A stretch of 64,000 nt of DNA. Origin: Phycisphaerae bacterium (GTDB lineage: Bacteria; Planctomycetota; Phycisphaerae; SM23-33). Below, one piece after another: positions 1 through 64,000 of this stretch; the first letter of the stretch is position 1; the number at the start of each line of letters is the position of its first letter. Location: positions 1 through 64,000 of the forward strand of contig DRGC01000055.1 of the NCBI GenBank assembly GCA_011050235.1. The letters run 5' to 3'. The notes beneath the pieces were generated by a model. It was not told the origin of the DNA. It saw nothing but the letters and a program-made list of their open reading frames with translations, and searched no databases. The position numbers and the translations under genes were made by a program.

Positions 1-1260
1 CGGCAGCGTCCGCAGCACCGACACCGGCATCAGCGGGGGCCGGTCGGCCGACCAGGCCTTGGCCTGGGCGTCCCACGAACCGCGCTCCCACGATGCCAGC
101 AGCAGCAACTCGCACTTGAACGTCACCCGCAGGACGGGGTCCGGCCCGTAGTAATAAAGATCCTGGGGCATCTGGACCTCTTCCTGCATGTCGACGCTCA
201 GGATGGTATGGTAGTTGATGGACGTCAGTGTCCGCTCCAACTCGCCCACATGCCTCAAGGGTAGGGTGACGATGAACTGGTAGTACACAACGTCATACAG
301 CTTGCTGGCCGATCGCTCGGTCAACGTTGCCCGCTTTGGCGGGCCCTCTTCCGCACCGGCGGTGATCACGCCCGCAGCCGGCGCCGCAGCGGCGACGGCG
401 GACGAGGTGTAGCCGAAAACGCTCAACTTCCAAAGGCGCCGCACGGCCGACTGCGCCACGCTGGGTGTGATGGTCTTGTCGGGATCCCCCTGCTGCAGGG
501 CGGTGATTGCGGCGTCGTTGGTCTTGCCGATCGCCGCCAGGACGTCGCGGGTGACCCACAGGTTCAGCTGGGCCTGCCACAACTGCTTCTCCGTGGCGTC
601 GGTGGTCGGCTGTGTGAAAACGAAATCCAGCGCCGACGCGTCGGCGTAGATCAACTTGTCCCGCACGCTCTCCTGGCGGACGGCGTCGCGCGCGGCCATT
701 CGGGCCTGCTTGACAAGGGCCGGATCGTCCGGCTTGGCGGCGCGCCACTCGTCTGTCGCCCGGAGGTTGTTGATCCACACGGGCACGGCGTCGTCGACAT
801 CCTCCTCGGTGGCGGGGGTGGCGGCCTTGAGCGGCTCGAGCATCGCCTTGAGGCGCTCGATGTAGCTGGTCGTGAGATTGTACTTCAGGTGCATGCCCCA
901 CTGGGTATAGACGGCACGGTCGATGGGAAAGGCGTGGATGGTTTCTTGCTCACCGGTTTCGTCGACGACTGTGGCCGCCAGCACCTCAAGATTGCGGCTG
1001 TTCCACTTGGTGCTGTCGTTGATGACCTGCTCCAATCCGGCCTTGACCGATTCGACGCGCTGCTCCTCGGCATCGACGATCTCCTGATTGATCGGACGGC
1101 GGTAAAGGTTACGCAGCTTATTGCCCAGGTTCTCTCGCTCTTTGACGGCGGCCTGAATATTGTCGTCCAGCGACATGTTGGCCGTTAGCAGCAACCCGCC
1201 GATGACGACCACCGCCACACCCACGATGATGAGAACCAGATGCTGTCGGATGAATTCCAT
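1..1260 (-). CDS. PilO-like type IV pilus assembly protein (partial, runs off left edge)
   Basis: The frame is open from the ATG at 1260 to the window edge, giving 420 codons with no stop seen. The protein starts MEFIRQHLVLIIVG: a short cytoplasmic tip, one membrane helix at about residues 8-26, then a charged, probably coiled segment (about 32-75). This is the bitopic layout of PilO-type inner-membrane alignment proteins. A GGAGAG ribosome site sits about 9 nt before the ATG, and the gene lies 18 nt after the pilM stop, so both are probably one transcript. The order PilM, PilN (fused), then this protein matches the usual pilMNO order, which is the main support for the call. Sequence similarity to PilO itself is not obvious, so the name is inference. 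Confidence 0.6.
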   Translation of the reverse strand, partial: MEFIRQHLVLIIVGVAVVVIGGLLLTANMSLDDNIQAAVKERENLGNKLRNLYRRPINQEIVDAEEQRVESVKAGLEQVINDSTKWNSRNLEVLAATVVDETGEQETIHAFPIDRAVYTQWGMHLKYNLTTSYIERLKAMLEPLKAATPATEEDVDDAVPVWINNLRATDEWRAAKPDDPALVKQARMAARDAVRQESVRDKLIYADASALDFVFTQPTTDATEKQLWQAQLNLWVTRDVLAAIGKTNDAAITALQQGDPDKTITPSVAQSAVRRLWKLSVFGYTSSAVAAAAPAAGVITAGAEEGPPKRATLTERSASKLYDVVYYQFIVTLPLRHVGELERTLTSINYHTILSVDMQEEVQMPQDLYYYGPDPVLRVTFKCELLLLASWERGSWDAQAKAWSADRPPLMPVSVLRTLP

Positions 1261-1278
1261 CTTGTCGCTCTCCGGGCG

Positions 1279-3192
1279 TTAGGGCCCCTCGCCGCCGCCG
1301 GGCTGACCGTCTGTGTCGATCGCGATGTACCACGTGACCATCACGAGGCTGTCGCCAGCCATATCCTCGTCGGGAAGCAGCGGGTCCGGCTGGCTGATGG
1401 GCAGCGCCTCGCCGTCGGCGCTCTCCACCGGCGGCCGGCCGGCCGACGTCTGAATATTGCACGCCAGCACCGAGATCGCCGGCAGGGCGCCGGCAATCTG
1501 CTTGCTGCGATGACGCATGCGCTCCAGGCGCAGGATTGTCTCGTCGATGGGCATCGGCGTCCGTCCGACCATCGTCACCACGAACCCTCGTCCGGTGGGC
1601 GCCGTGGCGTTGTCCAGCAACTCCCGTGGGATTCGTTTGCCCACCTGGGCGGCGTACGAGGCCGTAATCGTCTGAACGATGATCGCCCGCCGGGCAGACC
1701 GTTTGATCTTTCCGATCGCCTCCAGCGCGCGTTTTCGGCCGCCGTCGTCGGCGGCGCGGGCGTAGGCGGCCAGCAGCGCCTGGACGTCGCGCCCGTCATC
1801 GCCGGCGGTGATGCTGCGAATCGAATCGCCGATCATCGCGTGAATCGCCGGCCAGACCTCCCGATAGGCCAGCATCGCGAAGTAGTCGTCGATCTGCTGC
1901 TGTTCGGCCCGCCCGGCGTCTTTGACCTTGTTGTATTCTTTTCGGAGGTTCTCCAGCCGCCGCACGGTCGATTTCGCTTCGCTCAGGACCGCGGGGTTCT
2001 TCTTGACGCTCGGCAGCGACCGGCTGTCGGCAAACGCCCGATACGTCGGAACCCCAAGCGACAGCAGCAGCGCCGCCGCCGTGGCGGCAAACCACGGAAT
2101 CTTGCGCACCCACAGACGACGGCGGGCGATTTCTTCCGGCAGAAGGTTCGTCGTCACCCGTGTCGGGCGCAGCACCTGCGCCGCCAGCCCGTAGGCCACC
2201 GCGAACGACAGGACGCCCTCGCCGAACCCGGGCACGTTGACGCCCTCGGCCGGGGAGATCTGCTTGAAGCTGTCCAGCCGCGTCACCGGAAATTGAAGGT
2301 TCTGCTCGAGGAACTTCTGCAGACCCGGCAGGCGAAACCCGTTGCCCAGGCCCAGCAGCTTGGTGAAGGTACTCTCGCGATGCAGCGAAATGTAGTACCC
2401 CACCGACCGCTGGATTTCCTGGACCAGGTCGGCAAACACAGGCCGCATCGCCTGGAAAACCTGGCGGGCGTATTTGCTGGTCGCAGCGGTGCGCTTGAGT
2501 TTCTCGGCCTTGGCGAACGACAGCTTGAACGCCCGCGCCAGCGCCTCGGTAAAGTTGTTGCCGCCGATCTGGATCGTGCGGGTCCACAGCTTCGATCCGT
2601 CGACGACGATCAGGTCGGTCTTGTCGGCCCCGACATCGGCGACCAGCGTCGCGCCCTCGGCGGCGGCCTGCTCGTCGAAGGTCACAAAGTTATACACCGC
2701 CAGCGGCGCCACCTGCACCACGTCGGCGTGCAAGCCGACATCCGACAGATGCGCCAACGCCTCGGCGATATCCTGACGCTTCATCGCGAAGATGCCGACC
2801 TCGATGTCCGGCGAGTCCTCGCTGGTGAAGGCCTGCCACTCCCAGACAACTTCCTCGATGGCGAATGGGATCTGCTGGGCGGCCTCGTACTGGACGATCC
2901 GCGGCAGCTCCTTGATATCCACCGGCGGTGGTTTGAAGAATCGCGTGAAGCTGCTCTGACCCGGCACGGCCAGCGCGATCGTCGCGCCCTGGGTACTGTG
3001 CCGTGAGAGAAACTGCTCCAACGACTGACGGATCAACTCGCCCTTGTCAACGTCGGGCTGAGAGAGAATCTCGGGGTGTTCGATGATGTCAAAATCCACC
3101 ACCTGAAGGATGCCCTCGAAGTCGACCACCTTCAGCGCCTTCAGCGCACACTGCCCGATGTCGATACCCCAAACCGTTCTGACTTTCGCCAT
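1279..3192 (-). CDS. pilM: PilM-PilN fusion, type IV pilus inner-membrane platform protein
   Basis: This 637-residue protein is too long for PilM alone (about 350). Residues 1-350 have the PilM actin-like ATPase fold: phosphate-1 motif WGIDIGQCALKA at the start, VADVGADKTDLIVV near 215, and GLGNGFRLPGL near 300. It continues into NLLPEEIARRR, the typical start of PilN, then a membrane helix at about 370-390 and an extracytoplasmic coil and PilN-like domain. PilM normally binds the PilN N-terminal peptide in the cytoplasm, so the fusion links two direct partners. The start ATG at 3192 is supported by the family-typical first residues. It is divergent from mtaB and co-oriented with the PilO-like gene. 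Confidence 0.85.
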   Translation of the reverse strand: MAKVRTVWGIDIGQCALKALKVVDFEGILQVVDFDIIEHPEILSQPDVDKGELIRQSLEQFLSRHSTQGATIALAVPGQSSFTRFFKPPPVDIKELPRIVQYEAAQQIPFAIEEVVWEWQAFTSEDSPDIEVGIFAMKRQDIAEALAHLSDVGLHADVVQVAPLAVYNFVTFDEQAAAEGATLVADVGADKTDLIVVDGSKLWTRTIQIGGNNFTEALARAFKLSFAKAEKLKRTAATSKYARQVFQAMRPVFADLVQEIQRSVGYYISLHRESTFTKLLGLGNGFRLPGLQKFLEQNLQFPVTRLDSFKQISPAEGVNVPGFGEGVLSFAVAYGLAAQVLRPTRVTTNLLPEEIARRRLWVRKIPWFAATAAALLLSLGVPTYRAFADSRSLPSVKKNPAVLSEAKSTVRRLENLRKEYNKVKDAGRAEQQQIDDYFAMLAYREVWPAIHAMIGDSIRSITAGDDGRDVQALLAAYARAADDGGRKRALEAIGKIKRSARRAIIVQTITASYAAQVGKRIPRELLDNATAPTGRGFVVTMVGRTPMPIDETILRLERMRHRSKQIAGALPAISVLACNIQTSAGRPPVESADGEALPISQPDPLLPDEDMAGDSLVMVTWYIAIDTDGQPGGGEGP

Positions 3193-3311
3193 GCCCTGTC
3201 CTCGGCGCCCGCGCCGTCAGCCGCTTGACCGGCGACGCGTCCGGCCGTTCATTGCACAGTCCGACTGCACTCGCCATCGGGCCGCTCCACACACAGCGGC
3301 GGCCCAGACGG

Positions 3312-3317
3312 TATAAT
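3312..3317 (+). promoter_or_regulatory. Possible -10 element upstream of mtaB
   Basis: A perfect TATAAT lies about 85 bases before the mtaB start in the 209-base divergent pilM-mtaB gap. No convincing -35 is seen 16-18 bases upstream, so this is only a candidate. Confidence 0.3.
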
Positions 3318-3401
3318 GGGCTTTTCGGTCACGAGATACAACGCGCTGCACTGTTTTTGTCTCTTGAGCGGTTTTTGCCCACCCAACCAGATGCCAACGC
3401 C

Positions 3402-4853
3402 ATGCGATTTACGCTGACAACGCTGGGCTGCAAGGTCAACCAATACGACGGCTGCGCCATCGCTACCGCGCTGCGCGGCGCGGGGTTGCGGTCGGTTGAA
3501 GAATCGGCCTGCGCCGACGTGGTGGTGATCAACACCTGCTGCGTGACGGCCACCGCTATGGCCAAGAGTCGCCAGGCCATCCGCCGTAGCGTCCGAGCCG
3601 CTGACGACCCGGCCGTCCTGATCGTCGGATGCTACGGCGACTACGACGCAGATCGCCTCGCCGCGATGCTGGCCGAGATGGGGATTCCGGCAGAGAAAAC
3701 TGCTATCATAGGCCATCATAATGACTTAGCCAAATCGCTCGATGATTTCCTCCGGCGGATTTCGCCGGTCAGCGGCGATGGAAGCCGCCCCGAAGCCGGC
3801 CAAGATCCTTCAGACGGTGGCCGCCCGTCGAGCATACGGTCACCGGCGACCATTAGAACGCGCCGCCAGCAGGCCGTCAAACGCAATCCCCCCGCGAGGG
3901 AACTCGGCCCCATCGACCGCTTCGATGGCCGCCAGCGGGCGTTCGTGAAGGTCCAGGACGGCTGCGACGCCTTCTGCACCTATTGTATTGTACCGTTCAC
4001 CCGCCCGCGGGTCTCGTGGAGGCCGGTCGATCGGGTCGTCGCCGAGGCCCGACAATTGGTGGCGGCCGGGCATAGGGAAATCGTCCTATGTGGCGTATGT
4101 CTAGGGGCTTACGGTCGCGACACGACTGTGAGAAACCGCGCCGAAGACCAACTGTCCGCCCTGCCCGCGCTGGTGGAGGCCGTCGCCTCGCTGGACGGGC
4201 TGTGGCGGGTGAGACTCTCCAGCCTCGAACCGGCCGATCTGACCGACGAATTGGTCGCCGTCTGCGCCGCTTCCCCTGCCGTCGCCCCCCACTTTCACCT
4301 GCCGCTACAGTCCGGCAGCGACGCCATCCTGACCCGCATGAACCGCCAGTACTCAGCCGACGACTTTCGCCGCTCGGTCGAGCGGCTGCGGGCCGCCTTC
4401 GATCGGCCCGCGGTGACCACCGACGTGATCGTGGGCTTTCCCGGCGAGAGCGACGCCGACTTCGACGCCACGCTCGCGATGGCCCGGGCCGCGCAGTTCG
4501 CCAAGATTCACGCCTTCCCCTTCAGCGCGATCGAGGGCACAGCCGCCCACGCCTGGCGCGATCGGCGCCCGCCCGACGCTACCGTCAAGCGCCGCCTCGC
4601 CTCCCTGGCCGACCTCGAACGCACCCTCGCCACCGACTACCGCCAACAGTTCGTCGGCCAAACCCTCCAAGGCCTGATCGAATCCCCCCGCCCCACCACC
4701 ACCGCCCGCCAAGCCATGACCGACCGCTACCTGACAATCTTCTTCACCCCCGACGCCACCCCGCCAGCCGCCCTAACCGGCCAACTCGCCACATTCCAAA
4801 TTGACAGCCTTTGCGACCAAGGCCTCACCGGACACCTGATCGCCCATCCCTGA
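3402..4853 (+). CDS. mtaB: tRNA N6-threonylcarbamoyladenosine (t6A37) methylthiotransferase MtaB
   Basis: MtaB converts t6A37 of ANN-decoding tRNAs to ms2t6A using two 4Fe-4S clusters and SAM. The 483-residue protein has the UPF0004 domain with Cys10 (GCKVNQYD), Cys46/47 (NTCCV) and Cys77 (VGCYG). The radical SAM triad CDAFCTYC is at Cys188, Cys192 and Cys195, and a C-terminal TRAM-like stretch begins near 415. The upstream frame is open from 3225, but the family N-terminus MRFTLTTLGC fixes the start at 3402. A decayed duplicate of its last third lies at 6434-6680, beyond the next gene. Confidence 0.93.
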   Translation: MRFTLTTLGCKVNQYDGCAIATALRGAGLRSVEESACADVVVINTCCVTATAMAKSRQAIRRSVRAADDPAVLIVGCYGDYDADRLAAMLAEMGIPAEKTAIIGHHNDLAKSLDDFLRRISPVSGDGSRPEAGQDPSDGGRPSSIRSPATIRTRRQQAVKRNPPARELGPIDRFDGRQRAFVKVQDGCDAFCTYCIVPFTRPRVSWRPVDRVVAEARQLVAAGHREIVLCGVCLGAYGRDTTVRNRAEDQLSALPALVEAVASLDGLWRVRLSSLEPADLTDELVAVCAASPAVAPHFHLPLQSGSDAILTRMNRQYSADDFRRSVERLRAAFDRPAVTTDVIVGFPGESDADFDATLAMARAAQFAKIHAFPFSAIEGTAAHAWRDRRPPDATVKRRLASLADLERTLATDYRQQFVGQTLQGLIESPRPTTTARQAMTDRYLTIFFTPDATPPAALTGQLATFQIDSLCDQGLTGHLIAHP

Positions 4854-4887
4854 ACACCTCCCCCTACCCCATTGCGGTCGTTCTATC
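4512..4887 (+). repeat. Parental copy of the mtaB 3'-end duplication
   Basis: This segment, from inside mtaB to 34 bases past its stop, matches 6434-6680 closely. The distal copy lacks 120 bases (4581-4700), an excision between two accg tetramers, and a further 9 bases near 4750. The two copies flank the protease gene at 5023-6417 as imperfect direct repeats. Confidence 0.85.
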
Positions 4888-5022
4888 AATGGATGATGGA
4901 GCCGAAACATGGTTGCCGGTGTCGCCGCAAACCACGCCACCCGCCGAGAAAACGGATTGCCTTATATTACAGTGGTGGTTATGTTATCTTTCTGATAATC
5001 GCACCACGAGAGGGGTCTTCCA

Positions 5023-6417
5023 ATGATCCGATATCGCTGTCCCAGGTGCAGGAGTGTGCTTGAGGCCGAGAGCGCTATGGCGGGCAAGCAGGACAAATGC
5101 CCGCTGTGTCGGCAAGTGTCGGTGGTCCCGTCGGCACGCAATTTGCGCCCATTCGGGATTGCCATAGCCGGCGCGTTGGTAGTGCTGTTTGCGGTCGGTG
5201 CGGCAGTTCCCTTATCCAGCGACGAAGCTCCCGACCGTCGGCCAGGCCCGGAGATGCCGCCGGACTCTCGCCCAAGCCCCCTTGGACGGGCCGGGGAGAT
5301 GGCAGGACCCAACCAAGCCGGAGCCGAGCAGGGAGGATTGTCGACGAAGGAGCTTTTCCGCCAATGCTCCCCAGCCGTGGTGAAGATTGTCAGCACCAAT
5401 AGGCAAGGCAGGCTCTTAGGCCAGGGGTCCGGGTTTCTTGTGAGTACAGATGGTCTTGTCGTGACGAGTTATCATGTCATCAAAGGCTGCCAACGGGCTG
5501 TGATCCATATGACGGGTGGGAGTGGGCGTCAGGAGATGGTCGTAAAGGGGGTCGTTGCGCTGGATATGGCCGGCGACTTGGCGTTACTACGCGTGGACAC
5601 AGGAGGCCTACGCGTAACATTCTTGGAGCTTGCGGGTGGGCCTCTGCCTGAAGTTGGTACCGAGGTGTTCGCCATCGGCAGTCCAGAGGGGCTCGAGAAC
5701 TCCTTCACCAAAGGCATTGTCAGCGGCCATCGCAAGGCGTCGCGTCTCGGCTCCCACTACGATGAGAGCATGTATTTCCTCCAAATTAGTACCCCTATAA
5801 GCCGTGGTTCAAGCGGCGGGCCCCTCTTGACGGAAGACGGCAAGGTTGTCGGTGTCACATCCGCCAGTTACCACGAAGCCTCGGCGCAGAACTTGAATTT
5901 TGCGGTGCCCGCTAACCGGGTATCGAAATTGCTCACGCAGCGGGGCAAGCTTCAGTCGCTCGCGAGCGCAGCAAATACGGCAGATACGGATACCGGCAAC
6001 CGGACCTTCAACTCGCAGTTGTCGCTGAAGGTCTACACGTGGACGTTGGATGGTGGTACGGAACTGGTCGGCGCCACGCCATCTGAGACGCTCCTTGAGA
6101 TTCCGGAATGCCCGTATTGGTGGGTCGAGCCACGCGGCCCTGTGGACATGGCCAAGCTTAGCCGGGAAATCCACTCAAAACGCGTCACCGGGCTGGCGTT
6201 GCTTGTTGCGACAGATGCGGACCTGGCCCACCTGAAGGGCCTGACCGGTTCGCAGCGGCTCTACCTCAGCGAGACAGACATCACGGATGCGGGCCTGGCC
6301 CACCTGAAGGAGCTGACGGGCTTGAAGCGGCTCTACCTCAACCGCACAAATATCACGGATGGGGGGCTTCGCGAACTGCGAAAAGCACTTCCGGGAACCG
6401 ACATTAGATTCCCCTGA
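5023..6417 (+). CDS. Membrane-anchored zinc-ribbon / trypsin-like (S1C) serine protease with LRR tail
   Basis: The 464-residue architecture is planctomycete-like. An N-terminal zinc ribbon (CPRC at 6-9, CPLC near 28-31) is followed by a membrane helix (about 44-64), a Pro-rich linker and a DegP-type trypsin domain (about 105-310). The catalytic triad is visible: His in TSYHVIKG, Asp in MAGDLALL and Ser in SRGSSGGPLL. The C-terminus carries two to three leucine-rich repeats of the DAGLAHLKELTGL type. No PDZ domain is seen. The start follows an AGAGGGG ribosome site. Codon use is more relaxed (AGG, ATA, GTA, TTG) than in mtaB, and the gene sits between two copies of the mtaB 3' end, which suggests acquisition. 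Substrate unknown. Confidence 0.85.
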   Translation: MIRYRCPRCRSVLEAESAMAGKQDKCPLCRQVSVVPSARNLRPFGIAIAGALVVLFAVGAAVPLSSDEAPDRRPGPEMPPDSRPSPLGRAGEMAGPNQAGAEQGGLSTKELFRQCSPAVVKIVSTNRQGRLLGQGSGFLVSTDGLVVTSYHVIKGCQRAVIHMTGGSGRQEMVVKGVVALDMAGDLALLRVDTGGLRVTFLELAGGPLPEVGTEVFAIGSPEGLENSFTKGIVSGHRKASRLGSHYDESMYFLQISTPISRGSSGGPLLTEDGKVVGVTSASYHEASAQNLNFAVPANRVSKLLTQRGKLQSLASAANTADTDTGNRTFNSQLSLKVYTWTLDGGTELVGATPSETLLEIPECPYWWVEPRGPVDMAKLSREIHSKRVTGLALLVATDADLAHLKGLTGSQRLYLSETDITDAGLAHLKELTGLKRLYLNRTNITDGGLRELRKALPGTDIRFP

Positions 6418-6433
6418 TCACATTTGACGGCTA

Positions 6434-6646
6434 GCCTTTCCCTTCAGCGCGATCGAGGGCACAGCCGCCCACGCCTGGCGCGATCGGCGCCCGCCCGACG
6501 CCACCGCCCGCCAAGCCATGACCGACCGCTACCTGACAATCTTCTTCTCCCCCCCGCCAGCCGCCCTAACCGGCCAACTCGCCACATTCCAAATCGACAT
6601 CCTCTGCAACCAAGGCCTCACCGGAGGCCCGATCGCATATCCCTGA
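6434..6646 (+). pseudogene. Decayed second copy of the mtaB C-terminus
   Basis: The reading frame from about 6434 to the TGA at 6644-6646 encodes the MtaB C-terminal region without a start codon; an in-frame TGA lies at 6425-6427. It has lost 40 codons and 3 codons relative to 4512-4853, both multiples of three, so the frame is intact. DNA similarity continues to about 6680, past the stop. It begins 17 bases after the protease stop codon. It is probably not translated. Confidence 0.8.
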
Positions 6647-6680
6647 ACACCTCCCCTTACCCCGTCGCGGCCGTTCCATT

Positions 6681-7044
6681 CGCGCTGGCGCGGGCGGCAT
6701 TGGAGGCGAGCCAAGCGCCGTGATCTGACGCCAAATGGCCATATCTCAGGAAAGCCGGGGATGGAACGGACAAGGTCAATTCGCACTGCGACAATGCCCT
6801 TCCGGACGGTGCCTTTTCTGCCGTTCTGGAGCGACGAAATCCGTTGGCGGACTCATCCTCCGAGCCCGAAGTGAGAAAACTTGGGATTTTGGTAGGCGCA
6901 AGCGGGGGGGGGGGGCAGTAGAATCCAGATGAGGGCGGCTGGCAGCGGGGCCCGGCAAGGTCATCCGGGAAATTTCGACTCAGAAATGATGTGGCCCCCC
7001 CGATCATGGCCACGAAGCACGGACTCTAAGAGATTGAAAGGAAA
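6681..7044. other. Non-coding gap with a 12-G homopolymer
   Basis: No credible gene is seen between the mtaB relic and the radical SAM gene. The notable element is an uninterrupted run of twelve G at 6904-6915, about 130 bases upstream of the next start codon. Confidence 0.6.
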
Positions 7045-8883
7045 ATGGTCAGGGCTTCACCTGGCCGGGTGACGCGTATGAAACTGGCTCTTATTTCGCC
7101 TCCAGAGACTCCTCCGTTTGGTCCGCCAATGTCGATCATAGCGCTCAAGTCGTACGCGCAGGAGCGCGACGTTACGGTCGTCCCGATAGACGCCAATATC
7201 GATGCGATTCACTACACCCTCAGTCCGGAAAAGCGGCTGCAGTTTGGCGAGTTCGCCTTAGCGTCGCTGACGAACGGATTGACGGGTCGAGGAGAGCCCA
7301 AGATCACAGCAAGACGTACTATCGTTCCCGGTGAGCCCCCCCCCCGGCTCGATTCGGCGCGCGCTCAAGTCGTCCTGGACCAGCTCGAGAGCATCTGGCG
7401 GGAGGACGGTTTCGCAATGACCAAAGACGGCTTCAAGTCCGAGTTGGCCATCTTGAACGATGCTCTCATTATGGCTTCACTTCGCATGTACCCCCACAAC
7501 ATCACGGTGTGGGGAGGAGTCCCTGCCTCGACGGACCTCTTTCGCAGCCAAAGGTACAATCCCTATCTCCAGTACTATCAGGAGGATCTTGTCCCTTCTC
7601 TGATAGAGCTTTCACCGGACCTCATCGGGATATCCTTTAGCTACATGGACCAGTTCTTCTACGTCGTGTCCCTGGTCAGGACGCTCAGAGCCGCTGGTCT
7701 CACTACGCCGGTCGTTATCGGTGGATCGGGTTTCACCACGATATGCAAGGCGGCCGGTTCGGACGTGGAGCCGACAATTCCCGTCGACAGTGGGTACCGA
7801 ATCATCGCCGTCAGCAGCATGCTGGGCACGTTGGACCCGCTTGCCGGCGGGAAGATGAGCTCCTCCGAGGTCATCACCGTAGGCGTCCAAGGCGAAGGCG
7901 AGGGCCCCCTTGGGGAGATATGCCGCCGTCTGGCACAAGGGGAGCCCTTTCTTGACGTGCCGAGCCTCGTCTATATCGATCCAGACAAGCGTGCGGTGAT
8001 CTTCAACGATAGGTGTGCGGCTCTTCCCGGCGATGAAATACCCAAGATGGATCTTGCTGGTCTGGGCATCGGCAAGAAGTACCTCTCGCCTATTCCCATG
8101 GCGCCGATCATAGCGTCTCGCGGGTGCTACTGGAACAAGTGCACGTTCTGCAACCTTCCCCACACACTCGACAGCCGATATCGCGTGCTGCCGATAGACA
8201 CTGTCCTGGCGACGGCGGAATCCTACGTCAATGAGTTCGGCGTCGAATTGGCGTTCTTCTGCGACGAGATGATGGGCCCGCCAAGACTGCGCGACTTGAC
8301 CGACAGGTTGGCGCAGAAGGACCTCTCCCTGCCCTTCTTCACAATGCTCCATATCGAAAAGGGTCATTTGCCTGTCATCGGATCTGCCGCCAAGGGAGGC
8401 CTGAAGTTCGTAGCCTTCGGCCTGGAGTCCGCCTGCGAGCGGGTCGCCGCCATGATGAACAAGGGGTACAAGCTGGATGTTGCCAAGGAACTGCTTGACG
8501 AATGTGTCCGCCATGGCGTGCGCGTGCAATACTTCGTCATGTTCGGCTTTCCGACCGAGACGCCCGCCGAAGCCGACGAGACGCTGGAGTATCTGGCCAG
8601 CAACCATGACAAGCTGTGGTGCATCAGGGCCACACCATGGTTACTGACGCCAAGCAGCCACATTCACTCGCATCCGGAGGAGTTCGGCATGGTTGCCAGT
8701 CCTGGCAAGACCATTACCCCGGACGATTCGACCAGCTACACAATGACCAAAGGGATCGATTACCGACAGGCTAAAGAGTACGTCCAACAGCTCCGGAGGG
8801 ACCCCGACCTGAGGCGCATCGTCCTGACCAACGGACAAGAGGACTACAGAGCCATCCTCGACATGCTCGAGAGCAGCCCGTAG
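7045..8883 (+). CDS. B12-binding-type radical SAM protein, substrate unknown
   Basis: The 612-residue protein opens with MKLALISPPETPP (from the internal ATG at 7078), typical of an N-terminal cobalamin-binding-like Rossmann domain. The segment LIGISFSYMDQF near 190 and GVQGEGEGPLGEI near 280 fit that domain. The radical SAM cluster motif is GCYWNKCTFC (about 355-364), the CX4CX2C variant seen in some B12 radical SAM enzymes. It is followed by FFCDEMMGPP and FGLESACERV, matching strand motifs of the barrel. The ATG at 7045 has a GAAAGGAAA ribosome site 4 nt away; 7078 is the alternative. Codon use is unlike the housekeeping neighbours. A ten-C tract lies in the coding region at 7336-7345. Nothing nearby suggests a substrate. 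Confidence 0.85.
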   Translation: MVRASPGRVTRMKLALISPPETPPFGPPMSIIALKSYAQERDVTVVPIDANIDAIHYTLSPEKRLQFGEFALASLTNGLTGRGEPKITARRTIVPGEPPPRLDSARAQVVLDQLESIWREDGFAMTKDGFKSELAILNDALIMASLRMYPHNITVWGGVPASTDLFRSQRYNPYLQYYQEDLVPSLIELSPDLIGISFSYMDQFFYVVSLVRTLRAAGLTTPVVIGGSGFTTICKAAGSDVEPTIPVDSGYRIIAVSSMLGTLDPLAGGKMSSSEVITVGVQGEGEGPLGEICRRLAQGEPFLDVPSLVYIDPDKRAVIFNDRCAALPGDEIPKMDLAGLGIGKKYLSPIPMAPIIASRGCYWNKCTFCNLPHTLDSRYRVLPIDTVLATAESYVNEFGVELAFFCDEMMGPPRLRDLTDRLAQKDLSLPFFTMLHIEKGHLPVIGSAAKGGLKFVAFGLESACERVAAMMNKGYKLDVAKELLDECVRHGVRVQYFVMFGFPTETPAEADETLEYLASNHDKLWCIRATPWLLTPSSHIHSHPEEFGMVASPGKTITPDDSTSYTMTKGIDYRQAKEYVQQLRRDPDLRRIVLTNGQEDYRAILDMLESSP

Positions 8884-8982
8884 AGCGTACAAGCAGGGCG
8901 AATCGAGAACTAATCGGGATCACGTGGGAAGCCGGGGCCGGGCGCTTGTTCGGGTTGGCTGGGGGGCGTACAATCGCGCGGG

Positions 8983-9789
8983 ATGAGTGAGACGGCTGAC
9001 AATGTGCGGGATGAGCTGACGCGGGCGGCGGGACAACTGCTGGCGATTGAGGAGTTCTTGGGCGGGCCGTTCGTTCCTGCTCGGGCGGTGGAGTTGCCGG
9101 AGGTCGGCCCTGCTGCGGCTACGGGAGGCGGGGCTGCCGGCGGCGGCGCGGTTGTGCGGGCGGCTGTCGGCAACGGCATGTCCGCGCAGGAAAAGGCCGA
9201 CGCGCTGGCGGAGATGGACGCCAACGAAGTGACCGGCTGCACCAAGTGCGCGCTGTGCCAAAACCGCACGAACACCGTCTTTGGCGAAGGCGATGCCGAC
9301 GCCGATCTGGTGTTTGTGGGCGAAGGCCCCGGGGCCGATGAGGATGCCACCGGCCGGCCGTTCGTGGGCCGGGCCGGCGAGCTGCTCGCCAAGATGATCA
9401 CAGCCATGGGGCTCTCACGCGAGCGGGTGTTCATCTGCAACATGGTCAAGTGTCGCCCGCCCGGCAACCGCGCCCCGATGCCCGAGGAGGTCTCGGCCTG
9501 CTGGGGCTACCTGGTGCGACAACTGCAGATCATCCAGCCGCGGGTGATCGTCACGCTCGGCAACCCGTCGACGCGGGGGCTGCTCGATACGCGGGTGGGG
9601 ATCACGAAGCTGCGGGGCCGCTTCCAGCAGTTGCCCGACATCGGCGAGGGCCTGGCCGGCACGCCCGTGATGCCGACATTCCACCCGGCCTACCTGCTGC
9701 GACAATACACGCCCGACAACCGCCGAAACGTCTGGGCCGACCTCCAACAGGTGATGAAACTGCTCGGGCTCGACGCTCCGTCGAGTTAG
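8983..9789 (+). CDS. udg: Family 4 uracil-DNA glycosylase (4Fe-4S)
   Basis: This enzyme removes uracil from DNA for base-excision repair. The 268-residue protein has an Ala/Gly-rich N-terminal extension (about 1-75), then the family 4 core. Visible are cluster cysteines in TGCTKCALCQNR, motif 1 GEGPGADEDATGRPFVG (about 112-128), further cysteines in CNMVKCRPPGNRAP, and motif 2 FHPAYLLR (about 230). The order and residues fit family 4 rather than Ung. It stands alone between the radical SAM gene and the transhydrogenase operon. GC content and codon use return here to the window norm. Confidence 0.93.
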   Translation: MSETADNVRDELTRAAGQLLAIEEFLGGPFVPARAVELPEVGPAAATGGGAAGGGAVVRAAVGNGMSAQEKADALAEMDANEVTGCTKCALCQNRTNTVFGEGDADADLVFVGEGPGADEDATGRPFVGRAGELLAKMITAMGLSRERVFICNMVKCRPPGNRAPMPEEVSACWGYLVRQLQIIQPRVIVTLGNPSTRGLLDTRVGITKLRGRFQQLPDIGEGLAGTPVMPTFHPAYLLRQYTPDNRRNVWADLQQVMKLLGLDAPSS

Positions 9790-9916
9790 AGCGTGTTGCG
9801 TTAGCCCCTATCACCGGCAGGCGGGGCTTTTGCCTTGTCCGATTGCGCGCTCGTGGTTAGATTAGCCGCTCCGCGGCGGCCATCGGGGCCTTGCGGGCTA
9901 TGGGAGTGACGCAGCG

Positions 9917-11071
9917 ATGAAGATCGGTGTTCTGCGAGAGATCGCGGCGGGCGAGACCCGCGTGGCCATCGTCCCCGAAACGGTCCGCTGCCTGGTGCGC
10001 GACGAGCACGAGGTGCTTGTCGAGGCCGGGGCGGGGGCGGGGGCGTTCTTCGACGACGAGGCCTACCAATCCGCCGGCGCGACGGTCTGCGCCGACGCGG
10101 GCGAGCTTTGCCGCCAGGCGGAATTGATCGTGAAGATCAACCCCCCCGCCGACGCGACGGGCGAGCGAGACGAGTTGGCGATGCTTCATTCGGGCGCCGC
10201 GCTGGTGTCGCTGTTGCATCCGGCGACCGGCGGGCCGCTGGCCGAGGCGCTGGCGCGGCAAGGCGTGACGAGCTTCGCGATGGACGCGATGCCCCGCATC
10301 ACGCGTGCCCAGTCGATGGATGTGCTTTCCAGCATGGCGACGGTGGCCGGCTACAAGGCCGTGCTGCTGGCGGCCGCCGCCCTGGGACGGATGATGCCGA
10401 TGCTGATGACGGCGGCAGGCACGATCAAGCCCGCAGCCGCGCTGGTAATCGGCGCGGGCGTGGCCGGCCTGCAGGCGGTCGCAACGGCCAAGCGTCTGGG
10501 TGCTCGCGTGGCGGCCGTCGACACGCGGCCGGCCGTGGCCGAGCAAGTCGAAAGTCTCGGCGCGAGTTTCATCTCGCTGGAGACCACCCACGACGCCCAG
10601 GATACCGGCGGCTACGCGACCGATCTGGGCGAATCGTTCTACAAGCAGGAGCAGGACATCCTCGCCCCGCACGTGGCCAAGGCGGACCTGATTATCTGCA
10701 CGGCCCTGATCCCAGGCCGACCGGCGCCGATCCTGATCACCGACGCGATGGTCGAGTCGATGCGAGGCGGGTCGGTCATCGTGGACCTGGCCGCGACGGC
10801 CGGCGGCAACTGCACGCTGTCGCAGCCCGACCAGACGGTCACGCATGGCGGCGTGACGATCCTGGGGCCCACCAACCTGCCCGCCCAGGCGCCGATCAAT
10901 GCATCGGAGATGTTCTCGCGGAACGTGGCGTCGTTCCTGGGCGAACTGCTGGTCGAGGGGCAACTGAACGTCGATCTGGAAAACGAAATCATCACCGCCA
11001 CACTGGTGACCCACGACGGAAAAGTCGTACACCCGGCGGCGTTGAAGGCCTTGGGCCGGAGTGAGGAATAG
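9917..11071 (+). CDS. pntAA: NAD(P) transhydrogenase subunit alpha part 1 (NAD(H)-binding)
   Basis: This is the soluble NAD(H)-binding domain I of proton-translocating transhydrogenase, which couples the proton gradient to NADPH formation. The 384 residues are full length for the split form. The N-terminus KIGVLREIAAGETRVA is the alanine dehydrogenase/PNT signature, and the dinucleotide fold shows GAGVAGLQAVATAKRLGA near 180. The RQD-type loop region is present at about 120-140. The stop is followed after 3 bases by the start of the membrane subunit, so the three pnt genes form one operon. Confidence 0.95.
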   Translation: MKIGVLREIAAGETRVAIVPETVRCLVRDEHEVLVEAGAGAGAFFDDEAYQSAGATVCADAGELCRQAELIVKINPPADATGERDELAMLHSGAALVSLLHPATGGPLAEALARQGVTSFAMDAMPRITRAQSMDVLSSMATVAGYKAVLLAAAALGRMMPMLMTAAGTIKPAAALVIGAGVAGLQAVATAKRLGARVAAVDTRPAVAEQVESLGASFISLETTHDAQDTGGYATDLGESFYKQEQDILAPHVAKADLIICTALIPGRPAPILITDAMVESMRGGSVIVDLAATAGGNCTLSQPDQTVTHGGVTILGPTNLPAQAPINASEMFSRNVASFLGELLVEGQLNVDLENEIITATLVTHDGKVVHPAALKALGRSEE

Positions 11072-11074
11072 ACC

Positions 11075-11356
11075 ATGGTTCTCCCACTTGTTCTGGCGAT
11101 CACGATTCTTGTGCTGGCCATGCTGTTGGGGCTGGAGATCATCACGAAGGTGCCCACGCAGCTCCACACGCCGCTGATGAGCGGGTCCAACGCCATCAGC
11201 GGGATCACCATCATCGGGGCGCTGCTGGCCGCGGGGGCGGGCGGCTGGCTGGGCGGGTCGTTCGGCGTGCTCGCCGTCACAGCCGCCATGGTCAACGTCG
11301 TGGGCGGGTATCTGGTCACCGACCGGATGCTGCGGATGTTCAAGACGAAAAGGTAA
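11075..11356 (+). CDS. pntAB: NAD(P) transhydrogenase subunit alpha part 2 (membrane)
   Basis: This is the small membrane subunit of the split transhydrogenase, 93 residues with about three hydrophobic helices. The segment TQLHTPLMSGSNAISGI (about 29-45) is the family signature that lines the proton path. It lies 3 bases after pntAA and 6 bases before pntB. Confidence 0.94.
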   Translation: MVLPLVLAITILVLAMLLGLEIITKVPTQLHTPLMSGSNAISGITIIGALLAAGAGGWLGGSFGVLAVTAAMVNVVGGYLVTDRMLRMFKTKR

Positions 11357-11362
11357 CGGTCG

Positions 11363-12823
11363 ATGAGTGAACAGATCGCAATCTATGCGTACGTGCTGGC
11401 GGCGGTGCTGTTCGTGTTCGCGCTGAAGGCGATGGCCTCGCCGAAGACGGCCCGACGCGGCAATCTGATCGGCGCAGTCGGGATGCTGATCGCCATCGGC
11501 GTGACGCTACTGGCCCAGCGCCCTGAGATGATCAGGGATATCGTTCACGGAAATTGGATTCCGACCGGGCTGACCGTCCCGGCCATAACGTCGACGGGAT
11601 GGGTCTTCGTGATCATCGGCATAGTCGCCGGTTCGCTGATCGGCGCGTTTCTGGCGCTGACGGTGAAGATGACGGGCATGCCGCAGATGGTGGCCATGTT
11701 CAACGGCTTCGGCGGGTTGGCGTCGGGTCTGGTGGTCTTTGCAGTGGTCTTCCGCCGCAGCGCAGCCGACATGGCAACCGAAGCGGGGCAAACACTGGCC
11801 GTCACCGTCGGGGTCAGCACGCTGATCGGCTGGGTGACGTTTACCGGCTCGGTGATCGCGTTCGCCAAGCTGCAGGGGGTCGTGTTCTCGGGCAAGCCGG
11901 TGACCTTCCCCTTGCAGAAGATCGCCAACTTCCTCGTCCTGCTCGCCTGCGTCGGGGCGATCGTGGTGTGGGGCTTTGCCCCCGAGATGCGATGGATCAT
12001 CATCCCGCTGGCGCTGCTGGCGTCGGCGTTCGGCGTGATGTTCGTGATCCCCATCGGCGGGGCCGACATGCCGGTGGTGATCAGCCTGTTGAACAGCTAT
12101 TCGGGGCTGGCGGCCTGCGCGACGGGGTTTGTGCTGAATAACCCCGGCCTGATCATCGCCGGGTCGCTTGTCGGGGCGTCGGGCATCGTGCTGACGCGGC
12201 TGATGTGCCACGCCATGAACCGCTCGCTGGCCAACGTCCTGTTCGCCGCCGTCGGCTCGAAGGTCGCCGACATCGACACCGAGCGTCAGAAATCCGTCAA
12301 GCGCTACACCGGCCAGGACGGGGCGATGATCCTGGCCAACGCCGACAGCGTGATCTTCGTGCCCGGCTACGGCCTGGCCGTCGCCCAGGCGCAGCACATC
12401 CTCAAGGAACTCGCCGACCTGCTCGAATCGCGCGGGACGACGGTTAAGTACGGCATTCATCCGGTCGCCGGACGAATGCCGGGCCACATGAACGTCCTGC
12501 TCGCCGAGGCCGACGTGCCCTACGAGCAACTGTGCGACCTCGAGACCATCAACCCGGAGTTCGAGAACACCGACGCCGTGGTGACCATCGGCGCCAACGA
12601 CGTGATCAACCCCGCCGCCCGCAGCGACCGGGACAGCCCGATCTACGGCATGCCGATCCTCGACGTCGACAAGGCCCGCACGGTGATGATCATCAAACGC
12701 AGCCTTTCCCCGGGCTTCGCCGGCATCGACAACGACCTGTTCTACAACGCCAAGACCCTCATGCTCTTCGGCGACGGCAAAGCCATGCTCACCGACCTCG
12801 TTGCGGCGATGAAGGAAGCGTAG
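11363..12823 (+). CDS. pntB: NAD(P) transhydrogenase subunit beta (membrane + NADP(H)-binding)
   Basis: The 486-residue beta subunit has a multi-helix membrane half (about 1-290) and a soluble NADP(H)-binding half. Recognisable motifs are MVAMFNGFGGLASGL in the membrane part, MPVVISLLNSYSGLAA, and in the nucleotide-binding domain VPGYGLAVAQAQH, HPVAGRMPGHMNVLLAEA and KRSLSPGFAGIDNDLF. With pntAA and pntAB it makes the complete three-gene transhydrogenase. Confidence 0.95.
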   Translation: MSEQIAIYAYVLAAVLFVFALKAMASPKTARRGNLIGAVGMLIAIGVTLLAQRPEMIRDIVHGNWIPTGLTVPAITSTGWVFVIIGIVAGSLIGAFLALTVKMTGMPQMVAMFNGFGGLASGLVVFAVVFRRSAADMATEAGQTLAVTVGVSTLIGWVTFTGSVIAFAKLQGVVFSGKPVTFPLQKIANFLVLLACVGAIVVWGFAPEMRWIIIPLALLASAFGVMFVIPIGGADMPVVISLLNSYSGLAACATGFVLNNPGLIIAGSLVGASGIVLTRLMCHAMNRSLANVLFAAVGSKVADIDTERQKSVKRYTGQDGAMILANADSVIFVPGYGLAVAQAQHILKELADLLESRGTTVKYGIHPVAGRMPGHMNVLLAEADVPYEQLCDLETINPEFENTDAVVTIGANDVINPAARSDRDSPIYGMPILDVDKARTVMIIKRSLSPGFAGIDNDLFYNAKTLMLFGDGKAMLTDLVAAMKEA

Positions 12824-12883
12824 GGAGGGGTGAGGCCTGGGGCTTGGGGTCCACTGCCCGCAGCGCGGCGGATTTCCCGCCCC

Positions 12884-12903
12884 GGCGGATCTTCGACCTA
12901 GTC
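12884..12903 (+). repeat. Copy A of a 20-base intergenic repeat
   Basis: This 20-mer begins ggcggatctt and matches 16548-16567 at 17 of 20 positions. A partial third copy (cgcgtctacgac) is near 16505. It lies in the otherwise empty 12824-13140 gap after pntB. Confidence 0.4.
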
Positions 12904-13145
12904 CACCGCGTTCTACTTGGCGGGTACACTTCCCTGTCTTTCGAGGTTGCGTGACAGAGACTTGCACTGCTAACATCCGGCCTTGTGGGTGCAAAACTGA
13001 TTAGATGCACGAACAAGCGGGCGACAGCCCCTGTCGGGTCGCCGATCGTTTCACGTTAAGAACGGCGACAACTACCTGCCATCACATGATTTGCATTCTA
13101 ATGGCCCCTTCCTAAAAAGATCGATAAGTAGGACAGGTTTTTCTA

Positions 13146-13173
13146 TTGACTGAATCGGCAAAGGTCGTACAAT
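13146..13173 (+). promoter_or_regulatory. Sigma-70-type promoter of the PEP-CTERM gene
   Basis: TTGACT (13146-13151), a 16-base spacer and TACAAT (13168-13173) make a good housekeeping promoter. Transcription from about 13180 gives a leader of roughly 105 bases, with a short hairpin (gtcct/aggac) at its start. The rest of the 12824-13284 gap shows no gene. Confidence 0.6.
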
Positions 13174-13284
13174 ATTTATCTGTCCTTGAGGCAGGACGTG
13201 CAACACATCTGTAGAGTTCGATGATCTCTCAACCATCGGAAGGCAAGAGAGAGGTCTGTGGTCACTACTGAGAGGAGATGGATT

Positions 13285-13950
13285 ATGGCAAAGAAACATT
13301 TCTGGGCAATCTGTATCGTTTGTGTGATGGTGCTGTCGGCGACACCGGCGTTGCGAGCGGATGATTTTGCCCCGCCGGCGTGGGTCCGAGGAGATCCGCT
13401 GACCACCGCCGCCGAATGGGAGTTCACCTCGGCGGGCTTAGGCCCCCACGCGCCGGACGGTGGTACCGTTGCGACGATCGTGGGCGATGCCGGCGGCATC
13501 CCGACGGCGTCGATCTTCGGCGGCGGCGCCGGAAGCTTTCCCACGTGGGGCCCGGGTGACGGCGATGGCGAATGGTTCGCCGCCGGCACGGTCGCGATGT
13601 TCATCGACTTCGATATACCGAACTGGATCGACACCGAGCTGGTGAAGTTCTTGAGGATCCAGGTCACGTTTGCCGGGCCGACCCCGTTCATCGCCGCCAT
13701 CAGCGCCTTCGACCCTTCGGTTGGGTCCGTCATCATCGTGCCCACAGGGACGACGCTCCATTCCCCAGGGCACATTCTGTTCGAGTACTCCCTGTTTCCC
13801 AACCCCGACATCGAGACCTTCTTCCTGGAGGTACCGGTCGGCGGGTCTATTGATCAGGTCGTGGTCGACACGATTTCGATCCCCGAACCGGCGACAATGG
13901 GCCTGCTGAGTCTCGGTGGTTTGGCCCTGCTGCGTCGTCGCAAGAAGTAG
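13285..13950 (+). CDS. PEP-CTERM sorting-domain protein
   Basis: This 221-residue secreted protein has a signal peptide (MAKKHFWAICIVCVMVLSATPALRA) and ends in IPEPATMGLLSLGGLALLRRRKK. That ending is a PEP motif, a hydrophobic helix and a basic tail, recognised by exosortase. The middle is Gly-rich and resembles no enzyme I know. The ATG at 13285 is preferred over an upstream in-frame GTG because an AGAGGAGA ribosome site sits just before it and the signal peptide begins there. A strong hairpin follows the stop. No exosortase gene is in the window. Confidence 0.85.
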   Translation: MAKKHFWAICIVCVMVLSATPALRADDFAPPAWVRGDPLTTAAEWEFTSAGLGPHAPDGGTVATIVGDAGGIPTASIFGGGAGSFPTWGPGDGDGEWFAAGTVAMFIDFDIPNWIDTELVKFLRIQVTFAGPTPFIAAISAFDPSVGSVIIVPTGTTLHSPGHILFEYSLFPNPDIETFFLEVPVGGSIDQVVVDTISIPEPATMGLLSLGGLALLRRRKK

Positions 13951-13996
13951 CTCCGCCTGGGGCGGAAAATAGCCCCTCGCACAAGAGAGTATCAAC

Positions 13997-14035
13997 ACAA
14001 CGGGCGACGGCCCTTCACAGGCCGCCGCCCGTTGT
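13997..14035 (+). terminator. Strong hairpin terminator after the PEP-CTERM gene
   Basis: Arms of 16 bases at 13997-14012 and 14020-14035 pair with a single G-T wobble around a 7-base loop. There is no T tract, so this may be a pause or RNA-stabilising hairpin rather than a classical terminator. Confidence 0.6.
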
Positions 14036-14142
14036 CCTGCGCGGGCGGCCGATCCGTCTGAGAGGGTGGAAGTGCGCCGGGGGATTCGTGTAGCATAGGG
14101 GTTTGGCGCGTCGAGCTGCTCGGCGACTTCAGGAGGCGATTG

Positions 14143-15597
14143 GTGAAACCAGGCCCCAATAGAGTGATGCCGACCCCTGGCAGACGGGTGGTATGTGTCC
14201 TGGCAGCCTGGCTGGCGATTGTTGGACCGGTGTGTCTGGCCGGTGATGTGCCGACGCCCCCGCCGCCGGCGGATGTCAAGCCGGCCCCCGTCGAGGCGCC
14301 CACCACCGCGCCGGCTGTTGCCGAGTCGGCATCTACGAAGCCGGCAACCAAGCCGGCAGCTACCGAGCCGGCGGCCTCGGGTGAGGATGCGCCGATCTTC
14401 GGCATGCCGCCTTATCACACCGAGCACTTCTCGATCTACTGCGACAAGTCGCAGGAGATGATCAACGATTTCGCGGTGCGGCTGGAGGCGATGCACGCCG
14501 AGTACAGCACGCTGATGGCCAAGTACCTTCGGCCCAACAACAAGCGGTTCAAGGTGTTCCTGTTTTCCGACAGCCAACGGTTCGTCGCCGCCGGCGGGCA
14601 TCCGCTTATGCCCGGCATCAGCATGAGGACCGGCCGGTGGCCCGGCTCGCGCCTGATGCTGATGGTCCACAGCGACCGTGTGGAGGTCCCCGTCGACCAC
14701 CTGATGCGGCACGAGGTGTGGCACCACTTCAATTCCACCAACGTAACGGGCCGCTTTCCGACGTGGCTGGAAGAGGGTTTCGCCGAGTACATCGGCTACG
14801 GCATCTGGACCGGCGACGGCGTGATCTACGGCACGATCCGCCCGGAGGCCTACCACAGCATCAAGGGCTATGCCGACGCCGGGCGAATCATCCCGCTGAG
14901 AAAACTCATGCCCACCTCCGGCGGGCAGTGGCTGGGGACGGCGGGCACGGATGAGGGATGGCGCGGCTACATGCAGTCGTGGTCGCTGGTGGAGTTTCTG
15001 ACCACGGCCGAGGAGGGCAAGTACCGCCCGCGGCTACAGGCCTACATGGACGACCTGTGCTCGGGGCGCCGTCCGACGGCCTCGGCGGCCGCCATCAGGG
15101 AGATGGACCCGCAATACCAGAAATGGGTCAAGGCCATCACGCCCACGCTGACGCACGAGAAGTTCTACGAGGCCGTCGTCGCCATCTTGACCAGCCACCT
15201 CGCCCGGGCCCATGCGCGCGGGCAGCGGTTCAAATCGGCCGAGGCCTTCCTTGCCGCCGCGCGGGGCCGCACACTCGACCTGGCGCCCATCGGCGACGAC
15301 CAGTGGCTTCCGCCATCGTTGATGGTCGAGTGCTTCTGGTACATCCGGCAGATCAGAAGCAGCTACGGCGACATGAAATTGACGCTGACCTACAGGGACG
15401 ACCGGCCGACGCTACGATTGAAGGGCGACTATGTCGATCTCGAACTGACGGGTGCGTTTCGGCTAAAGGATGGCAAGGTCGCCGCCATTAACGTCAAACA
15501 TCTCAAGCCCGTGCCCTTCGATCTCAACGCGGGCAAGAAGCGGCGCCTCCGCCGCGACGCGACCACCAAACCCGCTCGCCGGCGACGGGCCAAGTGA
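14143..15597 (+). CDS. Secreted gluzincin-like peptidase (DUF1570 / peptidase MA-like)
   Basis: The 484-residue protein has an N-terminal signal segment (about 15-32) and a Pro/Ala/Thr-rich linker to about 85. The core carries the zinc-peptidase motif RHEVWHHF (HExxH, about 190) and, about 20 residues on, LEEGFAEYIG, which supplies the third ligand Glu of gluzincins. This matches DUF1570 proteins common in planctomycetes. The C-terminus is very basic. GTG at 14143 is 6 nt after an AGGAGG site, better spaced than the TTG at 14140. The stop overlaps the next start, so they are translationally coupled. Confidence 0.75.
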   Translation: MKPGPNRVMPTPGRRVVCVLAAWLAIVGPVCLAGDVPTPPPPADVKPAPVEAPTTAPAVAESASTKPATKPAATEPAASGEDAPIFGMPPYHTEHFSIYCDKSQEMINDFAVRLEAMHAEYSTLMAKYLRPNNKRFKVFLFSDSQRFVAAGGHPLMPGISMRTGRWPGSRLMLMVHSDRVEVPVDHLMRHEVWHHFNSTNVTGRFPTWLEEGFAEYIGYGIWTGDGVIYGTIRPEAYHSIKGYADAGRIIPLRKLMPTSGGQWLGTAGTDEGWRGYMQSWSLVEFLTTAEEGKYRPRLQAYMDDLCSGRRPTASAAAIREMDPQYQKWVKAITPTLTHEKFYEAVVAILTSHLARAHARGQRFKSAEAFLAAARGRTLDLAPIGDDQWLPPSLMVECFWYIRQIRSSYGDMKLTLTYRDDRPTLRLKGDYVDLELTGAFRLKDGKVAAINVKHLKPVPFDLNAGKKRRLRRDATTKPARRRRAK

Positions 15598-16457
15598 TGG
15601 GAGCGACCATGCTGTCGATCACCACCGACTACGCAGCCGATACCGGCTGCCCCGAGCCGTACCTGCGCCGCATCGCCGAGGCGGGCTTCTCGCACGTGCA
15701 CTGGGGCCATCAGTGGACGGGCGATTTTCTCTACGGCGCTCCGGAGATTCGGCAAATCAAGGCCTGGCTGGGCGAGCTGGGCCTGAAGCTGCTGGACCTG
15801 CACGCCTCGGTCGGCCCGGAGAAGAACTATGGCTCGCTGCGCGAGTACGAGCGGCAGGCTGGCGTCGAACTGGTGAAAAACCGCCTGGAGATGACGGCCG
15901 AGCTCGGAGCCGACGTGGCCATCCTGCACCTACCCGGCATGCATGACAAACTCGACAACGCGCCCGACGTCTGGGAGCAGCTCTGGCGGAGCTTCGACGA
16001 GTTGGCCCCGGTCATTCGGTCGACGGGCGTGCGCATCGCCATCGAGAACGGCCCGATCCGCCACATCGCCAACATCTGCGACCGGTACCCGCCGGAGGCG
16101 TTTGGGATGTGCTACGACTGCGGCCACGGCAACATGGGGCATCTCAATACCGAGGGCGGACTGGATGAACTCGAGCCGCTCAAGGACCGGCTGATCTCCG
16201 TACACCTGCACGACAACGACGGTTCGGGCGATCAGCACAAGGTGCCGTTCACCGGCACGGTCGATTGGGATCGCCTGGTCGGCATCCTGGCCGAATCGTC
16301 CTACACCAAGTGTGTCTCCATGGAATCATCCGTCGGAGATGGCTTCGACGACGAGATCGCCTTCCTCCAGGCCGCCTTCGACGCCGGCACGCGCCTGGCC
16401 GCGATGATCGACAAACGCCGCGGGCAAACGGCCCAACCGGCATCCGCGCCCGGTTAG
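15597..16457 (+). CDS. Sugar phosphate isomerase/epimerase-like TIM barrel protein
   Basis: This 286-residue xylose-isomerase-like (AP endonuclease 2 fold) protein has metal-ligand patterns IAIENGPIRH, CYDCGHGNMGH, VHLHDNDGSGDQH and FVGT-like PFTGTVDW, followed by a late Glu in SMESSVG. The fold is clear but the substrate cannot be read. Its ATG overlaps the TGA of the preceding peptidase gene, so the two are coupled. No other sugar gene is adjacent. Confidence 0.8.
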   Translation: MGATMLSITTDYAADTGCPEPYLRRIAEAGFSHVHWGHQWTGDFLYGAPEIRQIKAWLGELGLKLLDLHASVGPEKNYGSLREYERQAGVELVKNRLEMTAELGADVAILHLPGMHDKLDNAPDVWEQLWRSFDELAPVIRSTGVRIAIENGPIRHIANICDRYPPEAFGMCYDCGHGNMGHLNTEGGLDELEPLKDRLISVHLHDNDGSGDQHKVPFTGTVDWDRLVGILAESSYTKCVSMESSVGDGFDDEIAFLQAAFDAGTRLAAMIDKRRGQTAQPASAPG

Positions 16458-16487
16458 CTTCTGCGCCGCCGCAGCAAGCGTCTCCGC

Positions 16488-16628
16488 CTAACGGCCCACC
16501 CCGGCGCGTCTACGACCCTCCCCGGCGGGCCTGCGGCTTTCCACCACGGCGGATCTACGACGTCGTCTCAAGAAGGCGGCTGCTCCGATACCCAGCAGGC
16601 TCATCGTCGCCGGCTGTCGGGGGGATGA
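16488..16628 (-). pseudogene. Relic of a PEP-CTERM tail downstream of the hybrid kinase
   Basis: After the kinase TAA (16659-16661) the same minus frame runs on and encodes QPATMSLLGIGAAAFLRRRR (core 16557-16616), then an Arg-rich run to a stop at 16488. This is a near-perfect PEP-CTERM anchor (PEPATMSLL, helix, Arg tail) with Gln in place of the Glu-containing PEP. It has no start of its own. It is probably a gene remnant. The 20-base repeat copy B (16548-16567) overlaps its end. Confidence 0.5.
16548..16567 (+). repeat. Copy B of a 20-base intergenic repeat
   Basis: It matches 12884-12903 at 17 of 20 positions and overlaps the codons for the Arg tail of the PEP-CTERM relic on the opposite strand. 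Confidence 0.4.
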
Positions 16629-16658
16629 CTTACTGCAATCATCCGACTGCCGAAGTGC

Positions 16659-19481
16659 TTAGGACTCCGGTGTCTTGGAGGGGGCGTTCGTGGAGCGTCC
16701 GGCGGCGATGGCTTGTACGAGTTTCTCCAACTCGTTTAGCGCCAGGTGAGCGGCTTCGACGTCCTGGGTCTTGGCGGCCTGCTCCAGGACCCGGGCCGCA
16801 TCGGTCAACGCGGGGTAGCCGTAGCTGCCGCCAGAACCCTTGAGTTGGTGGGCCAGACCGGCCAGCCCCTGGTGGTCGCCGTAGGCCAGCGCCTGGGCCA
16901 TCGCCTTGACCTGGCCGGGCAGGCCTGCGACGAACGTCTCGATGATGTCTGTGAGATCCGGATCATCGGCGAATGTCGAAACGATCCTCTCCGGCGACGG
17001 CGCTGCCAGGCCGGCCCTCTGGGCCGGCCGTTCGTCGACGCCGACGGTGTTCCGCCGGATCACGTCGGCCAGTTGCGCCGGCGTGATGGGCTTGCTGACA
17101 TAGTCGTCCATACCGGCGTCCAGGCACGCCTGGCGGTCGCCCTTCATGGCATTGGCCGTTATCGCGATGATACAGATGTCGTGGTTGCGCACGGGTGAAC
17201 GGCTATCTCGGATGATGCGGGTCGTTTCGTAGCCGTCCATCTCGGGCATCTGACAGTCCATGAGCACCAGGTCGTAGTCCGACCGCTGCAGCGCTTCGAG
17301 GGCTTCCTTGCCGTCGGCGACGGCGTCGGCGTGGTAGCCCAGCTTCCGTTCCAGAATGCGCAGGGCCACCGCCTGGTTCATGATGTTGTCCTCAACCAGC
17401 AGGATGCGAACGTTCCGTTTGTGGTATTCGGCAATGGTGTGCCGGGTGATGAGCGGCTTGGGGGCGACGTGGGAGGTCTCGCTCGGGCCGGCAATGATCA
17501 TCTTGAGACAATCGAGCAACTGCGATTGCTTGATCGGCTTGAGCAGGTACCCGGAAAAGTCCAGCGATCGGAGGCGTTCGGCGTCGCCTCGCGCGGCGAG
17601 AGAGGTCAACATCACCAGGGCCGTCTCCTGCAGATCGTCGTCTTCCCTGATAGTGCGACCCAGGGTCTCTCCGCCCACGTCGGGCATCAGCAGGTCCAGC
17701 AGCGCAACTCTAAACGGGTCGCCCTGGGCCGCTGCCGAGCGAAGCATCGTGAGGGCCTGCTCGGCCGTGGCGGCCTGTTCCGCTCGACATCCCCAGTTCG
17801 CAAGGTACTTGTCGAGGATGACTCGATTGGTCTCGTTGTCATCCACGACCAGCACTCGCAGGTCCTTGACTCCCTTGGTGTCCATGTGTGGATGCGGTTG
17901 GTCTGCGGACTGCTTTTCCAGAATGGCCGTGAACGAGAAGGTGGTCCCTATGCCCTCTTCGCTTTCAGCGCCGATCCACCCGCCCATCAGATTCACCAGT
18001 TGCTTGCAGATGACCAGTCCCAGCCCCGAGCCGCCGTACTTGCGGGTCGTGGAGCTGTCGACCTGAGAGAAGGACCCAAACAGCCGGTCCATGCGATCGG
18101 GCGGGATGCCGATGCCGGTATCCCGGACGGTGAACCGAACGGTCACGTTGGCGTCCGTCTCGGCCTCCAGCGTCGCGCTGACGGCCACCTCGCCGCTGGG
18201 GGTGAACTTGATGGCGTTGTTGGTCAGGTTGACAAGCACCTGCCGCAATCGCCCGGGATCGCCCCGGAGAAATGACGGGATGTCCGGGGCGACGAAGCAG
18301 GAGAACTCCAGGCCTCGCTGGTCGGCCTTGGCCGCTACGATGTCGACTGTGTCCTCGACCGTGACACGAAGGTCAAAATCCAGCGTCTCCAGGTCGAGCT
18401 TGCCGGCCTCGATCTTCGAGAAGTCCAGGATGTCGTTGATTAAGCTCAGCAACTGGTTGCTGCATGTCTGGACCGTCTCGGCATACATCCGCTGGTCCTC
18501 ATCGAGGTCGGTGTCCAGCAGCAGACCGCTCATCCCGATGATGCCGTTCATCGGCGTTCGGATCTCGTGGCTCATGTTGGCCAAGAATGCGCTCTTGGCC
18601 TGACTAGCCGACTCGGCTGCTGCGCGTGCGTGCTGCAGGTCATCGGCCAGGTTCAGCGAGGCCGCCCGGGCGGCGTCCAGCTGCCGGGCCCGTTGGGCCA
18701 GCTCGGCGTTGGTGCGATTGGTTTTCTCGTTGGCTGTCTCCAAGGCCACTGTCCGTTTGGCCACCTTGGCGTCAAGAGAGCGATTCAACTTGGCCAGGTC
18801 TTCGCTTTGACGAATGAGACGGTCTTCGTTCGTCGCCAGGGCGGCGCGCCATCTTCGTGTGACAGACAGCAAGACGCCCCAGATGAGGGCCAACAGCGCG
18901 GCAATGACGCCGGTAATCCCAACATGGACGAATGCGTCATGCCGATCTTCCGCAAGCGTGTTGGCGATCTCTCCATCGATGACGGCAGAGAACTCCTTCA
19001 TCCCTTCGGCGTAGGTGACCTTCTGCCTGGCATACTCATCGCCGAAAAGAATGGACGTCGCTTCGTCGGCGCGGCCCTGACGGACCATCTCGAAAGCCCG
19101 ATGCTCCATCCCAACGAGCGCGATATTGGCCGCATCGGTCTTGGCGGCCATATCTCCCAAGCCGGCCGCAGGGACAAGCTTCATGGCCTCCTTGATGGCC
19201 GCGTCCAGCTTGGGTTCGAAGCTGCGGTATCGTTGTTCCCATTTCGGGTCGTCTGTCGCTGCCGCCATACAGGCCGACATCGTCAGGACTTCGTCCAGTT
19301 GGACGATGACCCCGTTCAACTCCGCCATTCTCGCTGCCCGGTGATGTGCGGCCCCTGTGCTGTGGACGCTGTCGTATGAGGACCAACCCATCCATAGCAG
19401 ACCCGCCATAGTCAGAAAGAGGACACCCGCCAGGAATCTGACCGGCCCTCCTTTTTCAGATAGAAAAAGCCTACGCGCCAT
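16659..19481 (-). CDS. Hybrid sensor histidine kinase (4HB-like sensor, HisKA, HATPase, REC-REC-HPt)
   Basis: This 940-residue phosphorelay kinase has two membrane helices (about 15-35 and 185-207) around a helical sensor region. A coiled coil leads to HisKA with [12 protein letters not shown] (His near 303) and the ATPase boxes [21 protein letters not shown] and GGSGLGL. Two receivers follow: REC1 with VVDDNETN and Asp in ALLDLLMPD (about 595), REC2 with VEDNIMNQ and Asp in [11 protein letters not shown] (about 739). An HPt domain has AHQLKGSGG (His near 875). All phosphorelay residues are present. The ATG at 19481 overlaps the end of the PAS gene by 11 bases, so it is co-translated. No response regulator lies beside it. 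Confidence 0.92.
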
Positions 19482-20733
19482 GCTCGGCCTCTCCCCCGGG
19501 CTCGGCAAACGCCAGGTCGTAGGGCGGGGCAACGCCGGCCTTGCGAGCCAGCTCGTTGACCTCTCGCTTCAATTCAAGCATGCGGCTCTCCCTGCCGACA
19601 GCGAGGGAATTGAACCGTTCAATCTCGCGCATTGCTCCGGCCTGTTCGGCCTCTGCTTGCTTGCGTTCGGTAATGTCACGCACAACCACGAACATGATTT
19701 CTCGGTCGCCGGTCATGAAGCACCCGCCAGACATCTCAGCAGGGAACACAGTCCCATCAGCCTTGGTGTGCTCACATTGGACGACCTGATCGACGCCCAG
19801 ACCCGATGGGTCCAGCAGGGCTTGCGACAGGTGATCGGCATCAATGCCCATCTCCTCGATGGATCTTGCCAGAAGATCGGCTTTGGAATACCCGTAGAGC
19901 AACGAGGCGGCTCCGTTCGCGTCGATGACCTGGCTCGTTTGGGGATCGAATATGAGGATGGCGTCGGTCACTGTGGAGAACAGGCGCCGGTACTTCTCCT
20001 CACTGAGGGCCAGTTTGGCCGTTTGGCGATGAATGGTGCGAGCCGCGCGGTGCATGATCAATACAAGGATGCTGAAGACCACCAGGACGATGGCGGACAA
20101 TACCACCATCGCGCGGGTCAGCGTGCGGTTCGCCTGGGCCAAATCGGGAGTGACGTCCTTGTAGATTTCGAAGCTGCCTATGATCGTACCGTCCGCCGAG
20201 AAAGCGGGAACGTAGGTCTCGACAATTCCAACGTCGAACTGCTGCTCATCGGTCAGGTCCCAGACATGCTCCTTGGTCTCGTACTTCGAGACGGGCCGGC
20301 CGCTCAGGGCTGCCGCCAGCTTGGCGTTGTCCGGGTCGATCTTGCCGATGATCTTCGGGTCGGTGCTATAGACAATCCGTGTGTTCGTGTTGAAGACCTT
20401 GATTTTGACGATGTGGAAGGGCCCCAAAAAGGACCGCATCTCCGCGTCCAACTCGACCAACCGATCATCGGAAATCGTCCATTCCCCGTCGATATCCGAG
20501 GAGGGCTGGACGTAATCGTTCAGCCCATCCCGAAGGGCCGTTGAAATGCGAATGGCATCCTTCTCGGCCTCGCCGATCACGTTGGCCCGGAAGACCCGAT
20601 TCAACCCGACCCCTGCCACCGACAGAATCGTCACCACCGTCACCAGCGACACGGCCAAAAAGAATCGGAACAGGTGACAGCCTGTGCGGGCCGATCTGGT
20701 TCCTTCAACGTCGTAGTCATCCGAATGGAACAT
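19471..20733 (-). CDS. Membrane PAS sensor protein lacking a kinase domain
   Basis: The 420-residue protein has a membrane helix (about 23-45), an extracytoplasmic Cache-like region (about 46-210) and a second helix (about 210-230). A PAS domain (about 240-360) ends with the usual [13 protein letters not shown]. The C-terminal helix contains [22 protein letters not shown], a segment I associate with planctomycete PAS proteins placed before hybrid kinases. There is no HisKA or ATPase. It overlaps the kinase gene by 11 bases, so it likely senses a signal for that kinase. A GAGGAGA site precedes the ATG. Confidence 0.8.
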
Positions 20734-21058
20734 GGGCGATGTCTCCTCATCTCTTGTCAGTAAGTCGTCTCTATTGCCAGGGACCCGTCATGCTTGCTAG
20801 GTCCTTGTGATATATGAAATTAAGAATCGCCGTCAATCTCGCCGGCGCCCACCATAAGCTCTTTTCCAGCAACTTAGGCTATCCGTTAAATCGGACTGGA
20901 CGCGATGGAACTTTTGCCGCAACTTGGCGACAAATCCAGATGAGCCACCGCTTTACGCTGGCGGCACAGACCTGCCGGCCCTGTCGTCAGATCCGTCGCG
21001 GCTTCACAACCAGGGCGAGGTCGGGTACTCTGACGCCTCTTGAAAGGAGCCTTCTGCC
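20734..21058. other. Divergent intergenic region
   Basis: This 325-base gap separates the PAS gene (minus) from the isomerase-like gene (plus). I see no gene and no convincing promoter; the AAAGGAG at its right end is the ribosome site of the next gene. Confidence 0.5.
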
Positions 21059-21805
21059 ATGAAGTTCGCTTATTCGACCCCCACGGCCGACGAGGCCCAG
21101 CGATGCGTGCTGTTCGACAACTATCAACGGATCGGCTACGACGGGTTGGAGCTCAAGGGCGAGCAGTTCGCCGACGACCTGGACGACCCGCAGCGGTTCA
21201 AGGACGCCTGGGGCGATCGGCCCGGCGTGGCTACCGGACTGATCACGGGCGGCCGGCTCGACGAGGAGGGCCTGGCCTCCTTGCGACAAGTCTTCTCGTT
21301 CGCTACGGCCGTCGGGACCGAGCTGGTTATCTATTGTCACGGGGCCAGCCGCGAGGGCATGACGCGCGACGATCTGAAGGCCCACGCCCGGGCGTTCTCG
21401 GAGATCGGCAAGGAAGCGCTGCAGGCCGGGGCGAAGCTGTCGCTGCACAACCATTTCAACAACCCCGTGATGACGCGCGAGGATATCGAGGTGTTCTTCG
21501 GCGCCGCCGACACCGACGCGATCGGCCTGACGGTGGACACCGCGCATCTGGTCAAGTCCGGCGTGGCTGATATCGCCGGCGTGATCCGCGATTTCGCCGG
21601 GGCGATCGATAACTTCCACCTGAAGGACTTCGCCGACGGCCAGTGGCGCGTGCTGGGCGAAGGGGCCATCGACTTTGGGCCGATCTTCCGGGCCATCCGC
21701 GAGGTCGGCTATGACGGATGGGTGTCGACCGACGAAGAAAGCGGCGCTGACATCCTGGCGGCGATGACAACGTGCTACGACTTCATGAAAGACGGCCTAC
21801 CGTAA
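21059..21805 (+). CDS. Sugar phosphate isomerase/epimerase-like TIM barrel protein
   Basis: The 248-residue protein has the xylose-isomerase-like fold with SLHNHFNN, LTVDTAHLVKSG, NFHLKDF and a late STDEESG. These supply the His/Asp/Glu metal site of the family. It is shorter than its relative at 15597. AAAGGAG lies 9 nt before the ATG. It converges on a UroD-like gene 30 bases downstream. Substrate unknown. Confidence 0.8.
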   Translation: MKFAYSTPTADEAQRCVLFDNYQRIGYDGLELKGEQFADDLDDPQRFKDAWGDRPGVATGLITGGRLDEEGLASLRQVFSFATAVGTELVIYCHGASREGMTRDDLKAHARAFSEIGKEALQAGAKLSLHNHFNNPVMTREDIEVFFGAADTDAIGLTVDTAHLVKSGVADIAGVIRDFAGAIDNFHLKDFADGQWRVLGEGAIDFGPIFRAIREVGYDGWVSTDEESGADILAAMTTCYDFMKDGLP

Positions 21806-21835
21806 CCCGACTGCGGGCGCCCGATTCTGACCGCC

Positions 21836-22978
21836 CTACTTCTTGCCGATCAGCTTGCGCTTCTTCTTGAGGTAGGACAGGTAGTTCTTGAAGCTCACAT
21901 CCGGCGGCACCAGGTGGTCGAGGTGCGGGACGAAACCGCCCTGCTCGAGCAGGGGCTTGAGGCGCTCGAGTTCGGCGTCGATGGCTTTGCCGCCTTCGAT
22001 CAGGGCGCGCTTGTCGACGCCGCCGCGAAGGCGCATCTCCAGGCCGAACTCCTCGCGCCAGGCGTAGACGTCGACGCCGGCGGCGATCTCCAGCGGGAAC
22101 ATGATGTTCACGCCCTCTTCCAGCCAGTTGGCGACCAGGTCGTGCGGGTCGCCGTCGCAATCGACCGTCGCCAGCACACAGCCGCGTTTCTTCAGGGCCG
22201 TCATAAACGCGTGATAGCACGGCTGGATGAACTCGCGGAACATGCTCGGCGAGACGAAGGGCCCGTTCTTGCAGGCCATGTCCTCCCAGATCATGACCTC
22301 ATCCACGAACAGGTCCTCGGGGATCTGCTCGATCTGGCTGACCAGCAGCTGCGTCCAGGTATCGACCATGTCGTGGACCATCTCGGGATAGTCGTAGAAC
22401 GTCGTCGAGAGATTCTCAAACCCCATCCAGTCGCGCAGCGCGCCGTATGGGCCGTAGATGAACATGAAGATCATCTTGCCGGCGCCGCAGGCCTCGCGGA
22501 GGGCGTCGATCTCCTCCGCCGGGCGGGCCCGGTCGGCATCGCCGGAGTTGAATCGGCGCTTCATATCCGGCCAGTCGGCCGGGCTCTTGACGGGGAACTC
22601 CAGGTAGTGCGGGATCGAGGACTCTTGCCGAGAATCCTCGAAATACTCCGCCGTCACGCCGCCGCTGTTGCGCGAGATCACCGAACGCTCCTTCCGCTCG
22701 ATAACGGCCTCCTCGAAGAGCGGGTCCATCTGCACCCGACAGCCGATGTGGTGATGGTTTAGGTTGTCGTAGCCGAAATACTCGTGGACCTTCTCGTGGA
22801 ACGTGGGGTCGTCGATCGCTACGCCAACGTCCATGCCCTCCCCGACCCAGCGGCGGAGCGTCTGGGACCAGTAGCTGAACTCAATGTCCGGCACACGATC
22901 GGTCGGCTGATACATGAACGTCTTGTAATGACGGCTGTCAATTTCGCTCCGCGGTTCAACGGGATTCTTGTCGAGCAT
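21836..22978 (-). CDS. Uroporphyrinogen decarboxylase-like (methyltransferase-type) protein
   Basis: The 380-residue TIM barrel belongs to the broad UroD/MtaA-like superfamily rather than to true HemE. Visible segments are FIYGPYGALRDWMGFEN, TVDCDGDPHDL and the C-terminal GGFVPHLDHLVPPDVS. These family members usually handle corrinoid-linked methyl transfer or remain uncharacterised. The N-terminal Arg-rich substrate motif of HemE (RPPxWxMRQAGR) is absent. GGAG lies 8 nt before the ATG. It is one of five UroD-like genes in the window. Confidence 0.8.
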   Translation of the reverse strand: MLDKNPVEPRSEIDSRHYKTFMYQPTDRVPDIEFSYWSQTLRRWVGEGMDVGVAIDDPTFHEKVHEYFGYDNLNHHHIGCRVQMDPLFEEAVIERKERSVISRNSGGVTAEYFEDSRQESSIPHYLEFPVKSPADWPDMKRRFNSGDADRARPAEEIDALREACGAGKMIFMFIYGPYGALRDWMGFENLSTTFYDYPEMVHDMVDTWTQLLVSQIEQIPEDLFVDEVMIWEDMACKNGPFVSPSMFREFIQPCYHAFMTALKKRGCVLATVDCDGDPHDLVANWLEEGVNIMFPLEIAAGVDVYAWREEFGLEMRLRGGVDKRALIEGGKAIDAELERLKPLLEQGGFVPHLDHLVPPDVSFKNYLSYLKKKRKLIGKK

Positions 22979-23048
22979 ACGGTGTCTCCATGTCAGCAGG
23001 TTGAGATAGAGATATTTACCACAGGAGGGGCAGGGCTGGCGCTTATTT

Positions 23049-23079
23049 TTGATTTTCGAATTGCGATTTTCGATTTGGA
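23049..23079. repeat. AT-rich short-period repeat (attttcga units)
   Basis: Two to three imperfect attttcga units stand between the UroD-like gene and the U32-like gene. The same core (cgaaaatc) recurs at about 24809 and 30653. It fits dispersed intergenic repeats rather than coding DNA. Confidence 0.5.
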
Positions 23080-23089
23080 CCGGCCCCCA

Positions 23090-23120
23090 CTGTTGAAGCT
23101 AACCGCCCAACAAGCCATGT
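23090..23120 (+). repeat. Left direct repeat flanking the U32-like gene
   Basis: ctgttgaagctaaccgcc and the following bases match 24774-24801 with two substitutions and a 3-base gap. Both copies are in the same orientation on either side of the gene at 23145-24521. Confidence 0.6.
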
Positions 23121-23144
23121 CATACGTGATCGTGCGCGATGAAG

Positions 23145-24521
23145 CTACTGTCCGGAGGTGTCGTCTCTGATGGAGGACCAGATGAGTGTGGGGTCTGAGG
23201 GGCCGGGCCGCTTGCCCGGCACAGCCATGGGCAGAGCCACCGCCGAATCCATGTGGGGAACACCGTACACATCTTCACACTTGTGACATCTCCAGCACTG
23301 ATTCCTACAGTTCATCAACACCTTCTCGAGGTCATAGTATTCTTCGGTATTCCAGAAATGATCTGCGGTGAATCGACGAAAAGCCTCCATCTCATCATAA
23401 CCCGGGGGCCTGTTGATGGGATGCTTGATGTCGCGAAATGCGAAATTCCAGGTCATCAATGGGGCCAGGTCTTCTCTGAGGATCTCAGCGAAGGAATCTC
23501 TGGCAATGATCCAGCATCCTTTTGTCCATGAGGCCAGGAATTCCTCGTGGGTCGTTACTTTTCCGCCCTTGATTTTTTCGGGGATCACACAGTAACAGTT
23601 CTTGGGAGTCGTCTCTTCAAGATCGCTATCATCGGGGCGCGAAGTGGCCAGTCGTCCGGAGGACTTGAAGACATCGACAAGATTGGCATACGTCTCGAAG
23701 GTCTCTCGCCTGTTCCAGAAACAGTTTGTGCCCTGTCTCGGCAGGGCGCTATATTGCGGATGGCGGCGCCATGTGGCACAGGTCATCCGGCCGAGGCGCG
23801 CAGAGCCCCAGTAGGGCTCTGCGGAAGGACATGCCTGAATGTCGTCGTGTTCCCGCTTGTAGGGACAAAACGGAAGGCAACCCTCTGTCACAAGCAGACA
23901 CGTCAAGACGTGCGCATTGTTTGCCCTGTTATACGCATCAACATACTTCCTTACGTTCCTCAGTTCGTCTACGTTCCTGTTCAACGACCGGTCAAGCTGG
24001 ATGAAGTTGTAGCCAAGCGCTATGTAATTGGCCACCTTCTGCGTGTTGTCGAGTATCTGGTTTACGGTGTTCTTCCACGTCATGTCCGGAAAGGCGCGCT
24101 GGAGCAGGCCAGACCTCATCATATGGGGGCTGCAAATCGTGCAACTCCTTAGCCCACGCCCATAGAACCCGCCCAGCCAATCCACAAAGGCGTTCCACAC
24201 CTCCTTGTTGCCGGACAGCAGTTCGAATGGAACGCTCATTTGATTCATTGTGAGAGAGATGGGTATTTCGAAATCGTCTTGTATTCGAAACAGCCAATCC
24301 GTGGCTTCATCTGAAGCCTCGATCCCCATCGTGTTGCCCCAACTCATGTCCTTGCAGCGGAATATCTTGCCGAAATAGATGTCGAAGTGTTCGTCTCTAA
24401 GGGACTGGGATGCATTCTTCCAGCTCTCGTAGAGGAAACGCCCGGTGTGCCTGTCCGTCGTGCTCGCATCTGCGTGGGCGGTGGAGAATCGCCTGCGGGT
24501 GAGTTGTGTCCATTTGTCCAT
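23145..24521 (-). CDS. U32-like TIM barrel, cysteine-rich protein of unknown function
   Basis: This 458-residue protein resembles peptidase U32-type barrels: LTMNQMSVPFELL, YIALGYNFIQLDRSLNRN near 180, and TEGCLPFCPYKREH with a CxxxC pair near 230. The C-terminus has a cysteine cluster MNCRNQCWRCHKCEDVYG (about 415-432), suggesting an Fe-S or zinc site. I cannot name a substrate. The ATG at 24521 is preferred; an upstream in-frame TTG at 24629 exists. GC content is clearly lower and codon use looser than the UroD-like genes on both sides. Short direct repeats bracket the gene. Together these suggest acquisition. Confidence 0.55.
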   Translation of the reverse strand: MDKWTQLTRRRFSTAHADASTTDRHTGRFLYESWKNASQSLRDEHFDIYFGKIFRCKDMSWGNTMGIEASDEATDWLFRIQDDFEIPISLTMNQMSVPFELLSGNKEVWNAFVDWLGGFYGRGLRSCTICSPHMMRSGLLQRAFPDMTWKNTVNQILDNTQKVANYIALGYNFIQLDRSLNRNVDELRNVRKYVDAYNRANNAHVLTCLLVTEGCLPFCPYKREHDDIQACPSAEPYWGSARLGRMTCATWRRHPQYSALPRQGTNCFWNRRETFETYANLVDVFKSSGRLATSRPDDSDLEETTPKNCYCVIPEKIKGGKVTTHEEFLASWTKGCWIIARDSFAEILREDLAPLMTWNFAFRDIKHPINRPPGYDEMEAFRRFTADHFWNTEEYYDLEKVLMNCRNQCWRCHKCEDVYGVPHMDSAVALPMAVPGKRPGPSDPTLIWSSIRDDTSGQ

Positions 24522-24773
24522 TGGCCGACGTCTTTCGTGCTCTTGCGATATGGCGTGCAGTCCAACGCCATTATACACGAATTGACAGCCGTGGACAGTC
24601 GCCTTCGACTCGCCACGGAGCAGCGCCAATACACCGAGGGCAACCAGGCTCAGTGTCGCCGGGCTTGCCGGCCAGAAGCTTTGGCCCCGTGCCGATGTTC
24701 TGCTTAGGGTGTTCGTGGATCACCGCGGTCATGATCTCGGCCGGCAGGTTCGTCGCCCTGGCGGCGGCCCGAT

Positions 24774-24801
24774 CTGTTGAAGCCAACCGCTCAAACCATG
24801 T
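24774..24801 (+). repeat. Right direct repeat flanking the U32-like gene
   Basis: ctgttgaagccaaccgct and following bases pair with 23090-23120. It lies just before the 3' end of the next UroD-like gene. A cgaaaatc motif follows immediately, as it precedes the left copy. Confidence 0.6.
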
Positions 24802-24816
24802 TGAACAAATCGAAAA

Positions 24817-26091
24817 TCAATAGGCCTTGTCGATCTCTTCGCGGGCCAACCGCACCCAGTGGGCCAGGCGGCCCGGTTCGCGGTTTAGGGTGTGGACGTC
24901 TTTCATGACGATCTCGACGGGGCAACCGTGCTGCTTGGTGATTCGCAGCGTGTTGGCCAGGTCGTCGCGGATGACGGCCTCGTCGAAGATCTGCGTCGAG
25001 ATCAGCGACGGGTTGGGCTTGCGCGAGAAGCCGTAGCGGCCGCCCATCTCGGCGGCCATGAAGGCTTGATCGCACCACGGCGAGACGGATACGCGGGCGA
25101 TGTTGGCCTGTTGCTTGATCACGTGCCAGCGATTGTGGACCGGCTCGCAGCAGCCGTAGTAGCACTTGCCGAACCGCTCGGCCACCGCCCGCTGATAGGG
25201 GAAGATGAACTCGGCGAACTGGTCCGGCCCGACGCCGACGGTCTCCTGCGATTCGTTGAGACACCACATGTCCTTGATCCGCACCGGATCGCCCTGGCGG
25301 TAGTCCTTCGCCGGCAGGTCGTGGGTGTAGCCCAGCGAGCCCGAGCCGATGTAGTCGTTGAGGTTGTTGACCGTCAGCAGCCCCTCCGCCTGCATCCAAT
25401 CGTGGTAGGCGATGTGATCGTCCCGCAGCAGCGCCATCAGCCGACCCAGGCCGTCGGGATCGTCGTACATGAACATCATCAGATTTTCCAGGCCGATCAG
25501 ATCGATCGCCCGCCACGTCAGCCCCTGCGTCCAGCCGACACCACCTTGAAGGCGAATGTCGATCAGGCCGCCGAACAGTGACGTCATGCGGTCGACGTCG
25601 GCGGCCGTCTTCTCGCGGTCGACGGTCCAGGTGCGAATGTGCAGCTTGTCGAAGTCCTTGTCGATGTCGGTGATCGGCGCATCCCAGTTGCGTGCGCCCA
25701 TCCGCCCGTCGGCCGTGTCGGCGCTGTGCGTCACCGCCTCCACACCGTAGCCGCTGCCGCCGATATGCCACTGCACGTGGAGCTGCGGCTCGACAACATG
25801 ATCGTCGCCGAGCTGCGCGAACTGCCAGATCTCGATCCGCAACCCGCGCTCCATGCCCCGGGCCTCGGGGTGCTCGCATTCCAGGTCGTCGTCGGTGGCG
25901 AACACCTCGCCCATCACACCGCAGACTTCCGCTAACACCATCGGCCGCGCGCCGGCATCGCAGGCGTCGAACGCATACCACGCCTCGCGCCGCTCGACAT
26001 TGACCGGATCGTCAACAATTTCGAGCTTCCGCCCCACTAGCCGGCGGAGGACATCGACGTCTTTCTGCGGAATCCCGTTGTCAGACATCAT
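24817..26091 (-). CDS. UroD-like protein, long form (GCCEP subfamily)
   Basis: The 424-residue protein belongs to a divergent UroD-like branch. Diagnostic segments are YYGCCEPVHNRW, SVSPWCDQAF and SRKPNPSLIST, which align with the paralogue at 45397-46656 (NCYGCCEPLHKK, SAKPNPSY). The Cys-Cys pair and His are candidate metal ligands. Codons upstream begin at a GTG (26106), but the ATG at 26091 (MMSDNG) lies after an AAGGAC site and is preferred. It is followed upstream by another UroD-like gene 103 bases away in the same orientation. Function not known. Confidence 0.75.
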   Translation of the reverse strand: MMSDNGIPQKDVDVLRRLVGRKLEIVDDPVNVERREAWYAFDACDAGARPMVLAEVCGVMGEVFATDDDLECEHPEARGMERGLRIEIWQFAQLGDDHVVEPQLHVQWHIGGSGYGVEAVTHSADTADGRMGARNWDAPITDIDKDFDKLHIRTWTVDREKTAADVDRMTSLFGGLIDIRLQGGVGWTQGLTWRAIDLIGLENLMMFMYDDPDGLGRLMALLRDDHIAYHDWMQAEGLLTVNNLNDYIGSGSLGYTHDLPAKDYRQGDPVRIKDMWCLNESQETVGVGPDQFAEFIFPYQRAVAERFGKCYYGCCEPVHNRWHVIKQQANIARVSVSPWCDQAFMAAEMGGRYGFSRKPNPSLISTQIFDEAVIRDDLANTLRITKQHGCPVEIVMKDVHTLNREPGRLAHWVRLAREEIDKAY

Positions 26092-26125
26092 GTTGTCCTT
26101 GCCCACTTGTGTGGGATGGGGCCGT

Positions 26126-26194
26126 AAATTCGAAGCACGAATGTTTCAATCAAGAAACATCATCACTCCGCATTCCACACTCCGAAATCCGCAC
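26126..26194. repeat. Dispersed intergenic repeat (aaattcgaagcacgaatg family)
   Basis: aaattcgaagcacgaatg (26126-26143) recurs inverted at 40809-40826 with one mismatch. It is followed by ccgcattcc / ccgaaatccgc segments of the same low-complexity family. Confidence 0.55.
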
Positions 26195-27132
26195 TACTGA
26201 GTCTCCCGGGCCACGTCCAGCAGGGCCAGCACGTTCTCCGCCGGCACGTCGGCCTGGAGGTCTTGGGAGGGCGAGAAGATGTACCCGCCGCCGGCGCCCA
26301 TCAGGTCGCGGACGCGGCGGGCCTCGGCGCGGACCTCCTCCGGCGTGCCGAACGGCAGGACCGTCTGCGTAGTGATGCCGCCGTAGAAGGCCAGCTTGTC
26401 GCCGAAATCGCGTTTCAACGTCTCCAGGTCCATGCACTCCGGCTGGACCGGGTTGAGCACGTCCAGGCCCATCTCGACGAGGCGCGGGATCAGCGGGTCG
26501 ATCTTGCCGCACGAATGCACCCACACATCCTTGCCGAACGTGTGGATCAGGTCGTATTCGCGCTGCTCGCCGGGGCGGATCATGTCGTCCCACACCTCCG
26601 GGCTCATCAACAGCCCTCTCTGCGTGCCCCAGTCGCTGCCCAGCAGGACGCCGTCGATCTCGTCGGCTGTCAGGATGTTTTCCAGCATGACCAAGTTGCG
26701 GTCGACGATCCGCCGCATCAGGTCATGGGCGAACTGCGGCGCACCGGCCATGTCGGCCATGAAGTTCTCGAGCCCGCGGGAGAAATAGGCCTTCTCGAAA
26801 TGGCTGCCGTAGATGCCGACCAACAGGTATTTGTCCGTCGTCTCGGCCAGCTCCTTGAGGTTGTCGAAGAACTCCCCGTAGCTGCCCGTGCCGCGCACCT
26901 TCTGCGGCGAGGTCGGCACGTCCATCCCGATCCAATCCTCACCCAGCTCGTGCCACTGCCACCACGGCGGAAAGACCATGATCACGTCGTTGTCGATAAA
27001 CTCGGCGAAGCTCTTGCCGCCGGTGTGCGGGGCGAGCTGCTCGGCAGCATCGCCGCACATCGTAATCAGGTACGGGCACCGATCGGCCTGCTCGTGCCGG
27101 ATCGCCGCCTTTACACGTTCGCGTGAGGTCAT
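26194..27132 (-). CDS. Uroporphyrinogen decarboxylase-like protein, short form
   Basis: The 312-residue protein starts MTSRERVKAAIRHEQADRCPY, the common opening of UroD-like methyltransferases. It contains GSDWGTQRGLLMSPEVW, VHSCGKIDPLIP (His and Cys of the HxC zinc site) and YGGITTQTVLPFGTPEEV. HemE Arg motifs are absent, so corrinoid- or unknown methyl transfer is more likely than haem synthesis. GGAGG precedes the ATG by about 4 nt. Confidence 0.85.
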   Translation of the reverse strand: MTSRERVKAAIRHEQADRCPYLITMCGDAAEQLAPHTGGKSFAEFIDNDVIMVFPPWWQWHELGEDWIGMDVPTSPQKVRGTGSYGEFFDNLKELAETTDKYLLVGIYGSHFEKAYFSRGLENFMADMAGAPQFAHDLMRRIVDRNLVMLENILTADEIDGVLLGSDWGTQRGLLMSPEVWDDMIRPGEQREYDLIHTFGKDVWVHSCGKIDPLIPRLVEMGLDVLNPVQPECMDLETLKRDFGDKLAFYGGITTQTVLPFGTPEEVRAEARRVRDLMGAGGGYIFSPSQDLQADVPAENVLALLDVARETQ

Positions 27133-27271
27133 GGGTCCTCCAACGAGATCCTCGGGCTCTCAAGAAGGACCACACTTACCATGAAGGACACGATGGACAC
27201 AAAGAGATTTCGGAATGCGAATTGTTGAGCCTACCGGGCGGCGTGGGCATCCCCTCAGCGTACGCGCCGGA

Positions 27272-27436
27272 TCAAGGCGCTGGTGATGGCCCCGCATCCC
27301 GGATCACTTCAGGCTGCAGTGCCTCCTCCGCCAGCCGCTTCAACTCCAGCCGAGCCAGCAACATCGACGGATCGTAGAGACCGAAGCACTCCGACACATC
27401 CTCCGCCGATGGCTCGGCATACACAGCCTCAGGCAC
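27272..27436 (-). CDS. Small ORF or gene fragment, unknown
   Basis: A 54-codon frame from GTG (27436), directly after a stop, encodes an acidic helix-like peptide (EPSAEDVSECFGLYDPSMLL and more). Its composition is coding-like, but there is no ribosome site and no recognised family. It could be the C-terminal remnant of a lost gene in the 410-base gap between the UroD-like and mannosidase genes. Confidence 0.25.
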   Translation of the reverse strand: MPEAVYAEPSAEDVSECFGLYDPSMLLARLELKRLAEEALQPEVIRDAGPSPAP

Positions 27437-27477
27437 TTACACTTCCAGGACGTGGCGCCCGGCAACGGACTTGCACA

Positions 27478-27523
27478 CCCGCCAATGCCCTGCCAACGTT
27501 CACGCGGGCAGGGCATTGGCGGG
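27478..27523 (-). terminator. Perfect 17-base-pair hairpin after the GH38 gene
   Basis: cccgccaatgccctgcc (27478-27494) and its exact reverse complement (27507-27523) enclose a 12-base loop, 20 bases past the mannosidase stop. No T tract follows. It is the strongest inverted repeat in the region. Confidence 0.75.
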
Positions 27524-27542
27524 ATCATCATCGTTGGGGGCG

Positions 27543-30500
27543 TTAGCGAGCGGCCAAACGGACTGTCTTGATCTCGTAGGGGCCGAACTCCAGTGCGATT
27601 CGGCCGTCCTGGATGGTCAGTGCGCCAGTGTGCTCCTCGCGGAAGTTCGTCTCGTCGGCTTCGCTGACGTCGAAGCCCAGCGTCAGGGCGCCGCTGACGG
27701 CCTGGCCGGTCGTGTTGTACACGCGGACGACCGTCCCGTCGGTGAAGTCCGACTGCTTCCAGGCGCACACGACCAGGCCGTCGCCTTCGACGGCGAGGTC
27801 GGACTTCTCACCGGCCAGCTCGCCGCCGTGGCGGTCGGCGGCCACGGTCGACATGGGCATGGTGAACTCCAACGCCCTCTGCGGCACAGCCGCTTGCTGC
27901 CACGTGCCGGTGTGAACAACCAGCCGCTGGCGGTAGATGCCGGCGCCTTCCTCCAGGGCGGTGTCGCCCGAGACATCCCAACCGCACGGCGGATCGGGTT
28001 TGTCGTCCTTGATGTCGCCGGGCACTCGGGTCGAGCGGAACAGCGTCTGCCACATCAGATTGTCACGCACCTGCTGGCTGCACGTGCCGTCGTGGATCAT
28101 CGCCGCCCCGACCGTTTCCTGCTCGTCGGCCAGGCCGAGCCAACTGTTGGTGGGGATGATCGTGTCGGTCGGCTCCCAGTCGATCACGCCGAAGGGGATA
28201 TCGCGACGGACCTTCGCATCGCCCGCAGCCCACGGGAATGCGGCCCGAATGCGTCGCCCGCCCTCGGCCTCCGGGAACCACTCGACGTGCGTCTCGAAAT
28301 CCACCCACGGCGCGCCGGCCTGCAGAATGATCCGCTGGCGGAACGTGCCCCACTCCATCGCGAACGACACGTCCACAGCCGCCCGAGCCGGACCGGCCTC
28401 AGACACGCACACGTCCCGATCGACCTGCGAGGAGCGGGTCAGCAGCTTGGCGGTGTTCATGAAGTCGTACGGGCGAATCTGGGCCGGACAGCCCTCATCG
28501 TCCCAGACGAACAGCTCGTTGACGGCTGCGGTGTCGTTGGCGGCGAACAGGCACTTGCCTGTCGTAGTTTCGATGATCTTCTGCACGAGCCCGTCGGCCA
28601 GCTCCACGCGGACGTGCTCGTTCTCGATGCACTCCTCGCTGACACTCACGCCCATGGCGGCGCCGCTAGCCTGCCCAGCCTGCACGTAATACGTCCGCCA
28701 GCCGGCCCCGGGCATCTCGCCCGCCAGGAAGGCCAGCGACGTGTTTCCGTCGGCGTCGCTGACGATTTGCAGCGGGGCCTCATTGCCGGCCGGGTCGACC
28801 ACGCGCACGTCGCCGGTTGCGTCGGCGTCGATCTCGACGACCGACGACGCCTGCCATGCGACGGGGTTGAACACAACCACCGGCGTGCCCGGCTGGGCGT
28901 CGGTGGCGATCCGATCGGTGAGGAACTTCGTCGACCGGTCGATGATTCGCTTCGCCCATCGGCCGGAGTCCATGTTGCGCTGCATAACCTCGAAGATCTC
29001 GTAGGGACCCATCACCGCCAGTTGCGGGTCGTGGTGATGGCTGATCAGCAACCCGTACCACGCCTCGCGAATATCTTCCAAGGCGCTCGGCAGGCCGGCC
29101 AGCGTCGCCCCCGAAGAGATCGCCTCTGCCGTCAGCAACTGACACTCGACCCGCCGGCTGATCTGCCGGCTGCGGGCGCGGGTTTCGTAGCATCCGTCCC
29201 AGAAGCCCAGCCACGATTCGGACTGGATCGTCGGCAGATCGGGGTCGTTCTCGATCGCCCGGTAGAACTGCTCGCTGGTGGCGATGATGTGCTGGCACGA
29301 GCCGGCAGGCGACTTGAGGACGTCCCAGTTCCACGGGGTCTTGGCCCCTTCGAACTTGGCTGCCACCTCGGGATCGTTGGCCTCGCGGAGGAACACCGGC
29401 AGCGTCTCCTCCGCCGGCATGAAGTCGCCGCCGCGGAAATTGAACGCGCTGTTGTGCGAGAGCATTTCGTCGATCGGCAGGTGCGTGCCCGGCGACTGCG
29501 TGCCGTAGTTGGAGCGGTGGACCAGCACCTTCGAGCCGTCCAACCCCTGAAGCCAGAAGTCCGGGTGATCCCACGCCTCGGAGTTGCTGTGGCGGACTTC
29601 CGTCATCTGCCTTTCGCGACCCTCGTGCGGCCGCGGCTGGACCTTCACGTATTCGCCGATGACGAAGTAGGGCCGGCCCGCCTTGAGCAGCAGTTGCGGC
29701 GTCTGGAAGCCGTAGCCGTAGTTATCGATGTTCCAGAATATCTTCGGCCGCACCGTGATGCCCAGCAGGCTCGAGGCCAGCAGGTCGCCGTCGGTCATCT
29801 GGCGGATCATCGACTCGCCAAGCGGCATCAGCAGCTCGCCGGCCGTGATCACGCCCTTCAGTTCGATAGCGCCTTCCAGCACGCGCTGGCGGAGTTCGTC
29901 GACGATCTCCGGGTGGCGATCGACCAGCGGGCGGAGAACACATTCCTCATCCATCACGAAGCAATGCTCGGGCTGCTCGCGGAGCAGTTTAATGCGGTCG
30001 AGCAGTTGCGGGACCTCGCGGAGAATGTAGCCGTCGTAGGTGTCTCGCCATTCGGGGTCGAAGTGCGAGTGCGGCACGACGTAGACCAGCGGCTTGGTGG
30101 GCACAATCGGCAAATGGACAAGGTTGAGCCCGGGCTGGGCCGTCAGTTCGGCCGAGAAGCTCTCGACGCCTTCGACGTCGTAGCTGACGGAGTAGGTCTC
30201 GCCGGCTTTGAGCGGGCCGAAGCAATAGCTGGTGCAGTAACCGGTCGCTTCACCGGCGCCTGGGCCGGCGAGTGTCGGCAGGCCGAGCACGGTGGCTGTG
30301 GCTGCCTCGCCGGGGGTGTAGGCGCCGTCGCCGTCGTTGTCGCGGTAGAAGAAGCCCGCGATCACGGCCGTATTGTCATCGGCGAGTGCGGCCAGAATAT
30401 CCTGCTTGGCCAGCAGGCCGAAATCCGCCTGCTCGGCCGGGATGTTTCCGGCACCCAGCAATTCCCGCCAGGCGGCGTTGGTCGCCCGCACCGCTTTGGG

Positions 30501-30545
30501 AGTAAAGAGCTTGCTAACATCGGGAGACGTCACGCTATCGGTCAT
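27543..30545 (-). CDS. Glycoside hydrolase family 38 alpha-mannosidase-like enzyme
   Basis: The 1000-residue protein has a GH38 core from about residue 150. Zinc motif HSHFDPEW replaces the usual HSHxDPGW, and FWNIDNYGYG supplies the nucleophile Asp. A long C-terminal beta region (about 500-1000) follows. An N-terminal 140-residue extension contains FFYRDNDGDGAYTPGEAAT, an SdrD-B/EF-hand-like calcium loop. There is no clear signal peptide, so it is probably cytoplasmic. AAAGGAC precedes the ATG. Substrate is inferred as alpha-mannosides only from the family. A perfect hairpin lies downstream. Confidence 0.85.
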   Translation of the reverse strand: MTDSVTSPDVSKLFTPKAVRATNAAWRELLGAGNIPAEQADFGLLAKQDILAALADDNTAVIAGFFYRDNDGDGAYTPGEAATATVLGLPTLAGPGAGEATGYCTSYCFGPLKAGETYSVSYDVEGVESFSAELTAQPGLNLVHLPIVPTKPLVYVVPHSHFDPEWRDTYDGYILREVPQLLDRIKLLREQPEHCFVMDEECVLRPLVDRHPEIVDELRQRVLEGAIELKGVITAGELLMPLGESMIRQMTDGDLLASSLLGITVRPKIFWNIDNYGYGFQTPQLLLKAGRPYFVIGEYVKVQPRPHEGRERQMTEVRHSNSEAWDHPDFWLQGLDGSKVLVHRSNYGTQSPGTHLPIDEMLSHNSAFNFRGGDFMPAEETLPVFLREANDPEVAAKFEGAKTPWNWDVLKSPAGSCQHIIATSEQFYRAIENDPDLPTIQSESWLGFWDGCYETRARSRQISRRVECQLLTAEAISSGATLAGLPSALEDIREAWYGLLISHHHDPQLAVMGPYEIFEVMQRNMDSGRWAKRIIDRSTKFLTDRIATDAQPGTPVVVFNPVAWQASSVVEIDADATGDVRVVDPAGNEAPLQIVSDADGNTSLAFLAGEMPGAGWRTYYVQAGQASGAAMGVSVSEECIENEHVRVELADGLVQKIIETTTGKCLFAANDTAAVNELFVWDDEGCPAQIRPYDFMNTAKLLTRSSQVDRDVCVSEAGPARAAVDVSFAMEWGTFRQRIILQAGAPWVDFETHVEWFPEAEGGRRIRAAFPWAAGDAKVRRDIPFGVIDWEPTDTIIPTNSWLGLADEQETVGAAMIHDGTCSQQVRDNLMWQTLFRSTRVPGDIKDDKPDPPCGWDVSGDTALEEGAGIYRQRLVVHTGTWQQAAVPQRALEFTMPMSTVAADRHGGELAGEKSDLAVEGDGLVVCAWKQSDFTDGTVVRVYNTTGQAVSGALTLGFDVSEADETNFREEHTGALTIQDGRIALEFGPYEIKTVRLAAR

Positions 30546-30675
30546 GGCGGAAGTCCTTTCGCAGCTATGTCGCGTTCAGATCAAGGGCGAGATTGTACCA
30601 ACGTCCCCCTCGCACGGCCACCAGGACACAGCCTAACCGCAAATAGACGATCGAAAATCATCCCCTTCCCCTAAG

Positions 30676-30755
30676 GGAGCCGGGAACCGGGAATCTGGAA
30701 CCGGGAGCAGAACAACAATCCTCTAATCCCATCAATCCCGCTAATCCCGCTCTCC
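30676..30755. repeat. Dispersed low-complexity repeats (ccggga and taatccc units)
   Basis: gggaaccgggaatctggaac units at 30676-30710 are followed by taatcccatcaatcccgctaa units at 30722-30750. Both are short tandem patterns without coding potential, in the gap between the mannosidase and DUF3034 genes. Confidence 0.55.
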
Positions 30756-30770
30756 ATCGCGCGCATAGAA

Positions 30771-30803
30771 CAGCCGCCTGCAAGGCTGGTTGGCAGGCGG
30801 CTG
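30771..30803 (-). terminator. Hairpin terminator of the DUF3034 gene
   Basis: cagccgcctgc (30771-30781) and gcaggcggctg (30793-30803) pair perfectly around an 11-base loop, 35 bases past the stop. A weak T-containing stretch follows on the minus strand. Confidence 0.65.
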
Positions 30804-30837
30804 GGGGGTTCTTGCTGCGCCGGGGGGGAGGTGGGCC

Positions 30838-31863
30838 TCAGAACTCGTACTTGATCTGAAGGCCGAGCGAGCAGTCCGCCTTGGTGTTGGCGATCTGACC
30901 GAATACGCCCCACAGCCCGCTGATGGTCAGGCGGTCGTTGACGATCCAACTGAGCGAGAACATGTGCCAGTTGTCTTCCTCATCGACCAGCTTGCGGATC
31001 CTATGGTAGGGGTTTCTCTTCTGGCGGAACTCGTAGCCCACGAGCACCTGATCGATCGGCATGTAGAGAATGCTGCCCTCGAACGTGAGGTTGTGCTCGT
31101 TGCCGAAGCCGAAGTAACCCAACTGCGACGCGTTGCTCAGTCGCAGGCCGCCGGTAAGAATCACGGGCCGGCCGAACGCGAGCTTCGGGAGCATTTTGGT
31201 AGCCGTCATGGTGTAGTCGATGCCGTAGGGATGCTCGTAACCGATTCCACTGAACGCCCCGCCGAGGCTCTTGTCGATCCGATTGATGCTGTCGTTGTAC
31301 TTGAAGTGAATACCAGCCGTCATCGCCGGCAGCGGCAGATCGAACGCGTTCTCGTCGAGGAAGTTCAAGCGCAGGTTGAAGTGGTGCAGGTTGACATGGT
31401 CGCGACCCATGTTCAGCCCGGCCTTGCGGAGATCGTCGTAGAGCGAGCCGACCTCCAGATGATTCAGCGCGTAGCCGAACTCCAGGCGATTGAAGAACAC
31501 CTGCGTCACCGAGAACACCTGCAGCTTCTTGCTGCCCATGTTGATGAAGGTGTAGGCCGTCGTCGGCACCGAAAGGATGTTTCCCTTGGCGCCCGGGTTG
31601 ACGACATAGGCAATCGGCGTGATCGCGCCGCCGCCGTAACCCTCGATGCAGTGCAGCGGCAGCGGCGGGCCCTTGACGGCAGGCTCGTCGACCGACGCGT
31701 CGGACTCATCGGTGGCGGCCAGCGACGCGCCAAGGTCGAGCCAGCTCTTCAGCCGCGCCGCGGCATCGCTGCCCGCCAGCGCCGGCCCGGCCAGCACGGC
31801 CAGGGCCACAATCCAGACGCCCACAACATGGCGCCACTTCGCAGTCACCGAATGACTCGTCAT
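30838..31863 (-). CDS. DUF3034 outer-membrane beta-barrel protein
   Basis: The 341-residue protein has a signal peptide (VVGVWIVALAVLAGPALA) and alternating hydrophobic strands. It contains LHCIEGYGGGAITPIAYVVNPG, the DUF3034 signature, and ends in Phe (LQIKYEF), as outer-membrane barrels do. The ATG at 31863 is 8 nt after GAAAGGAA. A CRP-like palindrome lies about 130 bases upstream and a hairpin just downstream. It probably sits in the outer membrane, with unknown cargo. Confidence 0.8.
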   Translation of the reverse strand: MTSHSVTAKWRHVVGVWIVALAVLAGPALAGSDAAARLKSWLDLGASLAATDESDASVDEPAVKGPPLPLHCIEGYGGGAITPIAYVVNPGAKGNILSVPTTAYTFINMGSKKLQVFSVTQVFFNRLEFGYALNHLEVGSLYDDLRKAGLNMGRDHVNLHHFNLRLNFLDENAFDLPLPAMTAGIHFKYNDSINRIDKSLGGAFSGIGYEHPYGIDYTMTATKMLPKLAFGRPVILTGGLRLSNASQLGYFGFGNEHNLTFEGSILYMPIDQVLVGYEFRQKRNPYHRIRKLVDEEDNWHMFSLSWIVNDRLTISGLWGVFGQIANTKADCSLGLQIKYEF

Positions 31864-31993
31864 ATTCAATTCCTTTCTTCACCGGCGAGGCCGATTCGCA
31901 ATCCGCCCTGCCCTTTCATTCAAGGCCCGGCCGCGTGCGGCCAGCCTTGCGCGAGCGTGCTTGAACCATGTGCATCACGTCCGCTCCATACTG

Positions 31994-32009
31994 TGTGAAT
32001 GCATTCACA
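31994..32009. promoter_or_regulatory. Perfect CRP-type operator palindrome
   Basis: TGTGAATGCATTCACA is a perfect 16-base palindrome with the TGTGA-N6-TCACA half-sites of CRP/FNR-family regulators. It lies about 130 bases upstream of the DUF3034 start. The rest of the 31864-32335 gap is AT-rich and holds no gene I can support. Confidence 0.55.
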
Positions 32010-32335
32010 AAGCCGGGCCCAAAAAAAACACCTCACTACTCGGCGTCTCTGGGCCGCTCGGTTTCTTCCGTGGGAGTTTCTCCACAGCAAAACCACAGTC
32101 AGATCATGGTCTTTTACCTCCCCCACATATGCCGCGCCAACTCCTTTTATAGAAGAATGTTATATTTTTTCTATCACGGAGTCCCCAATGCGATTAGTAA
32201 GGTATTCGTACCATATACGCACGCTGCTCCCCAGGCCGAACGTTATGCAACGAAGTGGCCCCCGCAGTTGGCCGGTTACGAGGGCCTCTCGTTCAGGGGG
32301 GCTGGTGGCCGTCACTGCCGCCGGCCGGGGGGGAG

Positions 32336-32806
32336 CTACTTCTTGCCCTCGGCGCGGCGCGCCTGGAAGAACTCCGACAGCAACCGGCCGCACTCGTCGG
32401 CCCGGACCCCGGCGGTGACCTCGACGACGTGGTTAAGACGGTCGTCGCTGCAGAGCTGATGCAGCGTCCGGACGGCCCCGGCTTTGGGGTCGTCGGCGCC
32501 GTAGACCAACCTGTCGAGGCGGGCCAGCACGATCGCGCCGGCGCACATGCAGCACGGCTCGAGCGTCACGAACAACTCGCACCCGCTCAGCCGCCAGTCG
32601 CCGATCGCCTCGGCCGCTGCGCGGATCGCCAGCATCTCCGCATGGCCCGTCGGGTCCGAATCGATGATCCGGCGGTTGTGGGCGGCCGCGATGGCGACGC
32701 CATCGCGCACGATCACCGCACCAACGGGCACATCGCCGGCCTCAGCCGCTGCGGCCGCCTGGACCAGGGCCGTCGCCATCCATCGCTGATCGTTGCCGTT
32801 GGTCAT
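32336..32806 (-). CDS. tadA: tRNA adenosine(34) deaminase TadA
   Basis: TadA deaminates A34 to inosine in tRNA-Arg(ACG). The 156-residue protein has the zinc site HAEMLAI (His plus catalytic Glu) and PCCMCAGA, with the family start MATALVQAAAAAEAGDVPVGA. Length is typical. The upstream region is unusual: its first codons are part of a 295-base tandem duplication, so a non-coding second copy of its start lies at about 33085-33101. Confidence 0.93.
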   Translation of the reverse strand: MTNGNDQRWMATALVQAAAAAEAGDVPVGAVIVRDGVAIAAAHNRRIIDSDPTGHAEMLAIRAAAEAIGDWRLSGCELFVTLEPCCMCAGAIVLARLDRLVYGADDPKAGAVRTLHQLCSDDRLNHVVEVTAGVRADECGRLLSEFFQARRAEGKK

Positions 32807-33072
32807 CCCGTAACCATCCTACAAATGGGTCGAAAAAAAAGACCGGAAAATTCCGTCTTTCGCCCCCAGGGCTGCCTAGAGTGTAGTGAGCAAACGAAAA
32901 AGAACCTTCTTCAAAACGTTGCTCCTTTCTCTCTCTTCCGTTTTTCGACGCCGCGACGCCCGACGCGGCGTCGTTTTTTTGTTGTCCACGTCGCCTCGTT
33001 GGCACCCCCTTCGGCGCTTAGCCGGGTCTCCCGGATGATCCGAAAACCATAACTCTATTGCAAAACAACATT
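32778..33072. ncRNA. Tandem element unit 1: putative structured RNA with opposed terminators
   Basis: This 295-base unit repeats at 33073-33367. It holds a plus-strand intrinsic terminator (stem 32946-32955 with 32964-32973, then seven T) and a minus-strand one (hairpin 32838-32860 with the U tract from 32833-32840). On the minus strand it also has the conserved stretch ccgggagacccgg and gcgccgaaggggg. Between the terminators, the sequence drifts, but a small hairpin keeps pairing (aagaa/ttctt here, aagac/gtctt in unit 2). Frames are not conserved because of one-base indels, so it looks non-coding. The strand of any mature RNA is unknown. Confidence 0.55.
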
Positions 33073-33367
33073 ATCCGTCGTTGATCGTCGCCGTTGGTCA
33101 TCCCGCAGCCATCCTACAAATGGGTCGAAAAAAAGACCGGAAAATTCCGTCTTCCGCCCTTTACGGTGCCTATAGTGTTATGAGAAAACAAAAAAGACGT
33201 CTTCCAATACCTTGTTTCCTTCTCTCTCTTCCGTTTTTCGACGCCGCGACGCCCGACGCGGCGTCGTTTTTTTTGTTGTCCACGGCGCCTCGTTGGCTAC
33301 CCCCTTCGGCGCTCAGCCGGGTCTCCCGGATGATCCGAAAACCATAACTCTATCGCGAAACAACATT
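33073..33367. ncRNA. Tandem element unit 2: putative structured RNA with opposed terminators
   Basis: This is the second copy, offset by 295 bases. The plus terminator stem is at 33239-33266 with eight T; the minus hairpin is at 33133-33153 with the U tract from 33128-33134. It starts with a relic of the first tadA codons, which shows the duplication began inside tadA. Its right end (33350-33367) encodes the last residues of the neighbouring lipoprotein, so the unit spans both gene ends. Confidence 0.55.
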
Positions 33368-34162
33368 TAGAGTTACGGTGTCCGCTGATGAAATTGGGCT
33401 GATAGGCTGCCATGAGCCGTCGGCCATCATCGGCGCGATGTAAGCGGCGATAAAGCTCGACGAACAGACGCTGAAATGGTCGCCGTGATAGCCCACGCGC
33501 GACATCCCGCCCGTCCACTCCATCTGCACCAGCCGCCCGCCGTAGCCCCACGCGCCCCGCTGATAGAATCCCGCCATGCCGGCCGACTGCCCGTACACGC
33601 CGTCCATCGTGCCGAACATCGTTGTGCCCGCCCCCAGCAGGCCCGAATCGCTCCGCGAGAACACGTTCACGATCCCGCCGTTGATCCGGGTCAGCGCCTT
33701 CGACAGGTCGTAGCCCGGCGACAGCGACGAGGCCAGCAGCACGATCCCCTCGATGCGGACGTCGGCGGGTAAGGCCTCAGCCGCCCAGACCGCAACGGCC
33801 GTCCCGCCGCTATGGCCGATCAGGTACACCGGGGCCCCCGGATGCTTCTGGGCATACTCGACGATCTGCGACGCTAACAGCTTACCCATATCACGGTTAC
33901 GCCACTCGGCCGTCTGGTTGAGCACCAAGGCGAACGGGATAGTCCAGTCGAACTGCCGCACGGCCAGGTCGGTGTTTTCGGCAACCGCTACCATCACACC
34001 CAGCGGGCCCAACCCCGGCCCATCGATACCGGGCAGCACAAAGACGATCCCATCGTCGATATGTTCTGCGTTGAACGTCACCAGCGACCCGCACCCTCCT
34101 GATGTCATCACGACCGCCATCAGTACAGCCGCGCCAGCCGCCTTGTTCAGATGCCCTCTCAT
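33350..34162 (-). CDS. Alpha/beta-hydrolase lipoprotein
   Basis: The 270-residue protein has a lipoprotein signal peptide with lipobox SGGC near residue 25. The hydrolase nucleophile elbow is IGHSGGTA, and VYLIGHSGGTAVAVWAAE fits the fold; GYHGDHFSVC may give the catalytic His. An oxyanion-loop-like PGIDGPGLG follows the first strand. The ATG at 34162 is 7 nt after AGGAGA. It is likely an anchored esterase or lipase of unknown substrate. Its last codons lie inside repeat unit 2. Confidence 0.75.
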   Translation of the reverse strand: MRGHLNKAAGAAVLMAVVMTSGGCGSLVTFNAEHIDDGIVFVLPGIDGPGLGPLGVMVAVAENTDLAVRQFDWTIPFALVLNQTAEWRNRDMGKLLASQIVEYAQKHPGAPVYLIGHSGGTAVAVWAAEALPADVRIEGIVLLASSLSPGYDLSKALTRINGGIVNVFSRSDSGLLGAGTTMFGTMDGVYGQSAGMAGFYQRGAWGYGGRLVQMEWTGGMSRVGYHGDHFSVCSSSFIAAYIAPMMADGSWQPISPISSADTVTLNVVSR

Positions 34163-34333
34163 AGCCACGTCTCCTAGAACCGCTCATCCCAGGTAAGATG
34201 GGAATCATAGGTAAGCTAGGAAACATAGCTCCCTCATGCGGCCGTGAAGGGGCAGAAAGTGGGCGGAAATATCCTAAGAGCGGCCCCGAGGGCACTTGAG
34301 GGCGGCGATCGCAGCAATGGAGTTGGCTATCGG

Positions 34334-34362
34334 TGTAACATGCTGTATACAACCCTGTTACA
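34334..34362. promoter_or_regulatory. Spaced inverted repeat upstream of the lipoprotein gene
   Basis: TGTAACA (34334-34340) and TGTTACA (34356-34362) are exact reverse complements 15 bases apart in the 260-base gap between the giant surface protein and the lipoprotein gene. It may be an operator. Confidence 0.3.
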
Positions 34363-34422
34363 TCCCAGTCCAAGGGCGTCTGCCACAGCGGAGGGATAAT
34401 CTGAGACCGACGGGGAGGTGGC

Positions 34423-37400
34423 TCAAATCGACAAGGGAACGAGAGGCGTGGCCTCTAGCAGAACATTCAGGTCGCTGTCCGCCAGGAGCCACCGATGCTC
34501 AATGGCGCGTCCGCCGGCCAGAGACGGGCGAATGGCTTGGCTCGGCAGCGTCGGCGCGGTCAACCGGGCGGGTCCCAGGGACGCGCGGCCGCTCGGCGGT
34601 GCTGGTCGCGCAGCTGGCGGCGATTTCAGTTCGGACGGCTTCGTCCCTGACAGCGAGGCGCTGGGCTGGGGCTGGCTTGGCAACTGTACAGGCCTGGGAC
34701 TGACCAGCTCATCGCGCTGCGTCCTGGCAGGCGGCGAGGCCGGGACCGGGGCCGGCGCGCTCAAGCGAACATAGCTGACGACGCTGGACGCCTCGGTCGA
34801 ATCGATCTGCGGCTGGCTCGCAGCGGCCGGGGCGAACGGAGCGGCAGGCGCGATGGGCGCGATGGGCGCCACGAAGCCGAAGGTCTGGCGAAGGATCGCC
34901 AGGTCCGTGCTGTCGACCAGGCGGTCACCGTTGAGGTCGCCCCCGCTCCAGCCAACGGGCGAGCGGCCAAAGTCGGTCCGCATCACAGCCAGGTCGATGC
35001 CGTCGACGATGCCATCGAGGTTCGTGTCGCCCAGTTCGGTGTTCAGCACGTCGTGGATGAGGATGGCCACGTCCTCGGCATCGACGTCGCCGTCGTCGTC
35101 GAGGTCGTAGGCCGGGTCGATCGCGCCGACCGGGCCGACGTTGGAGAACCATTCGTCGACAATCAGGCGGCTGCCGAAGTCACGGCCTGGGAAACTCTGA
35201 CCAACGGTGTACCCGATGCTCACGGAATGGGCCGCGTCGGCCGGGTCGGTCGCATTCCAGTTGGTCGCAGATACCAGGCGAACGTCGTAGTCACCGGGGG
35301 TCAGGAACAGGAAGTCGTACAGCCCGCTTTCGGCCGTTGGGTCAATCACCCCATCGCCATTGAGATCGGCGATTTGGGTGATCTGCGCCACCAGCACCTG
35401 TCCGGTGGCGGCATCGACCAGTTCAACCGTTCGACCGTTCAGGCCGCGTTCGCCGGCATCCTGCACGCCATTGCCGTTGAGGTCCTCGAAGACCCGTCCG
35501 GTGATGGGCGCCGTCGGCGACGGCACGAGGACGAACTTGACGGCGTCGGCCATCACGCCCACTTCCCCCGTCGACTCAACCATAACGTAGGCATCCGTTT
35601 CCGTGGAGAAATAGAAAATACCCAGAGAGTGCCAATCCTCGGCGATCGCGCTGTCGCCGCCGAGATCGACGGTCTGGTCGACAACGAACTCGTCCGAGCC
35701 GTCATCATGAACGACCCTCATGGGCACAGTGTCGGTGGCGGGATAACGGCTATCCGTCGGCCACCACGCATAGACAGCGTAGTTGCCCGCCTGGGGGAGA
35801 TCGGGCCTGAACTGAACGGCAAATCGTGCAGTCGCGCTGGCATCCGTGCGCAGGTAGCTCATCTCGTGAGTCGGGGCCGCCTGTGTGAACAACCAGAAAT
35901 TGCCCTCATACCACCCGAATGGATCGATGTGAGCATACTGCGTGACGCCGTCATCCTCGTTGTCGACGATGATGTCGTTGATGGGATCGAACGTCTGCCA
36001 ACTGTCGGCGATGCCGACACCGACGCGGGCGCTTTGACCCGCCGAGAGAACGGCCGACCAGCCGTCACCCACCGTGACGAGCCAGCCGTCCTGCCCCGTC
36101 ACCCGCAATTCGTAGTCCCCCGGCAGCAGGCCGGCGAACTCGAAGCGTCCCGCCTCGGTCGCCGGATCGATGACGCCATCGCCATTCGTATCGACATCGG
36201 CCGTCAGTTGCGTCGCCACGACGGCGCCGCTGGCGGAGTCGACAAGTTGGACCTCCCATCCGGCAACGCCCGGCTCGGCAAGGTCCTCGCGGCCGTCGCG
36301 GTCGAGGTCATCGAACGCCCGGCCGGTAATGACGGCGCTCTGGGTGCGGGTGAAATCGATGCCGGAGATATCCTCCCCGGCGAGCGGCCTGACCAGGTGA
36401 TCGCCGATGGGGTGGGTCTGCTGCCATCCGTCCGGGACGACCTGATGGACGAGGTAGTTGGCCTGGGCGACGGTGAAGCTGTACCAGCCGCTCTCACTTG
36501 CCGGGTCGATCACGCCGTTGCCGTCAAGGTCGACGCTTGCGGTGACGGTCGACTGGCCCGTCACGCCGAGGAGGTCCTGAAGCTCGACCGGCTGCCCATC
36601 CATGCCGATCTCGCCGACGTCCTGCACGCCGTTGCCGTTAAGGTCGTTGATGACCCGCCCGCCGATAACAGCCGGGGAAGGCTGGTTGTTCCCGAACGAT
36701 ACATCGTCGAGGGCTACGCTGGATAGTACGGCCACGCGCCGCGCGCCCGGTGAGGGCTGGGCGGCAATGGCTCGACCTTGGGCGATACCCACCCGGTCCC
36801 AGGTTGTCTCGCCGAGTTCCACGCCCGTGAAAGGATCGAAATGCTTCATGGCAGCAGTATCACTGTCTCTCTCCCACTCATAGGAGATGACCTCACCGTT
36901 GCGATACATCCACTTGTTGTCCAGGTGCACGGTGGTGCGCACGACGGCGCCGGTCGCCGGGTCGACAACGGCGAAGATACCGTCACTCACGTCACTCTCC
37001 GACAGCACCAGCATGCCAAGATCACCCGCAGCGGCCATATCACCCAGCGGCGACAATCCCAGCGCCGCCAGTTCCAGCGTGTCCACCAACGTATCCGTGT
37101 CCGGATCGAACACGTCGATCCTCCGGGTGCCTATGCCGCCATAGGCATAGAGCAGGCCGTCGAGGTAGGCCAAATAGGCGTACTGATCGCCCAGGACATC
37201 CGAATCGAGGACAGCGCCTGTGTTGAGATCCAGTTCGTACAGGATGCTCTGGCCCATGTCGGTCCGGAGATGGAACAGGCTGGTCTGCCCAACGGCCAAT
37301 GTGTCGACGAAGTGTTCACCAGCCGCAAGCTCAGGACCGAAAACGGTGCTCATGATCACCCCGGTTTCCGGATCGAGCTCATAGATTTTCGTGGGCCCGT

Positions 37401-38661
37401 ACTCGCCGTCGCCGAGGTAGTCACCCTCGCCATACATGAACACGCGGCCGGCGGCGGCCTCGAACGGCGTGGTCTGTCGCCAGCCCGCCGGGACGACCTC
37501 GCGAACACGGTACGTGCCGGGAAACAAACCGTCAAAAAAGTACAGGCCGGATTCGGTCTGGGGGTCGATCGCCCCGTTGCCGTTCAGATCGACACTGGCC
37601 GTTGTGGTCGTTTGGATCGGCTCGCCGGTGTCGACGTTCTGCAGGTCGACGGCCCAGCCGTCCAGCCCCGCCTCCACGCCGTCGCGAATACCGTTGCCGT
37701 TGATGTCCTCGAAGACCTGCCCGGACAGCGAGCCCTGTCCCGCCGCACCGAAATCAACATCGCTGAAGACCTCGTCGCTCGTAACGACGTAGACGTGCGG
37801 CATATCGAGGGTAACCGTCAGGATGTCGTCGGGCCCGTGACTCGGGCCCCAGTTGTCGTCTACTAGATATTCGGTCCCGTCCAGGCCGACGACATAGTAG
37901 TCGGCGATTGTGTATCTCGGGATGGCAGTGACGGTCCACGTGAGAGCTGACGGGTCTTCGACGATCTTGACGTCCAGATCATAGAAGTCATCCTCGATCG
38001 CCATACCGCCCGGAAAAGAGTCGCCCACAATGTACCAATAGGTGTTCGGGTCGCCGCCGGGCGTATAGGGGATGAGGGCCGCGGCATTGAAGCCCCCGAT
38101 CCTCCCCCGCATATCGACCCACACATCGTTGTAGTAATCGTCATTCATCTTCCAGACCCACGGCGACGGATTGACGTCGAGCCAGGCCTGTGTGTCCCAG
38201 ACAGGCTCAAGGTTCTGCAAATCCGTGTAGAAATCAGTCCCATACAGCGCAGTGTGGATCTGTATGCCCGGGTGATCCGAGAGTGGGTCGAATAGCGGCG
38301 CGGTCTGTGTCCAGTCCGGCTGGATAACAAGACGCGTCGAATAGGTCCCGGGCGCCAGTCCGTCGAAACGGTACCGACCCGCCTCGGTCATCGGGTCGAT
38401 CGCGCCGTCGCCGTCGCGGTCGTCGCCGACGGTCACGGCCGTTGCGACGGTTGTCTCTGTGTCGTAATCGACGAGTTCGACCGTCCAGCCGTTCATGCCT
38501 GCGTCGCCGAGTTCGCGAAGGCCGTTGGCGTTGAGGTCCTCCCACACCGTCCCCTCGATCGTGCCGCTGAGTAACAGACGCTGTTCGAGGTGTTCGAAGA
38601 CAGGATGCACCGTCGACCGGGTCGAACGTGCAGGTCCCATTTTCGTGCCCCTTTGACCCAT
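34423..38661 (-). CDS. Giant SdrD-B repeat surface protein with golvesin-like and dockerin-like domains
   Basis: This 1412-residue protein starts with a planctomycete N-terminal signature LEQRLLLSG (residues 25-33). Five SdrD-B (Cna-B-like) units are recognisable by the calcium-loop motif DLNGNGVQD and variants, at about 35, 315, 665, 775 and 1052. Between them are a beta-propeller-like block (about 400-660) and a golvesin/Xly-CBD-like domain (about 900-1040, YAVYAWWPTDSRYP). A dockerin-type EF-hand pair (DLDDDGDVDAEDV, DTNLDGIVDGIDL, DLNGDRLVDSTDL) is at about 1185-1265, and a Pro/Ala-rich tail ends the protein. The ATG at 38661 follows AAGGA by 7 nt. It is probably exported and adhesive. 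Confidence 0.8.
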   Translation of the reverse strand: MGQRGTKMGPARSTRSTVHPVFEHLEQRLLLSGTIEGTVWEDLNANGLRELGDAGMNGWTVELVDYDTETTVATAVTVGDDRDGDGAIDPMTEAGRYRFDGLAPGTYSTRLVIQPDWTQTAPLFDPLSDHPGIQIHTALYGTDFYTDLQNLEPVWDTQAWLDVNPSPWVWKMNDDYYNDVWVDMRGRIGGFNAAALIPYTPGGDPNTYWYIVGDSFPGGMAIEDDFYDLDVKIVEDPSALTWTVTAIPRYTIADYYVVGLDGTEYLVDDNWGPSHGPDDILTVTLDMPHVYVVTSDEVFSDVDFGAAGQGSLSGQVFEDINGNGIRDGVEAGLDGWAVDLQNVDTGEPIQTTTTASVDLNGNGAIDPQTESGLYFFDGLFPGTYRVREVVPAGWRQTTPFEAAAGRVFMYGEGDYLGDGEYGPTKIYELDPETGVIMSTVFGPELAAGEHFVDTLAVGQTSLFHLRTDMGQSILYELDLNTGAVLDSDVLGDQYAYLAYLDGLLYAYGGIGTRRIDVFDPDTDTLVDTLELAALGLSPLGDMAAAGDLGMLVLSESDVSDGIFAVVDPATGAVVRTTVHLDNKWMYRNGEVISYEWERDSDTAAMKHFDPFTGVELGETTWDRVGIAQGRAIAAQPSPGARRVAVLSSVALDDVSFGNNQPSPAVIGGRVINDLNGNGVQDVGEIGMDGQPVELQDLLGVTGQSTVTASVDLDGNGVIDPASESGWYSFTVAQANYLVHQVVPDGWQQTHPIGDHLVRPLAGEDISGIDFTRTQSAVITGRAFDDLDRDGREDLAEPGVAGWEVQLVDSASGAVVATQLTADVDTNGDGVIDPATEAGRFEFAGLLPGDYELRVTGQDGWLVTVGDGWSAVLSAGQSARVGVGIADSWQTFDPINDIIVDNEDDGVTQYAHIDPFGWYEGNFWLFTQAAPTHEMSYLRTDASATARFAVQFRPDLPQAGNYAVYAWWPTDSRYPATDTVPMRVVHDDGSDEFVVDQTVDLGGDSAIAEDWHSLGIFYFSTETDAYVMVESTGEVGVMADAVKFVLVPSPTAPITGRVFEDLNGNGVQDAGERGLNGRTVELVDAATGQVLVAQITQIADLNGDGVIDPTAESGLYDFLFLTPGDYDVRLVSATNWNATDPADAAHSVSIGYTVGQSFPGRDFGSRLIVDEWFSNVGPVGAIDPAYDLDDDGDVDAEDVAILIHDVLNTELGDTNLDGIVDGIDLAVMRTDFGRSPVGWSGGDLNGDRLVDSTDLAILRQTFGFVAPIAPIAPAAPFAPAAASQPQIDSTEASSVVSYVRLSAPAPVPASPPARTQRDELVSPRPVQLPSQPQPSASLSGTKPSELKSPPAARPAPPSGRASLGPARLTAPTLPSQAIRPSLAGGRAIEHRWLLADSDLNVLLEATPLVPLSI

Positions 38662-38814
38662 AGGAAAGTCCTTGTCAGCCCACACTCTTTCCCGCCGGGT
38701 ACTGCTGCGCCGCGAGAGACTGACAGCAGCCCTCGGCCTACGGTGGTATTATACCCCCATCTCCTCACCAAGCCAACCGATTATCCTCTGCCGAGACAAA
38801 ATGGCCGCAGGGCC

Positions 38815-39240
38815 CTAGCCGCGCTGGCGGTAGCGGCTGCGGAGAAAGTCGCGCAAGGCGTGCAGGGCTGTGCCGACGCCGAACAGGAATAGCCCGACGG
38901 CCGTCACAGTGAAGGTGCGGATGATCCGGGGGCCGCGGGCGTAGAAGGCGCCATCGCCCAGCCAACGCCTCTCCAGCAGCAGCAGCAGCCGGGCAAGCCC
39001 GGCGACGAAGCAGACGGTCCCGAAAACGAAATGACAAAACGCCGCCACACGAAGGGCCCAAAAGCCGGGCACTCGCACCCCCTGCGGGTATCGGCCGCCA
39101 TAGGCCCCCCGCTCCGCCGGCGCTGCAACTGTGGGCGGCTGCGCCCCGCCGGGCGCGCCGACGGATGCTTCGGCCGGCGCCGAAGTGGCGGCGGACGGGC
39201 GGGACGGCTTGCCAGGAGATTGACCGGACGCGGGTGTCAT
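38815..39240 (-). CDS. Small membrane protein of unknown function
   Basis: The 141-residue protein has a Pro/Ala-rich, probably cytoplasmic N-terminus (about 1-55) and two hydrophobic segments (about 66-90 and 108-128). It ends with a very basic tail, RDFLRSRYRQRG. Codon use is normal for the window. I recognise no family. Confidence 0.5.
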   Translation of the reverse strand: MTPASGQSPGKPSRPSAATSAPAEASVGAPGGAQPPTVAAPAERGAYGGRYPQGVRVPGFWALRVAAFCHFVFGTVCFVAGLARLLLLLERRWLGDGAFYARGPRIIRTFTVTAVGLFLFGVGTALHALRDFLRSRYRQRG

Positions 39241-39535
39241 AGCCGATCACGATCCTTTCGTGAACTCTTGCGTCTCAACGAGCTTCGACCGTTGAGACAG
39301 GCCACACGCAGAGATGAATCCAAACTCGCACTGTGCAGCTCACACGTGCGCGGCCGTTAGCTGCATTCTACCAGCGCCGGCCCCGCAACAAACCAAGAAT
39401 ACTCGTCCCCATCAATCGCTCGAGAGCAGCGCCCCTGCCGACGGAGTCCACATGTCAGAGTGCGACGGCAGCCGTGAAACATCCACCCGCGCTACGTCTT
39501 CCGCCGCCGCCAAACTCGCCCGCGCTGTCCCGAGC

Positions 39536-40678
39536 TCAGTCGAGGGAGATGGTCACGTCTAATCGGTCCCAGCCGTTAGCGAGGCGTTTCTCGATGTCGG
39601 TCCAGGGGATGACGCCGGTGGTGGCGTCGGCGGCTTCGACGCTGCAGGCGCCGACGGCTAGGCCGGCCGTCAGTGTCTGCTCGGCCCCGAAGCCCTTCAG
39701 CACGCCCGCCAGCAGCCCAGCCACCGTGCAGTCGCCCGAGCCCGTCGTACCCACGACATTCGCCCGGAAGCACGGCCCGTACAGCTCGCGGCCCAGCCAG
39801 CCGTCCAGCTTGTCCAGCGCGCACGCGCCGGTGGCGGCCAGGCGCGCGGCGTCGTCGGTTGTGCGCAGGTACAGGCCGCGGTCGCCAAGCTTCAGCGCGA
39901 CCACGGCTGCCCCCATCGCCAGCAACTGACCGGCCACATCCGCCAGCAGCGGCCCGTCGACGTGGGCGACCAGGTCGCCAGCGGCATCCAGTTCGTCGAA
40001 CCGCTCGCGATCGAGCATGAAGACTATCTCATCGATGCTGGGCGCGAAGATGTCCACGTGCGGCAGGGCCATCGCCAGGATCGTCCGCCAGTCGGCCCGC
40101 CCGGCCGGCGAGGCCGGGTCCGGCCGCGCGAGGTCCAGCGAGACCGTCAATCCTTGCTCTCGCGCCGCCGCCAGCAGCGCCGCCAACTCGGCCCCGCCGT
40201 CGGAGTACATCCGCGCCATCAGCGGCGGATAGCCGAAGTGCAGCAGCCGGGCGCCGGCGAGCTTGGCCACATCCAGATCGGCTGCGCAGTACGTATCGTT
40301 GGCGCCGGTGCAATGCAGGAACATCCGGTCCACGCCCGGCGGGCTGAGAACGACGGTGTAGCTGGTCTGCTCGCCGGCGGCGACGATCATGTTCGCCGTC
40401 AGCGCCGCATCCTGTCGCTCGAACAACTCCAATATCGCCCGGCCGAAAATATCGTCGCCCACCTTGCCCATCAGCCCGGTCGCTATGCCAAGGCGATGCA
40501 GGGCCAGCCCCGCGTTGGAGACCGTCCCGCCCGTGGACACGACGGCCGCGCCCATGTCGATCAGCTTGCCGGGGACCAGCACCTCCTCGAGCGATCCTGC
40601 GCTTTGGGTGAAGGTAGGAATGATGTCCAGGCACACGTGCCCGGCCACGATGACATCCGGTAGGTTTCGATCGCCCAT
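39536..40678 (-). CDS. PfkB-family carbohydrate kinase
   Basis: The 380-residue ribokinase-like enzyme shows the first signature STGGTVSNAGLALHRLG (about 48-64) and the second GTTGSGDCTVAGLLAG (about 330), where the Asp is the catalytic base. A sugar-binding start HVCLDIIPTF precedes. The ATG at 40678 is chosen because MGDRNLPDVIVAGHV is the family N-terminus. It sits apart from other sugar genes; substrate not assignable. Confidence 0.88.
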   Translation of the reverse strand: MGDRNLPDVIVAGHVCLDIIPTFTQSAGSLEEVLVPGKLIDMGAAVVSTGGTVSNAGLALHRLGIATGLMGKVGDDIFGRAILELFERQDAALTANMIVAAGEQTSYTVVLSPPGVDRMFLHCTGANDTYCAADLDVAKLAGARLLHFGYPPLMARMYSDGGAELAALLAAAREQGLTVSLDLARPDPASPAGRADWRTILAMALPHVDIFAPSIDEIVFMLDRERFDELDAAGDLVAHVDGPLLADVAGQLLAMGAAVVALKLGDRGLYLRTTDDAARLAATGACALDKLDGWLGRELYGPCFRANVVGTTGSGDCTVAGLLAGVLKGFGAEQTLTAGLAVGACSVEAADATTGVIPWTDIEKRLANGWDRLDVTISLD

Positions 40679-40740
40679 GATTGGTCCTGCTATTCTGTCA
40701 CATCTTGCCGGCCCGTGCAGCCTTTGTGGGCAAGCACGAG

Positions 40741-40870
40741 ATCTAAAATCCGAAATGTGAATTTCCAATGCCCCAAACAGCCTGACATCGGGTGTTGTAT
40801 GTTTCGATCATTCGTGCTTCGGATTTGTTTCGTATTTCGTATTTCGGGATTGTCGAACCGCCGTCGAACA
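40741..40870. repeat. Dispersed AT-rich intergenic repeat
   Basis: The gap between the PfkB and esterase genes holds ttcgtatttcgtatttcggg units and an inverted near-copy (40809-40826) of 26126-26143. No gene is seen. Confidence 0.55.
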
Positions 40871-40892
40871 TACCGCGCTCGTGCGATTTGTT

Positions 40893-41954
40893 TCATGGCT
40901 TGCCCAACCACTTGGCGATAACGTTGGCCCACATCCGGCCGTGGGCGCGCAGGCCTTTGGGGCTGAAGTGCACGCCCTTGCCGTCGTCATCGCGGTTGTC
41001 GCCGCCCAGCGTGTCGGTGTCGGGGCCGGCCAGGGCGATGCCGCTTTCCCAGATTGCGTCGAACTCCACCCGCATGCTGTCCAGCCGCGGCAGGTCGGGG
41101 CCGCGATACGACACCTTCGCCACAGACCACGGAATCGCCCAGCCGCCCTCGGCCCGCGAGGCCTCGATGACCCGCGCGAGCTTCTCGCAATACTGGCCGG
41201 GCGGCATCTCGCAGTCCGATTCGCCCTGGTGCCACAGCACCGCGCGGAACCCGCCCGCGCCGAGCTGCCAGATCCGCGTCATCATCCACGCGAACACGTC
41301 CTCGCCCGGTTGCCATTGGAGGACACTCGATCCGCCCTGACCTGTGACAGCCACGCCAATGGGAACGCCGTAGCGCTTATACATCGCGTCGCCGAAGCTC
41401 AGCCACGGGCTGCCGCCGGCGTAGACGATCAACTCCGTCGGGGACACGCCGATCAGATCGTACGCGCCCCACATCGGGTCTGTCGCAGTCTTCCATTGGG
41501 TCCCGTTGAAGGCCGACACCATCCCGCTGCGCTGCTTGGTGGGGAACTGTCCGCAACTGGTCGAGTTCGACTGGCCGGCCGTGACGAACACCTCGCCAAC
41601 GCCAAACTTCTCAGCTCTGGCCGAAGCGACAGTCTCCCCGCCGACGCGGGCGCGGACCTCCAGCGAATACCACCCTCCCGCCGGCAACTGCGCCGACAGG
41701 CGAAACGCCCGGCTGGCCCGGTCCAGTTTCGCTCGCCGCCACCGCCCATCCAGCGCGCCCCCGGCCGATCGGCCGGTGAACTTCACCTCGACCACGTCGG
41801 CCCGATCGGCCAGACGTCCATCGATCAGCACCTTCCCCGTCCGCATGCTCTGCCGCTGGAACACCTGCCACGGCCGCGGCGAATACAACGTCAACGTCGT
41901 CTTATGAGCCAAGTCGGCCTCCTTCGAATCCGAACAGGCCGACATCTTCGGCAT
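40893..41954 (-). CDS. SASA-domain carbohydrate acetylesterase-like protein
   Basis: The 353-residue protein has an N-terminal beta domain (about 20-115) and a sialate O-acetylesterase (SASA/CE6-type) domain. The nucleophile block is VTAGQSNS, block III is WHQGESD, and the catalytic Asp-His pair is in DGKGVHFSPKG near the end. No clear signal peptide is seen. It probably deacetylates a sugar ester; the substrate is unknown. Confidence 0.82.
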   Translation of the reverse strand: MPKMSACSDSKEADLAHKTTLTLYSPRPWQVFQRQSMRTGKVLIDGRLADRADVVEVKFTGRSAGGALDGRWRRAKLDRASRAFRLSAQLPAGGWYSLEVRARVGGETVASARAEKFGVGEVFVTAGQSNSTSCGQFPTKQRSGMVSAFNGTQWKTATDPMWGAYDLIGVSPTELIVYAGGSPWLSFGDAMYKRYGVPIGVAVTGQGGSSVLQWQPGEDVFAWMMTRIWQLGAGGFRAVLWHQGESDCEMPPGQYCEKLARVIEASRAEGGWAIPWSVAKVSYRGPDLPRLDSMRVEFDAIWESGIALAGPDTDTLGGDNRDDDGKGVHFSPKGLRAHGRMWANVIAKWLGKP

Positions 41955-42095
41955 CGATTAGGCCAATTGCAAGACCAGCGGAAGCGGCATACGACCAAGA
42001 GCAGGCGGAGATCGCCCTCGGGGCCGCCGTGTCGGCGCACAAAGACACCCGGAGCCCGGCCGTCACCGGCCAAAGGAGGAAGATAGACTGGTGTT

Positions 42096-42323
42096 TTACA
42101 CGCTGGCGTGTTGCTGCTGCCAGGCCAGTTGCCTAAAGCCGTCAGCGACCACCATCGACAGGTACGAGCAGGCGAACGCCTTGCAGTGCCTGCTGCGGTA
42201 CTCGTCAGTCTGGTTGGAACAGCCCAGCCCGGCCGGGCCCTTGCGCGATGTGTCGATCAAGGAGTCACCGTACGTCGCGCAGTGTGCGCGAAACTGGCAC
42301 TGACACACTGTCTTGTGTTCCAT
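42096..42323 (-). CDS. Small cysteine-rich protein of unknown function
   Basis: A 75-residue protein begins MEHKTVCQCQFRAHC and has six cysteines, two as CxC, in the first 55 residues. GGAGG lies about 8 nt before the ATG at 42323, and a near-consensus promoter lies 35 bases further upstream. These make it likely to be a real gene despite its size. Cysteines could bind metal. It stands alone between the esterase and the cupin. No family recognised. Confidence 0.6.
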   Translation of the reverse strand: MEHKTVCQCQFRAHCATYGDSLIDTSRKGPAGLGCSNQTDEYRSRHCKAFACSYLSMVVADGFRQLAWQQQHASV

Positions 42324-42357
42324 AGACGTGAACCTCCGTGCCCTCACACGTAGCCCC

Positions 42358-42386
42358 ATTATAAGAAAAAAACCTAGACTTGTAAA
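42358..42386 (-). promoter_or_regulatory. Near-consensus sigma-70 promoter of the Cys-rich gene
   Basis: On the minus strand TTTACA (42381-42386), a 17-base spacer and TATAAT (42358-42363) are one mismatch from consensus. The expected leader is about 28 bases with a GGAGG site. The surrounding 42324-42489 gap is AT-rich. Confidence 0.75.
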
Positions 42387-42489
42387 GCCTAAAAGCCCTA
42401 ACACTTCGAAAAAAAGAAAGCCCTCCAGCCCCCACGAAGGTGAGTCCAGAGGCCGGACCTATGGCGGGCCGGCCGCGTGTTCAGCTGTC

Positions 42490-42966
42490 TCAGCCGCCGA
42501 TCTGGATGCGGGGGTCTTCGAAGATGCTGTCGGTAACCAGGCACGGCTTGGAGACTTCCAGCAGCATCCCGGGCCCGACGCCGGTGAAGGTGTGCTTGTT
42601 CCCCACGTCGACACGCAACACGTCGCCGGCCTGCATCCGGCGCTGCCGGCCGTCGCAGACCATCTCGACCGTGCCGCGAACGATGAAGAACGTCTCGATC
42701 TTCATGAGATGGTGGTGGATGGGGCAGCTCTGACCGTCGAAGACAAACAGGAACTTGCCACAGTAGCCGGCCTCCAACTCGTTGGCGACCCAGCATTCGA
42801 TCAGGCCCGTCGCGCGGAACTCGCCGAGGCCGAAGTCCGATACCAGCGCCTCGGCCGGAGGCATGACCAACCCCCACGCGTCGATCTGCTTATTGAACTC
42901 CGCCAGCGCCTCGTCGCGAAGCTTTCCCGTCACGGCCGAGGCCAACGCTTTGTCCAGTTCTTTCAT
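42490..42966 (-). CDS. Cupin protein, D-lyxose ketol-isomerase-like
   Basis: The 158-residue protein has a single cupin. The N-terminal helix and WGLVMPPAEALVSDFGLGEF resemble D-lyxose isomerases of the YdaE type. The metal motif is PIHHHLMKIETFF, with a downstream His in NKHTFTG and Glu in ETFF. It would interconvert D-lyxose and D-xylulose if the family call is right. The ATG at 42966 is supported by a ribosome site AAGGG. Neighbouring sugar-kinase relic at 45062 supports pentose use weakly. Confidence 0.65.
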   Translation of the reverse strand: MKELDKALASAVTGKLRDEALAEFNKQIDAWGLVMPPAEALVSDFGLGEFRATGLIECWVANELEAGYCGKFLFVFDGQSCPIHHHLMKIETFFIVRGTVEMVCDGRQRRMQAGDVLRVDVGNKHTFTGVGPGMLLEVSKPCLVTDSIFEDPRIQIGG

Positions 42967-43048
42967 CTTCAGCGACCCTTGTGCCCGCGCGCGGAGAGAT
43001 TGCACGGCAAATTTCGTTCGCGCCGGCGAGACAGCGGTAGCGCTGCGG

Positions 43049-44935
43049 TCAGGCCGAGTGGACCGAATCGGCTTCGGCTTCGACGGGCGCTTCGGCGGGC
43101 GCTTCGGCCGGCGAGGCGACGTAGGCGCCTAGCGGCTGCGGGGTCCCGGGCACGGCGTGGGCCGCCGGGCCGCCGGTGGGATTTCGCATCGGCACGCCAC
43201 TGGCGGGCGCCCGGGTGTGGCGTTTGATCTTGGAAAACATCAGCCTCAGCCCCCACCCGGTCGTGCGCCGAATGGTCTTCACCAGGCCTATCATCCCGAT
43301 CGCCTGGATCCCGCAGTCGGCCAGGTACAAACTGCTCTTGGGCCGGACTAATGCCCACAGGAATCGCAGCGGGTGGTAGAAGTACATGTAGGCGATGACA
43401 AGGTTGAACTGCTTGCGCCAGGGCCGCCGATGGGTCGAGGCGATGACGTAGTTGCCGTCCATCATGTGCGACTCGACCTTCCTTCCGCCGGCGCTTTCGA
43501 TCGCCAACCCGGAGGTGTGGGCTTCTTCGTACACCTTCGCGCCGGTCGCCGGCGTGATCATCAGCACCTGCATGTCGATCGAGCCGGCCTTCCGCAGCAG
43601 CCGGATCTGGTTGAGCAGTCCCTCCGGGCGGCCGAAGGTCACCAACGGCTGCGAATCGTGGTGCATCAGCATCGACATCGGGCAGATGCCCCGCTCGCGC
43701 AACAGCCGAAACGCCTCGATGGTCTTGCCGACGGTCTGGCCTTTCTTGATCAGCGAGCCGGTCATATCCTCGACGCCCATCCACAGACCCCGCATGCCAG
43801 CCTTGCGCATCAGACGCAGGTGGTCCTTCATGCGTATCGTGTCGAACACGGTGGCCTCGGTGCCCCATCGGGCCTTCTTGCCCACTCGGATGCCGCTGAC
43901 CTCCTTGTTCACCATTTGCTCGGCGATCTCGATCGTCCGCTGAGGATCGTTGAAGAAATTATCGTCCGCCCCGAAGAAATACTTTATGCCGTATTCGATA
44001 TGCAGCCGCGCCATCTCGTCGGCGATCCGCTCGCCGCTCTTGAGGCGATAGTTGCGCTGGTTGTAGGCCGGGATCGGACAGTACGGACACACGAACCGAC
44101 AGCCCAGCGTCAACACCACCGACCCCACCGAACTGAGCCGCCGAACCCGCTCGTCGGCAACGGCGAGGGAGCTTAGGGTACCTCGGCGGCTTGGAGGCTC
44201 GAGCAATCGGTACCCCAGCACCGGGTGCGGCAGTTCGTCCAGATCGCCCACCAGCCTCTGAATGCCGGTGTCGATCAGTTCCTCGGCCACGCCGTCGGTC
44301 TCCCCCCGGGCGTAGACCAGCCCCGGCACCTCGTCCAGCAGGCCGCCATCGCGCGCACGGATAAAGGTCGCCCGCATCGACTCCCGGTCCCCGCGGATCG
44401 ACAGCAGCACCTCCAGCAGGTGAAGCAGGACGTACTCCTCGCCGGTGACGGCCACGTCGGCGCCCCAGGGGTTGGCCGGGTCCGTGCTGAAGGCATCCCA
44501 AGGCTGGTAGATTATCTTGGGCCCGCCGGCGATGATCAGCGGCCGATCGGCCGGATCGATCGTGCAGGCATCCTGGATCATGGCGCGACACTCGGAGTAG
44601 TGAATCAGCATGCTCGAGACCATGAAGATATCGGGCATGGCCCCTTCCAACCGCATCTGCGAGGGGCGAAAGTGCTTGTTCCACTGCTGCAGGACAATGC
44701 GGGTCTTGTCGAAGCCGATGTCGACCATCGCCGACCCGATCGCCCGCACGCCGGCTGGCGACATCTGCTTGTCCGCAAAGACAAACGGCAGCATACGGGT
44801 GCGGTGATCGAAAGAGCAGGCAATGACGCTTCTCAAGTCGTGTCTCGACGAGATAGCGCGCAGGCGTCGCCGGATATCCGTCAACTCGCCCGATTTCAGC
44901 AGCATATCGCCGTCAGCACGTGGAGGCAGTTCCAT
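43049..44935 (-). CDS. B12-binding-type radical SAM protein
   Basis: The 628-residue protein has an N-terminal Rossmann-like region with IAGGPKIIYQPWD and VAVTGEEYVLLHLL, typical of B12-binding radical SAM enzymes. The cluster motif is GCRFVCPYC (about 277-285, CX3CX2C), followed by FFGADDNFFNDP and GLWMGVEDM. A hydrophobic segment near 515-545 and a Pro/Ala-rich acidic tail at the end are unusual. Family members methylate or rearrange carbon skeletons. The substrate cannot be assigned. Confidence 0.82.
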   Translation of the reverse strand: MELPPRADGDMLLKSGELTDIRRRLRAISSRHDLRSVIACSFDHRTRMLPFVFADKQMSPAGVRAIGSAMVDIGFDKTRIVLQQWNKHFRPSQMRLEGAMPDIFMVSSMLIHYSECRAMIQDACTIDPADRPLIIAGGPKIIYQPWDAFSTDPANPWGADVAVTGEEYVLLHLLEVLLSIRGDRESMRATFIRARDGGLLDEVPGLVYARGETDGVAEELIDTGIQRLVGDLDELPHPVLGYRLLEPPSRRGTLSSLAVADERVRRLSSVGSVVLTLGCRFVCPYCPIPAYNQRNYRLKSGERIADEMARLHIEYGIKYFFGADDNFFNDPQRTIEIAEQMVNKEVSGIRVGKKARWGTEATVFDTIRMKDHLRLMRKAGMRGLWMGVEDMTGSLIKKGQTVGKTIEAFRLLRERGICPMSMLMHHDSQPLVTFGRPEGLLNQIRLLRKAGSIDMQVLMITPATGAKVYEEAHTSGLAIESAGGRKVESHMMDGNYVIASTHRRPWRKQFNLVIAYMYFYHPLRFLWALVRPKSSLYLADCGIQAIGMIGLVKTIRRTTGWGLRLMFSKIKRHTRAPASGVPMRNPTGGPAAHAVPGTPQPLGAYVASPAEAPAEAPVEAEADSVHSA

Positions 44936-45061
44936 AGACGATTATTCCAATGGGGGGGATATTTGGCAATTCCTCAAGTCTTGGCCGTCAGCCAAGAAAT
45001 TGTTGGCGGATAATACACGAAAACCCCGGACACTGCCAGAATCTATCAAAACATTCCTCTG

Positions 45062-45384
45062 ATGAACGGCCTCGGCCCAGAGATGATCAACCGCGCCCGG
45101 CCCGGGCCCGGCTGGCCGATCCAGGTGCGGACGCTGTGCGGAAACGACGCCCCCGCTGAGATCCGCTCGGCCGGCAGGGCAGCCCGAAGCGCGCTGTGGC
45201 GGCAGATCAAGTCCCGCGCCGTCGGCTGTCCGGTCGTAGCCACCACCTGCGACGAGCCGACCAGCCTTGGGCCGCCATCCTAGCCGCGGCCGCCCTCGGC
45301 TGGGGCCATGTCACCGACCTGGTCGAGGCGTGGGTGCGCGTGGTAGAGGCCGGGCCCGAACGTCCCGCCCGAGGCCCCGATTGA
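45062..45384 (+). pseudogene. FGGY-family sugar kinase C-terminus, frameshifted relic
   Basis: The frame from 45062 reads APAEIRSAGRAARSALWRQI and on to CDEPTSLG, then stops. A shift of one base near 45273 restores AAILAAAALGWGHVTDLVEA, ending at 45384. Together they give the C-terminal ATP-domain pattern of xylulokinase-type FGGY kinases (GGxARSxLWxQIKAD...EPTALGAAxLA). Loss of one G in a G run explains the break. The first 400 residues are missing. It is dead. Confidence 0.6.
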
Positions 45385-45396
45385 GAACACGGCGGG

Positions 45397-46656
45397 TCAG
45401 ACGTGGGCTTCGGCGAATTGCTGGACCATGTCGGTCCACTGCTGGTAGCGGTGGGGTTCGTTGCGGCTGGTGAGTGTGCCGTTGAGGACGAACTCGACCA
45501 CACAGCCGTTGGCTTTGGCGGCGGCCAGGATCGTCTCGATCTCGCGCCGGCAGGGCTCGATATCCCACACGCCCGTGGTCAGGTAGGACGGGTTCGGCTT
45601 GGCTGAATAGATGAAATCGCCGCCGATAGCCTCGGCCCCTTCGGCCCAATCGACGAACGGGCTCATCGACACCCGCCGCAGCCGCGGAATACGGCGGACC
45701 ATGTCCATCTTCTTATGCAGCGGCTCGCAGCAGCCGTAGCAGTTCAGCCCGAACAGCTTCAGCAGCGGCATCTCGTGCTGCAGGGCGAGCTCCCAGTGCA
45801 TCTCGGGCGAGACCTCCGAGAGGATCTGCTCGGTGCCGAAGCCCCATTGGTCCTTGAACCGAACCCGCTCGCCGTCGAAGCCGTCAGCCGGCAACTCGTC
45901 GGTCGCGCCGATGCCCCCGGAGCCAACGTGGTTGTTGCCATTGTTCAGCCCGAGCAGGCCCTGGGCCTCGCACTGGCGGGCGACGTCGAGTTCGCTGTCG
46001 ATCATGGCCTTGACCAGCGCCTGGATCCACTGCGGCCTATCGACCAGGTCCATCAATATCTGCCCGGCCCCGCGAAGGAAGACCAGATAGTCCAGCGCAC
46101 ACGCGCACCAGCCGTTGGCGCCGACGATCCGAACGTCCAACCAATCCCCGACCAAATCAGCCAGTTGCTCCTGGTTCTTTCGCGTGGTCTCCCAGTCGCC
46201 GGAGATCGTCCGCTTGGGAAAGACTGCCTCGGGATCGGCATCGTCGCACAGGACCTGGGCGTACAGAACGCCCGTCCGCTGATGCGTGGGCGATTCGGTG
46301 TGGATGGTCTCGCCAACGGCCGTGCACAGCCCCGGGTCGTCGATCACCAGATACGTGTCCACGTTGGCCGTCACGGGCCGGTCGTCGCGGATGTGCTCGA
46401 ACGCATACAGCCGCCGCCGCAGGTCGACCTCCAAGCCGCGGGCCAGCTCGTGCGTGCACTGATATGTTTCCGGCGGGATGAACTCATCCCAGGCGTCTTC
46501 GACGTAGACCAGCACGGGCGGCTTGCAGCGCTGCATCCTGTTGTGACGGCGCCACAGATCGAGACGAGCCTGCTGGATGGGGTCGGCCGCGACGGCGGCG
46601 ACCTGCTTAGCCAGATCGCTCACGACCTGACGATCGGTCTGAGAAATGGCGTCCAT
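45397..46656 (-). CDS. UroD-like protein, long form (GCCEP subfamily)
   Basis: The 419-residue paralogue of 24817-26091 shares NCYGCCEPLHKK, VSMSPFVDWAEG and SAKPNPSYLTTG. The middle contains LGLNNGNNHVGSGG. It follows the glycyl-radical enzyme and activase in the same direction, 56 bases after the activase, so it may act on a product or substrate of that system. Corrinoid-protein methyl transfer is one family role; the true reaction is unknown. Confidence 0.75.
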   Translation of the reverse strand: MDAISQTDRQVVSDLAKQVAAVAADPIQQARLDLWRRHNRMQRCKPPVLVYVEDAWDEFIPPETYQCTHELARGLEVDLRRRLYAFEHIRDDRPVTANVDTYLVIDDPGLCTAVGETIHTESPTHQRTGVLYAQVLCDDADPEAVFPKRTISGDWETTRKNQEQLADLVGDWLDVRIVGANGWCACALDYLVFLRGAGQILMDLVDRPQWIQALVKAMIDSELDVARQCEAQGLLGLNNGNNHVGSGGIGATDELPADGFDGERVRFKDQWGFGTEQILSEVSPEMHWELALQHEMPLLKLFGLNCYGCCEPLHKKMDMVRRIPRLRRVSMSPFVDWAEGAEAIGGDFIYSAKPNPSYLTTGVWDIEPCRREIETILAAAKANGCVVEFVLNGTLTSRNEPHRYQQWTDMVQQFAEAHV

Positions 46657-46712
46657 CCCGCCATTGTCCCCTGGCCCGCGGACCCGTCAAGCACCCGCCG
46701 CGCGGGCGGCGG

Positions 46713-47630
46713 CTAGAACTCGTTGATCACGGACGTGCCGAATTGCTGCAATTGCTCGATCCATCCGCCGACGGTGTCGCTGTCGGGGGATTCGACGTCC
46801 AGGAGGCACTTGTCGACCTCGCCCAGGCCGAAGCGATCGCGCTTCGACAGCCCCAGCCGATGATAGGGCATGATTTCCACCCCCTGCAGGTCGGGCAGCG
46901 ACGCCGCCAGCTCGGCGACCGCGCGGAAATGCTCGCTGCGATCATTGATCCCCGGTGCAATCGGCAGCCGCATCAGAATGGCGGCCCCGCTATCGTGGAG
47001 CTTGCGAAGGTTGGCCAGGATCAGCTCGTTGCCGACGCCGGTGACCTCCACGTGGCGGGCCGGATCGGTCTCCTTGATGTCGTAGAGGAACAGATCGACA
47101 TGCGGGGTGATGCGCTCGTACTGCCGCCACGGCGCGTGGCCGCAGGTCTCGACGGCGCAGTGGAGCCTCTCTCGCTTGGCGCTGGTCAGCAGGGCGTCGG
47201 TGAAATCGGGCTGCATCATCGGCTCGCCGCCGGAGAGCGTCATCCCGCCGCCGGAGGTCTCGTAGAACGGTCGATCTCGAACGACCTCGGCCAGGCAGTG
47301 CTCGGCCGTCACCGTCCGCCCGACGATCTCCAGCGCCCGCGCGTAGCACTCCTCGGCGCACTTGCCGCACACGACACACGCGTCGCGGTCCATAACGTGC
47401 CCGCCGTCGACCATCTTGTGGGCGTCGTTGCCGCACGCGCGAAAGCACCACCCGCACCCGATACACTTGTCCGGCAGGAACGAAAGCTGCTCGCGCGAGT
47501 CCATCCCCTCGGGGTTGTGACACCACAGGCACCGCAGCGGACAGCCCTTCAGAAAGACCGTCGTGCGAATGCCCGGCCCGTCGTGGATCGAGAAACGCTG
47601 AATGTCAAAAATCTGTCCAGTCACCGACAT
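46713..47630 (-). CDS. Glycyl-radical enzyme activating enzyme (radical SAM)
   Basis: The 305-residue protein installs the glycyl radical on its partner. The start IFDIQRFSIHDGPGIRTTVFLKGCPLRCLWCHNPE holds the CX3CX2C motif (CPLRCLWC). A two-cluster ferredoxin insert (CIGCGWCFRAC, CVVCGKCAEEC) and TLSGGEPMMQPDF follow, as in larger GRE activases. The ATG at 47630 matches the family start. It lies 30 bases after the GRE gene. Confidence 0.93.
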   Translation of the reverse strand: MSVTGQIFDIQRFSIHDGPGIRTTVFLKGCPLRCLWCHNPEGMDSREQLSFLPDKCIGCGWCFRACGNDAHKMVDGGHVMDRDACVVCGKCAEECYARALEIVGRTVTAEHCLAEVVRDRPFYETSGGGMTLSGGEPMMQPDFTDALLTSAKRERLHCAVETCGHAPWRQYERITPHVDLFLYDIKETDPARHVEVTGVGNELILANLRKLHDSGAAILMRLPIAPGINDRSEHFRAVAELAASLPDLQGVEIMPYHRLGLSKRDRFGLGEVDKCLLDVESPDSDTVGGWIEQLQQFGTSVINEF

Positions 47631-47659
47631 AAGTAAACAACTCCGATTCTTCACTCCGT

Positions 47660-49774
47660 TTAGACGGCGTAGGCCGTCCGGTCAATCAATTCCTGCTGGT
47701 ACTCGGGCGATAGCGCGACGAACCGGTCGCAGAAACCCCAGACGCGAACGATCAGATCGTCGTAGGCCTCGGGGTCCTTCCGGGCTGCCCGCAGCGTGTC
47801 CGCTCCGATGCAGTTGACCTGCAATTGCAGCCCACCCATCGCCAGGTAGGTCGTAATCAACATGGCGAACTTCTCCAGCCCCGCCTCGCCCGCCAGCGAG
47901 GCCGGGTCGAATGTCATCGTCAGCGACGCGTTCCATTGGCACCACATCGAATCGATCTTCGTCACCGACCGCATGACGGCCGTCGGGCCTTTATGGGCCG
48001 TGCCGTTGGCCGGCGCCAGCGTCACGCTCAGCGGATCGCCGGCGTGGCGGCCGTCGGGGGTGGCCCCAAGATCCCTGCCCCGCGCGACGTGGTGGGCCTG
48101 GTGGATGCCGGCCAGAAAACCGGCCTCGTCGTCGATGCGGTGGCGAATGATCTCACGACACGCCAGCTCCAGGAACTCCACCGCGATCTGATCGACAGCG
48201 TCGTCGTCGTTGCCCCATTTCGGGGCGGCCATCAATCGCCGCCGCAGCGACTCGGCATCGGCGAAATCCGACCGGCAGGCGGCCTTGACCTCAGCCAGGG
48301 TCGCTGCCCCATCCACATAGACAACCTGGTGGATGGCCGCCAACGAATTGATCGCACAGACCGGCGACGCCAGGAACACGCCCTTGTCGCGATAGCGCAG
48401 GCCGTCGTTGGCGACATCCAGCCCGTTGGCGATGCAGTCGTCCATCGGCGCCGACAGGAACGGCAGCGGCTCGCCGGGTCTGTCCGCGATTGCCTGACAA
48501 TAGGCCTTCAAGTGAACGTCGATCTCCGCAACGGTCCGGTCGCAGTAGTCCTGATAGAACGTCTGCCAGTCTGCATCGTCATCGATCGCTTCGAGCGTGG
48601 CCAACAGCCGGTCGGTCAGATCGATATCCGCCGCCAGGTAGAAGTCGCTCTTGCCGGCGATGTTGATGTCCTGGCAGGCGTCGATGGCGTAGTCGCGCGC
48701 GTCGGCTGGGGGAAAGCCGGCCCCGATCAGCGCCGGCACGAATGCATCGTCGTTGAACACGCAAATCTGCGCCGCCCCGTCTCGCAGCAGCTCGGCGACG
48801 TGGCGGACCAGCTCGGGCGGGCTGCCCTGGTGCAGGCGCACGGCCGGCTGGGGGTCGGGCAGCTTCAGCCGGGCGACCGAATCCAGCACGGCCCAGGTCA
48901 CAGCATTCGTGCCGTCGACGCCGTCGCGCGTCAGGCCGCTGAGCATCAGGTTGTTGTTGACCAGGCTCCCGCCGGCCCACAGGTCGTCCTGATCGTTGCA
49001 CTTGATAATGGCGCAGTCGATCAGTTCCCGCGCCCGCTCCTGGTCGTCCGGGTCGCTGGGCCACAGCGGGCCCATGAGCTGATCGAACCGCCCCGACGTC
49101 ACCAGGGAGCCCACCTCCAGCGTCGTCACCAGCCAGACGAACCGGTGCAGTTGCAGGGCCTCGTGGATGTTTCGCGGCGGGCCGGTCGCGATATGGCCGC
49201 ACCCGTCGGCGATCGTTTCCAACTCGCTTCGCCGGCCCCGGTCATCGGTCCGGCCGGCCAGCTCGGCCGCACAATCGGCATAGCGCTGCGACAACACGCC
49301 GGCGGCCTCGCAGGCGATCACAAAGCTCCGCAGGTGGTCCTGCCGCGTCGGATCGCTCTCGTCGGCCAGGCGCCGGCGGGCCCGATCGGCCAGCCCGCCC
49401 AGGCCGTAGTCAATGACGTTGGCGTAGCCAGGCACGTTATGGCTGGCGGCTCGGCCGCGGTCGTAGCAGGCGGCTTCATCGTCATCGCGGTAGAACTCCG
49501 GCAGCGTTGGCATCCAGACAAGCTCCGGGCGGGCATCGTCCGGCGGGGGGATGATCGTCCGCATGCCGACGATTAACTCGTCCGGCTCGATGGCGACGGG
49601 CATCTGCTCGCATACCAGGTGCAGGGCGCGGGCGCGGCGCTCGGGGAGGGAGCAGTCCAACTCGGCTACCGACCAATCGGCCGGCCGGGCAACACGATGC
49701 CGCACGTGATCGAGGCCCACCATCCGGCGGCGAAGCCGCTGGATACGGGGGCTCGTCTCGATTCGCTTAATCAC
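47660..49774 (-). CDS. Glycyl-radical enzyme (PFL-like) with non-canonical active-site loop
   Basis: The 704-residue protein has the C-terminal glycyl-radical motif RVWGFCDRF with Gly680 and QQELIDRT. The loop expected to hold the thiyl Cys reads YAIDACQDINIAGKS, so Cys367 is present, but the common GCVE is ACQD. The usual Glu base is therefore missing. Other PFL-like landmarks (NVPGYANVIDYGLGG, RFDQLMGPLWP, NNNLMLSGLT) are visible. It is followed by its activase and a UroD-like gene. Start is a GTG at 49774 with GGAGAG upstream. The substrate is unknown; dehydratase, lyase or decarboxylase activity cannot be told apart. Confidence 0.82.
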   Translation of the reverse strand: MIKRIETSPRIQRLRRRMVGLDHVRHRVARPADWSVAELDCSLPERRARALHLVCEQMPVAIEPDELIVGMRTIIPPPDDARPELVWMPTLPEFYRDDDEAACYDRGRAASHNVPGYANVIDYGLGGLADRARRRLADESDPTRQDHLRSFVIACEAAGVLSQRYADCAAELAGRTDDRGRRSELETIADGCGHIATGPPRNIHEALQLHRFVWLVTTLEVGSLVTSGRFDQLMGPLWPSDPDDQERARELIDCAIIKCNDQDDLWAGGSLVNNNLMLSGLTRDGVDGTNAVTWAVLDSVARLKLPDPQPAVRLHQGSPPELVRHVAELLRDGAAQICVFNDDAFVPALIGAGFPPADARDYAIDACQDINIAGKSDFYLAADIDLTDRLLATLEAIDDDADWQTFYQDYCDRTVAEIDVHLKAYCQAIADRPGEPLPFLSAPMDDCIANGLDVANDGLRYRDKGVFLASPVCAINSLAAIHQVVYVDGAATLAEVKAACRSDFADAESLRRRLMAAPKWGNDDDAVDQIAVEFLELACREIIRHRIDDEAGFLAGIHQAHHVARGRDLGATPDGRHAGDPLSVTLAPANGTAHKGPTAVMRSVTKIDSMWCQWNASLTMTFDPASLAGEAGLEKFAMLITTYLAMGGLQLQVNCIGADTLRAARKDPEAYDDLIVRVWGFCDRFVALSPEYQQELIDRTAYAV

Positions 49775-49941
49775 AGATGTTCAACTCTCCAATGGTCAGG
49801 GCGTCCGTGCCCTGTAACCCTCCATTCTACGGCCTGAGCGATATTTCAGGTAGACCAAAGACGAACGACCGACCCGAGCATTATGCCCGGACCGGTCGTT
49901 TGTGCCAATCCGGCGCGTCACAGCCGCGCCAATCTCATGCG

Positions 49942-50865
49942 TTACGGTCCATCGCTGCCTTCATCCGGATCGTCGCTGACCGTGGCGGGTTCGTCGCGGC
50001 CCGTGCCAGTCCATCGACGGTTGTTGCCCACCCCGGGGATGACGACATCGTCCTCGTCGAGTTTGTAGCCGAGCTTTTCCAGCGTCATCGAGCTGGCGTG
50101 CCCGTCCACGAGAGCCACGCTCACATTCCCGCGGTGACGTGCCTCGGCCGGCGAGTGGCCGATCGGCCCGTCCGGGCCGGCGGTTGGGCCGAACTTCGGG
50201 ATTCCCATGCTCGCCGCCAGTTTCGGCGGGTCGAGCGTATAGGAATGCTTGCCGTGGTTGGGGTCGCCGCCGCGGCTGTCGGCGAAGAATACCGTCATTG
50301 CGGGCACTTCGATTCGTTCTTCGGAGACCGGGAAGTTTGTGAAGTAACCATCGTCCTCGAGGCTCCGGGAATCGCCCAGGTACTGGTAGTTGTACCCGTA
50401 GGCGCCGTTACGGATGTCGCGCTCATACTTGTCTCGCAGCGACGGACAAATGTAGTAGTCGTTTGTCATCGTCCGCGAGTCGCCGTCGCCGAAGGTCGCG
50501 CCGCCATAGGGCTCCGGATCAATGACAGGCCCCGCCCCCTGGTCGAGGAACCACTGCCATCTCGGCTTGGTCCGGCCGTATTCATTGACGAAATCACTGC
50601 CGTTCTTGTTGTACTTCAGCCGTACGGGTGGAAACACCCGGTGCTCAGCCAGGTACATCTGCCCCGCGATCCCGAGACGCCGGACATTGGTCAGGCAGAC
50701 CGTGGATCGTGCGTACTCGCGCGCCCGGCTAATCGCCGGCAGCAGCAGCGTAGCCAGCAGCGCGATGATCGATATCACCAGAAGAAGTTCGACCAACGTG
50801 AACCCGCGGGCGCCAGGCGCGCCCGTCCAAACAGTGTCGTTCCTGCTTCTCGTTTTGGCAGCCAT
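49942..50865 (-). CDS. Type II/IV pseudopilin (prepilin, DUF1559-like)
   Basis: The 307-residue protein has a prepilin leader ending [30 protein letters not shown], with cleavage before Phe and Glu at mature position 5. The rest resembles planctomycete DUF1559-like pseudopilins, including [24 protein letters not shown] near the end. AGGAG lies 7 nt before the ATG at 50865. It is probably a pilus or secretion subunit with a large exported domain. Confidence 0.82.
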
Positions 50866-51002
50866 ATTCGTGCTCCTGTTCACCGCGCCGGCGCACAAGA
50901 CGGGCGGCGCAGTTGTGGCTTATCTCATCTGGCTGGCTGGTTTGCCCGAGAGGGCTGGAACTGGCTGGCCGCGTCACCGTCCGCACCGAGCGGGCGGGAA
51001 CG

Positions 51003-51191
51003 CTACTTCGTCAGAATCAGTTTGCTGTTTCGCGTAATCCGAAGCCGATACTCCTCGCTTCGGTAGATCAGTCGCACTTCCCGCGCACCGCCGAAGAGCT
51101 TTTCGGCGTTCAAAATCACCGGGCCGTTTCGCTCGGCCGGATAATCGGTGTCAACGCGGTCGCTTCTAGAATGGTCGGGCTCGTGGGCCAT
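51003..51191 (-). CDS. hemP: HemP-like hemin uptake protein
   Basis: This 62-residue protein ends in REVRLIYRSEEYRLRITRNSKLILTK, the HemP signature. HemP is a small factor in haem/iron uptake loci. It lies 27 bases after the DtxR-type regulator in the same direction, so it is probably iron-controlled. Confidence 0.8.
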   Translation of the reverse strand: MAHEPDHSRSDRVDTDYPAERNGPVILNAEKLFGGAREVRLIYRSEEYRLRITRNSKLILTK

Positions 51192-51218
51192 GGGTCGTTG
51201 CTGTTTTCTCGGTGCGGG

Positions 51219-51761
51219 TCAGGCGCTCTTTGTCTCGGCGAGCGGGCACGCCCCGTCGATGCACTCCAGCCCGCAACACGGGCAGATATCGTTCGGCCGG
51301 CCCGTGCAGACCGGGCACTCCGGCCCGAGCCGCTCGTCAAGCACCCCGCTGAGATCGTTATCCTTCCAGTAGGCCACCAACGCCGACAGCCGCCGCGCGG
51401 TCGGGGCGTTGATGAGATTCTCGAGGCGACAGCTCTCGCTGTGCGATTGCTCCGCCGACATGCCCAGCACCTCGGTGAGAAACTCCTCAACCACCGCGTG
51501 CCGCATCTTCAGGCTCGCCACCGCCTGCCGGCCGGTGTCGGTCAGATGGAAAAAGTGGTTCCCGTCCTGCCGAACATAGCCGGCGGATTTGAGGCACTGC
51601 ATCGCCACCGACACGCTGCCTCGCGTGATCCCAAGACGGCGAGCGATATCCGTCACCCGCGCGTAGCCCTGCCGCCCGATCGACTCATCGACCGCCAACA
51701 GGTGATGCGACGCGCTGTGGGTCAGGCCTTGGGGCTCGAACTTTCTCTGCGTATTCGCCAT
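51219..51761 (-). CDS. DtxR/MntR-family metal-dependent repressor with Cys-rich tail
   Basis: The 180-residue protein has a winged-helix domain (VTDIARRLGITRGSVSVAMQCLKSAGYV) and metal-binding dimer helix (HAVVEEFLTEVLGMSAEQSHSESCRLEN), including the C/H/E ligands. No SH3 domain is seen. Instead a C-terminal tail carries CPVCTGRPNDICPCCGLECI and another Cys, likely a zinc or Fe-S site. No ribosome site is seen at 51761, consistent with a leaderless message from the -10 only about 10 bases upstream. It controls hemP by position. Confidence 0.82.
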   Translation of the reverse strand: MANTQRKFEPQGLTHSASHHLLAVDESIGRQGYARVTDIARRLGITRGSVSVAMQCLKSAGYVRQDGNHFFHLTDTGRQAVASLKMRHAVVEEFLTEVLGMSAEQSHSESCRLENLINAPTARRLSALVAYWKDNDLSGVLDERLGPECPVCTGRPNDICPCCGLECIDGACPLAETKSA

Positions 51762-51770
51762 GGGCGGTGG

Positions 51771-51802
51771 AATATACAATCACCTGTTTGGGTATGCAAA
51801 CA
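51771..51802 (-). promoter_or_regulatory. dtxR promoter with overlapping operator
   Basis: On the minus strand TATATT (51771-51776) is 17 bases from a weak -35 TTGCAT. A perfect inverted repeat TGTTTG-N6-CAAACA (51785-51802) overlaps the -35. It is a candidate autoregulatory site. Confidence 0.5.
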
Positions 51803-51938
51803 AAACTCCATTCTTTTTTCGACATCCGATCTGATTGGTGGCTTCTTCCGCCCACCGGCCCCGTTTCCCTACAAAGCAAACACCATAACAATCTATTTTG
51901 ACAATATTTACTGACTTCCCTGTGGGATAATCCCCTGC

Positions 51939-54227
51939 CTAGGCGCGCTGCTGGATTGAGTCGAGGTAGCCCACGGCGCCGGGGCTTAGTTCGGCGGCAT
52001 TGGCTTCGTCGGTGTCGATGTGCATGTCCAGGCGATAGTCCGGATCGACGCGAACCATGACGTCACCGAAGATCAGCGACCGCTCGCCCGGCACGCGAAT
52101 GCGCACAATGTCGTGGTCGCGCAGGGCGAACTCCATCGCATCCTGCGGTGACATGTGGATGTGTCGCATCGCGCAGATCACACCGCACTCGAGCGTCACC
52201 TGGCCGGCCGGGCCGATCAGCGTGAGCCCGGGCGTGCCTTCCAGATCGCCCGACAGGCGAATGGGCGCATCGATGCCCAGCTTGAACTCCTCCGTGCGCG
52301 AGATCTCGACCTGGGTCTGCGGACGGGCCGGGCCAAGAACGCGCGCGCGCTCGATGGCGCCCTTGGGGCCCTGCAGCGTGACCGTCTCCCCGCAGGCGAA
52401 CTGCCCGGGTTGGCTCAGGTCGGCGTGCCAAGTCAACTCGTGGCCGGGTCCGAACAGCGCCTCCACGTGCTCATCGGTCAGGTGGAGGTGATGGGCCGAC
52501 GGGCTGATGGGGATCGGCTCGTGGTGGAGGCGCATGATGTCGGTGACGCGCCGGTTGGCCAGGGCCTGGACGGTCTGGCGGGCGATCGTGTGTTCCTCAT
52601 TGCTGCCGACGGCGAACACGCGTGTGAGGCCTGGGCCCGCGGAGATCTCGGCCACCTCGCCGGCCGCCACGTGGGTGGTGCGGTTGTGGGCCTCATCCAG
52701 TCGAACGCCCATGCTGTCGAGGCCCTGGCAGATTCGGGCCCGCACGCCGGTGGCGTTCTCGCCAACGCCGCCGGTGAAGATAACGATATCGGCGCCGCCC
52801 AGCAGGCCGACGTAAGAGGCCAGGTACTTCCGCGCGCGGCGGCAGTAGATCTCGATGGCCAACAGCGCCCGCGCGTGGCCGGCCTCGGCGGCCTGCATCA
52901 CCGTCAGCACGTCGCCGGAAACGCCCGACAGGCCCAGCAGGCCCGCCTCGGTGTACAGGCGGTGGGTCAGCTCGTTGGCGTCCAGCCCTCGCCGGCCGAT
53001 CAGGTGCAGCACGAGCCCCGGATCCAGGTCGCCCGGGCGGGTGGACATCACCAGCCCTTCCAGCGACGTCAGGCCCATGCTGCTATCGACGCAGCGGCCG
53101 CGGTCGATGGCAGCCAGCGACGCCCCCGTGCCCAGATGGCAGACGACGATCTTCAACGCCTCGAAGTTGACGCCCAGAAACTCGCATGCCGCCCGCGCGG
53201 CGCCCTCGTGCGAGATCCCGTGCGAGCCGAACCGCCTCAACCGTCCGCCGTCGGTCAGGTCATCGGGCAGGGCGTACTGATACGCCGCGGGCGGCATCTT
53301 CAGATGAAAGGCGGTATCGAACACCGCCACCTGCGGCACGTCGCCGGCCAGCGACCGGCAGATCTCGATGCCGCGAAGGTTGTAGGGATTCTCCAGCGGG
53401 GCCAGGTCCGCCAGGCGGGCGATCTCGTCGGTGACCTCATCGTCAGCCAGCGCCGGCCCGTTGAAGCGCCCGCCGCCGTGGCAGACGCGGTGCCCGATGG
53501 CCGACAACTCCGACACATCCGACAGCACGCCCCCCTCTGTGGCCGTCAGCGTCGCCAGCATCGCCTTCAGGGCCGCCTCGTGCGTGGCCGGATCGATGGG
53601 CTGTTCGCCCGCCCCGGCCGGGCCCCAATAGGCATGAACCGCCTGCGGCCCGCCCAGACCGTCGACACTCCCGCCGGCCAGGGCGCCTTCGGAGGCGGTG
53701 TCGAAGTACCGGTAGCGCATATCGCCCTGGCGGCAGCTGACCGACAGAATCCGCATGGGCTCATAGGCGCCCAGGCTAAATCGCACGGCGGTCGGCCTGG
53801 GGGCGGCCATCCGCCCGGCCGGCGGCGCCAGGCGCGCCGTCATCAGCCGAACCAGGAACCGCGCCGCATCGATGTTGGCTGCGATCAGCGGGGCGATCGC
53901 CTCATGCAGGAAGACCACGGCCTGGGAGGGCTCGACGGCCACCACGTCGGCGCTGGAGGGGTTGCCCGTCAGCAGCGACATCTCCCCGAAACACTCCCCC
54001 GGCTCGATCGTGCCCAGCCGCTGGCGCTGCGGGGTGTCATGGCCCTGGACGGCCTCGAGACGGCCGGCCAGCAGCACGCCGAGCACTTCGCCCGCCTCGC
54101 CGCAGCGGATGCAGACCTCGCCGGGCTCGTAGGAAACAGCCACGCCAACACGGATGGCCTCGGCCATGGCCTCGGGCGAAAAGGTCGCGAAGAGCGGGTG
54201 CGATTGCAGTTGGCCTGCGATATCCAT
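51939..54227 (-). CDS. Cyclic-nucleotide-binding domain - acetate kinase - PduL fusion
   Basis: This 762-residue protein fuses three modules. Residues 1-130 are a CNBD (RLEAVQGHD... GECFGEMSLLTGNPSSADVVA). Residues about 158-565 are acetate kinase: GHRVCHGGG, FDTAFH, CHLGTGAS, STRPGDLDPG and FTGGVGENA are present. The AckA N-terminal Asn-x-Gly-Ser-Ser-Ser motif is replaced by SVSCRQGD, so the Mg-binding Asn is gone. Residues about 570-760 are PduL: zinc pairs HLHLT and MRHIHMS. Together acyl-CoA to acyl phosphate to acid plus ATP on one chain, possibly controlled by cNMP. The ATG at 54227 is chosen at the CNBD start; no ribosome site is evident. Confidence 0.85.
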   Translation of the reverse strand: MDIAGQLQSHPLFATFSPEAMAEAIRVGVAVSYEPGEVCIRCGEAGEVLGVLLAGRLEAVQGHDTPQRQRLGTIEPGECFGEMSLLTGNPSSADVVAVEPSQAVVFLHEAIAPLIAANIDAARFLVRLMTARLAPPAGRMAAPRPTAVRFSLGAYEPMRILSVSCRQGDMRYRYFDTASEGALAGGSVDGLGGPQAVHAYWGPAGAGEQPIDPATHEAALKAMLATLTATEGGVLSDVSELSAIGHRVCHGGGRFNGPALADDEVTDEIARLADLAPLENPYNLRGIEICRSLAGDVPQVAVFDTAFHLKMPPAAYQYALPDDLTDGGRLRRFGSHGISHEGAARAACEFLGVNFEALKIVVCHLGTGASLAAIDRGRCVDSSMGLTSLEGLVMSTRPGDLDPGLVLHLIGRRGLDANELTHRLYTEAGLLGLSGVSGDVLTVMQAAEAGHARALLAIEIYCRRARKYLASYVGLLGGADIVIFTGGVGENATGVRARICQGLDSMGVRLDEAHNRTTHVAAGEVAEISAGPGLTRVFAVGSNEEHTIARQTVQALANRRVTDIMRLHHEPIPISPSAHHLHLTDEHVEALFGPGHELTWHADLSQPGQFACGETVTLQGPKGAIERARVLGPARPQTQVEISRTEEFKLGIDAPIRLSGDLEGTPGLTLIGPAGQVTLECGVICAMRHIHMSPQDAMEFALRDHDIVRIRVPGERSLIFGDVMVRVDPDYRLDMHIDTDEANAAELSPGAVGYLDSIQQRA

Positions 54228-54466
54228 TCGATAATCCCACAGCTGGCGGCGGTTTTGCGCGGGTATGCTACCAGACCCCGCCTCCCGTGTCTGCACACGG
54301 CCGAGACTGCAGTGACCATTCGACAGCTAGGGGGTTGCATTAACGGCCACGACATGGGAGGATAACAAGATATTATCGAAAGCCCGACCGTTTGGAGGGC
54401 TGTGCAGACAACCCGGTGGAAGTCATCATAACGTTCGGCCGGGGGTGATGCACTGCTGCAATAGTG

Positions 54467-56764
54467 ATGAAACAAAATACACAAGCCAATCCACTCGACG
54501 GCCTGTCCAAGGATCTGATCGAACACCTCCACCAGACGCAGCGCCATGCTGACGTGGTGGCCGCCGTGCCGTATGACCTCGACGAGCACGGGAAGTACAC
54601 CGAAGGGTACCTGCTGCTGACCGACAGCCGGCTTGGCCACTTCCGCCATCGCGACGGCCAATGGATGCATGAATGGCTCGAGGTAGGCGAGCTGGACGAG
54701 GCGACCCTGGTCGAAGGGCTGGGGATGAACCTGCTGCAGTTGATGGCCGACGGACGGCTGGTGGCCGAGTACCGCTTCACGCTACAGCACAGCCGCGAGT
54801 TGGGGCGATTCCATCGCCATCTGGAGGGGCTGGTCCACGGTGAAAGCCACCAGGAGCAAGACGAAGGCCGCCCGCGACACGGCGACGAGCAGCGCGGGCG
54901 CTGCCCCAAGTGCGACCGCCCGATCCCCTCATGGTCGGAAGTCTGCCGGGCCTGCATGAGTCGCCGGAAGATCCTCTGGCGCCTGCTGGACTTCGTCATC
55001 CCCTACAAGGACCGGGCCATCGCCTCGTTCCTCCTGGCCCTGACGATGACGGGGCTGGCGCTACTCACTCCGCTGCTGTCGCGATGGTTAATTGACGACG
55101 GCCTTGGCGCCGGACCGGGCAAACAAGCGAACTGGGCCATCGTCCTCATGTCGGTGGGCGGCATGCTGGGTCTGCTGATGTTTCGGGCCATTGGCCAGTG
55201 GGGACAATCGCGTCTGTCCGGCGAGGTCGCCCGACGCGTTGCTCGGGCCATTCGTCATGCCGTCTATGCCCACATGCACCGGCTGAGCTTGGATTTCTTC
55301 GCCAAGCGCCAGACCGGCGCCCTGGTCACGCGCGTCACCAACGACACCGAACGCCTGTGGAGCTTCACCGCATCCATTGCCATCGAAATGGTCCTGGCCA
55401 TCCTGACCATCGTCGGCGTGGGCGTGGCCCTGTTCCTGATGAACTGGAAGCTGGCCATGTTCGCCCTGATGCCGGTGCCGTTGATGATCTTCCTGACGGC
55501 CTTCTTCCACAAGCGCCTCCACCGCAGCTTCCGGCAGCAGTGGCACCGCTGGAGCCAGATGACGGCCGTCGTGGCCGACGCCCTGCCCGGCATGCGGGTC
55601 ATCAAGGCCTTCAGCCAGGAACAACGCGAGGTCGACCGGTTCGAGGAAAGATCCACCGCCCTGTTTGATGAAGAGCGGAACTATATCCGCGGCGCCAAGT
55701 CGCTGTTTGCCCCGACCATGATGTTCGCCACCTCGCTGAGTACGCTGATTATCTACCTTGTAGCCGGCTGGACGATCTGCAGCGAATGGTCAATGGTCCA
55801 AGCCGAGCCGAAAACGGCCACCATGACCTTTGGAACGATGATGGCCTTTCTGTTCTACATGAACATGTTCCTTCGTCCCGTGCACCAGTTGGCGCACATG
55901 GACGAACAGCTCAACCGCGCCGCCACCAGCGCCCAACGAATCTTCGAAATCCTCGATACCGAGCCCCGCATCTACACCAAGGCCGACGCCCACACCCCCG
56001 ACACCATCGAAGGCCGCATCGAGCTTCGCAACGTCAGCTTCAGCTACGACGGCGTCAACAAGGTGCTCAAGAACATCAACCTGACGATTGAGCCGGGCGA
56101 GATGATCGGCCTGGTCGGGCCGTCAGGCGCCGGCAAGACCACCATGGTCAACCTGATCTGCCGCTTCTACGACGTGATCGAAGGGCAAATCCTGATCGAT
56201 GGCGTCGACATCCGCGACTACGACATCGGCGAGCTGCGACGCAAGATCGGCATGGTCCTGCAGGAGCCCTTCCTGTTCCACGGGCCAATTGGGGAGAACA
56301 TCGCCTACGGCATGCCCGAGGCGTCGTCAGAGGAAATCATCACCGCCGCTCGGGCCGCCAACGCCAACAACTTCATCATCAACTTCCCCGACGGGTACGA
56401 CACCATGGTCGGTGAACGCGGGCAGACCCTCTCCGGCGGCGAACGCCAGCGGATCAGCATCAGCCGGGCTATCCTCCATAACCCCTCCCTGCTGATCCTG
56501 GACGAGGCCACCAGCTCCGTCGACACCGAGACCGAAGAAACGATCCAGAAAGCTCTGGACGGCCTGACGGCCAGCCGGACCACCATCGCCATCGCCCACC
56601 GCTTGTCGACCTTACGAAAAGCCGACCGGTTGGTCGTCATCGATAAGGGCTTGATGGTCGAACAAGGCTCACACGACGAACTGGCCAGGAAGGACGGCGG
56701 CCTATACGCCCGGCTGCTTCAAAAGCAGCAGGAAATGCAGTCCTACATCGCCCTGCAGACCTGA
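54467..56764 (+). CDS. ABC transporter permease-ATPase (cyanophycin metabolism-associated type)
   Basis: The 765-residue half-transporter has an N-terminal domain (about 1-140), a zinc ribbon CPKCDRPIPSWSEVCRAC, six membrane helices and an ATPase. ATPase motifs are GPSGAGKTT, LQEPFLF, LSGGERQR, LLILDEATSSVD and AHRLS. The architecture, together with a downstream DUF1854 gene, matches the pair annotated elsewhere as cyanophycin metabolism-associated. No cyanophycin synthetase or cyanophycinase is in this window, so the transported compound is unknown. The ATG at 54467 is adjacent to an in-frame GTG. Confidence 0.88.
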   Translation: MKQNTQANPLDGLSKDLIEHLHQTQRHADVVAAVPYDLDEHGKYTEGYLLLTDSRLGHFRHRDGQWMHEWLEVGELDEATLVEGLGMNLLQLMADGRLVAEYRFTLQHSRELGRFHRHLEGLVHGESHQEQDEGRPRHGDEQRGRCPKCDRPIPSWSEVCRACMSRRKILWRLLDFVIPYKDRAIASFLLALTMTGLALLTPLLSRWLIDDGLGAGPGKQANWAIVLMSVGGMLGLLMFRAIGQWGQSRLSGEVARRVARAIRHAVYAHMHRLSLDFFAKRQTGALVTRVTNDTERLWSFTASIAIEMVLAILTIVGVGVALFLMNWKLAMFALMPVPLMIFLTAFFHKRLHRSFRQQWHRWSQMTAVVADALPGMRVIKAFSQEQREVDRFEERSTALFDEERNYIRGAKSLFAPTMMFATSLSTLIIYLVAGWTICSEWSMVQAEPKTATMTFGTMMAFLFYMNMFLRPVHQLAHMDEQLNRAATSAQRIFEILDTEPRIYTKADAHTPDTIEGRIELRNVSFSYDGVNKVLKNINLTIEPGEMIGLVGPSGAGKTTMVNLICRFYDVIEGQILIDGVDIRDYDIGELRRKIGMVLQEPFLFHGPIGENIAYGMPEASSEEIITAARAANANNFIINFPDGYDTMVGERGQTLSGGERQRISISRAILHNPSLLILDEATSSVDTETEETIQKALDGLTASRTTIAIAHRLSTLRKADRLVVIDKGLMVEQGSHDELARKDGGLYARLLQKQQEMQSYIALQT

Positions 56765-57303
56765 TGCCCGAGCCAATACCTATGTGCAACGCCGACAATA
56801 CCCACCGAAACGCCGCCGAAGTGGCCCTGGACGCTTTGCGTGTCCGCAAACTTGAGCGCAACAGCAAGGGCCAACTCGTCGCCTACCTCGAGGGCTGCGA
56901 CGAGCCCCTCACCGACGTCCGCGTCCGACGCTACTTCCCCTGGTCGCAGCCGGAGCACTACTTCGCGATCTGCGACGCCGACGGCAAAGAACTCGCGATG
57001 CTCCACACGCTCCACGAACTCGACCCCGGAAGCCGCGAACTCGCCGAGGCCGAACTCGCCGACAAGGTCTTCAACCCCAAGATCACGCGCGTGCTCAGCC
57101 ACAAGCGTGAGTTCGGCATCACCACCGTCACGGCCGAGACCGACCGCGGACAGGTGACCTTCGATTTCAACAGTCGTGAGGATGTGCGAATCCTCTCGCC
57201 CACGCGCGGCCTGTTCCGCGATGTCGACGGCAACACGTTCGAAGTCGCCGATATCAGCAAACTGGACCCGGTAACCCAACGATACCTGCAGCGGTACTTC
57301 TGA
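56764..57303 (+). CDS. DUF1854 family protein
   Basis: The 179-residue protein has DUF1854 features: DVRVRRYFPWSQPEHYFAICD, ELAMLHTLHELDPGSRELAE, TAETDRGQVTFDF and RDVDGNTFEV. Its ATG overlaps the transporter TGA (tgATG), so it is translationally coupled and probably works with the transporter. An alternative ATG is 18 bases downstream. Biochemical role unknown. Confidence 0.88.
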   Translation: MPEPIPMCNADNTHRNAAEVALDALRVRKLERNSKGQLVAYLEGCDEPLTDVRVRRYFPWSQPEHYFAICDADGKELAMLHTLHELDPGSRELAEAELADKVFNPKITRVLSHKREFGITTVTAETDRGQVTFDFNSREDVRILSPTRGLFRDVDGNTFEVADISKLDPVTQRYLQRYF

Positions 57304-57381
57304 GTTTCGACTGGGCCGTACATCGTCTTCGCCGCCGGCGCCGGGCCATTACGGCTGCCACAAGCGGCCACGGGAGAACAC

Positions 57382-59301
57382 ATGACCATGGCTCCTTCCG
57401 ACGCGCACCACGATCATGATTCGGACCATTCCCACGGGGCCGGCGCCGCTTTGAGCGACCGGGCCCGCGACATTCTGCGGCGCGGTATCGACGAATTGCT
57501 GCAGATGACCGAGGCCATGACCTTCCAGCCCGTGGCGTCCGAGAAGTTCCCCCTGCCGCTGACGTCCGTCGCCCACGCCCAGCTGCCGGGCCTGGATGCC
57601 CTGCGGGTCGAGATCGAGGCGCGGAAGGACTCGGACCCCATCCGCATCCTGGACGAGGTCCTGGCCCTGCTGGAACTTTACGAGTGCAATCAGCCCGACA
57701 TCGCCGAACATATTCTCCAGGACATGCCGTTCGTGGCGACGTGCTTCAACTCCAAGCGCCGCAATGGGTGGATCGCCGTCGTCGGAGACGGCGATCGCGC
57801 TGCGCTGGAATCGGCTGTCAACGACCGGTGGCTGTTCGAGTTTTTCTCCGGCCCGGCCCGGCCGACCGGCCTGTACGTGCTGCTGAGCATGCTGGCCCGA
57901 TACGCGTTCGTCTACGGGCCCGTGGCGCCTGGCGACAGCCACACGCTTTCGCACTTCGTCGAGGATCTGGCCCCCGGCGTGATCGTCTGTCATGGGGCGC
58001 TGAGCGACCTGGAATGGACGCTGGCCCTGGCGGCGATGAAGATGGGCGTCCCGGCCGTCGTGCCCGCCGACTACCCGTTCGGCCTGGGCCGCACGCTGCA
58101 AGCCGACACGCCCGACCAGGTCGCCGAGACCGTCGTAGGCCTGCCCAACATCCGGCGGCTCCTGCAGGTGCCCGACATTCCGCAACTGCCCCCCTACTGT
58201 AACGGGCAATTCGCCGGCCAGGAGATTACCCCGGCCGTCACCTGGGGCGGCACGAGCGAGAGCTTTTTCATCGTCCGAAAGGGATCGGTCAGCAAGCCCG
58301 GTTTCGCCGTCACCGCCAAGCCGACCGGGCCGATCGGCATTGTCGTGACGGCCGACGCCGAGCCTATGGATGCCGTCGACTGCGACTACATCGAGCAGGC
58401 TGTCCTGCCGACGCTGGCGATGATGGACGGCGTGGCCGTCGATGCCGACGACGACGGCCTGACGATCCACATGGGTGAGGGCATTCAACTGGATCCGAAG
58501 CGGATCGGCGAGGCGCTGCTGGCGGCGGTGGGCAACCAGTTTCCCAAGCTTCACGACCGCACCCGCGTGGAGGTGATCTTCGACGTCGCCACGCTCGGCG
58601 AGATCGCCCCCGACGTTCGGGCCGAGAAGCTCGCCCGCGCCGACCAGATCGCCCGCGCCACCGAGGAATCGGCCGAGCAGTTCATCGGCTGCACGGGGTG
58701 CTCGCCGTTCGCGCCGGACCACGTGTGCATCATCACGCCCGAGCGTCCCACGCAGTGCGGGCGGCCGATGGGGCTGCTCAAGACCAACGCCCAATACGCC
58801 TACGACGACATGAGCGGCATCCATCACAGCCGCCTGCAGAAGGACGTCAATTCCTTCATCGTGATCGACAAGGGCGAGTGTATCGACCCGGTGCGCGGCG
58901 AGTGGTCGGGCGTCAACGCCCACGCTCAGCGCATGACCGACGGCCGGACGCAGCGCGTCCAACTGCACTGCCTCGACGAGGTCCCCCACACCGGCTGCGG
59001 ATGCTTTCGGCTGATCCTGTTCAAGACCGCGGCGCCCCGCGAGGGCGTGGGTGTGATGGACCGCGGCTTCGGCGGCGCCTGCGCCGACGGGCGGGCGTGG
59101 GGTGACCTCTACTACGAATTGGCCGGCAAGCAAACCCCCGGCGTCACCGGGGCCGGACCGGGATATCTGCTGTCCGACAAGTTCCTCGCCGCCCACGGCG
59201 GCTGGGACAGCGTCGTATGGGTTAGCCCCCGCGTAGCCGAGTTCATGGGTGACCGTCTGCCCGATGGCGTGGACGTCGGCCGCGAGCCCGAAGCAGGCTA
59301 G
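57382..59301 (+). CDS. Acetyl-CoA synthase beta-type subunit (CdhC/AcsB-like)
   Basis: The 639-residue protein carries all six A-cluster cysteines with canonical spacing. Cys437, Cys440, Cys449 and Cys459 (C-x2-C-x8-C-x9-C, in GCTGCSPFAPDHVC then ITPERPTQC) and Cys539/Cys541 (HTGCGCF) are present. The C-terminal DRGFGGACADG and GGWDSVVWV match ACS. The N-terminus is His-rich (HHDHDSDHSHG), perhaps for nickel. This enzyme assembles acetyl-CoA from CO, a corrinoid methyl and CoA in the Wood-Ljungdahl pathway. No CODH or corrinoid Fe-S subunit lies beside it. It may be a stand-alone or relocated subunit. The ATG follows GGGAG. Confidence 0.88.
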   Translation: MTMAPSDAHHDHDSDHSHGAGAALSDRARDILRRGIDELLQMTEAMTFQPVASEKFPLPLTSVAHAQLPGLDALRVEIEARKDSDPIRILDEVLALLELYECNQPDIAEHILQDMPFVATCFNSKRRNGWIAVVGDGDRAALESAVNDRWLFEFFSGPARPTGLYVLLSMLARYAFVYGPVAPGDSHTLSHFVEDLAPGVIVCHGALSDLEWTLALAAMKMGVPAVVPADYPFGLGRTLQADTPDQVAETVVGLPNIRRLLQVPDIPQLPPYCNGQFAGQEITPAVTWGGTSESFFIVRKGSVSKPGFAVTAKPTGPIGIVVTADAEPMDAVDCDYIEQAVLPTLAMMDGVAVDADDDGLTIHMGEGIQLDPKRIGEALLAAVGNQFPKLHDRTRVEVIFDVATLGEIAPDVRAEKLARADQIARATEESAEQFIGCTGCSPFAPDHVCIITPERPTQCGRPMGLLKTNAQYAYDDMSGIHHSRLQKDVNSFIVIDKGECIDPVRGEWSGVNAHAQRMTDGRTQRVQLHCLDEVPHTGCGCFRLILFKTAAPREGVGVMDRGFGGACADGRAWGDLYYELAGKQTPGVTGAGPGYLLSDKFLAAHGGWDSVVWVSPRVAEFMGDRLPDGVDVGREPEAG

Positions 59302-59315
59302 CCCCCCATACCCGT

Positions 59316-60413
59316 TCAGATCGCCCGCAGGGCCTGGTCGAAGTCGGCGATCAGGTCCTCGGCGTCTTCCAGGCCGACCGATATGCGAGCGTACGAGCCC
59401 GCAATGGCCAGCGGATCCCACTTGCGCGTGATCGTCACCAGCGTATGCACGTCACCGAGGCTGGGGGCGTGTTTGGCCACGGTCAGCCGGTCGGCGAAGG
59501 CCTCGGTGGCGGCCTGGTCCGCGTCGATGCCGGCCCCCACCATCCCGCTAAAGCCCGAGAACTGCTTGGCCGCCAGCGCGTGCTCACTGTCGTCCGGCAG
59601 GCCGGGGTAATGAACGTAGGTGACCTTGGGATGGCCTTTGAGGAATGCGGCCAGCTTCGCCGCGTTGGCGGCGTGGACTTCCATGCGAACGGGCAGCGTC
59701 TTGATTCCTCTCAGGATCAACGCCGCGTTGAACGGGCTCATCGACCCGCCGTGAAGCGTCATCAGGTCCCACAGTGTCTTGGCGAACCGCTCGTCCCTGC
59801 AGATCGTCGCTCCGCCGATCGCATCGCCGTGGCCGCAGAGGTATTTGGTGGCGCTGTGGATCACGACATCGGCGCCATGCTCCAAAGGCCGGCAGAAATA
59901 GGGCGTGGCGAACGTGCTGTCGATCACCAGCGACGCGCCGGCGGCGTGGGCCCGCTCGGCGACAGCGGCGATGTCGATCACGTCCATGTTCGGATTGCTG
60001 ATCGTTTCGCCGTAGACGACGGCGGCCGGGGCCTTGAGCGCTTCATCGAGCGCCGCCAGGTCGCGGAGGTCGACCACGTCGGTCGTCACGCCGAACCGCT
60101 CGAAGACCTTCTCCAGCAGCGCCAGCGTGGAGGCGTAGATCGTGCGGTGGCGGATCACCCGCCCGCCGGTGTGCAGCAGCGTCATCAGCGTCTGCGAGAT
60201 GGCCGCCATCCCGCTGGCCGACAGCACGGTCATCGCGCCACCCTCCAGTTCGGTCAGGGCGTTGGCCAGCACATCCATGGTGGGGTTGCGGTCGCGGGTG
60301 TACTCGCCTTCGTTGACGGCGCCCATGTAAATCGGCACGGCCGAGAAGCCTGGGATGTTGGCCAGGTGAGTGGCCCTGGTGGCGAAGCTGCGGGGTGTGT
60401 CCTGCGACGTCAT
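59316..60413 (-). CDS. Cys/Met metabolism PLP enzyme (cystathionine gamma-synthase / methionine gamma-lyase type)
   Basis: The 365-residue fold-type I PLP enzyme has the Lys motif SATKYLCGHGDAIGG. SASGMAAISQTLM, ETISNPNMDVIDI and the start FATRATHL... also fit the family. It cannot be assigned to synthase, lyase or O-acetylhomoserine sulfhydrylase. GAGGA lies 7 nt before the ATG. It is the last gene of a minus-strand run with the MttB-family gene upstream, 22 bases away. Confidence 0.88.
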   Translation of the reverse strand: MTSQDTPRSFATRATHLANIPGFSAVPIYMGAVNEGEYTRDRNPTMDVLANALTELEGGAMTVLSASGMAAISQTLMTLLHTGGRVIRHRTIYASTLALLEKVFERFGVTTDVVDLRDLAALDEALKAPAAVVYGETISNPNMDVIDIAAVAERAHAAGASLVIDSTFATPYFCRPLEHGADVVIHSATKYLCGHGDAIGGATICRDERFAKTLWDLMTLHGGSMSPFNAALILRGIKTLPVRMEVHAANAAKLAAFLKGHPKVTYVHYPGLPDDSEHALAAKQFSGFSGMVGAGIDADQAATEAFADRLTVAKHAPSLGDVHTLVTITRKWDPLAIAGSYARISVGLEDAEDLIADFDQALRAI

Positions 60414-60434
60414 GGGTGTGTCCTCGGGTCGGCT

Positions 60435-61973
60435 CTAGGCGAAATCCTGCACGTAGAAGCGCCACCAATCGTTCGCCTTGGCGCGCCAGCTTCGGTCGTC
60501 CTCAGCCAGGCGCTTCTCGACGGCGGCGAGTCGTTCGAGCGTCTCTGCGCCGGTCACACCATCGCTGCGACGGGCGAGAATATCTTTCACGCGCGTGTGC
60601 GCTTTATCGTACCAGTCCTCCTGCGACGCCGCCACGCGGCCGGTGAAGTCCGAGTAATAAATATCGCGCTTCATGTGCTTCAGCGTGTGCTCGTTGAAGG
60701 CGAAACTCCCACCCGACTGGGCGCTGCAGGCGGCGATCACCTCGACGGCCAGGCTGTCGGCGTCGGTGTGAATCTCGCCGTTGATATTCAGCAACTGCCC
60801 GGCGATCTCGTCGGTGACGATCAGGTGCTCGTAGCTGAGCATCAGTGTAGAGTCGAGGATGGCCGTCATGATGATATTGCCCCCGGCCGCCAGACCCAGC
60901 GCCAACCCCAGGGCCGTCTCCACCGCCGCCCGCGCGCCGGGCGCCTTGGCGCTGGGGTTGCCCGGGCAGATGCGACTGGGCAGGCCGTAGCGGTCGGCGA
61001 TCTGAACCGCCGCGACGTTCAGCAGCCCCGTCTCGATGCTGCCGTGAGAGATGTCGGCAGTGCGAAGGTCGGTGGGCGCCCCAACAAAGCCGTACATGGT
61101 CGGCACGCCCGGCCGTGCGAGCTGGACCATCGTCACGGCCGCCAGCACCTCGGCGTTGTGTTGGGTCAGCGCCCCGGCCAGCGTCACCGGGCAACTGGTG
61201 CCCATCATCACCTCAGGGCTAATGATCACCAGCGTGCACTTGCGGGCCGGATCGAGAAGCTCCAGAACAATCGGCGCCTGCTCGGCGTGCCACTGCAACG
61301 GGCTGAGCGGGTTGAACCAGATGTATTGCTCCCACAGGCTCATTCGCTGCTCGAGCGTGGCCGCCCCATCGCGGATCGCCAGCGCCAGCGTCGCCAGCGC
61401 CACCTCCTGCGAAGAATAGTTGCGAACGTTCAGCCCCAACGGCCGCTCGATGCCTTGCCGTCCCGCCAGCCACCGCCGCAGGAACTCCCCGCGCGCGTCG
61501 GCGCTGTCGAAGGTGATCTGCTTGCGCCGGCCCGCGCTGGTCCGCTCGGAATGAAACACCAAATCGCACGGGTCGGCCACGAGGTTCTTGAGATGGGCGG
61601 CGATCAGTGAGAACTCGTCCGAATCGGCCTCCACGCAATGGCGCGGCGCGCCGGCCTGGTGGTCGTAGATCGTGTAGGCGTTGCCGTTGATGGTGATATT
61701 GCTGGCGCCCTTGGCCAGGCTGAATTGCTCGCCGTAGCCCAGCGACGGATCGCCGAAGGTCAGCGTATCGCGATCGGGTAGGCGTTGCAGACAGTCTTCG
61801 ACCAACTCAGCCGGAAACCGAATGCGTCCGCCCTCAGCCCGACACCCGTTGGCGACAAGAAACTCCTCCACCTGCGGGGCCTTGTGAAACAACACGCCCA
61901 CGTCGGCCAGCACGGTCAGCGAGGCCTGATGAATCCGCTCGATGTCCTCCGCCCGAAGCGCCTGAATGTGCAT
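60435..61973 (-). CDS. Trimethylamine methyltransferase (MttB) family protein, non-pyrrolysine type
   Basis: The 512-residue protein matches MttB-family proteins: SLTVLADVGVLFH at the start, RPLGLNVRNYSSQE, SPEVMMGTSCPVTLAGALTQHNAEVLAAV, and GLALGLAAGGNIIMTA. The frame has no internal amber codon, so no pyrrolysine; such proteins demethylate betaines or are uncharacterised. Its partner corrinoid protein is not in view. It lies between a gamma-lyase-type gene and the FucI-like gene in the same orientation. Confidence 0.85.
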   Translation of the reverse strand: MHIQALRAEDIERIHQASLTVLADVGVLFHKAPQVEEFLVANGCRAEGGRIRFPAELVEDCLQRLPDRDTLTFGDPSLGYGEQFSLAKGASNITINGNAYTIYDHQAGAPRHCVEADSDEFSLIAAHLKNLVADPCDLVFHSERTSAGRRKQITFDSADARGEFLRRWLAGRQGIERPLGLNVRNYSSQEVALATLALAIRDGAATLEQRMSLWEQYIWFNPLSPLQWHAEQAPIVLELLDPARKCTLVIISPEVMMGTSCPVTLAGALTQHNAEVLAAVTMVQLARPGVPTMYGFVGAPTDLRTADISHGSIETGLLNVAAVQIADRYGLPSRICPGNPSAKAPGARAAVETALGLALGLAAGGNIIMTAILDSTLMLSYEHLIVTDEIAGQLLNINGEIHTDADSLAVEVIAACSAQSGGSFAFNEHTLKHMKRDIYYSDFTGRVAASQEDWYDKAHTRVKDILARRSDGVTGAETLERLAAVEKRLAEDDRSWRAKANDWWRFYVQDFA

Positions 61974-62008
61974 TCGTTAATTCCCTAAGCTGTCCGCCGG
62001 CAGACGGG

Positions 62009-63331
62009 TTACAACTCGACCAGCCGAAGCGCATCGCCGGCCAGGCTCGCCCACCAGCGGAGTTCATCGCCCACACACCCATAGCCCGCCATCCAGTGAT
62101 GGCCGATGCCTTCGTCGTGAATCCAATCGATCACCTGGACCGTCGGCTGGCGGAACTGCACGCGCAGCGGGTTGCCGGGGAAGACCATCTCCGTCGACAG
62201 CGCCTGGCCCTCCAGCAGCGCCAACTGGTAGCCGCCCTCGCGCGGGATCAGGTTGATCAGCGTCACCGGCCCGGGCCTGGCCGGGAACAGCGCGCAGACG
62301 CCCTGGCCCATCAGCCGCACCGAATCGAGTGTGATGTCCTCGGCCCGCTCGGCCAGTTGAAACGAGCCCGACCCGCAGTGCGTGAAGACCACCGTCCCGT
62401 CGTCCAGCGGTTCGAGCCAATCGGTGTTGTGCGTCGGCTCGCCCGTCAGCCGCGTCAGCATCAGTTGCCCGACCGCGCCGTTGACGTCGCCCTCGCAGCC
62501 CAGCGGGATGCCCTCACCGGCCAGCAGGCTCGACGCCAGGCACACCCGCCCCATCAGGTGCGGATAGCAGCCGATCGTCAGCGCCGCCAATCCATGTTGC
62601 TCGACCAATTCCCGCACGGCGAGGTAGACCTTCATCGAATCGATGCCCGTGGCGTCGTCGACTTTGCACGCCGCAGCGCGCCCCGTCACATCGGCCCAGG
62701 CAGCCCGGGCGGGGGCGTCGTCGATCTGGCCCGCGCGGTCCAGCAGGTGCGGAAGATCAAGCGGCACGACGCGGGGCCCGACGGAGTTTTTCAGCGCGAA
62801 CTCGCTGACGGCGACCTCGGTCATGCCCGCGACACGATGGCCCGCGATGCCGACCCGCGCTCGCCGCAACTGAAGCTTCAGGGCCGTCGCCCGCAAAAAC
62901 GCCATTGCCCGATCCAGCTCGCCGCCGGCCGCCAGCGGCGCGAACACGCACGCAACCGGATGGCCCAACTGCTTGAGATAGCTCGTCAACTGCTGCGAGC
63001 CGCACAGCGCACCCGTCTCCATCCCCGGAAGCGACCAGAGCAACACCGGCGCCGAGCAGTACTCCAGCAGATCCAGCGCCAGGTAGTCTTCGTACCAACT
63101 GACCGCCGCGAAGGCCACGGCGTCGACGTGCGACTCGGCCAGCTTCCGTCCGGCCGCGACGGCATGGTCCGGGTCGCCGATGGGTCCCAGTTCGACGACC
63201 TCGCAGCCGGCCGACACCAGCAGCGCAGCCAGGTCGGCGGCCGCCGCCGGGGCGCGATCGGCGCCGATCTCCAACGGGCTGGACAGCGCGGCGACCCCGA
63301 CTCTCGGAATGAATGATCGTGCTGGATTCAT
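62009..63331 (-). CDS. L-fucose/L-arabinose isomerase-like protein
   Basis: The 440-residue protein has the isomerase fold of the FucI/AraA superfamily: IGCYPHLMGRVCLASSLLAGEGIPLGCEGDVNGAVGQ, FTHCGSGSFQLAE, and FPGNPLRVQF. Glu and His ligands in CEGDVNG and THCGSGS fit metal binding. The start at 63331 (MNPARSF) is preferred over an upstream frame that reads through repeat DNA. It follows the MttB-family gene in orientation. Substrate unknown. Confidence 0.8.
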   Translation of the reverse strand: MNPARSFIPRVGVAALSSPLEIGADRAPAAAADLAALLVSAGCEVVELGPIGDPDHAVAAGRKLAESHVDAVAFAAVSWYEDYLALDLLEYCSAPVLLWSLPGMETGALCGSQQLTSYLKQLGHPVACVFAPLAAGGELDRAMAFLRATALKLQLRRARVGIAGHRVAGMTEVAVSEFALKNSVGPRVVPLDLPHLLDRAGQIDDAPARAAWADVTGRAAACKVDDATGIDSMKVYLAVRELVEQHGLAALTIGCYPHLMGRVCLASSLLAGEGIPLGCEGDVNGAVGQLMLTRLTGEPTHNTDWLEPLDDGTVVFTHCGSGSFQLAERAEDITLDSVRLMGQGVCALFPARPGPVTLINLIPREGGYQLALLEGQALSTEMVFPGNPLRVQFRQPTVQVIDWIHDEGIGHHWMAGYGCVGDELRWWASLAGDALRLVEL

Positions 63332-63381
63332 GTTTCCGGACCTCTCAAGTGCATCTTCACGGGTTCGACTCAAAGCTGAGG

Positions 63382-63470
63382 AATGACCAATGACCAAATC
63401 CCAATGACCAAACACCCCCAGATCGCGCCGCCATCGGACATTGGACATTGGTCATTGGACATTGGTCATT
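63382..63470. repeat. Inverted low-complexity repeat (tgaccaa / ttggtca units)
   Basis: aatgaccaatgaccaa (63382-63397) and its inverted copy with one mismatch (63455-63470), with more tggacattgg units between, form a large imperfect palindrome. It is a dispersed intergenic element, not coding. Confidence 0.7.
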
Positions 63471-63534
63471 TCCCTGCATGTCTGAAGCCCTTCTACTGCT
63501 CAGCAAGCTGTCCGATTGTCAAATGCCGTCCCTC

Positions 63535-64000
63535 TTACAACCCGCTCGCTTCGCGCCAGGCGTCGATCATGCATTCGACGCTGTCCCACGGCGTATCGGG
63601 GAAGACGGCATCCACCGCGTGCAGGATGAAGCGATTGGTCGGGGCGAGCGCATCGACCGCCTTGCGGACCTCATCGCGAATGCGCCCGGGGTCGCCGCTT
63701 TGCAGCGTCAGGGCATTCGTGCCGCCCACGACCGTAATGCGCTCGGCGAGTTTGGCGGCCGCTTCCAGCGAGACGTGGTCCTGCACGGGATCGATGAAGT
63801 ACAGCACGTCCACGCCCGCATCAGCCAGCCGCGGACCGAGCAGTTCCACACCGGTCGTCATCGCGTAAGCGAACAGCTTGCCGCTGCGATGGGCGATCTC
63901 GGTCAGCCTCTCCAGGTGCGGAAACACGTACTGATCGAACAGCCCCGGCGACCAGAAGTCGGTCGACGAATACCAGCCGCGCTGACAGACCATGTCCACC
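63535..64000 (-). CDS. Uroporphyrinogen decarboxylase-like protein (partial, start off right edge)
   Basis: The C-terminal 155 residues of a UroD-like protein are present: GWYSSTDFWSPGLFDQYVFPHLERLTEIAHRSG, YAMTTGVELL, DPVQDHVSL and VGGTNALTLQSG. The frame enters from beyond base 64000, so the N-terminus is unseen. It is the fifth UroD-like gene of the window and lies upstream of the FucI-like and MttB-family genes in the same direction. Confidence 0.8.
   Translation of the reverse strand, partial: VDMVCQRGWYSSTDFWSPGLFDQYVFPHLERLTEIAHRSGKLFAYAMTTGVELLGPRLADAGVDVLYFIDPVQDHVSLEAAAKLAERITVVGGTNALTLQSGDPGRIRDEVRKAVDALAPTNRFILHAVDAVFPDTPWDSVECMIDAWREASGL

Follow-up and report, generated by a model that had tools for sequence, protein, structure and literature searches.

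A probable PduL-type phosphotransacetylase fused to a degenerate acetate-kinase domain and a cyclic-nucleotide-binding-like module in Phycisphaerae and other bacteria

A stretch of 64,000 nucleotides from a Phycisphaerae bacterium (the window) encodes a single protein chain that joins a cyclic-nucleotide-binding domain (CNBD), an acetate-kinase (AckA) domain and a PduL phosphotransacylase. We consider this protein to be, with fair probability, a PduL-type phosphotransacetylase that carries a pseudo-AckA and a probably non-canonical CNBD and that serves the acetyl-CoA/acetate node of Wood-Ljungdahl metabolism. With slightly less assurance, we propose that CNBD-AckA-PduL proteins constitute an unrecognized family of acetyl-CoA-pathway bacteria, in which an ancestral one-chain enzyme leading from acetyl-CoA to ATP was split at least twice by domain degeneration, in a Phycisphaerae/Lentisphaerae clade and in magnetotactic Nitrospirota, leaving a PduL with a pseudo-AckA that works with a separate active kinase; between the Nitrospirota paralogues this split would be reciprocal. 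AckA together with a phosphotransacetylase is the classic textbook pathway that couples acetate to ATP formation. A single-chain form of the pair that carries a sensor-like module, and in which one activity seems to have been lost repeatedly and in part reciprocally, offers a natural experiment on the reason for the fusion and on why an inactive acetate kinase would be retained. Genes labelled acetate kinase in these lineages may not encode one, which has consequences for how the metabolism of Planctomycetota and magnetotactic Nitrospirota is reconstructed.

An earlier note, made from the window sequence alone, had placed the three modules on one open frame, and this is borne out by translation and a Pfam domain search: the stop-free frame of 762 codons on the minus strand contains, in order, cNMP_binding (residues 31–117, E = 7e-16), Acetate_kinase (161–550, E = 4e-103) and PTAC/PduL (574–747, E = 2e-74), all scoring far over the Pfam cut-offs (Table 1). 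The mechanically called ORF reaches upstream to a GTG at 54296; homologues start at the methionine equivalent to 54227. The DNA is GC-rich and long antisense ORFs run across the gene, for example 52155–54365 (+), but the fusion gene is judged to be the real one because it is conserved. The AlphaFold2 model of the protein (mean pLDDT 81) matches, in a Foldseek comparison with PDB structures, acetate kinases, the PduL of R. palustris (5cuo, TM 0.92) and Crp-type CNBDs. Frameshifts or an assembly artefact, which the earlier note had named as outcomes that would undo its reading, are ruled out: the frame is intact and the same full-length, single-chain ORF recurs in many independent genomes.

Table 1. 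Coordinates of the fusion gene and its parts in the window
Feature	Position	Strand	Remarks and evidence
CNBD-AckA-PduL fusion gene	51939..54227	-	762 aa; ATG at 54227; stop 51939-51941; homologues share start and end
Cyclic-nucleotide-binding-like domain, residues 1-140	53808..54227	-	Pfam PF00027, E 7e-16; Clr/PKG/CRP matches in PDB
CNBD phosphate-binding-cassette region, residues 77-97 (GECFGEMSLLTGNPSSADVVA)	53937..53999	-	alignment to Clr and family alignment
Linker CNBD-AckA, residues 141-157	53757..53807	-	weakly conserved; pLDDT low for residues 135-147
Acetate-kinase domain, residues 158-555, degenerate on the ATP side	52563..53756	-	PF00871; residue tables
Former PHOSPHATE1 loop of AckA, residues 158-176 (MRILSVSCRQGDMRYRYFD)	53700..53756	-	clade motif in 7/7 sequences
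Linker AckA-PduL, residues 556-571	52515..52562	-	pLDDT <50 at 559-567
PduL phosphotransacylase domain, residues 572-762	51942..52514	-	PF06130; numbering = rPduL + 532; Zn-ligand and phosphate/CoA positions invariant

Full-length three-domain ORFs are present in three genomes of the same family as the window genome (G031, G005 and G020, 61–70% identity), in L037–L047, L049, L050, L057 and L059, and in the single-contig genomes G139 and G251, the taxa being Phycisphaerae, other Planctomycetota families, Lentisphaerae, magnetotactic Nitrospirota and Syntrophales. In one planctomycete family (f50) the genomes with the fusion also contain hydrazine synthase alpha-like genes, from which we infer that they are probably anammox bacteria. 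AckA-PduL proteins that do not include a CNBD are found in Myxococcota/deltaproteobacterial and planctomycete (f26) relatives. The distribution is patchy, with the fusion in 4 of the 38 genomes of the window genome's order, which suggests transfer or loss. Two partial forms were also seen: in an anammox-type genome (G368, L146:8695-10380) a CNBD-AckA chain stops directly after AckA, with no PduL in the chain, and in G023 (L147:4521-4952), a single incomplete MAG, a CNBD-only ORF of 143 amino acids, 69% identical to the fusion CNBD, lies between genes for formate-THF ligase (Fhs) and aldehyde:ferredoxin oxidoreductase at a locus from which AckA-PduL is missing.

The degeneration of the AckA domain lies on its ATP side. 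Using the residue numbering of M. thermophila AckA, the window domain, which scores 342.9 bits with TIGR00016 (cut-off 293.4) and matches 1g99 in Foldseek, has replaced the PHOSPHATE1 residues N7, S10, S12 and K14, expected of a functional AckA, by S, Q, D and R, together with G9R and H123E; in the ATP pocket it has N211T, G239S and R285L and keeps D283 and G331, and on the acyl and catalytic side R91, D148, H180, R241 and E384 are all in place. These changes are largely shared by the window clade (seven sequences from Phycisphaerae and Lentisphaerae, 61% identical within the AckA domain), where N7, G9, S10, S12, K14, H123 and G239 are replaced in 7/7 and R285 in 6/7; residue 123 is acidic throughout, position 239 is S or A, and position 211 reads T, S, T, E, M, M and A. 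The loss of the N-terminal Asn/Ser motif reported in the earlier note is thus confirmed, SCRQGDMRY standing in the window for NxGSSSxKY, and all seven sequences carry a new motif, (S/A)-C-R-x-x-D-h-R-Y, in place of PHOSPHATE1. Structure prediction of this region, suggested in the same note, gives a tight hairpin with a two-residue turn between strands 159–166 and 169–176 (pLDDT >90); the AlphaFold2 model of an intact relative, L050, has a four-residue GSSS loop between strands 172–178 and 183–189, a comparison that rests on shallow alignments.

Conservation reaches 95% or more in 84 columns of 54 intact AckAs, and 15 of these columns are changed in at least six of the seven clade members. They include seven of the nine ATP/phosphate-side columns (N7, G9, S10, S12, K14, G239 and R285; hypergeometric p = 4e-5, for a position list assembled by the analyst with sides assigned from PMC4390882 and general AckA knowledge) and no acyl-side column, D148, H180, H184, H208, R241 and E384 being unchanged. 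In the M. thermophila enzyme single changes at N211, G239 or G331 lower activity 6–200-fold, changes at R285 lower kcat 7–9-fold, and the importance of five PHOSPHATE1 residues is established (PMC4390882). The window protein combines several of these published loss positions, namely N211T, G239S, R285L and the whole of PHOSPHATE1.

In trees built after removal of the active-site columns, the window clade (support 100/100) groups beside intact planctomycete fusions (98/98) and the degenerate Nitrospirota fusions group beside intact Syntrophales fusions (100/99). Because the two groups occupy separate positions, the ATP site was lost independently in Nitrospirota and in the window clade, although a G9 to Arg change and the loss of R285 are common to both. 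On the stem branch of the window clade PduL accumulated 0.095 substitutions per site, AckA 0.70 and the CNBD 0.96, that is, about 7 and 10 times the PduL change, whereas the corresponding ratios for the entire tree are 2.3 and 3.2 (totals 4.7, 10.8 and 14.8).

All nine Nitrospirota genomes contain two paralogues. One has an intact PduL and an altered AckA (G9R, D283Y/C, R285 lost); the other keeps all 16 AckA residues and has a PduL that is either altered, in six copies (R103K in four, a segment missing in L172, several losses in L173), or absent, in three (L168, L169 and L171). Since the kinase-keeping copies do not form one clade, the duplication and sorting of these genes may have been complex. 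The case for PduL as the working part of the degenerate fusions, in every one of which its catalytic residues are complete, rests most strongly on this reciprocity. In the window protein the zinc ligands H580, H582, E641, H689, H691 and H736 (H48, H50, E109, H157, H159 and H204) and the phosphate/CoA residues R635, Q639 and S659 (R103, Q107 and S127) are all present. A full-length Pta was not found in the window genome, which has only partial Ptb-like matches beside butyrate-kinase-like genes.

A second AckA is encoded in 16/16 genomes with a degenerate-kinase fusion versus 2/13 with an intact-kinase fusion (p = 2e-6 over 29 genomes that are not phylogenetically independent and include some incomplete MAGs), and in the window's family a standalone AckA is near-universal, irrespective of the fusion. 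Each of the seven window-clade genomes has as its second AckA an intact standalone protein, one of which shows K14R. These observations bear on the proposal of the earlier note that the chain couples both reactions, with PduL making acetyl phosphate, the fused AckA making ATP from it and the CNBD providing regulation. All three domains are indeed joined, D148, R241 and E384 remain in the window protein, channelling, which such a chain might involve, has been suggested for AckA-PduL fusions (PMC4784909), and the anammox-type and Syntrophales relatives, in which AckA and PduL are intact and mostly no other AckA is present, make such coupling plausible for the intact-kinase forms. For the window protein, however, coupling is not supported, because the ATP-side residues are replaced across the clade and an intact AckA is encoded elsewhere in the genome, as in all others of the clade; the Nitrospirota paralogues, moreover, show the two activities separating after duplication, and we regard a bifunctional chain as unlikely here.

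A little less likely still is an AckA domain active with another phosphoryl donor or acceptor, such as the PPi/Pi of the Entamoeba histolytica enzyme. The window residues at 211 and 239 are those of the E. histolytica AckA (PMC4390882), without R285 the adenosine pocket would be more open, and the acyl-side residues are kept; because of the latter, and of the sequence identity maintained within the clade, it is possible that the window AckA has some kinase activity, perhaps with such a donor. However, G331 is kept, whereas its change to Gln marks the PPi enzyme, positions 211 and 239 vary within the clade, and charged residues occupy the place of the PHOSPHATE1 loop.

The N-terminal module has the CNBD fold, scoring over the PF00027 gathering threshold. 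In an alignment with the cAMP receptor Clr, PRSAD is replaced by PSSAD, so that the Arg of the PRSA(T/D) signature is Ser91, while Glu82 is kept, and no family CNBD aligned has the cNMP-phosphate-binding Arg at the cassette site. The window genome, which is 95% complete, yielded no class III cyclase; most other fusion genomes have one. The cyclic-nucleotide input that the earlier note envisaged is therefore not supported for the window protein, and canonical cAMP/cGMP control appears unlikely, given the replaced Arg and the missing cyclase; another ligand or a structural role is possible. That the whole chain is a signalling protein, in which the pseudo-AckA binds acetyl phosphate and the CNBD some ligand, with PduL adjusting or sensing the ratio of acetyl-CoA to acetyl phosphate, is improbable, for although the CNBD is fast-evolving yet retained, the AckA acyl side is preserved and a CNBD-only ORF exists in G023, PduL is the sole candidate output domain, the CNBD has no phosphate-binding Arg and the G023 case comes from one incomplete MAG.

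We thus prefer the reading as a phosphotransacetylase with a pseudo-kinase. PduL would catalyze acetyl-CoA + Pi ↔ acetyl phosphate + CoA in a soluble protein, with a direction of flux that we infer, and the CNBD-fold module would probably not be a conventional cyclic-nucleotide binder. The AckA domain, which judging by its residues would lack ATP-dependent kinase function, may be kept as a structural or regulatory part: it could form a dimer with the intact AckA encoded elsewhere in the genome or pass acetyl phosphate on to that enzyme, or alternatively bind acetyl phosphate or acetate.

The fusion would serve the acetyl-CoA/acetate node of Wood-Ljungdahl (CODH/ACS) metabolism. In G031 the gene lies within a cluster of CdhD, RACo, a corrinoid protein, AcsB, CODH, Fhs and MetV; 51 bp separate it from Fhs in G020, with MetV and MTHFR at a greater distance, and in L041 it adjoins RACo. 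Clustering of recurrent neighbours by blastp returned little besides Fhs and RACo. The window gene itself does not adjoin Wood-Ljungdahl genes, the CODH/ACS cluster of its genome, with a real AcsB, being on another contig (C2; several of its genes were named by eye). In a sample of 392 Planctomycetota genomes, ACS occurs in 11/12 that have a CNBD fusion versus 46/380 that do not (p = 3e-9; the genomes are not phylogenetically independent, six of the twelve being from one family); it was not detected in the fusion genomes G005 and G020. An ACS link for all fusions is ruled out by the two-domain AckA-PduL proteins that have no CNBD (0/6 genomes), and a constant association with Wood-Ljungdahl genes by the anammox-type genomes and G139, where the neighbour is phosphoketolase, an enzyme that makes acetyl phosphate directly; in the anammox-type genomes glycogen phosphorylase is also nearby. 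The theme common to these neighbourhoods is the acetyl-CoA/acetyl phosphate/acetate node.

Several other genes at these loci deserve mention. In the anammox-type genomes phosphoketolase, glycogen phosphorylase and the CNBD-AckA-PduL gene adjoin a 1096-aa fusion of RpiB, transaldolase and phosphoglucose isomerase (L142:4024-7314, L141:12209-15499 and L146:11802-15092). In the window, a DtxR/MarR-like regulator with an Fe_dep_repr_C domain (51219–51779, -) is located on the same strand 160 bp downstream of the fusion. A 639-aa protein (57382–59301, +), adjoining ABC/DUF1854 genes, contains only the C-terminal (A-cluster) domain of ACS/CODH beta, lacking CdhC and CODH_A_N, which rules out a complete AcsB; with its Cys-rich CxxC...C...C and CGC motifs, it is possibly a divergent acetyl-CoA-synthase-like enzyme. 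A 512-aa MttB-family methyltransferase (60435–61973, -) has no in-frame TAG and is therefore probably a non-pyrrolysine member. Finally, a short (704 aa) glycyl-radical enzyme (47660–49774, -), with its activase (46713–47654, -), scores far under all NCBIfam equivalog cut-offs.

The statement of the earlier note that no named family has this architecture holds insofar as NCBIfam and Pfam have separate models for the parts and none spanning the whole, but AckA-PduL multidomain proteins, with a proposal of channelling, were already noted by Erbilgin et al. 2016 (PMC4784909). Like the window protein, those fusions place PduL after AckA in a single chain and carry no encapsulation peptide; they were mentioned with no CNBD, survey or residue analysis, and the window protein adds the CNBD and the degenerate kinase. 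A search of the open-access literature turned up neither the CNBD form nor the degenerate kinase; passages retrieved from genome papers on a Nitrospirota MTB and a Scalindua list ordinary acetate kinase and phosphate acetyltransferase and mention no fusion. With M. thermophila AckA (1g99; TIGR00016/PF00871) the window protein shares the fold, 40% identity and D148, H180, R241 and E384, and differs in PHOSPHATE1, H123, N211, G239 and R285. The E. histolytica PPi-dependent acetate kinase (4h0o) has the equivalents of Thr211 and Ser239, whereas the window protein keeps Gly331, leaving the T211/S239/Q331 combination incomplete, and is fused to PduL. The CNBD has the fold of Crp/PKG-type domains (PF00027; Clr, 7pza) and, within the phosphate-binding cassette, their FGE(M) segment, but has Ser91 for the phosphate Arg and no HTH domain. 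The PduL domain is 48% identical to R. palustris PduL (5cuo; PF06130) over the structural match and has every Zn ligand and the equivalents of Arg103, Gln107 and Ser127; unlike microcompartment (BMC) PduL, a reading that is ruled out for the fusion, it has no shell-protein genes around it, and it is the separate PduL of the window genome, at C30 among small shell-like ORFs (judged by eye), that occupies such a locus.

Follow-up and report, generated by a model that had tools for sequence, protein, structure and literature searches.

Which role is left to an acetyl-CoA synthase (ACS) homologue whose gene stands apart from its usual partner genes? The question was raised by one gene in the stretch of 64,000 nucleotides analysed here (the window), which corresponds to contig C55 in a genome of 4.0 Mb and 95% completeness. 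The first-pass annotation had described there an ACS homologue displaying all A-cluster ligands away from its habitual company, and this description held. The gene is real. Its open reading frame of 639 aa begins with ATG, preceded at a distance of about 8 bases by GGGAG as a plausible ribosome-binding stretch, and its composition was typical of coding DNA (GC3 of 0.88; codon usage r = 0.94 versus the genome's own AcsB).

The sole Pfam match of the protein was PF19436, the C-terminal A-cluster domain of ACS (residues 419-627, 125 bits). The central CdhC domain PF03598 was missing among Pfam matches up to E = 1, and a profile search of the genome gave no match to it at the window locus. Scores against the curated AcsB models NF040764 (178.7 bits) and PRK09529 (176.9 bits) were below the cut-offs of 800 and 809, while the genome's own AcsB reached 979.8 and 960.2 bits; the CdhC model TIGR00316 gave 142 bits (cut-off 355.95). 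With the ACS-like relatives considered below, scores ranged from 142 to 229 bits versus cut-offs of 356-809. Identity to the genome's own AcsB was 36% over residues 373-627. A structure model derived from three close orthologs was too poor for fold searches (pLDDT 37, pTM 0.27). Features of the locus and of related loci are listed in the table.

Table. Positions of features in the window and, where a contig or genome is named, elsewhere.
Feature	Position	Strand	Basis and remarks
CNBD-AckA-PduL fusion	51939-54296	-	domain search; does not recur beside relatives
ABC transporter, cyanophycin-associated type	54464-56764	+	domain/NCBIfam search; does not recur beside relatives
DUF1854 protein directly upstream	56764-57303	+	domain search; does not recur beside relatives
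ACS-like protein, divergent relative of AcsB/CdhC	57382-59301	+	ORF; PF19436; hhalign to AcsB E 2e-46; orthologs at 54-57% and a distant one at 31%
His-rich N-terminus, residues 1-21	57382-57444	+	alignment of four members
Equivalent of AcsB gating/alcove segment, residues 126-135	57757-57786	+	R142, G145, I146, V149 correspond to R126, G129, W130, V133 (alignment)
Y178, equivalent of alcove Phe229 (Trp in G202)	57913-57915	+	alignment
H187-x3-H191-x2-E194	57940-57963	+	alignment
C273, Cys invariant in ACS-like proteins but not in AcsB	58198-58200	+	alignment
Site of AcsB-invariant G-x-W418-H-x-G-Q-R...W-x-R motif, residues 350-365	58429-58476	+	alignment
[4Fe-4S] ligands of the A-cluster, C437, C440, C449, C459 (CX2CX8CX9C)	58690-58758	+	alignment to Moorella ACS
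Insertion of ~12 aa common to four ACS-like proteins, not in AcsB or CdhC	58810-58845	+	alignment
CGC motif for two nickel atoms, C539-G540-C541	58996-59004	+	alignment to Moorella ACS
Cys/Met metabolism PLP enzyme (PF01053), convergent neighbour	59316-60413	-	domain search
MttB-superfamily methyltransferase	60435-61973	-	PF06253; TIGR02369 below cut-off
CooS	C2:31285-33138		profile search of genome
metY	G202 (L035) 5463-6713		overlapping operon
thiS-like	G202 (L035) 6710-6925		overlapping operon; short tail after GGG
thiF (ThiF/MoeB-like)	G202 (L035) 6912-7727		overlapping operon
JAMM	G202 (L035) 7721-8149		overlapping operon
ACS-like	G202 (L035) 8139-10073		last of five overlapping genes

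Three relatives were found, 57%, 54% and 31% identical to the window protein and all from planctomycete MAGs. The first two are full-length orthologs (genomes G026 and G292, the latter being the same genome as G748 and that of the L024 record) detected with exact peptide patterns in 84,980 species genomes; the third, in genome G202, emerged from a profile search of a 397-genome sample of the class. Profile searches gave no further member in a phylum sample (392 genomes), in the orders of G202 (161 genomes) and G292 (114 genomes) or in the order to which the window belongs (38 genomes). Scans of viral contigs yielded no relatives, and plasmid records a canonical AcsB only. Within the genomes searched the family is rare.

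Compared with AcsB (Moorella, Carboxydothermus), the ACS-like proteins were homologous over their full length (domains A1-A2-A3), although overall identity was only ~24-27% and their scores amounted to at most roughly a quarter of the curated one. Alignment of the four with ten AcsB by hhalign gave a probability of 100% and an E of 2e-46 over 583 columns. In the A-cluster domain they were 26-36% identical to AcsB and CdhC, whereas AcsB and CdhC share 44-48%. The archaeal CdhC (ACDS beta subunit, Methanosarcina, 9c0s) resembled the family in this domain (32-35% identical) and had the PHTxCGCF and GGW-VVW wording in common with the window protein. Domain A1, however, is absent from CdhC and present, by homology, in the ACS-like proteins, and in the A-cluster domain tree CdhC grouped with AcsB. 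This tree, a comparison already advised in the first-pass annotation, placed the four proteins in one clade (support 99/97) outside AcsB and Methanosarcina CdhC. Since branches within the clade were long (3.9 and 4.1), long-branch attraction is possible; the four share, however, a 12-aa insertion after the fourth cysteine that neither AcsB nor CdhC has, and this speaks for their common descent. Judged from sequence, they are a third, divergent lineage beside AcsB and CdhC, for which no paper was found in the literature searches made.

The six cysteines of the A-cluster (C437, C440, C449, C459, C539 and C541) displayed the spacing of Moorella ACS, CX2CX8CX9C...CGC, as had been annotated. Together with the glycine of CGC they were invariant in all four proteins, down to 31% identity. 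From 159 columns invariant in twelve AcsB, 44 were kept in all four ACS-like proteins while 102 positions were lost; if AcsB-invariant columns were retained at random, the chance of keeping all six cysteines would be ~3e-4. Conservation extended to the second shell around the active site (Pro535, Thr537, Phe542 and GxQxPG). A fast-evolving AcsB relic under weak constraint, with its cluster inactive or differently loaded, would account for the very long branches and the 102 lost positions. It would not be expected to leave all cluster ligands invariant or to hold a full-length frame at 54-57% identity across three genera, and is considered very unlikely.

The losses concerned other regions. In domain 2, the AcsB motif G-x-W418-H-x-G-Q-R...W-x-R, which together with Trp418 we take to be the CoA site, was replaced in the ACS-like proteins, its first glycine alone remaining. 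The C-terminal tail of AcsB and a portion of its N-terminal region were missing too. Because all cluster cysteines were kept while regions conserved elsewhere in the enzyme were lost, the protein probably carries out different nickel chemistry, perhaps in sulfur amino-acid metabolism.

The CO alcove was partly kept. In Moorella ACS, alcove and gating residues are G145, I146, V149, F229 and F512 (PMC11321310), to which the gating residue R142 is added (PMC11474084). Equivalents of G145 and F512 (the latter F443 in the window protein) were encountered in all four ACS-like proteins and those of V149 and R142 in three of four, R142 being replaced by Trp in G202. F229, whose change to Trp raises the CO affinity of the Moorella enzyme 80-fold (PMC11321310), corresponded to Tyr, and to Trp in G202. 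I146 was replaced by Trp in all four, which may make the alcove narrower. The H187-x3-H191-x2-E194 motif was invariant in the four ACS-like proteins only and is a possible metal or acceptor site.

The His-rich N-terminus already noticed in the first-pass annotation is real, conservation being limited to H-x-H-G-[AT]-G (residues 16-21) in three of the four members. It had been put forward as a possible nickel store, but the G202 member, the most distant one, does not have it. Such a start would suit a non-catalytic sensor or metal-handling protein, the cluster binding CO, Ni or a redox signal so that the protein regulates or stores. The gene also stands alone in three of four loci, and Rrf2-type regulators were found near the G202 member. 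Nevertheless, a domain search revealed neither a DNA-binding nor a signalling domain in the window protein, the start is lacking in G202, and the conserved second shell is what would be expected for catalysis. This role appears quite unlikely.

A search of the window's genome for CODH/ACS partner genes, as had been proposed, uncovered on contig C2 a canonical CODH/ACS/CFeSP cluster with no part missing: CooC, CooS, a ferredoxin-like protein, canonical AcsB, AcsC, a RACo-like activator, CooC and AcsD in this order. The designation 'orphan' is therefore appropriate locally but not for the genome: given this cluster, the window gene is a divergent second ACS homologue and not the organism's acetyl-CoA synthase. 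Genome G202 likewise carries a canonical cluster besides its ACS-like gene. In the MAG G026 (95% complete, 9% contamination) a CODH is encoded, and a genome search found no canonical, second ACS and no CdhD-family protein; in the MAG G292 (87% complete) it found no canonical ACS, CODH or CdhD. It had been suggested beforehand that a genome lacking CODH and the corrinoid Fe-S protein (CFeSP) would speak against a classical ACS. The window's genome has both, but in G292/G748 neither was found, an argument against a classical ACS function of the family.

Unlike in AcsB, no CODH or CFeSP gene was detected near the window gene, in line with the first-pass annotation; its statement that a methyltransferase was missing as well was not quite accurate. 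Downstream, a convergent block encodes a PF01053 PLP enzyme, an MttB-superfamily methyltransferase and a URO-D-like protein. The gene block at 59316-63999 (-) of the window and L008:3536-6162 comprises genes of the PF01053, MttB-superfamily, sulfoquinovose-isomerase-like, URO-D-like and DegT aminotransferase types, and no corrinoid protein was seen in it. The MttB block was absent beside the relatives, and the genes flanking the window gene did not match those at L023 or L024, nor did these two match each other.

These genes bear on whether the protein is a stand-alone working acetyl-CoA synthase/decarbonylase in which CODH and CFeSP are replaced by CO from solution and by a different corrinoid protein, such as one that the adjacent MttB-like methyltransferase would serve. 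Complete A-cluster ligands, a partly kept alcove, the MttB-like and URO-D-like genes downstream and the CODH elsewhere in G026 are all consistent with it. A CODH-less AcsB is moreover known in Dehalococcoides, where ACS supplies methyl groups for methionine (PMC7005905); its CFeSP (AcsCD) is kept, in contrast to two ACS-like genomes in which no CdhD-family protein was found. Such an activity is nonetheless unlikely, as neither PF03598 nor the domain-2 motif around Trp418-Arg429 was recognisable, the MttB block is not repeated beside relatives, a canonical ACS is already present in the window's genome, and the Trp at the I146 position may constrict the alcove in all four proteins.

On the other side of the gene, the CNBD-AckA-PduL protein and the ABC/DUF1854 pair had been imagined to belong with it to a branch that forms or uses acetate. 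The fusion is a 785-aa protein composed of a cyclic-nucleotide-binding domain, an acetate kinase and a PduL phosphotransacylase. Its gene is ~3 kb away, and conversion of acetyl-CoA into acetate by AckA-PduL is known chemistry. It lies, however, on the opposite strand with the ABC/DUF1854 pair in between, a canonical ACS exists elsewhere in the genome, and the domain-2 motif is lost. None of the AckA-PduL, ABC and DUF1854 genes recurs beside any of the three relatives; they were therefore discarded as partners, and the acetate branch has the slimmest prospects of the explanations considered.

A different context was displayed by the G202 locus. The first 11 bases of its ACS-like gene are also the last 11 of the JAMM gene, and metY, thiS-like, thiF and JAMM overlap in turn; a sulfite reductase-TusA fusion follows, then a PLP cysteine-synthase-type gene. 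The run of metY, thiS, thiF, JAMM and sulfite reductase, found together here, is the gene set of thiocarboxylate-dependent homocysteine synthesis, the reference for which is cited in PMC5764234. A protein-thiocarboxylate homocysteine pathway composed of HcyS/HcyF/HcyD/MetY/Sir was reportedly described from Wolinella by Krishnamoorthy and Begley in 2011. The G202 run resembles it in comprising MetY, a ThiS-like protein whose GGG is followed by a short tail, a ThiF/MoeB-like protein, JAMM and sulfite reductase. To our knowledge the Wolinella pathway has no ACS-like member, whereas in G202 the ACS-like gene is the next overlapping gene. As a separate observation, the G202 JAMM and ACS-like proteins (L035) end alike (LLEDGNVAKVSVKI and LLIEDGNVMDVSVEI), as though the ACS-like gene had received a copy of the JAMM gene's end at its own.

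The sulfur link comes from this one locus, that of the 31% identical member. The homocysteine gene set was not encountered at the window locus, where only the convergent PF01053 gene adjoins the ACS-like gene, nor were homocysteine genes found alongside the G026 and G292 orthologs; small ThiS-like ORFs ending near GG were not convincing around the window gene or its close orthologs. The window's block of PF01053, MttB-like and URO-D-like genes is a weaker hint of the same link. The idea that the ACS-like gene substitutes for an absent methionine synthase lost ground: each of the four genomes encodes a separate homocysteine S-methyltransferase-domain protein, so that plain replacement of methionine synthase is not required.

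The best reading is that the ACS-like protein was repurposed away from CODH and CFeSP, and probably from CoA. With somewhat less than even confidence, we regard the family as derived from ACS, keeping the A-cluster site, no longer acting as carbon-fixing acetyl-CoA synthase, and passing a nickel-bound methyl or acyl group to some sulfur acceptor that is not CoA. A Ni-Ni-[4Fe-4S] cluster would be formed, nickel binding being predicted from the ligands only. It would take up a methyl or acyl group, giving a methyl- or acyl-nickel intermediate, and the group would then pass to a thiol or sulfur acceptor, probably other than CoA. Sulfur amino-acid (homocysteine/methionine) or protein-thiocarboxylate metabolism is the candidate pathway, proposed because one member overlaps the end of the metY-thiS-thiF-JAMM operon. 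More doubtful is the specific version in which this A-cluster nickel enzyme would transfer methyl or acyl groups to homocysteine, sulfide or a protein thiocarboxylate without CODH, CFeSP and CoA, a reaction that would be new for nickel enzymes. If true, the A-cluster could work alone, without CODH, corrinoid protein or domain-2 motif, which would offer a handle on its other chemistry. There are not many nickel enzymes, and ACS is among those whose origin is often placed in the last common ancestor. For genome surveys, an ACS match does not always signal the Wood-Ljungdahl pathway.

Some further observations were made. In G026, the Ni-CODH (549 bits; L036:4239-6865) lies directly behind a ScdA/RIC-type protein, canonical ACS and CFeSP not being found in that genome. 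In the genome to which the window belongs, three genes in a row (PF01053, ThiF and LarE-like, the last assigned by eye; L006:26-3167) lie about 13 kb from the canonical ACS cluster. Six genomes of the class (L014, L042, L070, L071, L072 and L073) displayed AcsB-AcsD fusion ORFs of ~1170-1190 aa, where a domain resembling the CFeSP small subunit comes after a full AcsB, AcsD being assigned by eye.
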